DNA of 64,000 nucleotides, from the NCBI GenBank assembly GCA_018402155.1, contig JAGYJG010000001.1:1004198-1068197 (forward strand). Direction: 5' to 3'. The position numbers and the translations under genes were made by a program. Each line of letters starts with the position of its first letter. The first letter of the stretch is position 1. Below the pieces are notes generated by a model that was given only the letters and a program-made list of their open reading frames with translations, was not told the DNA's origin and ran no database searches. This DNA comes from Bacteroidia bacterium (lineage in GTDB: Bacteria > Bacteroidota > Bacteroidia > NS11-12g > UBA9320). Of this stretch, positions 1 through 64,000 are shown in pieces.

Positions 1-748
1 ACATACCACCACAGACACTCAGTACTTGTCCGGTGACGTATGATGACAAATCACTGCCCAAATACACACACGCATTGGCCACGTCATTTGTTGTTCCACC
101 CCTTTTTAGTGGGATGCCTTCAGTCCATTTTTTAAGTGCTTCTTCGCCCAATTCTGCTGTCATTTCGGTCTCTATAAATCCCGGTGTTATCACATTGCAT
201 CGCACATTTCTGCTGCCCAGCTCTTTAGCCATAGATTTACTAAAACCAATAATGCCGGCCTTGGATGCTGCATAGTTACTTTGTCCTGCATTCCCCATCA
301 CTCCTACCACGCTGCTCATATTTATGATACTGCCACTTTTTTGTTTCAAAAAGGTGCGCAAACTTGCCTTGGTAAGGTTAAATACTGATTTCAGATTTAC
401 GTTCATCACCTCATCCCATTGCTCTTCGTTCATACGCATCAGCAGGTTGTCACGGGTGATTCCAGCATTATTTATGAGTATATCTATACGTTCAAAATCA
501 GCCACCACTTGGTCTACAAATTGTTGCGACGACTCAAAATCTGACGCATTGCTTTGGTAGCCTTTTATTTTTACGCCGTATTTGGTGGTTATCTCTTCTT
601 CTAGGGCTTTAGCTTTTTCTACACTACTAGCAAAACTAAAAGCAATGTTGCATCCTTGCTCTGCATATTTCTCGGCTATTCCTCTTCCTATGCCTCTACT
701 GGCTCCGGTTATTATTGCGGTTTTATCGTCTAATAATTTCATATCCAT
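1..748 (-). CDS. fabG: 3-oxoacyl-[acyl-carrier-protein] reductase (SDR family), truncated at the window edge
   Basis: Reverse-strand translation reads MDMKLLDDKTAIITGASRGIGRGIAEKYAEQG...NNAGITRDNLLMRM...SNYAASKAGIIGFSKSMAKEL...NVITPGFIETEMT; SDR TGxxxGIG and YxxxK motifs; FabG-type NAGITRD. Not in the ORF track because it runs off the window. Confidence 0.93.
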   Translation of the reverse strand, partial: MDMKLLDDKTAIITGASRGIGRGIAEKYAEQGCNIAFSFASSVEKAKALEEEITTKYGVKIKGYQSNASDFESSQQFVDQVVADFERIDILINNAGITRDNLLMRMNEEQWDEVMNVNLKSVFNLTKASLRTFLKQKSGSIINMSSVVGVMGNAGQSNYAASKAGIIGFSKSMAKELGSRNVRCNVITPGFIETEMTAELGEEALKKWTEGIPLKRGGTTNDVANACVYLGSDLSSYVTGQVLSVCGGM

Positions 749-896
749 TATTCTAAGGTGATAGCAAAGGTATTGCAACTCACCTAAACTTTATATGCAA
801 TTTGTAAGCAATAATCTAAATTTAGTGCAAATCACATTGCATATGTGAACTTTTTTTAAGGTTTCATTCTGGGCTTTCTAGAAAGTCAAAATGGTT

Positions 897-1367
897 TCAA
901 TTCTTTTTCAATTCAAAGTGAAAAGGTAAAAATTGGCTAACATCCTCTGCCATAAATACCTGCTCAGCTCCATCCCACATCCATATTTTAATGGGGCTTT
1001 GTTGCCTATTTTGTAAATCGCTAATCACTTGTAAACAAGCGGCACAAGGCACTAGCATATTAGGGACTTTGTATTTGGTAGAGGTAGCGTAAACTGCTAT
1101 TTCGGTCACCTTATTAGTATCTAGTGTTTTGGCACTTTCAAAAAGCGCTACACGCTCTGCACATAGACCCGAGGGAAACGATGCATTTTCTTGGTTGCTA
1201 CCCAGCCCTATATGCCCATTGTGATGCAGTACGGAGCACCCTACATAAAATTCTGAATACGGGGCGTAGCTTTGCTGGCTTGCCAATTGTGCTTGTTTCA
1301 ACAAAGCTATTTTATCTGCTGACAGATTTGCCAGGATATATGTTTCTATTTTTACAGTCTTCTCCAC
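897..1367 (-). CDS. cdd: cytidine deaminase
   Basis: CAERVALF and PCAAC zinc-site motifs, size about 156 aa; apparent GTG start. Confidence 0.9.
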   Translation of the reverse strand: MEKTVKIETYILANLSADKIALLKQAQLASQQSYAPYSEFYVGCSVLHHNGHIGLGSNQENASFPSGLCAERVALFESAKTLDTNKVTEIAVYATSTKYKVPNMLVPCAACLQVISDLQNRQQSPIKIWMWDGAEQVFMAEDVSQFLPFHFELKKN

Positions 1368-1437
1368 CTCGTTATTTTGGGTGCAATATCCACATATTCT
1401 TCTGAAATGCTGCTAAATTCAAAATATTTGTGCAGCT

Positions 1438-2793
1438 TTGACCATACATTATATGAAGAAAATAGTTGTTTTTGGTGCAGGTTTATCTGCTACCTATTTG
1501 ATAAGTTATCTAGAAGAAAATGCAGCGGAAAACAATTGGCGACTTTACGTTGCTGATAGGGACCTTGCACTTGCCATAGGCAAGTGCAAGTCTGAAAACA
1601 CACAATGTATAGCCATAGATAGCAACGATGATGAAGCAGTAAGCAAATTGATTAGCGGTGCAAGTTTGGTAGTTAGTATGTTGCCAGCATCTTTACACAT
1701 CAGAATAGCTAGGGAGTGCTTATTTCAAAAAATACATCTAGCAACTGCATCTTACCTCTCTGCAGAGCTACAAGAACTAGATGCCGAGATAAAGAAAAAT
1801 GACTTAATATTTTTAAATGAATGTGGATTGGATCCCGGTATAGACCATCTATCTGCTATGAAACTGCTAGACAGTATTCGCTTGCAAGGTGGAGAAATAA
1901 CAGAATTTGAAAGTTTTACTGGCGGCCTAGTAGCACCAGAGTGTGTAGACAATCCGTGGGGATACAAATTCACTTGGAACCCACGTAATGTAGTACTTGC
2001 AGGTAGTGGCGGTGCAGTAAAATTTATACACAATGGGCAGTATAAATTTATACCTTACCACCGTGTTTTCAGGCGAACAGAGCTGGTAAACATAAAGGGA
2101 TACGGAAAATTTGAGGGCTACGCCAACAGAGATAGTCTAAAATACCGGGAAACCTATGGGCTACACCACGTGAAAACGATGTACCGCGGCACGTTTAGAA
2201 GACCTGGTTTTAGCAAAGCATGGAATAGTTTTGTGCAACTAGGTGCTACTGATGACAGCTACATTTTGCCAAACTCTAGCCAAATGAGCCACCGCGAGTT
2301 TATCAATACCTTTTTGCCCTATCACCAGACAGATAGTATAGAGCTTAAGCTAAAATCCTACTTAGGTATAGAGCAAGATGACATCTACTTATGGGAAAAA
2401 CTAGAAAGTACTGGCATTTTTTCGGATGAAAAAATAGGATTACCAAGCGATTCTACACCAGCCCAAATACTGCAGTGCATTTTAGAAAAAAAATGGAGCC
2501 TAAAAGATGACGATAGAGATATGATAGTAATGTGGCACAGGGTGTGCTACACACAAAACAACACTTCAAAAACCGTGGAGAGTAGTCTAGTTTGCGAGGG
2601 ACAGGACAGAAAACATACCGCTATGGCCAAAACCGTAGGCCTGCCTCTTGCTATGGCGTGCAAGCAAATTTTGAAAGGGTCTATTAGTCTGCGAGGCTGC
2701 ATACTTCCCACACATCCAGAAATTTATACTCCTGTTTTGAACGAGCTAAAAAAGTACGGTATTGTTTTCAATGAAACTCAGATAACTGTATAG
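1438..2793 (+). CDS. saccharopine dehydrogenase family protein
   Basis: N-terminal Rossmann motif VVFGAGLSATYLISYLE, NECGLDPGIDHLSAMK and the C-terminal layout typical of saccharopine dehydrogenase-like proteins; likely start at MKKIVVFGAG (about 1453). Confidence 0.85.
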   Translation: MTIHYMKKIVVFGAGLSATYLISYLEENAAENNWRLYVADRDLALAIGKCKSENTQCIAIDSNDDEAVSKLISGASLVVSMLPASLHIRIARECLFQKIHLATASYLSAELQELDAEIKKNDLIFLNECGLDPGIDHLSAMKLLDSIRLQGGEITEFESFTGGLVAPECVDNPWGYKFTWNPRNVVLAGSGGAVKFIHNGQYKFIPYHRVFRRTELVNIKGYGKFEGYANRDSLKYRETYGLHHVKTMYRGTFRRPGFSKAWNSFVQLGATDDSYILPNSSQMSHREFINTFLPYHQTDSIELKLKSYLGIEQDDIYLWEKLESTGIFSDEKIGLPSDSTPAQILQCILEKKWSLKDDDRDMIVMWHRVCYTQNNTSKTVESSLVCEGQDRKHTAMAKTVGLPLAMACKQILKGSISLRGCILPTHPEIYTPVLNELKKYGIVFNETQITV

Positions 2794-2816
2794 CGCAAGC
2801 TAAGGTAGCTTGCGCT
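2792..2816. terminator. perfect 11-bp hairpin between convergent genes (bidirectional terminator candidate)
   Basis: AGCGCAAGCTA-AGG-TAGCTTGCGCT; lies across the ends of the 1438..2793 (+) and 2800..3675 (-) genes; no U-tract. Confidence 0.5.
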
Positions 2817-3675
2817 GTGCTGCCGTTTCGGTAAAAAAACAAAATGCACCTAAACCTCTATCTATATTACCAGCTACCCTACTCACACTAGCTAATGGGC
2901 CACCGTACACATGAGTATTATTATTCACATCTATGTAAAAATTATACATCGATTCCGAAATTATTTTTAGGACTACTTCTACTTCACTCGGCTCAAAATC
3001 TGGGTATTCAACCAAATTTTTTTTAAATAACAACTCCAACTTTCGTTCGTTTCCATTCCACGTTTCATCACTAAAAATAGCCAATCTTTTTCCAGTTGAA
3101 ACAGTTCTAATATTGCTCAAAAAGAGTTTGTCTGTGCTGGTAAAAGCTATTGGATACCTCTTTAAAATAGAATCCTGGCCCACTTTTTCTTTTCCTACCA
3201 CATTTATACTCAACGTATACTTATTTGTATCCAAAACATCCTTTAGCTGTATGAAAATCCTGTAGCTTTCATCTTCGTCTGTTATCGTATCTAAACTGAA
3301 ATCTGGCTTTGTATTGGGCACTAGATCTTTAGCTCTTATAGGTGGTAATCCGTTATACCCTACTTGTAACTCGTAGGTGCTACCGACAATAGGCTTATAT
3401 GGCAGCAGCAGTTTATCGTTTTGGAGGGTTACACTATCGCTCATCAGCAAAAGTCCATCTTTTAGTAAGAGTACATTTACTTTTCCTTTCAGTAAACTTA
3501 GTGAAGGATCAATGAGTGTAGGAGTTGACTTACTCAAACTCATGTTCATAGTAGAATCTGAAGATAAGAAACCATTGAGAACCAATTTGGGTTCAAAATC
3601 TAAATTATCAAAAGGCAGTTGTTTTTCACAGCCTAATAGGGCAAAACCCATGATTATATAAAAGCATTTTTTCAT
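2800..3675 (-). CDS. DUF4249-type outer-membrane-associated lipoprotein
   Basis: Signal peptide with lipobox (MGFALLGCEKQLPFD), overlaps the TonB receptor gene by 4 bp, DUF4249-like length and position. Confidence 0.7.
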   Translation of the reverse strand: MKKCFYIIMGFALLGCEKQLPFDNLDFEPKLVLNGFLSSDSTMNMSLSKSTPTLIDPSLSLLKGKVNVLLLKDGLLLMSDSVTLQNDKLLLPYKPIVGSTYELQVGYNGLPPIRAKDLVPNTKPDFSLDTITDEDESYRIFIQLKDVLDTNKYTLSINVVGKEKVGQDSILKRYPIAFTSTDKLFLSNIRTVSTGKRLAIFSDETWNGNERKLELLFKKNLVEYPDFEPSEVEVVLKIISESMYNFYIDVNNNTHVYGGPLASVSRVAGNIDRGLGAFCFFTETAAQRKLP

Positions 3676-6224
3676 AGTCTTATGCTGTATTTTAAGGTAG
3701 GAAGTATGGGCAGGTACGAGCGTAGTTTTAGCTGTGGATCGGAATTTTCATCTAGCCCAATAAAAGCCATAAATGGATTTAGCCTATTGTACACATTATA
3801 TACTCCAAAGGTAAAAGTACTAGAAAAATTACGATGTTGTCTTTCTTTCACGCACGCTATGTCTAAGTGATGTGTGCTCGGCAAACGATAATTATTTATA
3901 TCTCCATACTCCTCTACCACTACTTCTTCGCCACCTATCATGGTTATATATCGGGCTACAGGTATGGTAATAGGATTTCCACTAGCATAACTCCACGTTG
4001 CTATCAGTTTTATTTTTTTGTGAAAACGGTATTCTGCTAAAAGATTGATAATATGTGGTCTATCAAATTTAGAAAAATAGCCAACGTTTTCATTTATTTC
4101 GGGGACATAGCGTTTGGCTCTGCTGTAGGTATAGCTGCTATAAAAATCCCAGTTTTTATGAGTTGTTTTTGCTGCTATTTCTAGCCCATACGAATGACCC
4201 GTTCCTACTTTCAAGTTCTCCTCCCAATTTGCTTCAGAGAGCAATTGAACACCTGATTCATGCTCCAATATATTGGTATAGTATTTACTGAAAATACCGG
4301 TTTGCAATTCCCAATGGCGTTGTTTCATGACGTGCTTTGTACTAAATTGAGTCACCCCCATCGGTTGAATATTATCTGTAACTGGCAACCAAATGTCTAT
4401 AGGCAAGCCCAAATTATTATTAGGCACCAAGTGTACAAATTGATTGCTCACGAGAAAACTAAATCTCAACTGCTGCCGTTCATTGATGGCATGAAGTAAG
4501 TGCAATTTGGGTTGTATCCGAATGTAATTGGTTTGCTGAGCTAAAAAAGAGGATACCCTTAGTCCGTAAGTAATTGACCCGCCTTTGAAATAGGTTTTGT
4601 TTTCCAAGAAAGCAAACCACTCTTTGGAAAAAACTTCTCGTGCTACTAGATTGGTGTCTGTATTAGAAGTAACGGTAGTACTTATATAACCACGTTCAAA
4701 TGGCATAAACTGGTATTGTACTGCTCCTGCGCCTAGATTCAATTTATTGTTTTTACTCCACTGTATATCTGCATCTATGCCCGCACGTATCTCTTGTAAT
4801 CCATTGGCATATGTGCTAGAATTGAAAATAGAATTACTATCATTACTCAAACTATATTCATCAGAAAATCTTAGCCGATAGCCACTCACCGAAATATCAG
4901 TATGAAGTTCCACCCTACTGTTGAGCCTGCTGTTCCATTTTGCACCCATTACAGAATTTCTCCAACCCAGCGCTCCTTCTGTACGCTCTACTCCATCAGA
5001 TTGTTCTTTGAAGGTCAATTTAGTATTGAAATTTAATTGATCACCACCATTATATCCAGAAATACTAATACTATTATACTCATTGGGCTGCCAATGTATC
5101 TTGCCTGTCAAATCATATGACCATAGCTGTGTCTTTGAATTGGGCGTAACAGCATATTGAATCGGAAGAGTAAGCAAGTCTGCGTATGTCCTTCGGGCAG
5201 AGATACTATAGCTCAATTTATTCTTGACTATCGGTCCATTGAGATACAATCCGCTAGATAAAATACCCACATCTATTTCTAACTCCGTTTTATACTTGTT
5301 CCCATTTTTTAGGCTCACATCTATCACGCTACTTAGTCTATTGGTATATTTTGCTGGAAATGCGTCTTTGTGCAGTTTTATACTATTGATACTAGCAGAG
5401 TTAAAAACACTAAAAAGCCCCATCAGGTGATAGGTATTATAAATGGGTATCCCATCTAAAAGCGTAAAATTTTGGTCTGGACTACCCCCGCGAACCGTTA
5501 GTCCTTGCTGCCCAAATGATACGTTTTGTACCCCTGCCATTAGTTTTATATGTGCTAAAGCGTCTGACTCGCCACCTACGGCAACCAAATGCTTGCTAGA
5601 TAATTTCACCTCATCAAAAGCAAACGCATTAAGTTTTATTGAGTCAATATTAACCACACTCACCTCACTTAGCATATTTATTGGACTTAAATTTAGAAAA
5701 AACTGAGCATTTTGGTATAAGACTGTTTTCACCACCAATAACTGAAAATTTGGATGATAAACAATAATAGTGGCTGAGTCTAACAAGCAAAAAAGCCGAA
5801 AACTTCCATCATTGTTGGTAGTAGCGCTGCTAGCTAAATTCGCTATTTTCACTACTGCATTGGCCACACGCTCGCCAGATAATATATTAAAAACAGTACC
5901 TACAATATATCTTTCCTTTGCCGGATATAAGGAAACCGAAGTGGCATTTGCTCGGGTATGATCTACAGCGCACTGTTGTTTTATTTCATATAAAGCTTGG
6001 TTTAACGTAGAGCATTTCGGGGTGATGCTAATTGTTTTTTTGTTGATTAAGTTACTTTTATAGCTAAAGTTTACTCCTGTCTGTTCCGTCAACAACTTTA
6101 AATAACCTGCCAAATTTCCGTTGTAATGCTGAAGATTTATATCACTTTTAAATACCGTTTGTCCGTTAACCACGGAGACAATCCAAAATAGTAATATAGT
6201 TACAATACTGCGCACAGATGGCAA
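3672..6224 (-). CDS. TonB-dependent receptor with N-terminal STN (secretin/TonB short N-terminal) and carboxypeptidase-like domains
   Basis: STN-like INLQHYNGNLAGYLKLLTEQTGVNFSYKSN; CarboxypepD-like segment; plug LTVRGGSPDQNFTLLDGIPIYNTYHLMGLFSVFN; downstream of FecR. Confidence 0.9.
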   Translation of the reverse strand: MPSVRSIVTILLFWIVSVVNGQTVFKSDINLQHYNGNLAGYLKLLTEQTGVNFSYKSNLINKKTISITPKCSTLNQALYEIKQQCAVDHTRANATSVSLYPAKERYIVGTVFNILSGERVANAVVKIANLASSATTNNDGSFRLFCLLDSATIIVYHPNFQLLVVKTVLYQNAQFFLNLSPINMLSEVSVVNIDSIKLNAFAFDEVKLSSKHLVAVGGESDALAHIKLMAGVQNVSFGQQGLTVRGGSPDQNFTLLDGIPIYNTYHLMGLFSVFNSASINSIKLHKDAFPAKYTNRLSSVIDVSLKNGNKYKTELEIDVGILSSGLYLNGPIVKNKLSYSISARRTYADLLTLPIQYAVTPNSKTQLWSYDLTGKIHWQPNEYNSISISGYNGGDQLNFNTKLTFKEQSDGVERTEGALGWRNSVMGAKWNSRLNSRVELHTDISVSGYRLRFSDEYSLSNDSNSIFNSSTYANGLQEIRAGIDADIQWSKNNKLNLGAGAVQYQFMPFERGYISTTVTSNTDTNLVAREVFSKEWFAFLENKTYFKGGSITYGLRVSSFLAQQTNYIRIQPKLHLLHAINERQQLRFSFLVSNQFVHLVPNNNLGLPIDIWLPVTDNIQPMGVTQFSTKHVMKQRHWELQTGIFSKYYTNILEHESGVQLLSEANWEENLKVGTGHSYGLEIAAKTTHKNWDFYSSYTYSRAKRYVPEINENVGYFSKFDRPHIINLLAEYRFHKKIKLIATWSYASGNPITIPVARYITMIGGEEVVVEEYGDINNYRLPSTHHLDIACVKERQHRNFSSTFTFGVYNVYNRLNPFMAFIGLDENSDPQLKLRSYLPILPTLKYSIRL

Positions 6225-6238
6225 AGTAAGACTATTGA

Positions 6239-7159
6239 CTAATTCAAAACAATTTGTCCGTCTATTAATGCAAAGTTTTTACCGACAACATCGCTAAGTA
6301 TTTGCAGGCACAAGGCCAAGTCATCTTTCGGTAGAGTTACGGTATAAAGTTCTTTTAGACATCTGTTTTTGATGTTGTAACCTACCGCATAATTTAGTTT
6401 TAATTGACCTAGAATATAAGCCAATGGAACATCAGTACAAGAGATACCCTTGCTCCAGTTATTTTTTTTAGTAAAGGAAGTCTTGGTTACTGTTGTACCT
6501 TGCACCACAAGTCGTTCGCCAGGTAAAAGTATTACCTCTTTAGTATTTTGCAGAAAATGGACTGAGCCCTCGTGCAGCTCCACGGTCGTGATTTCTTCAT
6601 CGGTATACACGTCAAACTTAGTTCCATATACTACAACATCGCCCATATTGGTAGCTATTCTAAATGGCGTTTTAGCTTTGGCTACGTCAAAAAAAGCCTG
6701 CCCGCTGAGCACTACCTTTCGGTGTGTTTCACCATAGCCTTTTAGCACTTCTATTGTTGAGTTTTTATTGAGTAAAATAGAAGTTTGGTCTGAAAGATAC
6801 TGCTGACTTATGGTATTACTTGCACTGATAGATTTATCTGATGAGCTAAAAAACCAAACAGAAATGGAAAGAAAAGCAAGCATTGCAACACTTGCAGCCA
6901 CCCTAATCATACCTAACCTACTTCTAGATATTTTAGCGATTTTCTCCTGAAAACTATACCAAGATACATCGGTAGCTTCTTGATTATAACTCAGTTGGTT
7001 GGTCAGTTCCCAAATGGCTTTGTATTCCTCAAAAACCACATAAAGCTCCTGGGATGAGGTGAGTTCTTTCTCAAATGCCTTACAGTCTTTTTCTGACATG
7101 TTGCCAGATAAGTAACGTACTACAGCTTTTTCTTCTTTACTATACATCATTTTATACAT
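6239..7159 (-). CDS. FecR family anti-sigma factor
   Basis: Single TM segment after an N-terminal cytoplasmic domain; FecR core (TNMGDVVVYGTKFDVYTDEEITTVELHEGSVHF); FecR C-terminal STN-like domain. Confidence 0.9.
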   Translation of the reverse strand: MYKMMYSKEEKAVVRYLSGNMSEKDCKAFEKELTSSQELYVVFEEYKAIWELTNQLSYNQEATDVSWYSFQEKIAKISRSRLGMIRVAASVAMLAFLSISVWFFSSSDKSISASNTISQQYLSDQTSILLNKNSTIEVLKGYGETHRKVVLSGQAFFDVAKAKTPFRIATNMGDVVVYGTKFDVYTDEEITTVELHEGSVHFLQNTKEVILLPGERLVVQGTTVTKTSFTKKNNWSKGISCTDVPLAYILGQLKLNYAVGYNIKNRCLKELYTVTLPKDDLALCLQILSDVVGKNFALIDGQIVLN

Positions 7160-7337
7160 GCAACTGTTGACTCACAGTAGCCTCAAGATAAGATAGCGTG
7201 CTTTGATTGTATTCGCTTTCGGAAAGCCATATTTCTACCTCTTGGCTTTCTTTTGCTGTACATTTTCCAAAAATAAATTTTAATAATAGATTAGATTCCC
7301 AAATCATAGTGATGTTTTGTACTGAGTAATACACCAA
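7152..7337 (-). CDS. small protein resembling an isolated FecR N-terminal (anti-sigma) domain
   Basis: 61 aa ORF, LLLKFIFGKCTAKESQEVEIWLSESEYNQSTLSYLEATV, similar in pattern to the FecR N-terminal helical domain; overlaps the FecR ORF by 8 nt. Confidence 0.5.
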   Translation of the reverse strand: MVYYSVQNITMIWESNLLLKFIFGKCTAKESQEVEIWLSESEYNQSTLSYLEATVSQQLHV

Positions 7338-7352
7338 ATAATGATTTCACCC

Positions 7353-7844
7353 CTACTCTATCTTCCATTTTTCTTTAATTATTTTCAAAGCCTTGGTCAT
7401 TTGATTTTCTACGGTCTTTATACTAATATCTAGCAAGGATGCTATTTCTTTATTTTTGAGCTTGTCAATTCTACTCATCACAAAAACTTGTCGACATTTA
7501 GGTGGCAATACTTCCAGAATGGTTTGCAGTTTATCATCCGTTTCTTTTTGTTTTATATTCAAGTCTGCTGTTAACGTACTTTCCTTATCATGTGGCAGTA
7601 TTTCTACCAATTTCATTTTAGTTTTTTTGTGAAAATTGATACTCCTATTTTTTACCGCGGCAAACAAGTAAGATTTTAGCGACTCGTCTATAGTTAGCTT
7701 ATGTTTTTTTTGCCATACGGCAAAAAAAACATCATTCACCAATTCAGAAGCATCAGCATTGCTTCCGGTAAGGTAAGTGGCAAAAGAAACTAATGACGGA
7801 TGAAAACGACGATACAGCTCCTCAAAATTTTTATCTCTGCTCAA
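7353..7844 (-). CDS. ECF RNA polymerase sigma-70 factor (FecI-like)
   Basis: Region 2 FEELYRRFHPSLVSFATYLTGSNADASELVNDVFFAVWQ; region 4 LPPKCRQVFVMSRIDKLKNKEIASLLDISIKTVENQMTKAL. Confidence 0.93.
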   Translation of the reverse strand: MSRDKNFEELYRRFHPSLVSFATYLTGSNADASELVNDVFFAVWQKKHKLTIDESLKSYLFAAVKNRSINFHKKTKMKLVEILPHDKESTLTADLNIKQKETDDKLQTILEVLPPKCRQVFVMSRIDKLKNKEIASLLDISIKTVENQMTKALKIIKEKWKIE

Positions 7845-8144
7845 ATCGTTTACAATTTAATAACATTCAAAACTATGTGCAAAAAAAAACGATTGACATC
7901 TATAGTTGTGCACATGAGTCAATATAAAACCTATCAATTAATCATTCTGCATAATTTACTGCTAGATGCATTAGTATTATCAACCATAGTGTAAAAGTAG
8001 AACATTGATAATTAATCTAATTTCTATTATAATTGAAATGTTATAAAAAAATAAAGACTATTATCTCTCTTTAGCTCCATTTTCCAAAAATATTTCTTAG
8101 GAATAAAAAAGATAACCCTTACATTCGCACTCCATTAGGACAAT

Positions 8145-8215
8145 GGTCAGATGGCCGAGTGGCTAGGCACAGCTCTGCAAAAGCTGCTACACCGGTTCGA
8201 ATCCGGTTCTGACCT
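8145..8215 (+). tRNA. tRNA-Cys (anticodon GCA)
   Basis: Cloverleaf: acceptor GGTCAGA/TCTGACC, anticodon arm CAGCT-CTGCAAA-AGCTG, T arm ACCGG-TTCGAAT-CCGGT. Confidence 0.95.
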
Positions 8216-8220
8216 CAAAA

Positions 8221-8253
8221 CAAAAGCTTAGCTACCTAGTAGTTAAGCTTTTG
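8221..8253 (+). terminator. hairpin terminator downstream of tRNA-Cys
   Basis: CAAAAGCTTA g CTAC-CTA-GTAG t TAAGCTTTTG, 15 pairs including one G.T. Confidence 0.6.
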
Positions 8254-8327
8254 TCGTTTAATACGGATATACGTACTGATATTTGTTCAGTATAATCAAC
8301 TATATAATAGTACTGCGAAGCCATTAC

Positions 8328-8379
8328 CCAACTAAAAAAGAGGCTCAAATCTTCCGATTTGAGCCTCTTTTTTAGTTGG
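8328..8379. terminator. bidirectional intrinsic terminator
   Basis: Perfect 24-bp stem CCAACTAAAAAAGAGGCTCAAATC-TTCC-GATTTGAGCCTCTTTTTTAGTTGG with A/T tracts on both sides. Confidence 0.85.
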
Positions 8380-8400
8380 CATTAATGAATTTTTCGGTTA

Positions 8401-9006
8401 TTAAATGGTATCTGCTTTTCGAATGACCTCAAAAATACCTTTAGTAATATTCACAATTTGACCGCTGGCATTTTTTACTTGGCCAGAGAAGGTACCCTTT
8501 ATTTTACCCCCAACTGAGCCATACTCTGTTACCGTAACAGTGAGAATAGTAGTACTAGCCTCATGTTCTTGTCTTCTCAAATCACCTGCTGTACCTGTAC
8601 CTAGAGCAAATACTAATGAATTAGCACCTGTTTCTGATGTGATGTATGTTCCCGCCGTTTTTCCCGGAAAAGTTATTTGAAAGTCAATATCTCCATTTTT
8701 AGAATCTTGGCCAAAAACAATTACTCCTGTTTCATTTTTACCAGTACTATAAGACCCAAAAGTACGTTCGGTTTCAGTAACAATAGAAAAATCTTTTAAT
8801 CCGACGCGAACACTATTGGCCACTTGGGTTTCATTCCCAGTTTCTGTTGTATCTGTAGGTTTTGGGTTTACAGGTGTTTCATCTCCTCCGCATCCTGTTG
8901 TAGAGATTCCTATCACTGCAGCTGCTGCAAACAAAAGGGTTAAACTAAATTTTTTCATTGTTTGTATTATGTTAATGTTAAATTTTAATGCAATAATACA
9001 AATCAT
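8401..9006 (-). CDS. hypothetical lipoprotein
   Basis: MKKFSLTLLFAAAAVIGISTTGCGGDETPVNPKPT: signal peptide plus lipobox; likely start MKKFSL (about 8958). Confidence 0.7.
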   Translation of the reverse strand: MICIIALKFNINIIQTMKKFSLTLLFAAAAVIGISTTGCGGDETPVNPKPTDTTETGNETQVANSVRVGLKDFSIVTETERTFGSYSTGKNETGVIVFGQDSKNGDIDFQITFPGKTAGTYITSETGANSLVFALGTGTAGDLRRQEHEASTTILTVTVTEYGSVGGKIKGTFSGQVKNASGQIVNITKGIFEVIRKADTI

Positions 9007-9018
9007 TTTATTAATTCA

Positions 9019-9714
9019 TTAGTCTTGGAATGTAAAGCCATCTGAAATAAGCAATTCCTCGCCTAGTTTCATCAGTTTACCTCCTTCTCCATAAAATTTT
9101 GATTTATCATCTATTACACGCAAATGGGTGCCTTCTGGCATGCACAAAATCATTTGGTCTTTATTCACAGCCAAATATTCTTGTAAGCGTTTGGTCCGAG
9201 ACTCTCCGCCGTGATTTTCTAAAATCTGCTCAGTATAATGAGGATTTATCTGGAAATTGATTAATCGAAAGGCATCAAAAGAGTGAGGCTGCACAATAGG
9301 CATGTCATTAGTAGTACAAATAGTAGGCGCAGCCAAATTTGATCCAGCACTCCATCCTACATAGTAAGTCCCATTTTTTACCACTTGCTGTATTTCATCT
9401 ACCAAATTGAGTTCTTGTATTTTTTTGAGCAAATGAAAAGTATTACCCCCACCCACAAAAATGGCTTTGGTATTTTTTATGGCATTTTGTTTGTCAGGTA
9501 TATCATCGATATTTGTTACGGAGATACCAAACTCACTTAAGGCGTCATTCACTTTTTGGGTATAGACCTTGTAGCTAAAATCTACGGCAGCATAGGGCAC
9601 AAAAAGTATAGAGTCTTCGCTTCCAGAAACAAAAGATGCAATGATGCCCTTGCACCATTGCATATATTGCTCTCCGTAATTTGTTGAATTACTGAGAAGT
9701 AAAAGGTTTTTCAA
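9019..9714 (-). CDS. pepE: dipeptidase E, peptidase S51 family
   Basis: FVGGGNTFHLLKKIQE, YYVGWSAGSNLAAPTICTTNDMPI (GxSAGS nucleophile), NPHYTE. Confidence 0.92.
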   Translation of the reverse strand: MKNLLLLSNSTNYGEQYMQWCKGIIASFVSGSEDSILFVPYAAVDFSYKVYTQKVNDALSEFGISVTNIDDIPDKQNAIKNTKAIFVGGGNTFHLLKKIQELNLVDEIQQVVKNGTYYVGWSAGSNLAAPTICTTNDMPIVQPHSFDAFRLINFQINPHYTEQILENHGGESRTKRLQEYLAVNKDQMILCMPEGTHLRVIDDKSKFYGEGGKLMKLGEELLISDGFTFQD

Positions 9715-9717
9715 GTT

Positions 9718-10413
9718 TTATTCTACGATTTCTAGTAGTTCTACCTCAAAAACTAGTGTAGAACCAGCTGGTATAGGACCTGTAGCTCTATCTCCGTATG
9801 CTAATTCTGAAGGTATAACGAGTTCCCATTTAGACCCAACTGGCATAATAGCTAGTGCCTCTGTCCATCCTGGTATAACCTGATCTGTTCCAAACTCTGC
9901 TGGCTCTCCTCTTTCTATAGAGCTGTCAAAAACAGTACCATCAGTCAATTTTCCGGTATAATGTACCTTCACCTTTGATCCAGCTGCAGGCACAGCTCCA
10001 TTTCCTTCAGTAATTATGCGATACTGCAGACCACTTTCAGTCACTTTCACTCCATCTTTGGCTTTGTTTTCGTCCAAAAATTTATTTCCTAACGCCTTAG
10101 ATTCTGCACTTTTAGCCTCTTCTAATCGGTTAAAGAATCCGGTTAAACATTCATTGGCTACCTCCTCAGACAATTCACTTTCTTTACCATCCATAATGCG
10201 TTGTACACCAGTAAGAAAAGAGCGATTATCCAATTCCTTTACACCACCTTTTTCGGTGAGTCCTTTAGCATATTGCACTCCTAGCAGATAACTCACTGAG
10301 TCTAACTCAGTGGCGAGCTCAGTAGCTTTATTGGTGTCAATACTTAATCCGTTGTTTTGGTTGCAAGCTGTTAATACTGTAACCACACTTGCTAATACTA
10401 ATAATTGTTTCAT
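9718..10413 (-). CDS. FKBP-type peptidyl-prolyl cis-trans isomerase (lipoprotein)
   Basis: [40 protein letters not shown]...[30 protein letters not shown]-like N-terminal half; lipobox LTAC. Confidence 0.93.
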
Positions 10414-10454
10414 TTGTTTGTTTTTCTATGTTAAAATCTGTTTTGTCTTTCTTT

Positions 10455-12080
<1,626 letters not shown>

Positions 12081-12302
12081 TTAAAAGGTTGCAATATTAG
12101 CGGTTTATACTTGGTTTGCATAACTTATTAGGCTATAAAAATTGGAGATTTTCTCAGATAAGCTTTTGATTAAAAAGCAGATTGTAGAAATCGAACGTTT
12201 TTTTTGATTTTTTCGCGCTTTCATTCGTTCTTATTTAAATTCTACACCCGAAAAAATATTCCAAAAAATCCTACTGCTCTCACAAGAAAAAAAAATAAAC
12301 GC

Positions 12303-12330
12303 TTGAAAGTTGTACAAAGGAATATATTTG
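12303..12330 (+). promoter_or_regulatory. candidate Bacteroidota-type promoter of the RRM gene
   Basis: TTG-N17-TATATTTG resembles the -33 TTTG / -7 TAnnTTTG consensus. Confidence 0.45.
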
Positions 12331-12430
12331 CATCAACATAGAATCAGTAATATGGCAATTTTCACTCAATCTTTAACGCCTTCTCCGTAGCGTCAGATTC
12401 TAATTTACTAACATTTTTTTAATAAACACA

Positions 12431-12697
12431 ATGAACATTTTTGTAGCAAGTTTGCCTTTTAGCGCAGACGACAACGACCTAAGAGAACTTTTCGAACCAT
12501 TTGGTGAAGTTACTTCAGCCAAGGTTATTTTTGACAGAGACAGAAACAGATCCAAAGGATTTGGTTTTGTAGAAATGGCAGACGATTCGTCTGCAAAAGC
12601 AGCTATTGCAGAGCTAAATGAATCCTCATTTGAAGGAAGAGACTTAGTAGTAAAGGTAGCTGAAGACAGACCTCAAAGAAGCGATAGAAGATATTAA
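12431..12697 (+). CDS. RNA-binding protein with a single RRM domain
   Basis: MNIFVASLPFSADDNDLRELFEPFGEVTSAKVIFDRDRNRSKGFGFVEMADD: RNP2 and RNP1 (KGFGFVEM). Confidence 0.95.
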   Translation: MNIFVASLPFSADDNDLRELFEPFGEVTSAKVIFDRDRNRSKGFGFVEMADDSSAKAAIAELNESSFEGRDLVVKVAEDRPQRSDRRY

Positions 12698-12724
12698 TCG
12701 ATAGATTTTAAGGTTTGATTACCC

Positions 12725-12758
12725 AAAAAAGCCCGGAACAGTCGTTTCGGGCTTTTTT
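12725..12758 (+). terminator. intrinsic terminator downstream of the RRM gene
   Basis: AAAAAAGCCCGGAAC-AGTC-GTTTCGGGCTTTTTT. Confidence 0.85.
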
Positions 12759-12828
12759 TATACTCTTTTAATGTCCATGTCATACTTTTTTAGGCTTGAA
12801 CAAAAACACAACTAAAACTAGGAGCAAA

Positions 12829-14037
12829 TTATTGCTTTTTGTGTTCCTCTTCCTCACACACCTCTGTAAGATAGCTATTTAGCGTTTTAGCTATACTATC
12901 CCAACTAAATCGACTGCGCGCTATATCTAACCCCTTCTCTCCTATTTCTTTGCGCTCATCTTCACTGCTTAATAATTGATTTACAACTGCTATAAAATCG
13001 TCTTTTTGTTTGGCAAGCACCACTCCTTGTCCACTTTTTATCTGCAAACCCGCAAAACCTATGTGCGTACAAACCGCGGGTACACCCATAGCCATAGCCT
13101 CTAATACCTTGTTTTGAGTACCCGCCCCAAATCGCAATGGCGCTACTACAACACTAGCTTGCTCATACATCTCTCGTATATTTGGCACAAAACCAGTAAC
13201 TATCACCCTACTAGATGCTAACGATTTTACAGAGTCTACGGGTCTTTGTCCTGCTATAACAAACTTCACTTGCATATTTTTACTAGCAATTTCTGGCCAC
13301 AATTCTTTTACAAAATAGTGTACAGCATCAACATTGGGCGCATAGTCCATATTTCCGGTAAAAAGTACAGTCTCACTCTTGCTGTAGTCGTGCCCACCCC
13401 CTATATCAATATCAAAAGTTTCTAAATCTACACCATTCAGTAGTATGTCTACATTATCTGTTTTGTGTAGTTTTTCCAAATACATCTTATCCTCTACAGA
13501 ACATACAAGGGTTTTATTATATTGAGTTATTACTGTTTCTGCTGCAGTTAATCTGCCTATCTCTACGGCATCAATTAAACGATTAAAAAACGGTCGTTCG
13601 GTGTTTTTTCTGCGTTTAAAGTACAACGAAAAGGCATCAGGAAGATCCAATATTTTCGGAATTTTCAACCCTTTGGTGTATTGACTCATACGCAGATGCT
13701 GAGTGTGCACTACGTCTATTTGGTAATGTTCCACAGCAAAATTTACCATACGCTTCATCTTCGTACTTTTAAAATAAGCTAACTGAAGCGGAAGAGAAGA
13801 AAACAGAGCTGGAATACCATTTAGAACAGAACGCCATTTGGGCAGATAAACCAATTCTATTTCCTCAAAAAACGGTTGAACGTCTTTTAAATAATTAAGT
13901 TCGCTTCTATGCTCATAAAAAGTAACCAAATAAAGTTTGTGCTCCTTTGACAGCCGGCGTGTCAGATTATAAATCTTAAGCTTATCTCCCCTGAAAGGAG
14001 GATAAGGAAACCTATTGGCTACAAATAAAACATTCAC
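12829..14037 (-). CDS. glycosyltransferase family 4-type sugar transferase
   Basis: NVLFVANRFPYPPFRGDKLKIYNLTRRL...DVDILLNGVDLETF...VLFTGNMDYAPNVDAVHYFVKELWPEI...VVVAPLRFGAGTQNKVLEAMAMGVPAVCT; the conserved start is at a GTG (14037), so the ORF-track extension to 14121 is probably not translated. Confidence 0.88.
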   Translation of the reverse strand: MNVLFVANRFPYPPFRGDKLKIYNLTRRLSKEHKLYLVTFYEHRSELNYLKDVQPFFEEIELVYLPKWRSVLNGIPALFSSLPLQLAYFKSTKMKRMVNFAVEHYQIDVVHTQHLRMSQYTKGLKIPKILDLPDAFSLYFKRRKNTERPFFNRLIDAVEIGRLTAAETVITQYNKTLVCSVEDKMYLEKLHKTDNVDILLNGVDLETFDIDIGGGHDYSKSETVLFTGNMDYAPNVDAVHYFVKELWPEIASKNMQVKFVIAGQRPVDSVKSLASSRVIVTGFVPNIREMYEQASVVVAPLRFGAGTQNKVLEAMAMGVPAVCTHIGFAGLQIKSGQGVVLAKQKDDFIAVVNQLLSSEDERKEIGEKGLDIARSRFSWDSIAKTLNSYLTEVCEEEEHKKQ

Positions 14038-14277
14038 GCAGTGCAAAGTAAAACATATTTTAAGGCTCTCTGCATTTTTTATGAATCGATATTTTTTTAC
14101 TTCGTTGCAGATTATACTCAATGCTTTCTTGTAAAAAACGCTACATCCTTACAATTCGAATTAAAACATACGATTTATCTATTCTGTGCTATAGGAATTT
14201 TTGACATACTCAATTTTAAGCTAATGTTAAGTAATGGTGTATCAAAAAGTGTATTTTCGAAGTTTAATTGGACACAT

Positions 14278-17200
14278 ATGAATAAGCAAAAAGTAACACT
14301 ACTTGGATTTTTAATTGTTTTTGGAACATTTGCAATGGCACAAGATACCATTGTAGTGCAAGCACTGAACTACAACACGCCCACAAGAGATACCATAGTG
14401 AATTTTCCGGACGGGACAGAATCGTACTCCAAAATACTAATGCGCTATGCTATGCGGTGCAAAGGGGCAAGAGTAAGCACAGGAGCCAACCGAAATTTGG
14501 GGTGCGGCGAGTGGGACTATAGCTGCAATACTTACATAGAAGATCCTTCGCGAATAGACTCATTTAGAGCATCTACACCAGAGTATGCAATACTAAACTT
14601 TGACGGCACCACCTACAGCTACAAAAGTACACCGGTCAATTCCCTATACCGAAATACAAGACGAACCACTACTGTGGTAAGTAAAACAGATACCTCTAAA
14701 GGTACTATACTTGGTGCTGAAACTGAAAGCGTGGCATACATACTTCCTACCTCAAACAATCCGGAAAGTGGCTACGCCGGAAAAGCATACTACCTCTACA
14801 CCGCTTCAGAACTCTCGGCAGCAGGCCTTCAAGCAGGTAGCATAAGTGCACTTAGTCTCATATCAAACAATACATCAAACATAGAAAATCTGCACGTGCG
14901 GATACGAAAAGCTAACAACGATACACTAGCTGCTTCAAATTTAGAAACAAACGGATTTATCAGTGTATTTCTGGATAATTTAGAGCTAAATATTGGTAAA
15001 AATACGTTGACTTTTCACACCCCTTTCAGCTGGGATGGAATCTCTAATTTAGTAATAGAATTTACATCAAACGGACGTGTAAACATGTTGTCAAACATTG
15101 AAAGTCACCGGTCAGATGCCGGAAGCAGTTTGGTGGCTTTTGGTGGACGAAAGTTGCACTTTGATGGAAAAACAACCTATGTAGAGGCTGACAACTACCC
15201 CGGCATATTGGGTACTCAAGACCGCACCATAGATGTATGGATAAAAACAGACAAAGTTAACGGAGAAATATGTAGCTGGGGAAAAGATGCCCCAGGCCAA
15301 AAATGGGTATTTCGTGTAAACGGAGACGGCACCCTACGCACTGAGGTAAATGGCGGAGGAATTAATGGTACAACAGTGATAACAGACAATAAATGGCACC
15401 ATGTTGCATGTGTGTTTTCAGGCACAAATATAGCTGGAATAAAGCACTATGTAGACGGTAAGCTAGACCCAAACGGAGCCGTTACCCCAGCTAATATAAA
15501 TACTGTATCAGATATCAATGTGCGTATTAGTCGCGGTATAAACAACCGCTACTATAAAGGGGAACTAGACGAAATACGCATTTGGAATGTGGCCCTATCT
15601 GCCGCCGAATTACAACAAGTAAAAAACCAACTGGTAGTGCCGCAAGACCCACGTATAGCGCTACATTATCAGTTTAATGTAGTAGATGAAACTACTGTTT
15701 TTTGCAGCGCCAACACTCCAAAAAAAGGGACAATTAACGGATTTATAGGATATACCAACACACGCGCCCTTGCTATATTTAAAGATTATTTTTATTCACC
15801 TTTTCGACCTACACTCACTCTATATGGTGGAAACTATGACATCACTACCTCTACAAGTGTAAACTACGACACCGTACCAAACTTACCCAATGAAGTAATA
15901 CGGTATGCCATACAAAGCAGAGCCAATACCACTGAATTTGATATACTAAAAATAGCCGAACGATTACAAAAGTGGGACGCAGACAAAAAAACGTATTATT
16001 ATGATGAGGCGGGCCTAGTGTATGACTCTGCTACAGTAGTTTCTGACGGTAGTATAACTATAAAAAACCTTGCATTGATTCGAAGATGGCCCTCTCGCCT
16101 AGAAATAATGTCCTTTGTCACTCCCTATGGCATAGGACTAGACCTTGGCCCAGAAGGAAAATCATGGACCTTTGATGTGACCGACTTCACACCTATTCTC
16201 AAAGGAAATAAACGACTTTTTTTGGGCAGAGGCGGAGAGAATCAAGAGGAAATGGACATCCAATTTTTATTTATAAAAGGAACACCCGCACGCGAAGTGC
16301 TAGACATCCGACAAATTTGGCCCACCCAGCAATATCAGCCAAACTACACACAAATACTAGCTAATGATGTCTATTTCCCGCCAGTTAACTTTCGAACTAT
16401 GGACATAGCCAAAGGTTTCAAAATACGATCTGCCATCACAGGACATGGACAACAAGGTGAGTTTATACCGCGAAATCATTTTATAAAAGCAAATGACCAA
16501 ACGTATATGCGATCTGTGTGGAAATCATGCGGAGATAATCCTATATATCCCCAAGGTGGCACCTGGATATATGACCGAGCGGGATGGTGCCCAAGTATGG
16601 CCACAGATGTAGCCGAATATGACCTTACCCAAACCATACAAGGGGGAGAAAACTTGCTACTAGACTACGGCATAGAAAATGGCCAAGGAGACTCTCGTTA
16701 TATCATAAATAACCAATTGGTAAGTTATGGAGAATACAATTTCGGATACGATTTGAGCATAGAAGACATAATAGAACCATCTAACAAAGTGGAGCACGCC
16801 CGTAGCAACCCTACGTGTATTTCACCTAAAATGACCGTTCGAAACAACGGAAAAAATAAAGTGTATAATATGACCATAGACTATTGGGTAAATAACCGAG
16901 CAAACAAGCGAACATTTACGTGGGAGTGCGATATGGCTACTGGAGATGTAGAAACAGTATATTTTCCGATTGACAACTCTGTATACAGCACAGGAAACGC
17001 TGCCAACAACGTGTTTTATGCAGAAATTACAGCCATAGAAGGTAACACTACAGCCGACGAGTATCAAGCAAATAATGTTTTTCAAAGTCCTTTTGAATTG
17101 CCCGAAGTGTATCCTAAAAATTTCTTTTTGTTTTATAGAACCAATAATGCACCCAATGAAAATAAAGTAACACTTTTAGACGAATGGGGAAAAGTAGTAT

Positions 17201-17691
17201 TTGAAAGAGATCAAATGACCGCCAATACCCTCTACAGAGATACGCTAAACTTAGGTTTGGGTTGCTACAAGCTTATAGTGGAAGATACCGATGGCGATGG
17301 ACTTAGTTTTTTTGCTAACAATGATGGATCTGGATTTTTCAGACTGTGGGAAGTAGGAGGAACTATGCTCAAAACACTGAACCCAGATTTTGGAAACAAA
17401 ACAGAACTTCAGTTTACGGTAGTGCACGCGCTAGATGTGCCCAAACATAAGATAGACTTGGGTTATGAACTTTATCCTAATCCTTCCCAAGGGGAATTTA
17501 CCGTGAGCGGAGGAGACCTGAAAGGAGCTACACATCATGTTTACAATAACTTTGGACAGAAAATAGTAGCACCATATACCAATAATGAGTGGTCTCTGAA
17601 ATACGATTTGAGTAATGAGCCAAGTGGAATATATACCATCCGCATAGAGAAAAATGGTGTACTGTGGACGCATAAAGTAATCGTACACTGA
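14278..17691 (+). CDS. secreted PNGase F-like protein with inserted LamG domain and T9SS type A sorting domain
   Basis: Signal peptide MNKQKVTLLGFLIVFGTFAMAQ; CGEWDYSCNTYI and GTWIYDRAGWCPSMATDVAEYDLT resemble PNGase F halves; LamG-like LHFDGKTTYVEA...TIDVWIKTD...KWHHVACVFSG; C-terminal YPNPSQGEFTVSGG...PSGIYTIRIEKNGVLWTHKVIVH. Start moved from 14041 to the ATG at 14278. Confidence 0.82.
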   Translation: MNKQKVTLLGFLIVFGTFAMAQDTIVVQALNYNTPTRDTIVNFPDGTESYSKILMRYAMRCKGARVSTGANRNLGCGEWDYSCNTYIEDPSRIDSFRASTPEYAILNFDGTTYSYKSTPVNSLYRNTRRTTTVVSKTDTSKGTILGAETESVAYILPTSNNPESGYAGKAYYLYTASELSAAGLQAGSISALSLISNNTSNIENLHVRIRKANNDTLAASNLETNGFISVFLDNLELNIGKNTLTFHTPFSWDGISNLVIEFTSNGRVNMLSNIESHRSDAGSSLVAFGGRKLHFDGKTTYVEADNYPGILGTQDRTIDVWIKTDKVNGEICSWGKDAPGQKWVFRVNGDGTLRTEVNGGGINGTTVITDNKWHHVACVFSGTNIAGIKHYVDGKLDPNGAVTPANINTVSDINVRISRGINNRYYKGELDEIRIWNVALSAAELQQVKNQLVVPQDPRIALHYQFNVVDETTVFCSANTPKKGTINGFIGYTNTRALAIFKDYFYSPFRPTLTLYGGNYDITTSTSVNYDTVPNLPNEVIRYAIQSRANTTEFDILKIAERLQKWDADKKTYYYDEAGLVYDSATVVSDGSITIKNLALIRRWPSRLEIMSFVTPYGIGLDLGPEGKSWTFDVTDFTPILKGNKRLFLGRGGENQEEMDIQFLFIKGTPAREVLDIRQIWPTQQYQPNYTQILANDVYFPPVNFRTMDIAKGFKIRSAITGHGQQGEFIPRNHFIKANDQTYMRSVWKSCGDNPIYPQGGTWIYDRAGWCPSMATDVAEYDLTQTIQGGENLLLDYGIENGQGDSRYIINNQLVSYGEYNFGYDLSIEDIIEPSNKVEHARSNPTCISPKMTVRNNGKNKVYNMTIDYWVNNRANKRTFTWECDMATGDVETVYFPIDNSVYSTGNAANNVFYAEITAIEGNTTADEYQANNVFQSPFELPEVYPKNFFLFYRTNNAPNENKVTLLDEWGKVVFERDQMTANTLYRDTLNLGLGCYKLIVEDTDGDGLSFFANNDGSGFFRLWEVGGTMLKTLNPDFGNKTELQFTVVHALDVPKHKIDLGYELYPNPSQGEFTVSGGDLKGATHHVYNNFGQKIVAPYTNNEWSLKYDLSNEPSGIYTIRIEKNGVLWTHKVIVH

Positions 17692-17904
17692 TACAATACT
17701 AATGCTTCATGCCCATATTTACAGCAGAAATATGTAGTACCTTGAGTTCAACAAAAGTCTTACCTTCTACGCTACTACTCGCCGTTGTTAATAGCTTTAA
17801 TAAGCGGGTTTAACCGGAATAAATTACGTTTTGTGATCTGTTTTAAGAATATCTGACCAGATAAAGAATAATCGATCGCAGGTTAGTACCTTTGTAACAT
17901 ACAA

Positions 17905-19110
17905 ATGAGGGAAAAAAAATTAGACACCATAGAAGAAGCCATAGAAGAAATCAAAAATGGCAAAATGGTTATAGTAGTAGATGATGAAGACCGCGAAAAC
18001 GAGGGCGACTTTCTAACTGCCGCTCGCAACGTAACGACAGAAATGGTTAATTTTATGGCCAGAGAAGGACGCGGTCTTATTTGTGTACCACTAACCGAAG
18101 AACGTTGCGACGAGTTAGATTTAGACCTTATGGTAGGGAAAAATACAGCCCAGTATGAAACTCCATTTACGGTATCGGTAGACCTCATAGGCCATGGCAC
18201 GAGCACGGGTATATCTGCCTACGATAGGGCTATGACAATACAAGCGCTAGTAAATCCAAACACCGACCCCAATGAGCTAGGAAAACCTGGTCATATTTTT
18301 CCGCTACGTGCCCGCACCCAAGGTGTATTACGCAGGGCTGGACACACAGAGGCTGCTATTGATTTTGCCCGTTTGGCTGGTTTTGAGCCTGCAGGATGCA
18401 TAGTCGAAATAATGAACGAGGACGGGTCTATGGCTAGACTAAAAGACCTATGGGCGGTAGCCGAAAAGCACGATATGAAAATCGTATCGATAGCTGACCT
18501 CATAGAGTACCGCCTAAAACATGAAAGCCTGATAGAAAAACAAATAGATGTACATATGCCGACAAAATTTGGAGAATTTGAGCTGCATGCCTACAAGCAA
18601 GTAAGCAACGGTATGGATCACTTAGCACTGGTAAAAGGCAAATGGAAACCCGACGAGCCTGTATTAGTAAGAGTGCACTCTAGCTGTATCACTGGCGATA
18701 TTTTTGGTAGCTGCCGCTGCGACTGTGGTGAGCAATTGCAAAAAGCAATGCAGACCATAGAAAAAGAAGGCAAAGGAGTGATAGTATACATGAACCAGGA
18801 AGGACGTGGCATAGGGCTGCTCAATAAACTAAAGGCCTATAAACTGCAAGAAAATGGATTAGATACTGTAGAAGCAAACCAAAAACTCGGTTTTCAGATG
18901 GATGAGCGTGACTACGGCGTTGGAGCACAAATACTGCGAGACCTAGGCGTAAGCAAAATGAGACTAATGAGTAATAATCCAAAAAAACGCAAAGGTTTGA
19001 TAGGATATGGACTAGAAATTGTAGAAAATATAGCGCTTCAAGTTATTGCCAATCCACACAACAAAAACTATCTCAGTACCAAAAAAGAAAAAATGGGCCA
19101 CGAGCTGTAG
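17905..19110 (+). CDS. ribBA: bifunctional 3,4-dihydroxy-2-butanone-4-phosphate synthase / GTP cyclohydrolase II
   Basis: [15 protein letters not shown] (RibB) and [24 protein letters not shown]...[18 protein letters not shown] (RibA). Confidence 0.97.
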
Positions 19111-19216
19111 GATATTGTAAAAAATATTATAATATAGGAAAACAATCACACATCAGATTAAAGAAGAATTGAAGGAGTAAATTGGCGGTTGATAAGCCTT
19201 AAACACTATCTGTAAA

Positions 19217-20080
19217 CTAATGCTTAACCCTATGTTTTGGTTCATAAATGAGCCTAAGAAATGAACTGAATCTTTCATTTTCTCTATTAATCGGAATTCC
19301 GGTAACTATGCCAATCAGAAAATTATCGGCTACACTTACCCTCATTTGCGGCCTTATAGTCATATCAAAATCTCCACGCTCTATTGCTTTATTAAATTCT
19401 ATACCTAAAAAATTTCGAGTTCCTGGAATCATGTAGTGTACGTTACTGTTGATTTGCCAACTGGTGCTTATTTTATTATTAGCAAAATGTTGTCTCACAG
19501 CAGGCCCAGTATATAGTAGCGAGTGCCAGTTAGTACCCCATCTTCTTGCAGCTATAAAAAAAGGGTTATATACATTTCCGGTGTAAATGCTGTTTTTGCC
19601 GTACTTGCTAAAATCGTTTAATTCAAATTCTTGTATATAACCCAAGGCCATACTTGTTTGGTGCTTTTCCGACACATAAAATGAATATTGTGCTGCTAAT
19701 TTAATGCTATTTAAATTATTATCAGGCGCATCTGCATTGTCATCTATTGGGTAATACAATGAAAAAGGTAATTCTACCTCTAGACCTAGCCTGTCTATGG
19801 GTGCCCATTCATACTCTATTAGTGCCACATATTCATCGTAGTCAGTATTGTCCGTCAGACCGAGTCCGACATTCCATTCTTTTTCACCTTTTCTTGCGCC
19901 CAAATCTCTTATCAAATCAATATATAGAGGCTCTGCGTGCAACACCTTATCTGGCTCTAGCCTGTTTTCTATCTCTTCCACATATTGACTATCTTTTTTT
20001 GCTTTGATTTCTTTGTTTGTTTGGGCATTTAAGTGTGTAAGCACTGTGATCAATAAAATAGATAAACAAATTTTTTTCAT
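19217..20080 (-). CDS. HAEPLYID-family predicted outer-membrane protein
   Basis: Signal peptide and the sequence HAEPLYIDLIRDLGARKGEKEWNVGLGL; beta-barrel-like pattern. Confidence 0.75.
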   Translation of the reverse strand: MKKICLSILLITVLTHLNAQTNKEIKAKKDSQYVEEIENRLEPDKVLHAEPLYIDLIRDLGARKGEKEWNVGLGLTDNTDYDEYVALIEYEWAPIDRLGLEVELPFSLYYPIDDNADAPDNNLNSIKLAAQYSFYVSEKHQTSMALGYIQEFELNDFSKYGKNSIYTGNVYNPFFIAARRWGTNWHSLLYTGPAVRQHFANNKISTSWQINSNVHYMIPGTRNFLGIEFNKAIERGDFDMTIRPQMRVSVADNFLIGIVTGIPINRENERFSSFLRLIYEPKHRVKH

Positions 20081-20461
20081 ACGATACGGAAGTTCATTTT
20101 ATTTGAATTAAAAGCTCACCAAATTTGCTATGCAGCATGAACAATTAAGCTATAAATTAAAACTATATTTTCGCCGCGAAAGTATACCTAATTCAGGAAA
20201 GAGCAAGAGCATATTTGTATTTAAAAGAAAGTAAGCGAGATAAAGACATTTACATTACAATATGCTGGCAAAGAACACTATAGTCAACCTTTCTACCCAC
20301 GTATAATTAGACCAAACTTGTGTGTATATGATAGCCTTTTTATGATATCCTCAAAAGTTATTTTAATAAGTTTAATCTAAAATAGGCAATTAATCACTTG
20401 CTAAAATATGTTCTTACGAAAGTATTTCGAACAGCTTTATTTGCTTTATTTCAAGGGTAAG

Positions 20462-22693
20462 TTATTCATTGTTCAACTTAAACCTAACTCCAAAATAAAT
20501 TTCTCGACCTCTTGTAGGTCCCCAAACAGAAGAGGTGTCAAAATACGTGCTAAATGGATTTTGCCAACTAATTATCGGCTGTATTTGACGGAAATCAAAA
20601 ATATTCTCACATCCTATATACACTTCATATTTTTTAAAAATGTATGTAAATTGTGCGTTTACAATTGTGTATGGTTGTGAAAAGTCAGGTCGCTGAAAAG
20701 CAATCGGATTAGATTGAGTATTTGGCAACCGCTGTTCTCCATACCAATGTACATTCATATCAAAATGAAATTTATTTGTTCGTGGTTTATAACTGAACGT
20801 CGTAATAAATTTGTGCATAGGATTGAAAGGTAACAATTGTTTTGTTTCTCCAATTTCCCTGTAAACATTCAAAAAGTTATACCCCATTTTCAATTCAAAC
20901 TGACTATAAATTTTCAAAAATATCTCAGTTTGGAAACCGTTGCTTAAACTCGTTCCTGTAAAGTTTTGAATAATTGCTAAAGTAGGATCGCTATCATAAT
21001 CTGGAAAAATTTGATTTTGAAAATCTGTTCGATAATAGTCCGCACTAAAATAACCTGACAGATTATTGCTTTTTATTTCAAATTTTTGAGTCAGGTTAAA
21101 GCCAATATTTATAGCCTTTTCTGGTTGTAACTGTTCGGCAAAAATGATGTCTCGAGAACTTACAAGCAATCCGATATTTTCGCTAAATAAATTTACCGTT
21201 CTCCAGCCTGTTCCTACATTTGCTCTAACAATGGTTTTAGGGGCAATATCGTATTTTAGCAAAGTTCTTGGTGTAAACTGAAAACCAAACTGGTTATGTT
21301 GGTCGCATCGAGCACCAGCAATCCAAGTAAGCTTATTCTCTAAAAATCGCATGGTATTTTCAGCAAAAAATCCAGGAATATTTTCCAAACGGTAATAATT
21401 TCCCGCATAAGTCCGCTGCAAAAATGTGTCGACGAAAGCAACATCTTCAAACAAATTGAGGTGTCGGAAACTAATACCCGTTTTTAAATCGTGTTTATCA
21501 TAGTTCATTTCATACTGAATATTTCCGTAAAAATTGGTTTGCTGTGCTTTATATTTTACGGTACCAAAGAAGGAATTTTGCTGTTGGTAGAAAGCCGAAG
21601 CATACAAAATAATGTTGTGTTTATTATTTAAACGGTAACCCGTTTTCGTCCAAAGTTCAGGTTGATTGATTCTTACAATTTGTCCGTAAACACTAGTACT
21701 TCCTTTGTCGCTTTCGGGATTAAATACAGCTTGACCACCAATGCGTTGCTCACTAAAATAACGCAACCCAATGCTACTATTCCAACCCCAATCTTTTTCA
21801 TTACCATATTTCCATTTGTTGAAAATCATATAACGGGTAAGCAAGGGTAAGTCCAAAAAGTTATCTTGGTCTCTATCCATCTTGTTAGCGGGTTGCACCG
21901 AATGAAAAGCTGTTAAATTACTCCACTTACCGCGCCTAAAAGCATAGTTTGTGTTAAAATGCTTCTCCAAAAAATTATTCATATAGGCATTGATCAATAA
22001 GCGGTCTGTTTTGTCAGGTTCTTTTGTTTCTACATTTATTTGTCCGCTTATGCTTTCATACCCTTGCAGCACACTGTTTGCCCCTTTTGAAACAAAAATA
22101 TTATCAACTAAAGTACCAGGAATACTGCTAATACCATACGTATAGGACAAACCTTGAATCATTGGAAAGCCGTCAATCAAAACCTGATTATAGACACCCG
22201 ATAAACCCAATATGCGAAGTTCTTTAGAGTTTGTAATTACGTTGGTAGTTTGTGGTTGAACAGTGGTTTGTGTTTCAAAACAACCTGCAAGATCACAACA
22301 AGCCGCTTTGCCAAGTTCAGTTTGCGTTATTTGCTCCGTCTTTATTGGATTGATGTCTGAAATAATTACTCCGTCTCGTTGTTCTCTAATAACCACTTCA
22401 TCAAGTGCCCTTGTTTCTCTCAAGTGAAACTCAATAAAGTTCTGATTGCTAATTTGTATGGTGTCCGAAAGATAACCTACATAACTGGCAATAAGTTTTT
22501 TAGTTGAAATATCTTTGGCAGAAATTTCAAATTCTCCCTTGTAGTCTGTGGTTACGCCAATGCTACTTCCAAGCCAATATATGCTCGCTCCCACAACCGG
22601 AGCTTTTTTGTCGTCGGTTACTTTTCCTATTATATTTTGAGCCGAAATACCAAACGGAAACAGTAAACCGACAATTAAAATATATTCTTTCAT
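20462..22693 (-). CDS. TonB-dependent receptor, metal-associated subgroup
   Basis: Signal peptide, CarboxypepD_reg-like domain, plug region ELGKAACCDLAGCFETQTTVQPQT...VLIDGFPMIQGLSYTYG, C-terminal barrel; next to HMA-like gene. Confidence 0.88.
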   Translation of the reverse strand: MKEYILIVGLLFPFGISAQNIIGKVTDDKKAPVVGASIYWLGSSIGVTTDYKGEFEISAKDISTKKLIASYVGYLSDTIQISNQNFIEFHLRETRALDEVVIREQRDGVIISDINPIKTEQITQTELGKAACCDLAGCFETQTTVQPQTTNVITNSKELRILGLSGVYNQVLIDGFPMIQGLSYTYGISSIPGTLVDNIFVSKGANSVLQGYESISGQINVETKEPDKTDRLLINAYMNNFLEKHFNTNYAFRRGKWSNLTAFHSVQPANKMDRDQDNFLDLPLLTRYMIFNKWKYGNEKDWGWNSSIGLRYFSEQRIGGQAVFNPESDKGSTSVYGQIVRINQPELWTKTGYRLNNKHNIILYASAFYQQQNSFFGTVKYKAQQTNFYGNIQYEMNYDKHDLKTGISFRHLNLFEDVAFVDTFLQRTYAGNYYRLENIPGFFAENTMRFLENKLTWIAGARCDQHNQFGFQFTPRTLLKYDIAPKTIVRANVGTGWRTVNLFSENIGLLVSSRDIIFAEQLQPEKAINIGFNLTQKFEIKSNNLSGYFSADYYRTDFQNQIFPDYDSDPTLAIIQNFTGTSLSNGFQTEIFLKIYSQFELKMGYNFLNVYREIGETKQLLPFNPMHKFITTFSYKPRTNKFHFDMNVHWYGEQRLPNTQSNPIAFQRPDFSQPYTIVNAQFTYIFKKYEVYIGCENIFDFRQIQPIISWQNPFSTYFDTSSVWGPTRGREIYFGVRFKLNNE

Positions 22694-22745
22694 TGTTTTA
22701 ATTGTTAATAATAATGCAGGTATTTTCTATTGCACTACACATGAT

Positions 22746-23087
22746 TTACTGTTTTATTGTATAAGGTTTTTCGTCCGGATTTTCACAACTGCTGGTATTT
22801 TTAATGGCCTCAGATATTTCTTCTTTATTTACCCACATCGGATTGTATTTCACCTCAAACGTTGTTGTTGCCCCCTGGTTCTTGGCTTCACACCTGCTCA
22901 CGCCCTTTACTTTCTCTACATTGGTGGAAATCATAAATAAGTCGCTGGAACAAGTGATTCCTTTAACCTTTATGGTTACAGTTTTTAGACTATCTATTGT
23001 TTGATTAGTTGTGGTTTGCGAAAATGCCAAGTTTGCTGTGGCTAACAGCACTGAGAAAGCCAAAACGAATAATTTTATCAATTTCAT
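22746..23087 (-). CDS. secreted heavy-metal-associated (HMA)-like domain protein
   Basis: Signal peptide; TVTIKVKGITCSSDLFMISTNVEKVKGVSRCEAKNQGATTTFEVKYNP with HMA betaalphabeta pattern but CSSD in place of CxxC. Confidence 0.75.
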   Translation of the reverse strand: MKLIKLFVLAFSVLLATANLAFSQTTTNQTIDSLKTVTIKVKGITCSSDLFMISTNVEKVKGVSRCEAKNQGATTTFEVKYNPMWVNKEEISEAIKNTSSCENPDEKPYTIKQ

Positions 23088-23159
23088 TTTTATATTTTTT
23101 AAGTTATTTAACTAAAAGAATAAATGCTCCGAAATCTTCGATGCAAAGTTCAAAAAATG

Positions 23160-23510
23160 TCAAACATTTTTTGGCGGGTGCCAAAAATCAGGACTAAATT
23201 TTGATATAACTACTGATTGGTATCTAAAAGCCACATCTGATATAGATATTGTTTTAGGAATGTCATTAAACGACAAATTAAAACAGACTAAAACACAAGA
23301 ATTGCAAACCTGAAAAGGGTTACAGGATTTTCCATCGCAGTCGTTGGATTGCTTTTGCTCTTTTATGTTGTCACTGATTGAAATCGAGGGAAAATGCGTC
23401 GCACCACAACACATTTGTACATTATATATCTGCATTGAAAGAAAATCTGTTGCCGGTTTTAGGGCTAAAAACAGAATAAAAGTCGTAAAGATCAGTGCTA
23501 ATGATTTCAA
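23160..23510 (-). CDS. small Cys-rich protein of metal/TonB clusters (DUF6660-like)
   Basis: Signal-like N-terminus; NDCDGKSCNPFQVCNSCVLVCFNL; upstream of the HMA-like gene on the same strand. Confidence 0.5.
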   Translation of the reverse strand: MKSLALIFTTFILFLALKPATDFLSMQIYNVQMCCGATHFPSISISDNIKEQKQSNDCDGKSCNPFQVCNSCVLVCFNLSFNDIPKTISISDVAFRYQSVVISKFSPDFWHPPKNV

Positions 23511-23785
23511 TGCTTTGCAAATTTATAATTTATTTTCAAAATGGCTCTAACAGTTTATTACTACTAGCGATTAGCCCCCCACTAAAAACATATTAATCAA
23601 CATATACTTTTTCATAATCAACTGATTACCAATATTATTTTGTAATCATTTGATATAAATTACTAAACAATGGAAGCAAACAACAATCCAAGAACTATAG
23701 CAACCAAAATATGCCCACAAATATTTTTATATGTCTCATATTTACTGATATTCTGATTCTGTAATTTTTACTTACTAACGCCTTT

Positions 23786-24214
23786 TTAATCTTCTTTTCT
23801 ATAATCTTCAATGAACTCTATGTCATTATCAAAATAAGTGAAAGCCATCCAGTTATTTGATAGTTCAAAGGCATATGATTTTTGAGTATTATTTTGTTCA
23901 AAATGGATCATTTTATTTAGAGAATCTAGTTCAAATTGTCCATTGGTTTCGGCTCTAAAACCTCTATTGCCTATAAATTTTCCTTTTAAATCTGCTTTTT
24001 CGTCATCAGCAATAAATTCCAATTTGTCAAACTGTATCGACATATCAGTAATTCCGTTGATCGTCATTGCTTGGAGCCCCCATTTCCCAAAAATACCAAA
24101 TTGATCTAATTTGTCAGACGAATCAATTTTTTCAATTTCTTCTTGTTTTTCACAACTTGTGAAGACTGTCACAATAGATAAGATTAGTACAAATAAATAT
24201 TTAAGATAGTTCAT
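23786..24214 (-). CDS. hypothetical lipoprotein
   Basis: MNYLKYLFVLILSIVTVFTSCEKQEE lipobox; 142 aa. Confidence 0.6.
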   Translation of the reverse strand: MNYLKYLFVLILSIVTVFTSCEKQEEIEKIDSSDKLDQFGIFGKWGLQAMTINGITDMSIQFDKLEFIADDEKADLKGKFIGNRGFRAETNGQFELDSLNKMIHFEQNNTQKSYAFELSNNWMAFTYFDNDIEFIEDYRKED

Positions 24215-24680
24215 CGGGCTATGCTAATTTCAAATTTTTAAGACGGCAAATTTATTTTTTTAAGGTTTTTTTTGCTAGTGGTGGATTTAAATACTGCCAA
24301 AGGTCTGCAGCTTTTGTAGGCTCACTAATTTATAGGACTATAAGAAAAGTTAAAAGAAAAACTGTCCAGAATTTTACCTCGCTAACCAATACTAATTTTT
24401 GTAGCCTTTTCAGTTTTAGTTTAAACGTTATTTTGTCTATCAATTCTCACAGCATTTTGCTATAAACATATTTATAAAAAATCAGTAAAAAACCGAACCT
24501 ATATCATAAAAAACCTTTTTGGTATACCTCTAGAAATTTAAAAAAATACATTCGCACCATGAAATAAATCTTTGTATAGCACTTGCTTGTAAATTGTCAG
24601 CGTTTGCCTTTATTAGAGAAATTATAAGTACAGAAATATGCACTCCATATTTTATATAAAATAACCGTTTAAAACACAGC

Positions 24681-26255
24681 ATGAAGAAATACATCAACCT
24701 TTTTGATTTCAAGCAAAAAGTAAATTATAAAACAGAAATACTCTCTGGACTTACGGTGGCATTGGCGTTAGTTCCCGAGGCCGTAGCCTTTGCATTATTG
24801 GCAGGCTTGTCTCCACTTACCGGCTTGTATGCTGCTTTTGTAATGGGATTAGTCACTGCTATACTAGGTGGTAGACCAGGAATGATATCAGGGGCAACAG
24901 GTGCTGTGGCTGTTGTTTTCTTGGGACTAATAGCAACCTTAAGAGCTGTAAATCCAGCAATCACAATGGATGAAATAACTCAGTATGTGCTGATTACTGT
25001 CATAATAGCGGGTGTCATACAGCTCATTGCTGGTTTTCTAAAACTTGGAAAACTTATGAGACTAGTACCGCACCCCGTCATTTTTGGCTTTGTAAATGGT
25101 TTGGCTATTATAATTTTTATGGCACAATTGCCTCAGTTCACCATAGACAGCACCATTTCAGGAGCTCCATGGATGCAGGGCAAGCAGTTGTATACCTTTT
25201 TTGGCTTAGTAACCTTGTCCATTGCGATTATTTGGGGACTACCCAAAATCACTAAATCCTTCCCCTCTGGCTTGGCGGCTATTTTAGTAATTTTTGGCAT
25301 TGTGTATTTTTTTAATATCGAAACATCAACTGTAGGCGATATTGCCTCAGTGTCTGGTGGCTTCCCTATGCCTGCTATACCTAATATTCCATTTACGCTA
25401 GAAACCTTTTTGTTGATACTACCCTACGCTGCTATAGTGGCCGGAGTGGGTCTTATAGAAAGTCTGCTTACCCTCAATATTATAGATGAAATAACAGAGA
25501 CAAGAGGCCGAGGAAACAAAGAAGCCGTAGCGCAAGGTACGGCCAATATTTTGTCAGGATTTTTTCTAGGAATGGGAGGATGTGCTATGATAGGTCAAAG
25601 TCTTATCAATATCTCTTCGGGCTCTAGAGCTCGACTTTCAGGCATTGTGGCGGCGCTTATGCTATTGATATTTGTGATGTTTGGATCTAGCATCATAGAG
25701 CAGCTGCCAATGGCTGCCCTCACAGGACTTATGATAATGGTAGCTGTGGGCACGTTTGAATGGGCTAGCCTAAAGACCTTTAATAAAATGCCGAAATCCG
25801 ATATCGTGGTAATGCTAGTAGTGATGCTAGTAACAGTACTACTCCACAATTTAGCCTTAGCTGTATTGGTGGGAGTTATTATAGCAGCCTTGGTATTTGC
25901 GTGGGACAACGCAAAGCGAATACGCGCTAGAAAATCAGTAGATGAAAATGGGGTTAAGCTTTACGAAATATACGGCCCATTATTCTTTGGTTCTGTCACA
26001 GCATTCAATGAAAAATTTGATGTGCTTAACGACCCAAAAGCGGTGATTATAGATTTTAAAGAAAGTAGAGTAGTAGATATGTCTGCCATAGAAGCACTTA
26101 ATAAATTAACGGAACGCTATATGAAAGTAAATAAAACAATTCACCTCCGCCACCTGAGTCCAGACTGTCAAAAGCTTCTAAAAAATGCAGATAAGATAAT
26201 TGATATCAATGTAATGGACGACCCAAAATACAAATTAGTAGTTGATAAGGTTTAG
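24681..26255 (+). CDS. SulP family inorganic anion transporter with C-terminal STAS domain
   Basis: LSGLTVALALVPEAVAFALLAGLSPLTGLYAAF...GRPGMISGATGAVAVV; STAS segment AVIIDFKESRVVDMSAIEALNKL. Confidence 0.95.
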   Translation: MKKYINLFDFKQKVNYKTEILSGLTVALALVPEAVAFALLAGLSPLTGLYAAFVMGLVTAILGGRPGMISGATGAVAVVFLGLIATLRAVNPAITMDEITQYVLITVIIAGVIQLIAGFLKLGKLMRLVPHPVIFGFVNGLAIIIFMAQLPQFTIDSTISGAPWMQGKQLYTFFGLVTLSIAIIWGLPKITKSFPSGLAAILVIFGIVYFFNIETSTVGDIASVSGGFPMPAIPNIPFTLETFLLILPYAAIVAGVGLIESLLTLNIIDEITETRGRGNKEAVAQGTANILSGFFLGMGGCAMIGQSLINISSGSRARLSGIVAALMLLIFVMFGSSIIEQLPMAALTGLMIMVAVGTFEWASLKTFNKMPKSDIVVMLVVMLVTVLLHNLALAVLVGVIIAALVFAWDNAKRIRARKSVDENGVKLYEIYGPLFFGSVTAFNEKFDVLNDPKAVIIDFKESRVVDMSAIEALNKLTERYMKVNKTIHLRHLSPDCQKLLKNADKIIDINVMDDPKYKLVVDKV

Positions 26256-26584
26256 CTAATTTATATGAGATTCTCATATTCTTTGTACCCAATATCATTT
26301 CATTCATAAAGCCTTCTTTAACCTGTTATTTAGTGAATATTTACTAAGAAGAATGAGACAAAATCATACTAACTTATGATATTTACAGAACAGTTTTTTT
26401 ATAGGATTTGCAAAAAAAAACATTGAAGCTGAGCTAGCTATTTTAGGGTGTTTTGTTATATAACCAAGTGTACGCATGAGGTTTGCAGAGTGTTGGGAAA
26501 TCTGTTTACCATGTGTTACCTTCGCAGCAAATTTATAGTGGATTTCGGCTCATTTGTTTTTATTCAAAAAATACTTATCATACA

Positions 26585-28504
26585 GTGCTTCATATACAAA
26601 ATGTATCCTTCGAGTTTGGCGGCAATTATCTTTTTAGAGATATAGACTGGTTCATAAAACCACGAGAGCGCATAGGTCTCATAGGCAAAAATGGTGCTGG
26701 TAAGTCTACTTTGCTCAAGCTTATTATGGGTAAGTACGAAGTACGAGAAGGCTCTATAAACAAAGCAGGAGGTGTGAATTTAGGCTACTTATCGCAAGAT
26801 ATGATTAGTGAAGACGGCACCAAAACAGTGCTAGAACACGCTAAGCAAGCCTTCGCGCGAGCCTTATTCTTGCAAGATGAGTTGGAAAAACTTTATGCAC
26901 TTTTGGAAACCGATCCAAGCGATGAAAATGTGCAGCGAATGGCAGATTACCAAGAGGAATTTGATGCGCTAGATGGGTACAATATGGACAATAAAACTGC
27001 TGAAATTTTGGAAGGTCTAGGGTTTACAACAGCAGACTTGAGTAGACCTATGCAAGAGTTTAGCGGAGGGTGGCGTATGCGGGCTGTTTTGGCAAAAATG
27101 CTACTTGAGCAGCCAGACATAATGCTTATGGATGAGCCTACCAATCACTTGGATTTGCCTAGTATAGAATGGCTAGAGAGCTACTTGAGTAATTACCCAG
27201 GAAGTGTAGTCATCGTGTCGCACGACAGGGAGTTTTTGAACAAGATGATTACCAAAACTGCAGAGTTGAGTAATAACAGACTATACCTTTGGGATGGAAA
27301 CTATGATTTTTACCTAAAAGCTAAAGTAGAACGAGATGATTTGATAGGTAGACAAGCCGCCAACCAAGAGCAATACATCAAGGAGCAGGAAAAATTTATA
27401 AATAGATTTAAAGCCAAGGCAAGTAAGGCGAAAGCCGTACAGTCTAGGGTGAAAATGGTTGAAAAAATAGAAAAAATAGAAGTTATACAAGAAGACAAAA
27501 GCAACCTCAAAATAGATTTCAAAGTAGGTGTAAAAAGTGGAAAGGTAGTGATGGAGCTTAATGAAATAACACAAGGTTTTGGAGATAAGCTTCTATTCAA
27601 TGAGGTGAACCGAGAAATAGTGCGGGGGGATAAAATAGCGCTAATAGGTGCCAATGGAACTGGAAAATCTACTTTTTTGAGCATTATAGCAGATGAACTT
27701 CCCTTTACTGGATTACGCAAGCAAGGGCATAACGTCGTGCCATCATTCTACGCGCAGCACCAGTTAGAAAGCCTACATATGGACTACGAAATACTAGAAG
27801 AACTGCAATATGATGCGCCACACAAAACAGATATGGAGCTCCGCAGTATGCTTGGCTGTTTTCTGTTTGCGGGTGATGATGTTTTCAAAAAAGTAAAAGT
27901 ACTAAGCGGGGGTGAAAAAGCAAGAGTTTCACTGGCCAAAACCTTAGTGTCTGAGGCTAATTTTCTTCTGCTAGATGAGCCAACCAACCACTTAGACATA
28001 GATAGTATAGAAATCATAATAGAAGCACTAAAACGCTACGAAGGAACGCTGATTTTTGTATCGCACAACCGATATTTTATTGAAAAACTAGCTAATAAAG
28101 TATGGTGGATACAAGATGAAGACGTACGTGAATATCCGGGGACATACAAAGAATACCTGCACAAGCTAGCAAACGAGGGATTTACCTCCGAAAAACGTAC
28201 ACCAAAAAAAGTGAACTCTACCCCTACTGCTGATGATACTCTCAAAAACTCTTGGCGACAAAAAGATGAAACTGCCGAAAAATTAAAAAAATTGCAAAAA
28301 CAGCTAAACGGAAAAGAAGAACAACTTTCTCAAGCCAAAACACACCTAAAAATGATAGAAGGAAAACTTGCTGAAGCAGGAAATCTCAGTGCTTTCGAGC
28401 TAGAAAAACTAAGTAAGGAACACTCTAGCGCGACTAAAACAGTAGACCAAGTAGTGGCCGAGTACGACACTTTGCTAGAAGAAATGATTGTGCTAGAGGA
28501 ATAG
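26585..28504 (+). CDS. ABC-F family ATP-binding protein
   Basis: GKNGAGKSTLLKLIMG; FSGGWRMRAVLAKMLL; DEPTNHLDLPSIEWLE; GANGTGKSTFLSII; LSGGEKARVSLAK. Conserved N-terminus starts at GTG 26585 (LHIQNVSFEFGG); the track start at 26483 looks over-extended. Confidence 0.93.
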   Translation: MLHIQNVSFEFGGNYLFRDIDWFIKPRERIGLIGKNGAGKSTLLKLIMGKYEVREGSINKAGGVNLGYLSQDMISEDGTKTVLEHAKQAFARALFLQDELEKLYALLETDPSDENVQRMADYQEEFDALDGYNMDNKTAEILEGLGFTTADLSRPMQEFSGGWRMRAVLAKMLLEQPDIMLMDEPTNHLDLPSIEWLESYLSNYPGSVVIVSHDREFLNKMITKTAELSNNRLYLWDGNYDFYLKAKVERDDLIGRQAANQEQYIKEQEKFINRFKAKASKAKAVQSRVKMVEKIEKIEVIQEDKSNLKIDFKVGVKSGKVVMELNEITQGFGDKLLFNEVNREIVRGDKIALIGANGTGKSTFLSIIADELPFTGLRKQGHNVVPSFYAQHQLESLHMDYEILEELQYDAPHKTDMELRSMLGCFLFAGDDVFKKVKVLSGGEKARVSLAKTLVSEANFLLLDEPTNHLDIDSIEIIIEALKRYEGTLIFVSHNRYFIEKLANKVWWIQDEDVREYPGTYKEYLHKLANEGFTSEKRTPKKVNSTPTADDTLKNSWRQKDETAEKLKKLQKQLNGKEEQLSQAKTHLKMIEGKLAEAGNLSAFELEKLSKEHSSATKTVDQVVAEYDTLLEEMIVLEE

Positions 28505-28731
28505 TAAGTACTAGCATTATAGGTTAAAACTAGTAGGCCATGATTCTCTTTAACTGCACGTTAATGAAATCAATTATTTGACAACGACGAACTCAGTTGA
28601 TTAATACCCTATAACCGAACCCGGCAGATTGGGCATTATATTTATCCAAAAAAAGGGTATAATTTTTTGAAAAAAAGCAATAGATAAATATACAGATAAA
28701 ACTAATTTCATTTTGTAATCTTACCTTTGCA

Positions 28732-29514
28732 ATGCATATGATGGACGAGAACAAACCTTTAATTTTAGTCAGCAATGATGACGGCATCACCGCTCCAGGT
28801 ATATTGGCAACAGTAGAAGTGCTTAAAAATTTTGGTAGAGTGGTGGTAGTAGCGCCTGACAGCCCACAAAGTGGCACCGGGCATGCCATTACTATAAGCA
28901 AACCATTACGTTTAGTAAAAAATAATCAGTTTGGTGCAGATGTGTTGAGCTATCACTGCAGCGGTACACCTGCAGACTGTGTAAAACTAGCCGTAGATAA
29001 AATACTACACCGTAAGCCAGACCTTCTAGTAAGCGGTATAAACCATGGTAGCAACTCCAGTATAAATGTGATATACAGTGGAACGATGAGTGCAGCAATG
29101 GAAGGTTCTATTGAAGGTATTACAGCTATTGGATTTTCGCTTACTAATTTTAGTTGGGAAGCAGATTTTGCAGCAAGTAAAGTATACATGCACAAGATAG
29201 TGGCCAAGGTACTAGAACACGGCCTACCAGAGGCTACACTGCTGAGTGTAAATATACCCGATGTGCCCGAGGAGGAAATAAAAGGCATAAAAGTGTGTCG
29301 CCAAGCTAGAGCCAAATGGGTAGAAGAGTTTGACCAAAGACAGGATCCACACGGCAGAGATTACTACTGGCTAACAGGAAAATTTATAAATATGGATAAA
29401 GGCGAAGACACAGATGAATGGGCACTTGCCAACAACTATGTTTCTATGGTTCCTGTTCAATACGATCTTACAGCGCACCACGCTATACAGACACTCAATT
29501 CATGGGATTTATAA
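28732..29514 (+). CDS. surE: 5'/3'-nucleotidase SurE
   Basis: LILVSNDDGITAPGI...VVVAPDSPQSGTGHAIT...LLVSGINHGSNSSINVIYSGTMSAAMEG. Confidence 0.97.
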   Translation: MHMMDENKPLILVSNDDGITAPGILATVEVLKNFGRVVVVAPDSPQSGTGHAITISKPLRLVKNNQFGADVLSYHCSGTPADCVKLAVDKILHRKPDLLVSGINHGSNSSINVIYSGTMSAAMEGSIEGITAIGFSLTNFSWEADFAASKVYMHKIVAKVLEHGLPEATLLSVNIPDVPEEEIKGIKVCRQARAKWVEEFDQRQDPHGRDYYWLTGKFINMDKGEDTDEWALANNYVSMVPVQYDLTAHHAIQTLNSWDL

Positions 29515-29526
29515 ACCGCTACCAAA

Positions 29527-29820
29527 ATGAGTAAGTTTAAATGGGACACCATCGTCACCGGTTTTTTAATAGGAGTCGTCTCCCCCATAATCATACTTTA
29601 TGGTGTTAATATATTTAGTTTCCCAAATCTTAGCTTTGGTCTTTTCATGCAAACGGGTTTTGAAACAGGAAGCTTAAATCCATTCATAAAAATTGCAGCG
29701 TTGTTTAATCTAGCACCCTTTTTTTTATTTATCAATATGAATCGTTACCGAACGTGTCAAGGCATTGTATTTGCAACAATATTTGTGGGTTTATTTATTG
29801 TCTATTTCACTTTAATGTAG
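29527..29820 (+). CDS. small membrane protein of unknown function
   Basis: 97 aa, three predicted hydrophobic segments, closely packed between surE and lpxB. Confidence 0.7.
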   Translation: MSKFKWDTIVTGFLIGVVSPIIILYGVNIFSFPNLSFGLFMQTGFETGSLNPFIKIAALFNLAPFFLFINMNRYRTCQGIVFATIFVGLFIVYFTLM

Positions 29821-29827
29821 ATATACC

Positions 29828-30928
29828 ATGGCAAAATACTACATCATTTCTGGTGAAACCTCTGGAGATAACCACGCTAGCAGAGTACTCAATGAAATAA
29901 AAAAAATCGACCTATCTGCCCAATTTAGAGGAATGGGCGGAGACCAAAGCAAAGCAGCAGGACAACACCTCATCATTCATCAAAAAGAAATGGCGATAAT
30001 GGGTTTTGTAGAAATACTGACTAGCCTGCGCAAAATTTCTCGAAACCTAAGAAAAGTAAAAAAAGATATCGCTCACTGGCAGCCAGATGCTGTATTGCTG
30101 GTAGACTATCCTGGTTTCAATTTCAAAATCGCGAAATTTGCACACAACTTGAGCATACCCGTTCACTACTACATAGCACCAAAAGTATGGGCATGGAAAG
30201 AGAGTAGAATACACCAAATAAAAAAATATGTTAATGAGCTATATATCATTTTACCTTTTGAAAAAGAGTACTTTTCCAACCACCAAATAGCAGCAAAATA
30301 CGTCGGAAACCCGAGCAAAGAAACCGTAGATGAATATTTAAAAACCCTTCAAAATAATACAGGTACCAAAAAAATATCGCTTCTACCTGGCAGCAGAAAA
30401 CAAGAGATAAATACAGCCCTGCCGATAATGCTAGAGGCTATGAAAAACTTCACAGATTATGAACTCATAGTGGCACAAGCTCCTGGTTTTGACGATACGT
30501 TTTATCACGCTTTTAGCCCAAAACTTACACTCATAAAAAATGATATGTACCGTCTACTAGCTGAAAGTAGTGCTGCATTAGTGACCAGTGGTACAGCAAC
30601 CCTAGAAACTGCACTAATGAATGTGCCACAAGTAGTTTGCTATAAAATGAATGCCTTAAGTTATCGTATTGGCAAAATGATAGTAAAACTAAAGTATATT
30701 TCGTTGGTAAATCTAATATTAGACAAATCCTGCGTGACAGAACTCATACAAGGAGATTTCAATTCGAAAAGAGTAACCGAAGAACTGCAAAAATTGCTAT
30801 ACAACCAAGACACCACAAACCGGATAAAAACAGACTATGCCACACTACACCAAAAAATAGGAAGCAGCCACCCTTCTAAAGAGGTAGCACAGAGCATAAC
30901 AGCCGCTGTAGAGTGCATAACAAACTAA
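29828..30928 (+). CDS. lpxB: lipid-A-disaccharide synthase
   Basis: YYIISGETSGDNHASRVL...RGMGGDQSKAAG...VLLVDYPGFNFKIAK...YIAPKVWAWKESRI...LLPGSRKQEI. Confidence 0.97.
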   Translation: MAKYYIISGETSGDNHASRVLNEIKKIDLSAQFRGMGGDQSKAAGQHLIIHQKEMAIMGFVEILTSLRKISRNLRKVKKDIAHWQPDAVLLVDYPGFNFKIAKFAHNLSIPVHYYIAPKVWAWKESRIHQIKKYVNELYIILPFEKEYFSNHQIAAKYVGNPSKETVDEYLKTLQNNTGTKKISLLPGSRKQEINTALPIMLEAMKNFTDYELIVAQAPGFDDTFYHAFSPKLTLIKNDMYRLLAESSAALVTSGTATLETALMNVPQVVCYKMNALSYRIGKMIVKLKYISLVNLILDKSCVTELIQGDFNSKRVTEELQKLLYNQDTTNRIKTDYATLHQKIGSSHPSKEVAQSITAAVECITN

Positions 30929-30929
30929 T

Positions 30930-32276
30930 TCACATACAACATAATAATCCTGCGAAAATTACTAGTCCTATTAAAAATAGAACAAGGGTATAGGGTATAA
31001 TATCCGTGGCTTTCAATCCAGTAATACTAAGAAGCGGAAGCGCCCAAAAAGGCTGTAACATATTGGTGAGTTGATCACCATATACAAGTGCAAGCACTAT
31101 TTTTGGCAAGTCTACGCCAAGCTGAGTAGCTGCCTGCAACACAATAGGCCCTTGAATAGCCCATTGACCGCCGCCACTAGGTACAAACACATTGACTAAA
31201 CCTGCACTAAAAAAGGTAAAAAGTGGTAAGGTATTTTCATTGGAAATGGCAATAAATCCGTTTGAAATACTAGCCAATAATCCACCGCTTTGCATCAAGG
31301 CCAATATGCCAAAGTACAACGGAAACTGTATGAGTATCCCTGAAGCTCCTTTTATTGCACTATCAACCGCATTTAAAAAAGCTGTAAAATTTTTGTGCAA
31401 CAAGATACACAATGCCATCATAGCAAAGTTGATGAAATTTGGCGTGATAAAACCAAGTGAATGTCCCTTATACGATACAGCCACATAGAGGGCAATGCTG
31501 ACAAAAATAGTACCTACTATTTTACTAAATAGCCTTGACTCGTCTATGCGCTCTGCACCGTGCGCTTTTATGTTACTTTGGGGTAGTATAGAGGCAGGAT
31601 CTAGTGGGGTAAATTTGCCACTATTTTTTTTTCCAAGCCAATAGAAAACCAGAGGTATAAACGCCAAGAGAAGTAACCAAGCTACCACGTTCATAGTGCT
31701 AAAAACTGTATCGTTATACGAAATAGTTAAAGGCAACATATCGTTTTGTGCTAGTGCTTGTAGGTGTCCACTCTCAGCTACTTTGGTAAGTGCCGAGCCA
31801 GATAAACCTCCATGCCAAACCATAAGACCCACATATCCTGCAGCACCAATCAGCGGATAGTTGAGAGGCATATTTTTTCGGCTAAAGTGTTCGCCAACTT
31901 TACGAGCCAGAAGGGCCCCAAAAATAAGAGCTAAACCCCAATTAATAAATGCCACCAAAATAGTAGTAAAAGTAACCACAGCAGCAGCTTGAGCTGATGT
32001 AGAAATGGGCACTACTAGTTTCGCTACCACCCTATCAAAAAAACTGCTTAGTGCAAGGGTATGCCCTAGTACTAGCATTAGCATCATTTGAAAAGCGAAG
32101 GTGAGTAAGCTACTCTCCCACAGTCCCGCTTGCCAGTCTAGCATCAGCAGACCAATACTTTTTTGTGAAATAAATGTAGTAAGTATAACAACAGAAACAG
32201 TAAGTAACACAGCTATACTAAATGGAGAAGGCAAAATTTTCTTAAACCATCGAGCATATAGTTTTATAAAACTCAT
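30930..32276 (-). CDS. short-chain fatty acid transporter (AtoE-like)
   Basis: Polytopic; INWGLALIFGALLARKVGEH, GYVGLMVWHGGLSGSALTKVAESGH, VFVPSGGGQWAIQGPIV. Confidence 0.85.
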   Translation of the reverse strand: MSFIKLYARWFKKILPSPFSIAVLLTVSVVILTTFISQKSIGLLMLDWQAGLWESSLLTFAFQMMLMLVLGHTLALSSFFDRVVAKLVVPISTSAQAAAVVTFTTILVAFINWGLALIFGALLARKVGEHFSRKNMPLNYPLIGAAGYVGLMVWHGGLSGSALTKVAESGHLQALAQNDMLPLTISYNDTVFSTMNVVAWLLLLAFIPLVFYWLGKKNSGKFTPLDPASILPQSNIKAHGAERIDESRLFSKIVGTIFVSIALYVAVSYKGHSLGFITPNFINFAMMALCILLHKNFTAFLNAVDSAIKGASGILIQFPLYFGILALMQSGGLLASISNGFIAISNENTLPLFTFFSAGLVNVFVPSGGGQWAIQGPIVLQAATQLGVDLPKIVLALVYGDQLTNMLQPFWALPLLSITGLKATDIIPYTLVLFLIGLVIFAGLLCCM

Positions 32277-32713
32277 AGTAGGGCAACAATATCTTCTAAG
32301 TATCTGGCATCCAAATCGTCAAAAGTATCAAGAGCATCGCTGTCTATGTCTAGTACAGCAAAAACTTTTCCTTGCCTCATACACGGCACTACAATCTCTG
32401 ACTGTGAGTGAGGGCTACATGCGATATGTCCGTGAAATTTATGTACGTTCGCTACTATTTGTGTGTGTTTAGTTTCCCATGCTACACCACACACCCCTTT
32501 GCCAAAAGGAATACGCGTGCAGGCCACAGGTCCAACAAAAGGACCAAGTACGAGTTCTTTTTTTACTACTCTATAAAATCCAGTCCAATGATGATCTAAA
32601 GTTTGAGAAAGTAGCTGGGCTATATTGGCCATGTTGGCTATATCATCGGCTTCAGGGTCGATAACTGCTTTTATTTGATTGTAAAGCTCTAAGTATTTGA
32701 TGTCTCTATTCAA
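32273..32713 (-). CDS. GAF domain protein, free methionine-(R)-sulfoxide reductase-like
   Basis: HHWTGFYRV, LVLGPFVGPVACTRIPFGKGVCGVAWE, HIACSPHSQSEIVVP with three conserved Cys. Confidence 0.85.
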   Translation of the reverse strand: MNRDIKYLELYNQIKAVIDPEADDIANMANIAQLLSQTLDHHWTGFYRVVKKELVLGPFVGPVACTRIPFGKGVCGVAWETKHTQIVANVHKFHGHIACSPHSQSEIVVPCMRQGKVFAVLDIDSDALDTFDDLDARYLEDIVALL

Positions 32714-32787
32714 AATTATGCTATTAAAACTGTTTTTACACTGCTGTGACTGGTTATGTAGCTAATTTTGGTGCCAACAAAAACACC

Positions 32788-32871
32788 ATGAACTCAAAAG
32801 ATTTAAAAACACTTTTTGTTGTGCTACTTCTCAACGCGTTACTTCTTTTATTTTTATCGTTATCTCTCTAA
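32788..32871 (+). CDS. candidate 27-aa hydrophobic micro-protein
   Basis: ATG at 32788 gives MNSKDLKTLFVVLLLNALLLLFLSLSL* (stop 32869-32871); too short for the supplied track. Confidence 0.3.
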   Translation: MNSKDLKTLFVVLLLNALLLLFLSLSL

Positions 32872-34283
32872 TCAACTTTCTTTTTGAGCACTAAAAATCC
32901 CCATTTAGCGAGCATATTTTTTTCCTCGTCGTAGTTATAATCAAAGACAATATGATAATTGTTGAGTGAGGAAAGGGCTCGATTTACAACGACAGTATCT
33001 GCTCCTCCAAGATCTATAATAAACCGATACACTGAATTTTCACCGCGGTCTATGGTTAGTATATTTTCAGAAGTCATATCAGTATTGAATTCTATTTTAC
33101 TATTTATGGCAAGCGCTGGATTGGCTTTTATTTCATTCATCACCTTATAAAATTCAAAATGCTCTGCCGCATGAGGGGCGTCCCAGTTCACTTCATCTTT
33201 TCCAAAAAAACTCAATCTGTGATCTAGGCCAGCCTCTTGCCCAGTGTAAATAAGCGGCATCCCCCTAAGGGCGTAACTTAGCACTGCCATAGCCTTCCAT
33301 GATTCTGCTAGTCTTTCTTTTATAGTTCCATTCCAACTATTTTCGTCATGGTTAGTTATCATATTCATCGGAAAAACATGGGTACCATTTGCACTATCTT
33401 TCGAACGCATCACTTTTTCTACCTGAAAAGCATCAACCTCTCCAGCATATAATTTATTAAACACGTGGTGCATTTCCCACCCATAGTAAGCATCAAAAGC
33501 TGAGTCAAATTGATCTGGTTTGTGGGTTTCGCTTTCAGCTAGCATAAAGATAGGCTTGATTTTATCCAATGCTGTACGAGCTTGATTCCAAAAATCGGTT
33601 GGCACTTCCATGGCAACGTCGCATCTAAAACCGTCAAGGTCGCATTCAGTTATCCAAAACTGCATACTTTTTATCATTTCGGCACGCATTTCATAATTGT
33701 CATAGTTTAGGTCTGCCACATCTGTCCATCCCCAGCTTTTGCCATCATCACCTATCGGATCAGTTATTTTACCGGTACTATCGTGGGTATACCATTCTGG
33801 GTGTTCAGATATCCAATCGCTATCCCAAGAAGTATGATTTCCTACCCAATCTAGTATTACTTTTATACCCATTTCGTGGCACTTGGCTACTACACGTTTA
33901 AAATCTTCTAAAGTGCCATATCTCGGGTTTACATCGGTATAGTTAGATATAGAATATGGACTACCCCAGTATTTGTTATAATCTGGATAGGGCAGATCTT
34001 CTACAAAAGTATCACCTACGGCTTTTCTATTTCTTTTACCAATGGGCTGTATAGGCATAAACCACAGGATATCTACCCCAAGTTCTTTGAGCTTGGGTAG
34101 TCTATTTTCGAAGGCTTGAAGGGTACCTTCAGGCGTATATTGCCTTAAGTTCACCTCATAAATAGTGGCATTTTGTACCCAATCAGCTGGTAAGGATTTT
34201 GAGATTATTTCACTTCCATTTTTTTGTGGCTTAGCACAAGCTACACATGCAGTAGCTAGTAGTATATATAGGTGTTTTTTCAT
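32868..34283 (-). CDS. GH13 alpha-amylase family lipoprotein
   Basis: Lipobox ACVAC; GH13 motifs VILDWVGNH, DGFRCDVAME, LAESE, ITNHDENSW. Confidence 0.93.
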   Translation of the reverse strand: MKKHLYILLATACVACAKPQKNGSEIISKSLPADWVQNATIYEVNLRQYTPEGTLQAFENRLPKLKELGVDILWFMPIQPIGKRNRKAVGDTFVEDLPYPDYNKYWGSPYSISNYTDVNPRYGTLEDFKRVVAKCHEMGIKVILDWVGNHTSWDSDWISEHPEWYTHDSTGKITDPIGDDGKSWGWTDVADLNYDNYEMRAEMIKSMQFWITECDLDGFRCDVAMEVPTDFWNQARTALDKIKPIFMLAESETHKPDQFDSAFDAYYGWEMHHVFNKLYAGEVDAFQVEKVMRSKDSANGTHVFPMNMITNHDENSWNGTIKERLAESWKAMAVLSYALRGMPLIYTGQEAGLDHRLSFFGKDEVNWDAPHAAEHFEFYKVMNEIKANPALAINSKIEFNTDMTSENILTIDRGENSVYRFIIDLGGADTVVVNRALSSLNNYHIVFDYNYDEEKNMLAKWGFLVLKKKVD

Positions 34284-35497
34284 GATAATGTAGTGGTTTT
34301 TGTAAGGTTATATGTTGCAAATAATGAAATAAATAATGAACTAAGGGTAATGAATCCAAGCGATTCTGTAATATCTGATAGCCAATTACCAATAAACAAT
34401 TCAGAGGTAAACGTAATAAAAAATAATGGAATATAAAGTAGCCAAATAAGTCGCGAATTGTTAAGATTTTTATATAATAAAATTACAAGAGGAGTTAAAA
34501 AAACAAAGTAACATTTCCAAGCTAGCGGAGAAAAGACAGGGATAAAAGAAAGAACAATCAACCATTGAACAGCAAATCCATTTGTAATGTTTCGAGTATT
34601 GTAAAATCGAACAGCCACAAAAAACCCAATGAAAGCTATGACGACCAATGAAATAATCTTAGTTTGTGGGAGACTCAGTTCTGCAATATTGAATTGAAAA
34701 TCACCATAACGACTAGTTTCAGAAAATAGTCCACAAACGAAACTCCATAGTGATTGATTGAAGTGAATACATTGTAAACCCTGAGCTACCTGTTGGGTAT
34801 ACCACTGGATATAAAGTACGCTGCTTCCCTTTCCAAAGTAGGCGATTACCGCACTATATGTTACAATGAGACCTAATGCGGTATACGCCGATGTCTTAAA
34901 TTCTTTTTTGTATAGTAAAAAAGCAAATAAAATAAGAGGATAGGCTTTTGTACTAATGGCCAGAGCAAGGAGTAAACCCGCCCAAAAATACCTGCCACGA
35001 AGATGTAATATCAGGACTGCAATGCAGACTCCTAACAAGGTAACATTCACTTGAAGATTACTTATTTCTTCTATTAAAATACGAAAAGTAAGCAAAAATG
35101 GCACAATAAATTGTGGTGAGGTAAGCACTATTTCCGACTCAATTTTGGTGCTCAGTTTAAAAACCAATCTTTTTTGAAAAAAATATGAAAATGTCCACCG
35201 GAAAATATACCAATAGGTAATTAGTATCCCCAAAAGCCAAGTTAATCTAAGACCTACAAAGCTTATCCCATTTAGCCAATGAATAGGAATAGCAGCTAAA
35301 CTCATGAAAGGCGGCCAAGTATTTCGATGTTCACTATATATATACTGCTTTTCCCAGGCCAATCTACCTGCCTCTACATAACCCCCAAAATCGCCTTCTC
35401 TTTGTATATCGCGAGCAAGCTCTAGAAAGAGAAAAAAGCCCAAAACAACTGTAATAAAAACAGCTATTTGGTACTGATATTTACGCGCAAAATCCAT
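34280..35497 (-). CDS. polytopic membrane glycosyltransferase, GT87 / DUF2029-like
   Basis: Many hydrophobic helices; RDIQREGDFGGYVEAGRLAWEKQYIYSEHRNTWPPFMSLAAIPIHWL and STKAYPLILFAFLLYKKEFK as in GT-C/DUF2029 proteins; overlaps the GH13 gene by 4 bp. Confidence 0.7.
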   Translation of the reverse strand: MDFARKYQYQIAVFITVVLGFFLFLELARDIQREGDFGGYVEAGRLAWEKQYIYSEHRNTWPPFMSLAAIPIHWLNGISFVGLRLTWLLGILITYWYIFRWTFSYFFQKRLVFKLSTKIESEIVLTSPQFIVPFLLTFRILIEEISNLQVNVTLLGVCIAVLILHLRGRYFWAGLLLALAISTKAYPLILFAFLLYKKEFKTSAYTALGLIVTYSAVIAYFGKGSSVLYIQWYTQQVAQGLQCIHFNQSLWSFVCGLFSETSRYGDFQFNIAELSLPQTKIISLVVIAFIGFFVAVRFYNTRNITNGFAVQWLIVLSFIPVFSPLAWKCYFVFLTPLVILLYKNLNNSRLIWLLYIPLFFITFTSELFIGNWLSDITESLGFITLSSLFISLFATYNLTKTTTLS

Positions 35498-35504
35498 GAC
35501 CTGA

Positions 35505-37760
35505 TTATTTCGTTGACAATACAGTCACTTTATATGTCCAAGATGCTTTATTAAATGATACCTCTACCTCATTTTTAAAGTATTTACGTTTGTAAGCTAA
35601 CGTCTTGTCTGTATTTTCTACAATCACCAAATCTCCATAAACTAAAGCAAGGTTATCGTTTCGTATTTGCGCTAAATTTGCTATCTCTTTTTGCAATGCA
35701 ACTTCTTGTTCTTCCAAATTTTCAAATCGCATCATCCTTCGATTATCTGGATCTCCCGCCCCTGCCATTCCTATTTCGTCTCCATAATATATGATTGGAA
35801 TACCCGGTATAGTCAAGTTAAACGCATTGAACATAGCCATTTTTTGATAGGCTAGTGAATCTTGGACTTCTATGGTTTGTTTCCACCCCATACGTTTATG
35901 CTCCATAGTCGAAGAGCTTAGACTCAATGTACCATCTGCATAGCTTATAAATCGAGGTTTATCCTGGTTTCCAGTAATATTTCCCATGAGGTGGTGCGAG
36001 CCATAAGTGTTCAGACTAGCTTCTAATGCGTGCCCAAGTCGAGTCATAGATTCTTGCTCAGTGGCAAATACAGGTAAAGCATTGTCATACATATTAAAAT
36101 CGAACTGCGCATCCAACAATCCAGAGCCTATATAGCTGTCTATGAGGTCATATGTTCCATACGTTTCGCCTATTTGGTATATATACTTACCTTTTTCTTG
36201 GCTTACTTTTTTCACTTTCTTATTGAGTGTGCGCCAAAAATTATTAGGTATATGCTTGGTGGCATCATGACGAAAACCATCAAAATCGTATTCCGTAATC
36301 CAATGCAGTGCTGAGTCTACCATGAAATCTGTCACTTGTTGATCCATCAAATTTAGGGTAGGCAAAAACGTATCAAACCATGTGGTGAGTCTATGGCTAT
36401 CCCAGTTTTCAGTATTCATAGTGCCATCTTCAAAGTAAAGTGATGTCACCCAGTCTTTGTGTTTCTGATATACGGGGTGTTGCTCATGCACGTGGTTAGC
36501 TACATAGTCTAATAGCACACTCAATCCGTTATTGTGTGCGGTACGTAGCATTTCTCTCACTTCCTCTGGTGTACCTAGTCTGTAATCTACCGTAGTACTG
36601 GTGATAGGCCAATAGCCGTGATAGCCACTAAATTTAGTGTCAGGATCGCTAAATTGCCCCCATGCATCAGTTGGGTTTTGGGTAATCGGGGATATCCAAA
36701 TCGTATTTATCCCTAAATCTCTAAAATATCCTTGATTTATTTTTTGCGTTATCCCTGCTATATCTCCTCCGAAGTACTGTGCCTTTTGAAGTATTTCAGG
36801 ATTATTTACCCGTGTGTCATTCTTTGGGTCTCCATTTACAAATCGGTCTATCATCATAAAATACATAATGCTGCTATGCCAGTCATTGTTATTTAATTTT
36901 TTAGCATCAGTAATTACGATTCCTTTTTCTAGAGGTATCAGTAAGTCATTACTCACAGCGTCTTGATTGTATCCAAAAATTCGGATATGAGAACGATTTG
37001 TATGTTTAGCAAAGACAGGAATTAGGAGTGTAAAATGATTACCATCTTTTATAGTTTCTATGCTGAAGTTATTCCAATAAGCGTAAATATTATCGGTATT
37101 TACAGAAGAAATCACGATTTCATTGGTTGAAAAAGATTCGGTTACAATGGACGGTATTAGCTCTTTGGGAGGTCCCGAAACCTCAAGCACATTATTTAAT
37201 CCACCCATGCCGTTACTTACTTTAATGGGATTACTTGGGTCATCTATTTCTTTACCATCGGCTACGAGCTTGTATTGATACTTTCCAGGCTTGACATTAA
37301 ATTGGGCTATCCAATGATTATGATCAGACTTAATGAGCTCGGTTTGGGAAGCATCCCAGTTGTTGAACTCACCTTTTACCCTTACCGACGAATAATCCTC
37401 TTTGAAGTCTACGAATAGTTCTGCAAGTTTAGTTTTCTTTCCTTTCACCAAGATAGAATAAGGAATACCTTCAGCGTAAATGGTAAGATTACTTAGTGGC
37501 TTTGCATTTTTACTTACTAAGTATAGATTAGTCGTATCCAACGATATCATAATGGCATCATCTGAAACGACAGAATCAATTTTTACAGGACTATCAAAAT
37601 AATCAGCAATAACTACAACGGTAGTATCACCTACCAACTGAATAGGAGAGGCCAAACCAAAGAGCTTAGAACCCTCTGAAAGAGACGTATTTTTTGAGCA
37701 TCCTGATGCCAAAATAAGAAAAGTAATTGCAAGAACGATTGACTTAGTTAAATGGTGCAT
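35505..37760 (-). CDS. GH13 alpha-amylase/cyclomaltodextrinase-like lipoprotein with N-terminal glycogen-binding-type domain
   Basis: Lipobox LASGC; SVRVKGEFNNWDASQTEL...PGKYQYKLVADGKEIDDPSNP (E-set/CBM48-like); SVLLDYVANHVHEQHP, FDGFRHDATKHIP, IGETYG, GNQDKPR. Confidence 0.93.
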   Translation of the reverse strand: MHHLTKSIVLAITFLILASGCSKNTSLSEGSKLFGLASPIQLVGDTTVVVIADYFDSPVKIDSVVSDDAIMISLDTTNLYLVSKNAKPLSNLTIYAEGIPYSILVKGKKTKLAELFVDFKEDYSSVRVKGEFNNWDASQTELIKSDHNHWIAQFNVKPGKYQYKLVADGKEIDDPSNPIKVSNGMGGLNNVLEVSGPPKELIPSIVTESFSTNEIVISSVNTDNIYAYWNNFSIETIKDGNHFTLLIPVFAKHTNRSHIRIFGYNQDAVSNDLLIPLEKGIVITDAKKLNNNDWHSSIMYFMMIDRFVNGDPKNDTRVNNPEILQKAQYFGGDIAGITQKINQGYFRDLGINTIWISPITQNPTDAWGQFSDPDTKFSGYHGYWPITSTTVDYRLGTPEEVREMLRTAHNNGLSVLLDYVANHVHEQHPVYQKHKDWVTSLYFEDGTMNTENWDSHRLTTWFDTFLPTLNLMDQQVTDFMVDSALHWITEYDFDGFRHDATKHIPNNFWRTLNKKVKKVSQEKGKYIYQIGETYGTYDLIDSYIGSGLLDAQFDFNMYDNALPVFATEQESMTRLGHALEASLNTYGSHHLMGNITGNQDKPRFISYADGTLSLSSSTMEHKRMGWKQTIEVQDSLAYQKMAMFNAFNLTIPGIPIIYYGDEIGMAGAGDPDNRRMMRFENLEEQEVALQKEIANLAQIRNDNLALVYGDLVIVENTDKTLAYKRKYFKNEVEVSFNKASWTYKVTVLSTK

Positions 37761-37777
37761 AGTGTCATTTTTACCCT
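37761..37777. promoter_or_regulatory. candidate operator, copy 1 of the AGTGTnAwwwTTACrCT palindrome
   Basis: AGTGTCATTTTTACCCT, abutting the start codon of the GH13 gene. Confidence 0.6.
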
Positions 37778-37810
37778 AAGGCAATTATAAGAAAAAAATA
37801 CAACAAGCTG

Positions 37811-40030
37811 TTAACTCAGTATTTCTATGCCTTGTTTTGTGACAGACACGTTTTTTACCTCTCCTCTAAAACGTATTTTAAAAGAAAAACTTTTCCAGTT
37901 TTCGGGTAGAAAAGGTTTGAAGGAGAGTTCACCATTTTTAACCCGCATACCGGCAAATCCTTTGACAATGCTCATCCATGTGCCCGCCATACTGGTAATA
38001 TGTAGGCCATCTCTTGTATCGTTATTATAGTCATCTAAATCTAATCTTGCTGTTCTGAGATAAAATTCATAAGCACGTTTTTCATCGCCTAGTTTTGCTG
38101 CTAAAATACTGTGAACACAAGGGCTGAGAGAAGACTCGTGAACAGTAATGGGCTCATAAAAATCATAATGTTTGCGGTGTTGCTCATCGGAGTATTCATC
38201 TTCAAAGAAATAGAAACCTTGGAGTGTATCTGCCTGTTTTATGTAACAACTACGTAGTATCCTGTCCCAGCTCCAGTGCTCTACGATAGGGAGTTGACTA
38301 GTAGGTAGGTTTTTCACTGGTATTAGTTCTTTGTCTAGGAAACCGTCTTGTTGTAAGAAAACGCCGTACTTCTCGGAGAAAGGATAGTACATATTTTGGG
38401 CTATTTCTTCCCATTTTTCTCCTTCTTTTTCGTCCAATGCTGTGATTTCTAAAATACGAGCGAAGTCACTTGCATAGTGATGTTTTACCCAGGCCAAAGA
38501 CTCACTAGCATAGCTCATACACCAAGCTGCTATTTTATTAGTATACCAGTTGTTATTAACATTATTTTCAAACTCATTTGGTCCAGTAACGCCCAGTATT
38601 ACGTATTGCTCACGATCTTCGCTCCAATTTACTCGTTGCGCCCAAAAACGTGCGATTCCTATGAGTACCTCCAAACCATATTCGGCTAAATATTTTTTGT
38701 CTCCGGTATAGCCTATATAGTCAAATATTGCATAAGCTATTGCTCCGTTTCGGTGTATTTCTTCAAAAGTTATTTCCCACTCGTTATGGCATTCTTCGCC
38801 ATTCATAGTCACCATAGGATAAAGCGCTGCACCACCTGAAAACCCTAATTTTTGTGCATTTTCTATTGCTTTTTGCAAGTGTTTGTGACGATAGATGAGT
38901 AGATTTCGCGCTACTTCTTGGCTAGCGGTGGCTTGATAAAATGGTAAGCAGTAAGCCTCTGTATCCCAATAGGTACTTCCACCGTATTTTTCACCAGTAA
39001 AACCTTTGGGACCTATATTTAAGCGTTCGTCTTCACCCGTATAGGTGCAGTTTAATTGAAAAATATTAAAACGGATAGCCTGCTGCGCAGAGATGTCTCC
39101 TTCTATTATAATATCACTTTCTTCCCACTTTGCAGCCCAAGCTCCCTTATTTGCGAGAAGCAAATCCTTAAAACTGCGGTATTTTATACTCTCTATTTCT
39201 GCGTGTATCGTAGTTTCTATATCTTCTGGTGCTATATCCAAACTAGAAACTATAACAGCGCGCTTTTCTACCACTACTTGTTGCCCGTTTTTGGCATTAA
39301 AAACAGTTGCAATTTTAGCTGTTTTTTTATTGCAATCGCTGGTGATGAAAGGTATATTCTTACCATCGTACTGCACATTTGTATGGGTCTCTACTCCTAC
39401 TTGAAATTTGGTCTTTTTGGTTTCAGTAATTACCATACAAGCATTGCCTCCTGCATGTGTTTTTATACCATTCCAAAATTTTTCATCGTAGTTAGAATCT
39501 TCATTACTCACATTGCCGTATATATATGATGCTATTTTTATTTCTGCATCGTGATCTAAAGAAAAAGAATAGCTAAAAGCAGCTTGCCTACTATCACTCA
39601 AACTACAAAAACGCTCTACCTTCGCTTTTACAGTTATGCCATTGTTTAGGGTAGTGGTAAAGGTGCGCAGTAGTACACCGGTTTGCATATCTAATGAGCG
39701 ACAAAACTCTTTGACCTCTGTTTTATCAAGATTTAGCGACTCACCATTGATACGTATATTAATTCGCATCCAATTGGGAGCATTTAGAACCTTAGCAAAA
39801 TATTCTGGATATCCATTTTTCCACCAGCCCACGCGAGTTTTATCCGGATAGTATACTCCTGCAACATAGTTACCTTGCAAACTATCGCCGGTATATTTCT
39901 CTTCAAAATTAGCCCGCTGGCCAAATTTACCATTTCCAAGACTAAAAATACTTTCAGATATCCTGTTTAAGCTAGGGTCAAAACCCTCTTCTACGATATG
40001 CCAAGGGTGATGTTTTATGTAGTTTTTCAT
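37811..40030 (-). CDS. glycoside hydrolase family 65 (maltose phosphorylase-like)
   Basis: PWHIVEEGFDPSLNRISESIFSLGNGKFGQRANFEE; GEKYGGSTYWDTEAYCLPFYQ; NGEECHNEWEITFEEIHRNGAIAYAI (catalytic Glu region). Confidence 0.93.
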   Translation of the reverse strand: MKNYIKHHPWHIVEEGFDPSLNRISESIFSLGNGKFGQRANFEEKYTGDSLQGNYVAGVYYPDKTRVGWWKNGYPEYFAKVLNAPNWMRINIRINGESLNLDKTEVKEFCRSLDMQTGVLLRTFTTTLNNGITVKAKVERFCSLSDSRQAAFSYSFSLDHDAEIKIASYIYGNVSNEDSNYDEKFWNGIKTHAGGNACMVITETKKTKFQVGVETHTNVQYDGKNIPFITSDCNKKTAKIATVFNAKNGQQVVVEKRAVIVSSLDIAPEDIETTIHAEIESIKYRSFKDLLLANKGAWAAKWEESDIIIEGDISAQQAIRFNIFQLNCTYTGEDERLNIGPKGFTGEKYGGSTYWDTEAYCLPFYQATASQEVARNLLIYRHKHLQKAIENAQKLGFSGGAALYPMVTMNGEECHNEWEITFEEIHRNGAIAYAIFDYIGYTGDKKYLAEYGLEVLIGIARFWAQRVNWSEDREQYVILGVTGPNEFENNVNNNWYTNKIAAWCMSYASESLAWVKHHYASDFARILEITALDEKEGEKWEEIAQNMYYPFSEKYGVFLQQDGFLDKELIPVKNLPTSQLPIVEHWSWDRILRSCYIKQADTLQGFYFFEDEYSDEQHRKHYDFYEPITVHESSLSPCVHSILAAKLGDEKRAYEFYLRTARLDLDDYNNDTRDGLHITSMAGTWMSIVKGFAGMRVKNGELSFKPFLPENWKSFSFKIRFRGEVKNVSVTKQGIEILS

Positions 40031-40046
40031 TCAAAAAGAACTATTT

Positions 40047-40697
40047 TCAATACAGCTTTTTAAAAATTTCTAGATCGGCATCAAGCCAACTATTTATTTG
40101 TATTTGCGCACCTTTCAGACCTTTATCTTGACCAAAAAGTACAGATTTCATGCCTGCCTTTTTTGCAGCAGTAAGTCCCGCCTGAGAGTCTTCTATGACC
40201 AAACAGTTTTCTGGAGATACTTGTAGTTTTTCTGCAGCCAGTAAAAAAATATCCGGTTCAGGTTTCGAATTTGGGGTCATGCCTCCATCTACTATGGCAT
40301 GAAAAGCAAGCACAAGGTCTAGTTTATCTATAATGCGAATAGCATTTTTGCTGCTAGAGCCTACGGCTACTTTTAAGCCTACACCTTTAGCTAGGGCATT
40401 AAAATTTTTAAATCCTTCAAAAACCTCATCTGGATTCATTGTATCTATAAACTCCAAATACATTTGGTTTTTTTTATGGAGTAAATGCTGCTTATCCGCT
40501 TCAGATATTCGTGAATTGCTCCATTTCAGAATTTTATCTAACGATTCCTTTCTTCCAACACCTTTAAGTTTTTGGTTTTGTTTTTCGGTGAGGTTATAAT
40601 CCAACTGACCACCTACCCATTTCCAACTTTTATAATGGTATTTGGCAGTGTCAGTGATTACACCATCTAAATCGTAAATACAGGCTTTTAGGCTCAT
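40047..40697 (-). CDS. pgmB: beta-phosphoglucomutase
   Basis: HAD motif ACIYDLDGVITDTAKYHYKSWK, GVGRKESLDKIL, AVGSSSKNA, VIEDSQAGLTAAKKAGM. Confidence 0.95.
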   Translation of the reverse strand: MSLKACIYDLDGVITDTAKYHYKSWKWVGGQLDYNLTEKQNQKLKGVGRKESLDKILKWSNSRISEADKQHLLHKKNQMYLEFIDTMNPDEVFEGFKNFNALAKGVGLKVAVGSSSKNAIRIIDKLDLVLAFHAIVDGGMTPNSKPEPDIFLLAAEKLQVSPENCLVIEDSQAGLTAAKKAGMKSVLFGQDKGLKGAQIQINSWLDADLEIFKKLY

Positions 40698-41554
40698 GAG
40701 ATTTGTTTTGTTTCGGTTGTGTGATACAAAGCTAAGGGTTCGATAGGTCGCCGCTCTACTTTGCCGAGGGTAAAATTATGATTTTCTGCAATTTCTGCTA
40801 ATACATCTTTAAAATAATATGCAACCGAACCTACAAAATTTACCGGAACCTCCCGAAAATTTTCATAGCACCACACATGTATATTTACGAATTTAACTAA
40901 TCCTTCATAAACCATACGCTTAAAATACGGATGATTCTTATGTTTACCTATAAAAGGCATAAAGGCGGCTAAATAGACATTTGGATTCTCTTTTTTGTGT
41001 ACAGCCTCAAAAATACCTTCTTTGGTCAAATTGTATTCTTGGCCAAAATCAGAAGCTAGCTCCTGTGGCATGCGTTTATAAAGCCATTCTGAAAGCATTA
41101 TTTTTCCAAAGTATGAGCCACTCCCCTCATCTCCCAGAATATAGCCTAATGCTGGTACTTCTTCGTGCACTTTTTCGCCATCAAAATAACAGGAGTTTGA
41201 TCCGGTACCTAAAATACAAGAAATTCCTTTTTCGCCCTGCGAAGTAGCAAGTGCAGCACCAGTAAGATCATGATCTACTTTTACATCTGTTGCACTACTA
41301 AAAAACGATCGTAATCCTTTGGCTACTATCTCATTGCGTGGAACACTGGAACAACCCGCACCATAGAAATAAACCTCTTTTATTTCGCTTTTTAGTTCAG
41401 ACAAGAGTTCGTTATCAGCCAATTTCTGTTCTATGAGCTCTGTACTGTGAAAAAATGGATTAAAACCCATCGTGCTAGTTGTGAATTGATTGCTCTTTTC
41501 ATCTATTGCCAACCAATCACATTTGGTTGAGCCACTATCTGCCACTAAAATCAT
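40694..41554 (-). CDS. BadF/BadG-type ATPase / N-acetylglucosamine kinase-like sugar kinase
   Basis: LVADSGSTKCDWLAID, CILGTGSNSCYFDG, GYILGDEGSGSYFGK; overlaps pgmB by 4 bp. Confidence 0.85.
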   Translation of the reverse strand: MILVADSGSTKCDWLAIDEKSNQFTTSTMGFNPFFHSTELIEQKLADNELLSELKSEIKEVYFYGAGCSSVPRNEIVAKGLRSFFSSATDVKVDHDLTGAALATSQGEKGISCILGTGSNSCYFDGEKVHEEVPALGYILGDEGSGSYFGKIMLSEWLYKRMPQELASDFGQEYNLTKEGIFEAVHKKENPNVYLAAFMPFIGKHKNHPYFKRMVYEGLVKFVNIHVWCYENFREVPVNFVGSVAYYFKDVLAEIAENHNFTLGKVERRPIEPLALYHTTETKQIS

Positions 41555-41582
41555 TTTATGTTCCTAAATTGCAAGCAAACTT

Positions 41583-41599
41583 AGTGTAAAATTTACACT
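41583..41599. promoter_or_regulatory. candidate operator, copy 2 of the palindrome, between divergent genes
   Basis: Perfect palindrome AGTGTAAA-A-TTTACACT. Confidence 0.7.
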
Positions 41600-41653
41600 T
41601 TGAAAAAAATAGCTAATTTTACCACGCCAAATAAGACAAAATGTTTAAAAACG

Positions 41654-42400
41654 ATGAGAGAAAAAATCAAAAATCAAACAAATCCAAATGTATCGGTTGA
41701 CTGCGTGGTCTTTGGTTTTGACGGTACAGATTTGAAGGTGCTTCTCGTACAACGAGAACTGCGAGACAATCTAAATATAAATGATGATACCCTTGTCCTT
41801 CCTGGCGATTTAATTAATGACAACGAAGACCTAGATGATGCAGCCTCAAGGATTCTTACCGGCCTCACAGGTATACGAAATATTTTTTTAGAGCAAATAG
41901 GTGCATTTGGACATCCACAGCGATTAATGAAAGAACGAGACCAAGTGTGGCTCAGAGCTATACGATTGGAACCTAGTGCACGAGTAATAACAGTTGGTTA
42001 TTTTGCACTTATAAATATTAAAAATTACAAGGTAAAGCCAGCAGGTTTTGCCAAACACATACTTTGGCACGACTACGATACTGTAAATGAATTAGGCTTT
42101 GATCACAAACTGATACTTGATACTGCCATTGCCAAATTGCGCAATAAGCTCTACAGAGAGCCCGTCGGTTTTCAGCTTTTGAGTAAAGAATTTTCAATCA
42201 ATCAACTCTATACACTCTATAATGAAATTATGGGAGGAGAAATAGACCGAAGAAACTTTAGAAGAAGAATGCTCAAAACTGGATTTTTAAAAGAAACTGA
42301 CAATTTTCAAGAAGGAGTTCCACATAAGCCAGCTCGGCTTTATACATTCGTACGCAAAGAATTTGATAACGTAAGTAAAAATAATTTCAAATTTTATTAA
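41654..42400 (+). CDS. Nudix-related transcriptional regulator (NrtR/AraR-like: Nudix-fold domain plus winged helix)
   Basis: VDCVVFGFDGTDLKVLLVQREL... degenerate Nudix box PGDLINDNEDLDDAASRILTGLTGI; C-terminal wHTH FRRRMLKTGFLKETDNFQEGVPHKPARLYTF. Start moved from TTG 41600 to ATG 41654. Confidence 0.85.
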   Translation: MREKIKNQTNPNVSVDCVVFGFDGTDLKVLLVQRELRDNLNINDDTLVLPGDLINDNEDLDDAASRILTGLTGIRNIFLEQIGAFGHPQRLMKERDQVWLRAIRLEPSARVITVGYFALINIKNYKVKPAGFAKHILWHDYDTVNELGFDHKLILDTAIAKLRNKLYREPVGFQLLSKEFSINQLYTLYNEIMGGEIDRRNFRRRMLKTGFLKETDNFQEGVPHKPARLYTFVRKEFDNVSKNNFKFY

Positions 42401-42405
42401 TTAAG

Positions 42406-43800
42406 ATGAGTCCTAGAAAACCGCAATTAAGCTTTTGGCAAATTTGGAATATGAGTTTTGGATTCTTAGGTATCCAATTTGGTTTTGCTTTACAAGGAGG
42501 TTTTATGTCCAAGATTTTTTTGAACCTGGGTGCAGAACCACATGATATACCAGGCCTATGGATAGCTGCTCCCCTAGCAGGACTGATTGTTCAGCCTATT
42601 ATTGGTTATTTGAGTGATAGAACCTGGAGTACGCGCTATGGAAGACGAAAACCGTACTTTTTAGTCGGAGCAATTTTAGCTTCTATCGCTTTGTTTTATA
42701 TGCCATATAGCCCTTTGCTATGGATCGCAGCTGGCAGTTTACTATTGCTAGATGCCTCTATCAACATTAGTATGGAACCCTTTAGGGCTTTAGTAGCAGA
42801 TAAGCTCGACGAGTCTCAGCGTTCGTATGGTTTCTTAGTACAGACACTAATCATAGGTATAGGTACGTGGGTAGCAAGCCAATTGCCAAGATTTGTTACC
42901 TACCTTGGCGCTAGTGACGTTGCTCCTGACGGCATTATTGCATCCAATATAAAAATAGCCTTCGCTATTGGAGCCGCTGTTTTCTTAATTTCCATTATTT
43001 ATACCATTTATACTACAGATGAATATCCCCCCGAAAATATTGACGAATTTTACAAAGAAAAAGAGGCAACAAAAGGTTTTACCCACGCGGTAAAAGATAT
43101 TATTGGTAATATTATAAATATGCCGCTTACTATGAAAAAACTTGGAGTGGTTCAGTTTTTCTCGTGGTTTGCTTTTTTTACGATGTGGAGTATGGCTACT
43201 CCTGCAATTACTTCCCATGTATACAATACGCCAAGTCCTGTGAGTGAAAATTTTGATTTACAAAACCAAACAGACAAACTAAAATACGAAAAAGAAACTG
43301 CAGCATTCAATAAATCTGCTGACCTTGCCGGCTCTGCTATGGGCACCTACGGTCTATCTTCTATGGTTTTTGCTTTTATTCTGTCATTTATTACCAGCAA
43401 AAAGACCATCAATAGAAAATATGTACATATGGTGAGTTTACTATTGGGCGGAGTTGGTTTTTGCGCCATGTATTTTGCCACTACCACAGCTCACCTCAAT
43501 GGATGTTATGCACTTATCGGAATAGCATGGGGCAGTATTTTATCACTGCCATACGCCATGCTCAGCAGCTCTATTGACCCTAAAAAAATGGGTGTGTTTA
43601 TGGGGCTGTTCAATATGTTTATAGTACTGCCCCAAATAGTAGCTGCCATAGGTGGCATAAATCTTTTATCTTCAATGTTTGGAGCAGGAGATATTAACCC
43701 GATGTTACTTGCAGGAAGCTCGCTGATACTTGCAGGATTTTTTAATATGCTAATAACCAACAAAAAGGCAATTCGGTATCAGCCTGAAACAAATGTATGA
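42406..43800 (+). CDS. MFS sugar transporter (SLC45/maltose transporter-like)
   Basis: FGFLGIQFGFALQGGFMSKIFLNLGAEP...IGYLSDRTWSTRYGRRKPYFLVGAI...LLLLDASINISMEPFRALVAD. Confidence 0.92.
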   Translation: MSPRKPQLSFWQIWNMSFGFLGIQFGFALQGGFMSKIFLNLGAEPHDIPGLWIAAPLAGLIVQPIIGYLSDRTWSTRYGRRKPYFLVGAILASIALFYMPYSPLLWIAAGSLLLLDASINISMEPFRALVADKLDESQRSYGFLVQTLIIGIGTWVASQLPRFVTYLGASDVAPDGIIASNIKIAFAIGAAVFLISIIYTIYTTDEYPPENIDEFYKEKEATKGFTHAVKDIIGNIINMPLTMKKLGVVQFFSWFAFFTMWSMATPAITSHVYNTPSPVSENFDLQNQTDKLKYEKETAAFNKSADLAGSAMGTYGLSSMVFAFILSFITSKKTINRKYVHMVSLLLGGVGFCAMYFATTTAHLNGCYALIGIAWGSILSLPYAMLSSSIDPKKMGVFMGLFNMFIVLPQIVAAIGGINLLSSMFGAGDINPMLLAGSSLILAGFFNMLITNKKAIRYQPETNV

Positions 43801-43989
43801 ACAATATTTCCTTAATACTTATTAATAATCTCATTTAATACAAGGATTTTATTCTGTTTATTTTATGTCTTCCCAGCGTTCTTTACTTGAAAGTGGAATC
43901 CATTCTATCTTAGAACATAGCAGATAAAACTAAAATAAGTTGATTTTTTCTAGTAGAGCAGACCGAGATGAATAATACGATGACAGATA

Positions 43990-44463
43990 TTACTGTGCAG
44001 GTGGCACACAAGGATTGCACTTCTTATGTATGTTTTGGACAAGTTTTTTTGTTTTGTCTTCTATTATAAAAGAGAATACCGGTGTTAGGTTTTCTTGGTG
44101 AAGGCAACCTATATTTATGCCTTGTTGGTGAAGAGTTTCATCTTGCATCATAGCTTCTACATCAAATTTTGGAGATAAAAAACTATAGTACTCTCCCATA
44201 ACGAGTCCCTGAACCGTTGCATTTCCATTTACAAAAGCAACTGCTACTCCATCATCAGCGCGATATTTGCTTTGATGTATATATAGCGTATCTAAAAATG
44301 GTTTTGGTGTTTTATAGTCTTCTAGCAACTCTTCTGGAGGCAAAGCACCACCGCAATAATCGCTGGTCTCAGTCAGTTCAAATTTGATACTAGAATTCAT
44401 TTTGTTGCTTTTGCAACTAAGTAACGTTAGGCTTGCTAAAAGAATTATTAAACTATTTTTCAC
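43990..44463 (-). CDS. hypothetical lipoprotein
   Basis: MKNSLIILLASLTLLSCKSNK lipobox; 157 aa. Confidence 0.6.
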   Translation of the reverse strand: MKNSLIILLASLTLLSCKSNKMNSSIKFELTETSDYCGGALPPEELLEDYKTPKPFLDTLYIHQSKYRADDGVAVAFVNGNATVQGLVMGEYYSFLSPKFDVEAMMQDETLHQQGINIGCLHQENLTPVFSFIIEDKTKKLVQNIHKKCNPCVPPAQ

Positions 44464-44542
44464 GTCACAAGAATAACACGATTTGTCTAAAAATACTTCA
44501 AAAATTCCACAACGCTAAAAATATATTAGACTAAGGCCTAAA

Positions 44543-44576
44543 AAAAGGCTGTACACTTCGCAGTGTACAGCCTTTT
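44543..44576 (-). terminator. intrinsic terminator downstream of the susCDE operon
   Basis: AAAAGGCTGTACACT-TCGC-AGTGTACAGCCTTTT, perfect 15-bp stem. Confidence 0.85.
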
Positions 44577-44594
44577 ATAGAAAATTTAAACCAA

Positions 44595-45776
44595 TTACTT
44601 TTTAGTAACTGTAATGCTTTTAGTTTCAGCTGCTGCGTCTATAACGAATACAATATCGTAAGTTCCATCAGCTTTTGCTTGCATATTTCCACCATTATCT
44701 TGAATATCAGCTGCATCTGGTCCTCCGATGATGTCACTAAAGCCCTCATTTATATCATCCCAAGTGCCTTGCGTTCTTAGTTTAAAACCTCCAGTGCTCA
44801 AAAGTTCAACACCATTGTAGGTCCAAGTATAAGTGTTGCCATCTTTAGTTGGAGTAGTTGCAAACAACTCTCCGTCCCAGTTACCATTTTTTACACCGTC
44901 ACCGATTAGTCCAACTACCACTGCAGAATAATCTCTAGAAGGAAGGTCACCTGTTCTGGTTAGTTTCGCAGTGTGTCCAGCGCCCGCAGTCCAAGTAATA
45001 GACAAGTCATAAATACCACTTTTGTCTAGTTTAAAATTAGGACCTCCGGCTTCAAGAGCGTCTAAAGTACCACCAAAGTTTGCATTAAATTTCAGCCCTT
45101 TTTGATCATTTCCAAGATCCAAAGTAGAATCAAGTTCTACTTTCCATCCGTTAGAGTAGCGAAATTTCCACTCACCGCTGCTCATTTCTGCACCAGACAC
45201 ACTCCACGTCATAGTGTTCATGTCAAACGCACTTGCAGTAAGACGAGTATCATTAGACCATCCACCTGGAGTGGCTGCACCTATAACTCCCCAGTCTACT
45301 TTCACAATAGCACCTTTTCCAGTTTCGGTATCGATAACTATGTGGTAAAGACCGTCTTCAGCTACGGTAAATTTGGTGTCAGTGGTAGCGATTGCACCAC
45401 GTTGAATACCAGAAGGCTCGTCGTTTCTGGCATCAGAGGCTGCAAAATCAGCTCCAGGACCCCAAGTAGTTCTCTCAGCACCAGCTACTTGTACAATGTT
45501 AAATCCTTCACCTGCTTTCACAGCTGCAAAGATTTCTAACAATTCTGCACGTTCTTCTTGCAATACCTCATTTCGTGTTTTGGTTAAAGTTGCTTTAATG
45601 TCAAATCCACTGTATGCTGTAGATGGGCCTTGTAGGTAAAAGCCATCTTCTACTAGCACGTTTTCTCCACCTGGAGTTACTTCTTCATCGTCTTTGCACG
45701 AGTTTAGTGTAATTACACCAAATAGCGCTGCTGCGATGGCAAGCATTTTCATTGATTTTAATACTAAATGTTTCAT
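44595..45776 (-). CDS. SusE/SusF-like outer-membrane starch-binding lipoprotein
   Basis: Lipobox LNSCKDDEE; repeated SusE/F-like starch-binding modules (TWSVSGAEMSSGEWKFRYSNGWKVELDS; TYTWTYNGVELLSTGGFKLRTQGTWDDINEG). Confidence 0.85.
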   Translation of the reverse strand: MKHLVLKSMKMLAIAAALFGVITLNSCKDDEEVTPGGENVLVEDGFYLQGPSTAYSGFDIKATLTKTRNEVLQEERAELLEIFAAVKAGEGFNIVQVAGAERTTWGPGADFAASDARNDEPSGIQRGAIATTDTKFTVAEDGLYHIVIDTETGKGAIVKVDWGVIGAATPGGWSNDTRLTASAFDMNTMTWSVSGAEMSSGEWKFRYSNGWKVELDSTLDLGNDQKGLKFNANFGGTLDALEAGGPNFKLDKSGIYDLSITWTAGAGHTAKLTRTGDLPSRDYSAVVVGLIGDGVKNGNWDGELFATTPTKDGNTYTWTYNGVELLSTGGFKLRTQGTWDDINEGFSDIIGGPDAADIQDNGGNMQAKADGTYDIVFVIDAAAETKSITVTKK

Positions 45777-45827
45777 TTCTGTTTGTTTGTTAATTTGTTA
45801 ATATATATATGTAATACTTAATGGTGG

Positions 45828-47294
45828 TTAAAAGTCTAAATTTGGATTGGCATCTATAGCCCACTGAGGTATTGGAAACGTTGTTCGCTCTGGACCGCTA
45901 GCTGTTTTTTCCCACCAAGCGTTTCCAAATTTTCCAAAGCGGATTAAGTCTTGTCTTCGATGTCCTTCACAAAACAACTCTCTGCCTCTTTCTGCCAATA
46001 TTTCGTCCAATCCGAAACCACTAGCAGCACCAGCATTTGCTCTATCTCTTACGTCTTGCACCCATTTATCTCCGGCTCCTGGGCCTCCATTTCTGATGGC
46101 ACATTCCGCTTTCATTAGTAGTATGTCTGCGTATCTAAAAACAGGAAAATCATTGTTCATATTTTCCTCAGCCCCTTTTTCTATTTCATATTTTTTTACA
46201 CGTGCTCCACTCATACGTATTTCCGCAGATGTATTCCCAGCTCCCATTACTAGAGCAGGTATTTCTGGAGTTAAAATCAAACTTTCTCCAGCTGTTTGGT
46301 CAAATAAATCTGCACCAGATGCACTTTTTTGTTGGCCAACTAAAAACCATTCCGTCTTGCGTTTATCTCCATCTGCATAGCTTTTGTAGTGGTTTTCTAG
46401 GGCGGCAAACCCATTCCAAGGTTCTACAGCCATTTCAAAAGTATTATTGCTCAAGTAGTGAAGTGTTCGCATATGTAAACGGAATCCAGGGGCATCAAAT
46501 TCGTCGAACAAAATGGTAAAAATATTTTCATTTACGGCAACGTTATTAGCTGCAAATGGAGCGGTAACCGTGTTATCTAGCGAGTATATACCCAAATCTA
46601 TCACACTATCGCACATAGCCTCGGCTTTGTCGTATGCAGGTGTACCTGTATACACTTCCGCATTTAAATATATTTTGGCGAGAAGGGTATATCCCATACC
46701 CCTGCTCACTGCAAATTTATTGGCGCTAAGTGGTAGCAACGGTATACTTGATTTCAGGTCTTCTACCAAAAAATTATAGATTTCTTGTCGCTTAGCTTTA
46801 GTAGGAGCTTCTGGTGCGTTTTTGAAAGAGGTAATTAATGGTACATCTCCATAATTATCCATTAATAAGTACAAGAAAAAAGCGCGAAGTGTTTTCAGTT
46901 TGGCTATGCTTTCTGCAATACTTGGATCAGCGGCCTCATCTTCCAAAAGGTCCAAAAGTTTGTTTGCCTCTCTCACCCCGTCGTACATATGGCTCCACAT
47001 GGAGTTTATTGCATCTACATCATTGGTCCACTCGTGAGTGTGTAGCACTCGCCATTTTCCGCCATCGTTCCAGTCATTTCCACGTACAGGAAATGCTATT
47101 TCATCGCTAGTAACTTCTTGTGCCCAAAACCACCATCCTGCGTCATCTATCAAATCTCTAAGCTCAGCGTACACTACTCCCGGGTCTGGTTTTGCGGTTG
47201 ACGTAGCGTCATACAATGCGTCATCAAATTTTGTACATGAGAACGAGCCAAGAAGCATAGCTACTAGAAGAATTGATTTAAATGTATTTTTCAT
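45828..47294 (-). CDS. SusD/RagB-like outer-membrane lipoprotein
   Basis: Lipobox GSFSCTKFDD; C-terminal FPVFRYADILLMKAECAIRNG...LDEILAERGRELFCEGHRRQDLIRFGKF. Confidence 0.96.
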   Translation of the reverse strand: MKNTFKSILLVAMLLGSFSCTKFDDALYDATSTAKPDPGVVYAELRDLIDDAGWWFWAQEVTSDEIAFPVRGNDWNDGGKWRVLHTHEWTNDVDAINSMWSHMYDGVREANKLLDLLEDEAADPSIAESIAKLKTLRAFFLYLLMDNYGDVPLITSFKNAPEAPTKAKRQEIYNFLVEDLKSSIPLLPLSANKFAVSRGMGYTLLAKIYLNAEVYTGTPAYDKAEAMCDSVIDLGIYSLDNTVTAPFAANNVAVNENIFTILFDEFDAPGFRLHMRTLHYLSNNTFEMAVEPWNGFAALENHYKSYADGDKRKTEWFLVGQQKSASGADLFDQTAGESLILTPEIPALVMGAGNTSAEIRMSGARVKKYEIEKGAEENMNNDFPVFRYADILLMKAECAIRNGGPGAGDKWVQDVRDRANAGAASGFGLDEILAERGRELFCEGHRRQDLIRFGKFGNAWWEKTASGPERTTFPIPQWAIDANPNLDF

Positions 47295-47307
47295 ATACGT
47301 AATCTAT

Positions 47308-50304
47308 TTAAAAAGAGGTATTTACACCTATACTTATACTTTGAGTTCTAGGATAAACGTCATATTGGTCTCTACCAAACTCAGTACCGCTAAAATTAAG
47401 TTCAGGATCTAATCCTGAGTATTTGGTCCACATCCAAATATTGTTACCTGTTAAAAAGACTCTCAGGTTTCTTATTTTACTTTCTTTTTTAAAGGGTATA
47501 TTATAACCAAGAGAGATATTATCTAGTTTGATGAAATCACCATCCTCGAGGTAATAAGTGCTAATAGTAGGATCACTCGTTATGTTTGCATTAGTACCTT
47601 CTATGGCTGACGCTAATACATTTTGGTTTGGTGCATCTGCAGGATTACTAAACACCATTTTGGTTACATTAAATATCTGGTGCCCAAAAATTCCTCGCAG
47701 AGCAAAACTAGCATCAAATCCTTTGTAAATTCGAAAATAATTTGACCAGCCAATGATAACATCCGGTTGTGCACTCCCTACAAATTGTCTTTGAGCACGG
47801 GTTACATCCCGAGTGACTCCACCTGCCTCAGTTTCAAACAAGAATTTTCCGTCGGCTGAAAACCCTGCAAAAACTGGCAAAAAGAATGACCCTATTTCGT
47901 GTCCGGGCAGTATCACTTGTGTAAAGTTATCGCCCCCTACAAGCCCTCTACCCGAAACATAGAGCTTTTTAATTCCCAAACTATTCGCTTCTAGATTTCC
48001 TAGAGTTATTGTTTCTTGTTTATTGGTAGAAGCTGCAAGTGTAGTTTTCCATTCGAAATTTTTCTTTCTTACAACTACAGCATTCACGGTAAGCTCTAAT
48101 CCTCTGTTTCTAATTTCACCAGAATTTTCAAATTTCAATGGTGCTATATTCGGCGGTATTGGCACAGCTACTTCCATTACTAGACCTGTAGTAGTTTTGT
48201 TGTAAAGCTCTAGTGAGCCTGTGATTCTGTTTTTGAATAAACCGAAATCTAATCCAATATTTACTTCGTTTACTTCTTCCCAAGCTAAATTAGGATTTGC
48301 AATATTGCCGCGATTATTGTTCCAAAAAATAACTTCTTCTCCAGTTTCAGAGTCTATACCTTTACTAGTTGGTTGGTACCGTACTCTATCTATATCACTT
48401 GGTATATCAGCATTTCCGGTAAGTCCATAACCTACTCTGAGCCTAAGGTCTGACACCTTGGTAAGATTTTTCATGAAATTTTCCTTCTTGATATTCCAAG
48501 CCCCAGAAACAGCCCAAAAAGTACCCCACTCTACATCATCGCCGTATTTGGTAGATTTGTCTCTTCGAAGCGAAGCAGTAACGTAGTATTTCTTATCAAA
48601 ATCATAAATAGCTCTCGAAAAAAGTGAGGCTAAACCTACAGGAGTATTCCTAAAAGAAGAAGCATACCCCCACTCTAGTTGACTGTATGCACCAAGATTG
48701 TCTGCTCCCACACTTTCATAAAAGGGATCAATGTTTCGTGCCTCAGCTCTAAAACCTTCTTGATACTCATTTTGCCAACTGTGCCCGCCTATCACATTTA
48801 AACTGTGTTTTTCTTGAAAAGTAGTAGTGTAGCTTAGTATTTCTGAGAGGTAAGCATACCGCTTATTGCCATAGCTTCTGCTCGCCAAACCATTGGTTCT
48901 ATTACTAAATGCTGATGCTGGCTCTGCGTACCAAGACTGCTGATCGTCTCTACCTAATGCACCTGTTACCCGAGCTTGTAGTTTATCTGTAATATCATAG
49001 CTTAAATCTACATTAGCCAAAAATCTTTTTGCATCACGAGTATTTGTGATTTGATCAATCATAGCCACAGGATTATTATACTGAAAATTTCTATCTGTCT
49101 CAAAAAACTCACCTGGAGCGCTAAAAACAGGGTCGGTAGGCGATCTACGCATAGCTTGGTAAATCACATTTTTTGGGTCGCTACCTCCATCATATTTCAC
49201 GTAGTTATTTTCTTCTAAGGTAGCACTTACTCTTGCAGAAACAATAAGTTTATCATTTAAAGCCTTTTGAGCTATGTTAAAACGAGCAATGTTTCTTGTT
49301 TTATCCGTTCCTTTGATAACACCTGTGAGCGAGTTGGAGGAAATAGAAAAACGGTAATTTGTATTTTCATCACTTTTGCTAATCGCCACAGTATGTTGCT
49401 GGGATATGCCTGTTCTATATATTTCGTCTAGCCAATCTATATTGCCGCCATTATCTTTAAAATTTGCATTATTTGTTTTCGCTGCATACGCTCTTAATTC
49501 ATCTCCACTCAAAAAATCAAGTCGATTGGCCACTCGATCAAAGGATACAAAGTTATTGTACTCTACGCGAACTTGATCCGAGGTTCTTCCTCCAGCAAAA
49601 CTCCCTCCTTTGGTAGTTATAATAATAACACCATTACTACCTTGAGTTCCATATAATGAGGTAGATGCAGCATCTTTTAACACGTTAAATGAAGCAATAT
49701 CATCAGGATTTAAAGTAGTCGGATCTACACCAATAACTCCGTCTACAACATAAAGTGGACCCGTACCTCCGGTAATACTTGCACTACCACGAATATTGAC
49801 ACTAAAACCCGCATTAGGGTCTCCTCCTTGCTTGGAGACGTTCACACCTGCTGCTTTACCTTGCATACCTTGTATTGGGTCAGTAATCATACCCTTATTT
49901 AGCTCTTCTGCACTTACTTGTGTTACTGCACCTGTTTTGTCACTTTTTCTCTGAGTTCCGTAGGCTATCACTAATACTTCATCCAAATCATCATCTGAGA
50001 CAAGTTTTACATCAAATAACGTTCGATTACCTAAACTCAAAGTTTGCTCTTTATAGCCCACAAAAGAGATAGTTATGGCCGAAACACCCGAAACAGCACT
50101 CAGATTAAACCTACCTTTTTCGTCGGATATAGCTCCACCACTTCCACCTACTGGCTTTACATATGCTCCCACCAAAGGCTCAGATGTTTTACTATCCGTT
50201 ACAGTTCCAGAAATAACTGTTTGTGCAGAAACACAAAATCCAATCAAAACTAAAGCAAATGTTCCTAGTAAGCTTGCTTGAGCTTTTAGTACTTTTATTC
50301 TCAT
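47308..50304 (-). CDS. SusC/RagA-family TonB-linked outer-membrane protein
   Basis: VISGTVTDSKTSEPLVGAYVKPVG; IAYGTQRKSDKTGAVTQVSAEEL; PLYVVDGVIGVDPTTLNPDDIASFNVLKDAASTSLYGTQGSNGVIIITTK. Confidence 0.97.
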   Translation of the reverse strand: MRIKVLKAQASLLGTFALVLIGFCVSAQTVISGTVTDSKTSEPLVGAYVKPVGGSGGAISDEKGRFNLSAVSGVSAITISFVGYKEQTLSLGNRTLFDVKLVSDDDLDEVLVIAYGTQRKSDKTGAVTQVSAEELNKGMITDPIQGMQGKAAGVNVSKQGGDPNAGFSVNIRGSASITGGTGPLYVVDGVIGVDPTTLNPDDIASFNVLKDAASTSLYGTQGSNGVIIITTKGGSFAGGRTSDQVRVEYNNFVSFDRVANRLDFLSGDELRAYAAKTNNANFKDNGGNIDWLDEIYRTGISQQHTVAISKSDENTNYRFSISSNSLTGVIKGTDKTRNIARFNIAQKALNDKLIVSARVSATLEENNYVKYDGGSDPKNVIYQAMRRSPTDPVFSAPGEFFETDRNFQYNNPVAMIDQITNTRDAKRFLANVDLSYDITDKLQARVTGALGRDDQQSWYAEPASAFSNRTNGLASRSYGNKRYAYLSEILSYTTTFQEKHSLNVIGGHSWQNEYQEGFRAEARNIDPFYESVGADNLGAYSQLEWGYASSFRNTPVGLASLFSRAIYDFDKKYYVTASLRRDKSTKYGDDVEWGTFWAVSGAWNIKKENFMKNLTKVSDLRLRVGYGLTGNADIPSDIDRVRYQPTSKGIDSETGEEVIFWNNNRGNIANPNLAWEEVNEVNIGLDFGLFKNRITGSLELYNKTTTGLVMEVAVPIPPNIAPLKFENSGEIRNRGLELTVNAVVVRKKNFEWKTTLAASTNKQETITLGNLEANSLGIKKLYVSGRGLVGGDNFTQVILPGHEIGSFFLPVFAGFSADGKFLFETEAGGVTRDVTRAQRQFVGSAQPDVIIGWSNYFRIYKGFDASFALRGIFGHQIFNVTKMVFSNPADAPNQNVLASAIEGTNANITSDPTISTYYLEDGDFIKLDNISLGYNIPFKKESKIRNLRVFLTGNNIWMWTKYSGLDPELNFSGTEFGRDQYDVYPRTQSISIGVNTSF

Positions 50305-50325
50305 TTGTTACTTAAATATGTGCTT

Positions 50326-50342
50326 AGTGTTAAAATTACGCT
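50326..50342. promoter_or_regulatory. candidate operator, copy 3, just downstream of the susC promoter
   Basis: AGTGTTAAAATTACGCT within the larger near-palindrome CTTAGTGTTAAAATTACGCTAAG (50323-50345). Confidence 0.65.
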
Positions 50343-50356
50343 AAGTAAACTTTCCA

Positions 50357-50386
50357 CAAATATATGTTCAGTTGTGAATACCGCAA
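50357..50386 (-). promoter_or_regulatory. predicted susC promoter
   Basis: On the minus strand: TTG-N19-TATATTTG, matching the Bacteroidota -33/-7 pattern. Confidence 0.65.
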
Positions 50387-50503
50387 CTTTTATTGAAAAA
50401 AAAATAATTTTTTCTCAATACTTGTATTTGTTATTAAATATATAATAATCAACGTATTAAAAGTGAATTTTGCTACATAATTAAATTGCCTTAATGACCA
50501 CTT

Positions 50504-50520
50504 AGTGTCATTTTTACACT
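50504..50520. promoter_or_regulatory. candidate operator, copy 4, upstream of the T9SS amylase
   Basis: AGTGTCATTTTTACACT. Confidence 0.65.
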
Positions 50521-50560
50521 ATTAAGTATCTAAATTGGAAAAAAAACGCATTTTTGACCA

Positions 50561-53323
50561 ATGAAATTGTCGTTAACACATTTGATAACATTGCCGTTAT
50601 CCATTTTAATAGGTACGAGCTCACAAATGGCCGCCCAAGTGGTAAGCACTGATCCTGCTTTTCCTACTATTTCAAGTCCTATTACGATTACCTTCGATGC
50701 TACAAAAGGCAATGGTGGCTTGATGAATTTTTCTGGAAAGGTATATGCACATACAGGTATAATAACCAACCTTAGTACCTCGCCATCAGATTGGAAATAT
50801 ACACAAGGAACATGGGGTACGTCTACCGCTCCCGAGCTCACTAGCATTGGAAACAATAAATATACGCTATCTATTCCAAACATTAAGGCATTTTATGGAG
50901 TGCCGGCAAACGAAACCGTTGAAAAAATCGCTATTTTGTTCAGAAACGAAGCCGGCGACCGAAGTGGTAGAAACACCGATGGGTCTGATATTTTTATAGA
51001 TGTGTTTAAAGATGGTCTTTTTGCTAATTTCACCAAACCTGAAATGAACAGCATATATTCATCTGGTCAAACCGTAGAATTGGTAACCGAATCTTCCACA
51101 ATGGGAACCCATACAATCAGTCTTAACAGCACCACCGTAAAAACTGCAAATGGAAATCTAGCTACTCATTCTTTTGTTGCGGGTGTAGCGGGCAACTATC
51201 AAGCTACACTTAGTGTGTCAGATGGAACCAATACAGCTAGAGATACAGTTAATTTTGTGGTTAATCCAGCCATCAGCTCTTCGGCATTTCCTCCCGGCAA
51301 TAAACTAGGCATCAATTACACTTCCTCTACAAGTATTACTTTAGGCCTTTATGCTCCATTTAAAGAATACGTTTATGTTATTGGCGACTTTAATGATTGG
51401 ACTGTAAATACCGATTACTATATGAAACGTGATCCGGACAATGCTACATGGTGGATAACCATAAATGGACTAGAAGCCGGAAAAAAATATGCGTTTCAAT
51501 ACCTAGTAGATGGTGCAATAAAAATAGCAGATCCACATAGTGCATTGGTATTAGATGGCAATAATGACAAATGGATAGATGCAGCAACATACCCCAACCC
51601 ACACCCCTATCCACACTCCAAAACATCAGGATATGCTACGCTTATAGAAATGAATAAAACTCCGTATCAGTGGCAAGTCACAGATTTTAAAGCTCCGGAG
51701 GAAAATAACCTTGTGGTGTATGAGCTTTTGGTTAGAGATTTTGTAGCAGCTCACAACTATGCTACTCTTTTAGATACTTTAGATTATTTAGAAAATCTGG
51801 GCGTCAACGCAATCGAACTTATGCCGGTAAATGAATTTGAAGGAAACGAAAGCTGGGGTTACAATCCCAGTTATCACAGTGCATTAGATAAATACTACGG
51901 CACACCAGAATCATTCAAAAAATTAATAGATGAGTGTCATAAAAGGGGGATTGCAGTAATAGTTGATGTGGTCTTTAATCATGGTTTTAGCCAAAATCCA
52001 CTATGTCAATTGTATTGGGACGCTACGGCCTTTAAACCTACAAATCAGAATCCATTTGTAAATCCCGATGCAAAACACGATTTTAATGTGGGCTACGATT
52101 TTAACCACGAAAGCCCAGCATTAAAACAGTATGTAAAACAAACCATGGAATGGTGGCTCACAGAATACAAGATCGATGGATTCCGATTTGACCTCAGTAA
52201 AGGTTTTACCCAAAAAAATACATTAGGTAATGTAGGTGCATGGGGACAGTACGATATAGATAGAGTAAACAATATCAAACGAATGTATAACGAAATGAAA
52301 GCAGTGAATCCTAATGCGTACGTTATACTCGAGCATTTTGCTGATAATGCAGAAGAAAAAGATCTAGCCAACTATGGCTGTATGTTTTGGGGTAATTTAA
52401 CACACGAAACCACCGAAGCCGCTATGGGTTATAATTCCAATTTTAGCATTGCACATCACAGAAATAAAGGATGGAACAATCCAAAAAATATGGCCTATGC
52501 AGAAAGTCACGACGAAGAACGAATGATGTATAAAAGCTTACAATTTGGCAATACCAACGGGGCATACAACGTCAAAAATATCAATACAGCTCTAGACCGA
52601 AATGAACTAGTATGGGTTGTATTTAGTTCAATACCCGGTCCTAAAATGATGTGGCAGTTTCAAGAATTGGGCTACGACTACAGTATTAATTTCAACGGAA
52701 GAACAGGAAATAAACCAGTGAAATGGGACTACAACGAAGCTAGCAATCGAAGAGACGTATACCGCGTACACGCCGCTATGAACAAATTGAAAACTACCTA
52801 CCCAGCTTTTGCTGGCGCAGATTTCGGAATGGACGTAGGTGGCAAAGGTAAACGTGTGCATCTTTCTCATACCGACCAAAGTTTTGTGGTACTTGGAAAC
52901 TTTGATGTTGAAAATATAAATATGGTGGCTGATTTTCAAAATACGGGTATGTGGTATGAGTATTTTAGCGGAGATAGCATGGAGGTGATCGATACCAAAA
53001 TGACCCTAAATTTTGCTGCTGGAGAGTACCAAGTATGGACCAATAAGCGACTAAAATCCGGGCAAAACATAGGCAGTGTAAAAGAGTTTTCGATAGGTTT
53101 GAGTGCATATCCTAATCCAATGCTGCACGAGGTGTCTGTGAGCCTCAAGGAAGGCAGTGCCACAAGCTACAGCTTATTGAATACCCAAGGACAAATAATT
53201 CGTTCATCCCAGTTAAATAGCACTAAAACCTTTGCACTTGATACCGACAATTTAAGCGCTGGCATTTACCACTTGAAAGTACAAACAACACGAGGTTTAG
53301 TAACTGTAAAGCTGGTGAAATGA
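50561..53323 (+). CDS. secreted GH13 alpha-amylase with N-terminal carbohydrate-binding-type domains and T9SS sorting domain
   Basis: Signal peptide; VYVIGDFNDWTVNTDYYMKRDP (CBM48-like); VIVDVVFNHGF, IDGFRFDLSKGF, ILEHFADN, YAESHDEERMM; C-terminal SAYPNPMLHEVSVSL...LSAGIYHLKVQTTRGLVTVKLVK. Confidence 0.95.
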   Translation: MKLSLTHLITLPLSILIGTSSQMAAQVVSTDPAFPTISSPITITFDATKGNGGLMNFSGKVYAHTGIITNLSTSPSDWKYTQGTWGTSTAPELTSIGNNKYTLSIPNIKAFYGVPANETVEKIAILFRNEAGDRSGRNTDGSDIFIDVFKDGLFANFTKPEMNSIYSSGQTVELVTESSTMGTHTISLNSTTVKTANGNLATHSFVAGVAGNYQATLSVSDGTNTARDTVNFVVNPAISSSAFPPGNKLGINYTSSTSITLGLYAPFKEYVYVIGDFNDWTVNTDYYMKRDPDNATWWITINGLEAGKKYAFQYLVDGAIKIADPHSALVLDGNNDKWIDAATYPNPHPYPHSKTSGYATLIEMNKTPYQWQVTDFKAPEENNLVVYELLVRDFVAAHNYATLLDTLDYLENLGVNAIELMPVNEFEGNESWGYNPSYHSALDKYYGTPESFKKLIDECHKRGIAVIVDVVFNHGFSQNPLCQLYWDATAFKPTNQNPFVNPDAKHDFNVGYDFNHESPALKQYVKQTMEWWLTEYKIDGFRFDLSKGFTQKNTLGNVGAWGQYDIDRVNNIKRMYNEMKAVNPNAYVILEHFADNAEEKDLANYGCMFWGNLTHETTEAAMGYNSNFSIAHHRNKGWNNPKNMAYAESHDEERMMYKSLQFGNTNGAYNVKNINTALDRNELVWVVFSSIPGPKMMWQFQELGYDYSINFNGRTGNKPVKWDYNEASNRRDVYRVHAAMNKLKTTYPAFAGADFGMDVGGKGKRVHLSHTDQSFVVLGNFDVENINMVADFQNTGMWYEYFSGDSMEVIDTKMTLNFAAGEYQVWTNKRLKSGQNIGSVKEFSIGLSAYPNPMLHEVSVSLKEGSATSYSLLNTQGQIIRSSQLNSTKTFALDTDNLSAGIYHLKVQTTRGLVTVKLVK

Positions 53324-53561
53324 ACTGTAACCTGATCAATAAAGGTCGAAATAATGCGGCATTTGTTGGCGAAATAAGAGCTAAAAGGCAAGTAACACTT
53401 TCAGTATACTAAATTATTTTCTAGTACCGAATGCTTATTTATCTCGTAGTGTTAATTCTATTATGCACAAAAGTTACAACTACACTAGGTTAGAGTAAAT
53501 TTATATATTCAAGACAAAAAATAATGTATTACCTTCAGTTGATACTCGAGTACCCAAATTT

Positions 53562-54995
53562 TTAATTACCAAACAAATACCAATACTTATCTACCAAATA
53601 AACCATAGCAGCCATACTTGCACCACCTAGCTCAAGTTCGCGTTGATTTACGTTTTCAAAAACATCATCTGCAGAGTGATGGTAATCAAAATATCGCTGT
53701 GGGTCTGGGTACAACCCCATCAAAAAAATGTTATTATTAACAGTATATTTTTTGTTTTTGAGCGGGCCAATATCTACCCCACCGTATCCATTTTGGAAGT
53801 AATGCAATCCATAATCGCCAAGCAACTTGATCCAACTGCCTATATGTGCTATTTGTTGAGGTGAGCCATCTATCGAAAAACCTCTCGGACTAAATCCACC
53901 TCTATCACTTTCTATGGCACAAATATGAAATTCATTAGCTTCTTTAACTCGTTGTGCGTATGTTTCACCCCCCATATTTCCGTTTTCTTCATTTATGTAA
54001 AGTACCATGCGTAAGGTATTTTTTGGTTGTATGCCCAATACACCAAAAAGCCGAAGGACTTCCATGCACTGCACAGTGCCCGCACCATCATCGTGCGCAC
54101 CCTCTCCTATGTCCCAGCTGTCTATGTGCGCTCCAAAAACAATGACCTTTTCTGGATTTTCACTTCCTTTTATTTCAGCAATTAGATTGTGGGTCATAGC
54201 AGGTCCAGCCACTGTATAGCAGTTTAAATTCATAGTAACAATAGCTGCATCATTATCTAAAATATACTGGTGTAGTATATCTGCATCTTTTGTGCTAATA
54301 GCCGCAGCGGGAATTTTGACTTGTCCAGTTCGGTAAGCCATACTTCCCGTATGAGCAAAATTGTCTGAAAGTGTAGTCATAGATCTCACCAAAACCCCAA
54401 CTGCTCCATATTGAGCTGCTTCAGCCGCTCCATTGTAGCGTTGAGAGACACAAGCACCATAGGCATCAAAGGTGTTTATTTTTCGCTTGTCCATAGGCTC
54501 ATTAAAAAAAACAATCTTGCCGTCAAGCTCTGATCTACTAAATTTCTTCAGGTCTTCTAGGCTTTTTACTTCTACCACGCTAGCCTCTAGCTGACCCTTG
54601 GTACCTACAGAACCTCCAAGGGCTAGGGCATTGAGCTGTATATCTGCATCTCCACTTATGGCTACCCGCTCAGTATTGCCACGTATCCAATGTTGGGCTT
54701 TCACACTTTGCATATAAATGCTATCTATCCCATATTTGCTAACTTCGCCATATGCCCAAGCTAGTGCTTGCTCTGCTTGCTGACTTCCGGTTATACGCTT
54801 GCCAATCTTTTTGCAGAGAAAATTCAGCTGTTCGTAGCTTTTACCATTTATCAATGCTTCGTCAAATAGGGAGCGAATAAGCATTGAGTCAGAGGTATCA
54901 TACGAGGGAACAGCGATACCACTCTTGTGTGACTGAGCATTGACAGCCCAAGATAAACTGAGTAGAATAAAACTTAAACTAGTTCTTAATTTCAT
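53562..54995 (-). CDS. M28 family metallopeptidase
   Basis: Signal peptide; VIVFGAHIDSWDIGEGAHDDGAGTVQCMEVLRLFG...VLYINEENGNMGGETYA zinc-ligand motifs. Confidence 0.92.
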   Translation of the reverse strand: MKLRTSLSFILLSLSWAVNAQSHKSGIAVPSYDTSDSMLIRSLFDEALINGKSYEQLNFLCKKIGKRITGSQQAEQALAWAYGEVSKYGIDSIYMQSVKAQHWIRGNTERVAISGDADIQLNALALGGSVGTKGQLEASVVEVKSLEDLKKFSRSELDGKIVFFNEPMDKRKINTFDAYGACVSQRYNGAAEAAQYGAVGVLVRSMTTLSDNFAHTGSMAYRTGQVKIPAAAISTKDADILHQYILDNDAAIVTMNLNCYTVAGPAMTHNLIAEIKGSENPEKVIVFGAHIDSWDIGEGAHDDGAGTVQCMEVLRLFGVLGIQPKNTLRMVLYINEENGNMGGETYAQRVKEANEFHICAIESDRGGFSPRGFSIDGSPQQIAHIGSWIKLLGDYGLHYFQNGYGGVDIGPLKNKKYTVNNNIFLMGLYPDPQRYFDYHHSADDVFENVNQRELELGGASMAAMVYLVDKYWYLFGN

Positions 54996-55593
54996 TTTTT
55001 GTAAGTTTACTGAAGCCGGTCATCAGCACGATAAGTGCAGCAGCTATTAAAAAGTGTCCAATATCTGCGGCCAGCATATTTTCTTCTGATTTAAACAGGC
55101 TAAAAATAATAGCAGCTAAAGCAAGAATCCCTACCCCAAAAATTACACGTATTGCAGCATCGGTATGAGCTTTATAGTTTAAGAGAAAAGAGGTTACCCC
55201 CACTAGAACCAAACTGAGTATGCTATAGATAATCACAGGTGTAAAAACATTGTAACGGGCAAGCCAATACATAAAAATCAGCAATAAGGCTATGTTTACT
55301 AACTTATACCTTATATTTTGTAGGTAATTAAAAAATTGTAATGTCCCACTCATAAAAGCATAGATGGATAGAAAGTTTAGAAATCTACTCACAAACATCA
55401 GTTTGTTTCCTGTACTTGCCTCTATTATTGGAAGATGGCCAAAAGCAGCTAAAAGCGAAGAAAAACCAGTGAATAGGACAAAATTGAGGTAATAAGTAGG
55501 AATATTTTCTCGCCTATAGACCGCATAAAGCAAAATGGCAGTTATGAAAATAAGTATATTGGTGGAAAAACTAAACCACATAATTTTAAGCAA
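54979..55593 (-). CDS. polytopic membrane protein of unknown function (DUF6962-like)
   Basis: Repeated hydrophobic helices, 204 aa; overlaps the M28 peptidase gene by 17 bp. Confidence 0.65.
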   Translation of the reverse strand: MLKIMWFSFSTNILIFITAILLYAVYRRENIPTYYLNFVLFTGFSSLLAAFGHLPIIEASTGNKLMFVSRFLNFLSIYAFMSGTLQFFNYLQNIRYKLVNIALLLIFMYWLARYNVFTPVIIYSILSLVLVGVTSFLLNYKAHTDAAIRVIFGVGILALAAIIFSLFKSEENMLAADIGHFLIAAALIVLMTGFSKLTKNEIKN

Positions 55594-55687
55594 TAATAGT
55601 GTTTAAATACATTTCAAAGATAAAAAGAATAATTACCAAGCTATTTTCCATTAAAACTTAATCGCAACAATCTTTATGGAATTTTTG

Positions 55688-56116
55688 TTACCCAAAAATA
55701 TTGCTGTTGTGAACTTCTTCGCTCAAGGCTGCTGGTTTACCAAATTTATAATCGTAACAGACTAAGGCAGTGCGTATTTCTGCCATAAGCTTATTTTTTG
55801 TTTGGTTTATAAATTTATAAAACACGTTGAACGATGAACCACCTGTCAGTTCCAACGCTAGCGAAATATGCACAATGTCGCCTAGATGCCCTTCACCCTT
55901 AAACGTGATAGCGGCATCTGCTTGGATAAGCGATAGACCACCAAAATCTAGCTCTGTAAAACCATACTGTGCAAAAAAACGAATACGAGCCTCTTGTGCA
56001 AAAGCTAAAAACTGTTGATTAGCTAAGTGATTGCCATAGTTAAGGTCACTTGCACGTACTTCTATAGTAGTTTCAAAAGCCCATTCTTTAGGCATTTCTA
56101 TTTTCATTCGGGCCAT
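55688..56116 (-). CDS. hotdog-fold acyl-CoA thioesterase
   Basis: VRASDLNYGNHLANQQFLAFAQEARIRFFAQYGF...; YbgC/FcbC-like pattern. Confidence 0.85.
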   Translation of the reverse strand: MARMKIEMPKEWAFETTIEVRASDLNYGNHLANQQFLAFAQEARIRFFAQYGFTELDFGGLSLIQADAAITFKGEGHLGDIVHISLALELTGGSSFNVFYKFINQTKNKLMAEIRTALVCYDYKFGKPAALSEEVHNSNIFG

Positions 56117-56661
56117 TTTACTCCATCTTTTGGGTTTTTACCAGTATATTGGCTAAAGTATTGTTTAAATTCACTTACTGTATCATCCACTCCTTTTGTG
56201 ATGGTGTATGGCTTACTAAAAATAACACGTTTGGTTCCATAATCAAAAGCAACACGGACTATAGGCACGTCAGCATTTTTTGCTACGTGATAAAATCCTG
56301 TTTTCCACTTGGCATTATAACTTCGTGTACCCTCTGGGGTAATAGTAGTCACAAATTTACTTTCTGTATTATAAACGTTTACCAGGGAATCGACAAAATT
56401 AGTATTTTTATTTCGCTCTACCGGAAAACCTCCCAAAGCACGGAAGATATATCCCAATGGCCAAACAAAGAGTTCTTTTTTGGCAATATATTTGGGATTG
56501 AATCCATCTGTAAATCGACGAAACAGAAGTCCTACTAGAAAGTCCCAATTACTGGTGTGTGGCGCTACCACTATAAGGTACTTTGGTAAAGAGGATATTG
56601 GCCCTTCTACCTTCCATCCCCATACATCCTCAAACAACCAACGGGCTAGTTTACTTATCAT
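56104..56661 (-). CDS. 1-acyl-sn-glycerol-3-phosphate acyltransferase family protein
   Basis: VVAPHTSNWDFLVG, GGFPVERNKN, TPEGTRSYNAKWKTGFYHVA. Confidence 0.88.
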   Translation of the reverse strand: MISKLARWLFEDVWGWKVEGPISSLPKYLIVVAPHTSNWDFLVGLLFRRFTDGFNPKYIAKKELFVWPLGYIFRALGGFPVERNKNTNFVDSLVNVYNTESKFVTTITPEGTRSYNAKWKTGFYHVAKNADVPIVRVAFDYGTKRVIFSKPYTITKGVDDTVSEFKQYFSQYTGKNPKDGVKWPE

Positions 56662-57068
56662 CTCTTGATAGCTGTTAGTTCATCAAATTTATCGATTATT
56701 TCTTCAGAAATAGTTGCAGGTTTGCCGGTAGTACTGTGCAGCAGTACAAAAGTGACTAAAGCCTCACAAGCTAGCTCCTGCGTATTTTGATTTGTAATGG
56801 TTTGGCGCACGGTCATGCTTTTATTTTGGTAAGTTACATCGGTTATTTCTATGTCTACTACTTGTGCTGGGAATAGCGGCTTTTTGTATGAGATATTTAT
56901 ATTTACTACTACAAATAATAGTTCTCGGATTTCAAAAAATTTTTCATGTACGGCTGGTTGCAAAAAAGACCAGCGTGCCTCTTCTAGGAGCTCTAGGTAG
57001 CGAGCATTGTTAACGTGACCGTATGCATCACAATGATAACCCCGTATGTGTATTGTAGTTCCATTCAC
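56658..57068 (-). CDS. hotdog-fold acyl-CoA thioesterase
   Basis: IRGYHCDAYGHVNNARYLELLEEARWSFL: canonical D-x-x-GHVNN motif. Confidence 0.92.
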   Translation of the reverse strand: MNGTTIHIRGYHCDAYGHVNNARYLELLEEARWSFLQPAVHEKFFEIRELLFVVVNINISYKKPLFPAQVVDIEITDVTYQNKSMTVRQTITNQNTQELACEALVTFVLLHSTTGKPATISEEIIDKFDELTAIKR

Positions 57069-57143
57069 CTCGCAAAGGTGCTAGTTTTTTGTTGAATTAC
57101 AATTCTACTAGTTGAAGTTAGAGAACAACAAGTACTGGTAGTA

Positions 57144-58247
57144 TTAGTTAAACGGATTAGAAAATTTAGGGTCAGCAATAAAACTATCGTCTGTGAGTGT
57201 AGCTAAAAAAGCCTCTAACGCTTTTTTCTCTACTTGAGTAAGATTTAACTTTTTTATAGAACCATTGGCATTTCTAAAAATAGGGTCTAACTGAGCATTG
57301 TCTCTAAGTCCAGAGTTATAGTGCTCTATAACTTGCTCAAGGGATGTGTACCTTCCATCGTGCATGTAGGGACCTGTGACACTTACATTACGTAAATTAG
57401 GAATTCTAAAACTACCTCCTCCCACGCCTTCATCTGCATAAATCTTATCTAAGCCTATGTTGGCAGTACCTCTTATTGGAGAAAAATGGTTGTTGTATCC
57501 ACCACTACTTCTTTGGGGTACTCCTAGGCTATGACAGTTCATACACAGTGCTTTATCTTGAAATAAATTAAGTCCTAAAGCTTCTTCAGGATTTAGTTTT
57601 CCTGCATCAAATCTACTATTTTTGGACACCATGGTGTTTAGGAAAGTTGCAATGGCTGTAGTTATTTTGCCTTTGGTAATTTCGGAACTGCCAAAAGCTT
57701 TATCGAATAAAGGTGCGTAATACTCTGTTTTGGCTACTTTAGCAACTAACATTTCTTCACTTTCCATTCCCATTTCCAAGTGATCGAAAACTGGCATCAG
57801 AGACATTTCCTGTGCATCGGCAGCTCTGCTATCCCAAAAGAGGGCAATTTCATCTAGTGTATTGGCTAATGAAAGAGTATTTCTGTGGGTTTTTTTATTG
57901 GCAAAACCTGTACTAAACTGTGCGCCATCTGCAAATCCCAATTTTTGATTATGACAAGAACCACACGATACAGAATTGTTAATACTAAGCAATTTATCGT
58001 AAAACAATACCCGTCCAAGTGTAGCTTCTTCATCTATTTTCTTTTCATCTCCAAAACCATTACTTATCATGCTAGATAAATCTATTAACCCATTTGGTGT
58101 TTTTACATTGGTATAATCAAAAGGAGTTGAAGGCAAATTTAAAACGGCGTCTTTCAAAACCCTATCTGGTTGGCAAGACATGTAGACCAAGGAAGTAAAA
58201 GAAAGAAAGGCAAAAACAATTAGTTTATTGAAAATAGTTTTAGTCAT
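57144..58247 (-). CDS. di-heme cytochrome-c peroxidase family protein
   Basis: Two CxxCH sites (CGSCHNQKLGFADG; CMNCHSLG), GPYMHDGRYTSLEQVIEHYNSG, lipobox-like MSCQPD. Confidence 0.94.
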   Translation of the reverse strand: MTKTIFNKLIVFAFLSFTSLVYMSCQPDRVLKDAVLNLPSTPFDYTNVKTPNGLIDLSSMISNGFGDEKKIDEEATLGRVLFYDKLLSINNSVSCGSCHNQKLGFADGAQFSTGFANKKTHRNTLSLANTLDEIALFWDSRAADAQEMSLMPVFDHLEMGMESEEMLVAKVAKTEYYAPLFDKAFGSSEITKGKITTAIATFLNTMVSKNSRFDAGKLNPEEALGLNLFQDKALCMNCHSLGVPQRSSGGYNNHFSPIRGTANIGLDKIYADEGVGGGSFRIPNLRNVSVTGPYMHDGRYTSLEQVIEHYNSGLRDNAQLDPIFRNANGSIKKLNLTQVEKKALEAFLATLTDDSFIADPKFSNPFN

Positions 58248-58350
58248 AACGCGTATTAATTAATTAATTAATTGAATTTAAATAGTTTCAGTATGTATGA
58301 TTAAACAATGTTAATTCATTTAAACCACAAAACAAAATACGAAATAAAAC

Positions 58351-58902
58351 CTAACGACTGTTCACCAAAAAATGACATTGAATACGCAATGGCGGCCTGA
58401 GTTGAAAATCTAGGTCACCAATGACTGGATTAAAACCAAAATCCAAACTAGCCTCCGTAGAAAGACTAAATACTTTATTCACTTGATACTCTACACCCCA
58501 ATAAGGAGCTACTCCAATAAAATTACTATCATCAAAATCGTCGTTAGCAGTAATTCTAACATCAAAGCCTTTTAACCAATATAGCTTTCCTTGCAACTTT
58601 TGTTTTCGGGTTAAACCAAAAGATAAATAAAAATTGTTCAATTCAAACGAAGATGAATTAAAATCTATGCCCGCAGCAAACCTATATCCTCGTTCTCCCC
58701 AAATTCTTCTACTAACTATGCTAGCAAAGGGCGCTCCATTTTGGAAAGTACTAAATGGAATAATCTGCCCAAGCATAGCATTTGCATCAAACCCGACATA
58801 ATGCCTATTTCTGTAATTTAGTCCATACTCCGAACTATCGAACTGCGCGTAAGATCCCAAAGAGAATAGTATTAAACTAGTGATTAAACAAAATCTTTTC
58901 AT
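58351..58902 (-). CDS. predicted outer-membrane beta-barrel protein (hypothetical)
   Basis: Signal peptide; alternating aromatic/polar strands; IGVAPYWGVEYQVNKVFSLSTEASLDFGF. Confidence 0.65.
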   Translation of the reverse strand: MKRFCLITSLILFSLGSYAQFDSSEYGLNYRNRHYVGFDANAMLGQIIPFSTFQNGAPFASIVSRRIWGERGYRFAAGIDFNSSSFELNNFYLSFGLTRKQKLQGKLYWLKGFDVRITANDDFDDSNFIGVAPYWGVEYQVNKVFSLSTEASLDFGFNPVIGDLDFQLRPPLRIQCHFLVNSR

Positions 58903-58907
58903 AGATA

Positions 58908-59579
58908 TTACAGTTCAAAAGTGAGAAATATGGCACCTGGCATGGTAGGTAAAAAACTAGCCTCCAATTTATTTTCAAGCACAGATTTTATTCCGTCATT
59001 GTTTACGTATCTGTATGTATTGATATAATTGGCGCTAATACTTGCTTCGGTAAACAACGCAAATCTTTTTGAAAAATTCCACTTAAAGCCAAATAAAGGG
59101 GCTAATCCTGGTCCATTTTGTTTAGCAAAAAATACACTTTCAGAGGCATTACTACCAAAAGTTTTACTGGTAGAGGTAAACTCAAGATACCTCAAATCAA
59201 TACCGTAGTAATACTCAAATCGGATTCCAATATTTTTTCGTTTTTCAAAACCAATACCCACAGAATAGTACTCATCTTTTGCAAACCGATCAAAGCCAAA
59301 GCCAAGCTCTTCGGATGCTATAAACTTAAAATTACCCCCTACTCTCAATGCTTTGTTTCCGTCTTTTTTGAGAAATTTAGCCCCGAATAAAATAGGATCA
59401 TGCAAAAAATTTGCTGAAATAGAATTGCCTGTTGCTCGACTCAAAGCATCCGAAACATTGAAGAATATTTCAGCTTGTAATTCATTTCTAAGCTCTATCG
59501 TTTTAGTCTGCTGCGCTTGTAATATTCTAGGCGTCAAAACTAAAAGTAATACAAACCAAATAGACTTTATTGATTTCAT
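58908..59579 (-). CDS. predicted outer-membrane beta-barrel protein (hypothetical)
   Basis: Signal peptide; PGLAPLFGFKWNFSKRFALFTEASISANY, resembling the neighbouring ORF. Confidence 0.65.
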   Translation of the reverse strand: MKSIKSIWFVLLLVLTPRILQAQQTKTIELRNELQAEIFFNVSDALSRATGNSISANFLHDPILFGAKFLKKDGNKALRVGGNFKFIASEELGFGFDRFAKDEYYSVGIGFEKRKNIGIRFEYYYGIDLRYLEFTSTSKTFGSNASESVFFAKQNGPGLAPLFGFKWNFSKRFALFTEASISANYINTYRYVNNDGIKSVLENKLEASFLPTMPGAIFLTFEL

Positions 59580-59696
59580 TGTAAGTTCAAATATAGTTCA
59601 AATGCAATTAGGTGGAATAAAACAAAAATAAAAAAACAGCCTCTAAAGTGAATTTTATCATAGTAACCAGACTACCGTTTTTGTACATTTGCGCAA

Positions 59697-60299
59697 ATGC
59701 AAGTATCATCCAAAACTACATTGGGCTTAGAAATGGCCACAGACCCACGTTGGGTAAACATTGCAGAAAAAAGCATTGAATATATTTTGACAGATCACGC
59801 GTGGTGCGAGCAAAAAGCAGCAACACATGGTATTAGTATTATCAGTAGATTTAGTAGATATGCAGAAGTAGTAGATGTGATAACACCTATAGTAGCAGAG
59901 GAATGGGGTCATTTCAGGAAAGTTATCAAAGAACTAAAAATTCGCGGTTTTGAGCTCGGCCATCAACGCAAAGACGAGTACGTAAATAAACTCAATGATT
60001 TTGTAAAAAAAGGAGATCACATCGAAAAACAGTTGGTAGAGTACTTACTTGCTTTTGCTATGATAGAGGCTCGAAGTTGTGAGCGATTTAGACTACTGAG
60101 CATTCATGTTTCTGACCCTAAGTTACGTCAATTTTACCACGAGTTTATGGTAAGTGAAGCCGGCCATTACAAAGCTTTTCTAAACCTCGCAAAAAAATAC
60201 AGCAGCGAAGAGCACGTAAACACCCGCTGGAGCGAGTGGGTGGCCTTTGAGGCAGAAATGGTAAAAACCTTAGAAATTCGAGGAGACCGAATGCATTAA
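59697..60299 (+). CDS. miaE: tRNA-(ms[2]io[6]A)-hydroxylase
   Basis: MATDPRWVNIAEKSIEYILTDHAWCEQKAATHGISII...EEWGHFRKVI...MIEARSCERFRLLS...FMVSEAGHYKAFL di-iron ligands. Confidence 0.95.
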   Translation: MQVSSKTTLGLEMATDPRWVNIAEKSIEYILTDHAWCEQKAATHGISIISRFSRYAEVVDVITPIVAEEWGHFRKVIKELKIRGFELGHQRKDEYVNKLNDFVKKGDHIEKQLVEYLLAFAMIEARSCERFRLLSIHVSDPKLRQFYHEFMVSEAGHYKAFLNLAKKYSSEEHVNTRWSEWVAFEAEMVKTLEIRGDRMH

Positions 60300-60310
60300 A
60301 AAAAATACAA

Positions 60311-60661
60311 ATGAAACCACCGTTTATTATAAAGACAATATATAGTTTTCTTAAAGATAAAGAATACCGTGAACTTTTATACACCACAATTTTTCTAATT
60401 GTACTTGGCACAGTCGCCTATCACTACCTAGAAAATTGGTCATGGATTGATTCTATTTATTTTAGCGTGGTAACACTAACAACGGTTGGCTACGGTGATT
60501 TTTCTCCACAGACTGATGCCGGAAAAATATTTACAATATTTTATATTATTTTAGGAATTGGTATTATCCTCAGTTTTATTAATACAGTTTATGTGCATTA
60601 TCGTGGATCTAGAAAACGAATAACCACTATAAAAAATAGTAACCCTCCTAATTTAAAATAG
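60311..60661 (+). CDS. two-TM potassium channel family protein
   Basis: Selectivity filter TLTTVGYGDFSP between two hydrophobic helices. Confidence 0.93.
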   Translation: MKPPFIIKTIYSFLKDKEYRELLYTTIFLIVLGTVAYHYLENWSWIDSIYFSVVTLTTVGYGDFSPQTDAGKIFTIFYIILGIGIILSFINTVYVHYRGSRKRITTIKNSNPPNLK

Positions 60662-60784
60662 TTAATCTCAAAGCTTCCAACAACATTCCGTACTATATTA
60701 AATCTAAGATTAGAGATAATTTATGAATCACTCGGTGTGAGTACTAAAATAAAAGATATAAAAGTAAGCAGAACTCAAAAAAAA

Positions 60785-60808
60785 AGCCCCTCAGGAGTCT
60801 GAGGGGCT
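60785..60808 (-). terminator. intrinsic terminator of the thrS-infC-rpmI-rplT operon
   Basis: AGCCCCTCAG-GAGT-CTGAGGGGCT with a flanking A-run (U-run on the minus strand). Confidence 0.85.
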
Positions 60809-60838
60809 AGGATTATAATAATTTCAGCTTTATAAAAT

Positions 60839-61186
60839 TTATTTTTTCACTTTGTTAATAACAGCAGCGAAAGCCTCTGGATGATTCATTGCCAAATCGG
60901 CTAGAACTTTTCTATTGAGTTCTATTCCTTCTTTGTGCACTGCTCCTATAAATTGTGAGTAGCTCATGCCATGTTGTCTTGCACCGGCATTTATCCTAGC
61001 AATCCACAAACGGCGAAAATTTCTTTTCTTATTTTTTCTATCTCTATAGGAGTATTGCCACGCCTTTTCAACGGCATTTTTAGCTACTGTCCATACATTT
61101 TTTCTTCTACCAAAGAATCCTTTGGCGTGTTTCATCATTTTTTTGCGTCGTCTCCTTGAGGCAACTGCATTTACTGATCTTGGCAT
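60839..61186 (-). CDS. rplT: 50S ribosomal protein L20
   Basis: [62 protein letters not shown]. Confidence 0.98.
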
Positions 61187-61273
61187 TTTATTTTTTTCTT
61201 TTTTTAAACTAGGCGTTCACTTTGGTGAAACTTTTTTGGCCCGAATAATGGTTAAACTTTTCGCTTTTGCGAA

Positions 61274-61474
61274 TTACTTTCCAATTCTTAACAAGAATCT
61301 TACGTTGCTCTCATCCGCTGGATGAACCAAACCGCTGTGTCTAAGAGCAAGTTTTCTTTTCTTAGACTTCTTTGTCAAGATGTGACGCTTGTAGGCGTGC
61401 TTTCTTTTGATTTTACCTGTACCAGTTATTCTGAATCTCTTCTTTGCACTGGAGTTGGTTTTCATTTTTGGCAT
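61274..61474 (-). CDS. rpmI: 50S ribosomal protein L35
   Basis: [45 protein letters not shown]. Confidence 0.98.
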
Positions 61475-61499
61475 CTTTGTTCTTCTTTTTTTGTTAAAT

Positions 61500-62033
61500 T
61501 TATTTTGGTGCTAAAACTATTATCATTTTTTTGCCTTCCATTTTAGGCAATTGCTCGAGTTTTGCCATTTCAGAAAGCTTATCAGCAAACTGGAGTAGCA
61601 GTAATTCTCCGCGTTCTTTGTACACAATGGTGCGCCCTCTAAAAAAAACATACGCTCGTACTTTATGTCCTTCTTCCAAAAACTTTTCTGCGTGTTTCAG
61701 TTTAAAATTGACATCATGTTCGTCCGTATTCGGACCAAAACGAATTTCTTTTATATCAGTTTTAGACTGAGTAGCTTTAAGTTCTTTGGCTTTCTTTTTT
61801 TGGTCATAAAGAAATTTTCTATAATCTATGACCTTACATACTGGCGGATCTGCTCTAGGAGAAACCTCCACGAGATCAAGCTCTTGTTCCTTGGCATATT
61901 CTAGGGCAACGCTGAGCTCGGTTACACCTTGTTCCACGTTATCACCTACTAGGCGCACTGGATCAGCAACAATGTACTGATTAATTTTATGGGGATCTTT
62001 TACCCTTCCCCTAAACGGTCTTCTTTTTTTCAA
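61500..62033 (-). CDS. infC: translation initiation factor IF-3
   Basis: [34 protein letters not shown]...[46 protein letters not shown] start. Confidence 0.96.
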
Positions 62034-62039
62034 GTATTT

Positions 62040-63971
62040 TTATTCTTTCGTTAACAATGAGTTGAAATAGGTAACAAACTCATCTAAATTAAATTTGCCG
62101 ACGTCACCTTCACCTTGAACTCTAACCGAAACCTGCTGATTTTCAGACTCTTCTTCCCCTACAATTATCATTACAGGAATTTTGGTCGCCCAAGCATCAC
62201 GGATTTTTCGGCCAATTTTCTCAGCCCTTTCATCTACAAGGCCGCGAATATCGTTTTTATTCAGGAATTTTAAAACTTTATCTGCATATTCATGATACTT
62301 TTCACTAATAGGTAAAACAGCGACCTGCTCCGGGCTCAGCCAAAGTGGAAAATTACCGGCTGTATGTTCTATTAGTATTCCTATAAATCTCTCCATACTG
62401 CCAAATGGTGCGCGGTGTATCATCACAGGTCTATGTTTCTCATTGTCTGGCCCAATATAATCTAAATCAAAACGCTCCGGTAGATTATAATCTACCTGTA
62501 TGGTGCCTAGCTGCCAACTTCTACCCAGCGCATCTTTTACCATAAAATCTAGTTTTGGGCCATAAAAAGCAGCTTCACCGTATTCTGTCACAGTTTCCAT
62601 ATCACGCTCAGCAGTAGCCTCTATTATAGCGCGCTCAGCCTTTTCCCAATTTTCATCAGACCCAATATATTTAGCTTTATTATTTGGGTCTCGCAGTGAT
62701 ATTTGTGCTGTAAATTTTTCAAAACCTAGTTTTTTGAATACGTGCATTACCAAATCAATAACATCTACAAACTCTGATTTTAGCTGGTCGGGCGTACAAA
62801 AAATATGCGCATCATCCTGCGTAAAACCTCGAACACGGGTTAGTCCATTCAGCTCTCCGCTCTGCTCATAGCGATATACTGTCCCAAACTCTGCTACGCG
62901 ATATGGTAATTCACGGTAGCTTTTTGGCTTAAATTTAAAAATCTCGCAGTGGTGCGGACAATTCATTGGTTTTAGCAAAAACTCCTCATCTTCATTCGGT
63001 GTTTTTATGGGTTGAAAAGAATCTTCACCGTACTTCTCGTAGTGCCCAGAGGTGATGTACAATTCTTTTTTTCCAATATGGGGGGTTACTACTTGGTGGT
63101 ATCCACGCTCTATTTGCGCTTTTCGCATAAAACTTTCTAACCGCTCGCGTATGGCAGTACCTTTGGGAAGCCACAAGGGTAGCCCCGCTCCTACTTTCTC
63201 GCTAAAGGTAAATAATTCTAGCTCTTTTCCCAGCTTTCGGTGGTCTCTTCGCTTTGCCTCTTCTAGCAGTTCTAGGTGGTCTGTTAGCATTTTTGCTTTC
63301 GGAAAAGATACCCCGTATATACGTGTCAAGGTTTTGTTTTTTTCATCTCCTCGCCAATAGGCTGCAGCCACATTTAGCAGTTTGACCGCTTTTATATCTT
63401 TCGTATTGGGGATGTGTGGTCCTCTGCACAAATCAGTAAAGCTCCCTTGTGTATAAAAAGTGATGCTGCCGTCTTCTAGTCCATCTATCAATTCAAGCTT
63501 GTACTCGTCGCCTTTTTCTGAAAAGTACTGCGTGGCGTAAGTTTTACTCACTTCTGTTCTTATGTAGTCATTACCTTGACTAGCCAGTTCTTTCATTTTC
63601 TTTTCTACCTGCTCGAAATCATTGGAGGAAAAACTATGCTCACCAAAATCGACATCGTAGTAAAAGCCATTATCTATGGCCGGTCCTATGCCAAGTTTCA
63701 CCCCAGGGTATAGCGCTTCTAGAGCTTCGGCAAGCAGGTGAGAGCTACTGTGCCAAAATGTTTTTTTACCATCTAAATCATCAAATTTGAGCAAGGCAAG
63801 TCTAGAGTCCTCATTTATTGGTCTGTTCAAATCCCATACCTCATCATTTACTTTCGCACTTACTATGACACGGGCAAGTCCTTCACTTATACTTTTCGCC
63901 ACCTCTATGGCGGTACTTCCTTTTGGCACTTCGCGCACCGAGGCATCTGGTAATGTTATATTTATATTCAA
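62040..63971 (-). CDS. thrS: threonyl-tRNA synthetase
   Basis: TGS domain, [75 protein letters not shown]. Apparent TTG start; the frame stays open to the window edge. Confidence 0.97.
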
Positions 63972-64000
63972 TCTGCTGTTATTTAGCGGTTTGCTGTATG

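Follow-up and report, generated by a model that had tools for sequence, protein, structure and literature searches.

The gene at positions 41654-42400 of the window (the whole 64,000-nucleotide stretch of DNA analysed here) encodes a Nudix-fold protein placed among genes for maltose and starch use, and the question raised by this locus is which genes the protein controls and to what signal it responds. The preliminary description of the locus had proposed a regulator whose non-catalytic Nudix domain would sense maltose, glucose or a glucose phosphate. Our analysis indicates that the protein is probably a catalytically dead Nudix-fold regulator acting in an AraR-like manner on alpha-glucan genes through AGTGT-N7-ACACT sites, from which a sugar would release it. 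The genes of the locus are the following.

32868-34283, minus strand: GH13-type alpha-amylase-family enzyme (NCBIfam alpha-amylase-family models matched, all below cut-off)
35505-37760, minus strand: GH13 alpha-amylase-family enzyme (Pfam)
37811-40030, minus strand: GH65 maltose phosphorylase (NF010380, 1127 bits; best PDB match 1h54, 1e-232)
40047-40697, minus strand: beta-phosphoglucomutase pgmB (TIGR01990 above cut-off; PDB 3nas, 1e-50)
40694-41554, minus strand: BadF/N-acetylglucosamine-kinase-like sugar kinase, likely glucokinase (profile matches, solved relatives)
41654-42400, plus strand: Nudix-fold transcription regulator of group A (defined below), NrtR/AraR/XylR family (Pfam; best PDB match BtAraR; AlphaFold/Foldseek match AraR)
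42406-43800, plus strand: MFS/GPH-type sugar transporter, probably in one transcript with the regulator gene (profile matches)
44595-45776, minus strand: SusE/SusF-like outer membrane protein (Pfam)
45828-47294, minus strand: SusD-like protein (Pfam)
47308-50304, minus strand: SusC-like TonB-dependent receptor (Pfam)
50561-53323, plus strand: T9SS-secreted GH13/CBM48 alpha-amylase-family enzyme (Pfam)

The gene coordinates confirmed that the kinase, pgmB and GH65 genes run divergently from the regulator gene, as previously described. A gap of 5 bp separates the end of the regulator gene from the start of the MFS gene, and the suggested co-transcription of the two is probable. Likewise, the scanned ORFs of the window included no regulator of the LacI, AraC or SusR type, as had been stated; the sole further transcription factor found in the window was an ECF sigma factor (7353-7844), whose gene lies 34 kb away beside a FecR gene. 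The segment containing these two genes (3672-7844) continues with a large ORF that lacks annotation, together with a DUF4249 gene. The product of positions 14041-17691 is large and carries a T9SS sorting tail besides two domains, one laminin-G-like and one PNGase F C-terminal-like. A gene for a GT87-family membrane glycosyltransferase (34280-35497) lies within the GH13/GH65 operon; it is kept in the related locus L044 and absent in several relatives. Neither a ROK or Glk family glucokinase nor a second kinase of the BadF/N-acetylglucosamine-kinase-like type was found in the genome, so the locus kinase is likely the glucokinase; GlcNAc is a possible substrate too, as kinases of GlcNAc and MurNAc are among the relatives with solved structures.

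The 248-residue translation of ORF 41654-42400 (+) showed the architecture previously ascribed to it, with a NUDIX domain (residues 12-83, 2e-4) followed by an NrtR-type winged helix (NrtR_WHD, 172-232, 7e-22; AraR_C, 170-243, 4e-12), NUDIX and NrtR_WHD both scoring above the Pfam cut-off, as fits a member of the NrtR family in the broad sense. Alignment with the Nudix box GX5EX7REUXEEXGU placed the segment R66-I-L-T-G-L-T-G-I74 at the catalytic motif. The replacement of REuxEE by RILTGL was thus verified: the three catalytic glutamate positions are occupied by I67, G70 and L71, and R66 and G73 are kept. A box devoid of catalytic glutamates likewise fits membership of the broad NrtR family, and the proposal of a sensor domain that has lost its catalytic residues is supported. 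It is no peculiarity of this regulator, as a degenerate Nudix box is the rule in AraR and the box is impaired in NrtR (PMC4666351). In a sequence search of the PDB, the arabinose regulator AraR of Bacteroides thetaiotaomicron (BtAraR) was the best match (3e-36), with NrtR behind at 4e-10, and an AlphaFold model built from 48 homologs (pLDDT 88) matched AraR entries best when compared with the PDB by Foldseek. In addition, the DNA-contact helix reads DRRNFRRR in the regulator and DKRNFRKR in BtAraR. Judged by its sequence, the protein is a member of the NrtR-family branch of sugar regulators that includes AraR and XylR, within which it belongs to a clade of its own. The preliminary description was right to name AraR among the known Nudix transcription factors, and its list has to be extended with XylR (BT0791), a further sugar-linked regulator of the NrtR family (PMC3878776, PMC4666351).

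The 2.49-Mb genome encodes one paralog of the regulator, 40% identical to it, and the homologs in related genomes split into group A (the type of the regulator) and group B (the type of the paralog). A wider scan yielded 80 loci, mostly in metagenome assemblies, from Flavobacteriales (Crocinitomicaceae, Cryomorpha ignava, Lishizhenia) and other Bacteroidota; no homolog was found in the viral contigs scanned. The kinase was the immediate divergent neighbour in at least 76 of 97 unique group A loci, and GH65 and pgmB were each nearby in at least 62 of the 97, these counts being lower bounds because of contig ends. No arabinose genes were found at the regulator and group A loci, whose neighbours are kinase, pgmB, GH65, GH13 and Sus genes, nor did the comparison used find xylose genes at group A loci. 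In the tree, all 37 group A proteins included formed one clade (support 0.81), nested in a node of support 0.955 with three further proteins (L268, L275 and L278). Two of these, L275 and L278, adjoin genes of 494 and 442 aa, which in L275 encode xylulokinase and xylose isomerase; the sister of the group A clade is a group linked to xylA/xylB. Elsewhere in the tree, outside the group A clade, lie BtAraR and the paralogs of group B. Since some deeper nodes are weak (one of 0.43), the order of branching is best not read in detail.

Inspection of the intergenic regions revealed a likely operator for the regulator, AGTGT-N7-ACACT, as detailed in the following sites.

37761-37777, unstranded: weaker site resembling the operator, AGTGTCATTTTTACCCT, preceding the GH13 gene 35505-37760 (one arm mismatch; counterpart at the same place in L044)
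41576-41583, minus strand: -7 box TAAGTTTG of the kinase operon, Bacteroidota-type TAnnTTTG (one base overlaps the operator edge)
41583-41599, unstranded: main operator AGTGTAAAATTTACACT, a perfect palindrome between the regulator and kinase genes (core GTGT-N7-ACAC kept in 91 of 99 unique group A loci)
50326-50342, unstranded: susC operator, reading AGCGTAATTTTAACACT on the strand of the gene (the -7 box lies 14 bp upstream of it)
50357-50386, minus strand: susC promoter TTG-N19-TATATTTG (only TTG-N19-21-TAnnTTTG match within the window)
50504-50520, unstranded: operator AGTGTCATTTTTACACT (upstream of two genes, by 40 bp for the secreted GH13 gene and by 199 bp for susC; counterpart in L041)

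The GTGT-N7-ACAC core was present upstream of the regulator gene in those 91 of 99 unique group A loci vs a mean of 0.31 in single-base shuffles, although the loci come mostly from metagenome assemblies and are mutually related, so that the counts are not independent trials. Alternative spacings from 3 to 13 between GTGT and ACAC were found in 0-8 of these loci each, and the runner-up among all 256 half-sites in 16; the operator arms were constant and the inner bases variable. The crystal operator of BtAraR has the identical GTGT-N7-ACAC spacing (PMC4666351, Table 2), and both this operator and the conserved contact helix were found for the regulator. The site is no common property of the homologs, being present in 2 of 26 group B genes and 11 of 42 members of a phylum sample, and we found none in 18 sampled homologs with a DKPNF helix, where Pro replaces the Arg that intercalates in AraR, a correlation drawn across related sequences. 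The conserved operator and the conserved gene pairing support the proposed role of the protein as a regulator of the adjacent alpha-glucan genes.

With respect to promoter geometry, the kinase -7 box was at the same offset to the operator in 19 of the 91 loci. Counterparts of the susC operator occurred at the same distance with exact arms in L041 and with one mismatch in L043, and the whole susC promoter/operator arrangement is repeated in L041. Relatives also carry additional operator sites at GH13, MFS and susC genes. An operator that overlaps the kinase -7 box and another that follows the susC -7 box argue that the kinase-pgmB-maltose phosphorylase operon and the starch susCDE genes are repressed.

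Operator sites beyond the locus were surveyed by genome-wide pattern searches. Five exact sites were found, two in the locus, two inside large ORFs and one in the intergenic region upstream of pckA; the two off-locus sites within ORFs were dismissed as chance matches, together with two 2-mismatch sites also inside ORFs. The pckA operator was present in the genome of the window and in one close relative (G000 and G006), with identical arms (CTTAGTGT/ACACTAAG) and diverged middle and flanks. Allowing up to one mismatch, it was detected in 16 of 20 sampled genomes of a sister family; among the other genomes, 2 of the 14 that have group A carried it, a low share that counts against the regulatory model proposed below, and none of the 13 taken to lack group A did (Fisher p 6e-4, relatedness being ignored). 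Furthermore, an amino-acid-dehydrogenase-like gene (L367-L383) was preceded by AGTGT-N7-ACACT in 17 of the 18 sister-family genomes that have group A, as against none of the 6 that do not; the product matched amino-acid dehydrogenase models, the best being tryptophan dehydrogenase ScyB, below cut-off. Malic enzyme was rejected as a general target, its sites being restricted to 3-4 close relatives. A 539-aa sister-family neighbour, taken for a transporter by its length, was rejected as such, since the L069 example matched ABC_tran twice plus ABC_tran_Xtn and resembles an ABC-F ATPase; there is hence no obvious sugar transporter there, as judged from the one example scanned.

These sites raise the possibility, which we put forward tentatively, that the Nudix sensor serves parts of the Bacteroidota as a switch of central carbon metabolism, with glucose or a hexose phosphate as its signal; there it would repress the kinase, maltose phosphorylase and starch-uptake genes and control pckA and, in one sister family, the amino-acid dehydrogenase, a role resembling that of Cra or HexR. 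Somewhat unlikely, by our judgement, is that the sister-family pckA and dehydrogenase sites belong to the group B paralog, group A controlling alpha-glucan and kinase genes alone. In most sister-family paralogs the helix reads DVRNF or DTRNF, and two paralogs carry GTGT-N7-ACAC before their own gene, as such an ownership would predict; however, the paralog of the window's genus, with its DKPNF helix, lacks a site of this kind before its gene, and G000 and G006 nevertheless carry pckA sites. Moreover, G062, in which only a group A protein was found, has both the pckA and the dehydrogenase sites.

Regarding the signal itself, the polar contacts of arabinose in AraR are made by R34, R86 and H131 (PMC4666351). 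These residues correspond to R34, R90 and H151 of the regulator, which are invariant in an alignment of 22 group A proteins, whereas Gly48 and Phe49 of AraR are replaced by Asp52 and Leu53. Two pocket-loop segments are longer than those of AraR, NrtR and group B (29 vs 25 and 34 vs 19 residues), and the second holds W99 and R104, also invariant in the 22-protein alignment; a basic residue in this loop could contact a phosphate. A separate clade of Nudix regulators (L247, L251, L255) adjoins kinases of the locus-kinase type, and the neighbours of L247 (pfkA, the kinase and the glyceraldehyde-3-phosphate dehydrogenase gene gapA) suggest control of glycolysis.

A maltose-specific sensor, in which maltose imported by the MFS transporter would fill the enlarged pocket and free the repressor from DNA, appears unlikely. 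The locus does contain maltose phosphorylase, pgmB, the MFS transporter and starch Sus genes, and the two loop insertions could accommodate a disaccharide, but the kinase is a steadier partner than GH65 (76 vs 62 of 97 loci, a difference blurred by contig ends), it occurs without a nearby GH65 at some loci, and the operator before pckA points to a signal nearer to central metabolism, perhaps not maltose but glucose or a hexose phosphate. The pocket features, the sole likely glucokinase and the L247-type clade together favour, without proving, the same choice. Of the ligands originally put forward, glucose or a glucose phosphate would therefore fit at least as well as maltose, which is partly supported, and a glucose or hexose-phosphate effector is the more likely one. 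Apart from a ligand drawn too narrowly, the preliminary reading is largely upheld.

The family, the fold, the conserved operator, its overlap with a promoter and the conserved gene set were shown by computation, and from them we infer a model in which the sugar-free regulator would be a dimer whose winged helices grip the AGTGT-N7-ACACT sites. So bound, it would block the kinase-pgmB-maltose phosphorylase-GH13 operon, susCDE and the amylase genes, and probably also repress its own gene and that of the MFS transporter; binding of the sugar in the Nudix pocket would make it leave the DNA. From the start of the pckA operator it is 159-170 bp to a conserved TAnnTTTG box downstream, and a site so far upstream of the predicted promoter is a misfit with simple repression; there, the ligand-free regulator may activate or act by looping. 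That the apo-protein turns on its targets and is no repressor would agree with this activator-like position, but is improbable given the blocking position of the kinase and susC sites, which overlap the -7 box or sit just downstream of it. Finally, a true NrtR controlling NAD genes in response to ADP-ribose, with the maltose locus a coincidence, would share the architecture and the weak match to the NtrR equivalog model, but is very improbable, because that ADP-ribose-responsive model gave 106 bits, far under its cut-off of 400, AraR is nearer in sequence and fold, the sugar-gene context is conserved and no NAD gene was found at the five exact operator sites of the genome, as the preliminary description would expect.

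Among known systems, BtAraR (BT0354; PDB 5bs6, 5dd4, 5ddg, 5deq) is like the regulator in its Nudix sensor with impaired box, winged helix, GTGT-N7-ACAC operator, three polar sugar-contact residues and control of catabolic and SusCD genes, and differs in its arabinose instead of alpha-glucan targets, separate clade and shorter pocket loops. Bacteroides XylR (BT0791, NrtR family) is likewise a sugar-linked Nudix regulator, with a xylose gene context; BT0791 itself lies outside the tree, in which the xylA/xylB-linked L275 and L278 form the close sister lineage of group A. The longer second pocket loop of group A is common to L268, L275 and L278 (shared node of support 0.955), whereas another xylA/xylB-linked group (L243, L260) lacks this extension. 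The Shewanella NrtR (PDB 3gz5, 3gz6, 3gz8), which answers to ADP-ribose and controls NAD genes (PMC4666351), shares domain architecture and fold with the regulator and is farther from it in sequence and fold than AraR. SusR of B. thetaiotaomicron also controls starch-use genes and binds maltose (PMC3878776). Unlike the regulator, it is a membrane-bound activator with periplasmic sensing, and the two proteins are unrelated. Proteobacterial Cra/FruR and HexR are LacI- and RpiR-family proteins, not Nudix proteins; if the pckA part holds, they would resemble the regulator in that one sensor of a sugar metabolite ties sugar breakdown to gluconeogenesis.

No Nudix or NrtR-family regulator of starch, maltose, glucose, alpha-glucan or gluconeogenesis was found in the literature searched, a scope outside which most subscription papers and regulon databases lay, and the AraR and XylR papers were its only relevant matches. 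Sugar-linked Nudix regulators were thus found described for the pentoses arabinose and xylose only, which does not establish the priority of a glucan version. The protein is most likely a sugar-responsive DNA-binding switch for starch and maltose use, and perhaps gluconeogenesis, in many little-studied Bacteroidota. If so, a dead nucleotide hydrolase fold would have been re-tuned from ADP-ribose to pentoses and to hexoses in a widespread glucan/glucose version. The control of starch use could then be tested at this point in genomes of Crocinitomicaceae, Cryomorpha and related Bacteroidota, many of which are uncultured; a link to pckA, if true, would add gluconeogenesis, for which the same searches found no such regulator described.

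Other Nudix regulators were observed next to different sugar genes. The sister regulator L268:5850-6584, with its longer second pocket loop, adjoins genes for a LamB-type porin, a sugar-isomerase-like protein, a PfkB kinase and an MFS transporter. Group B (L036:9260-9958 (-); genome C1:1331277-1331933; L078, L081, L087) has a DKPNF recognition helix in the window's genus, and palindromes of the type TTTTACTTAAAGTAAAA precede its genes in other genomes of that family; the group B gene of L081 adjoins GH16, GH30 and sugar transporter genes, which suggests a beta-glucan regulator with another operator.
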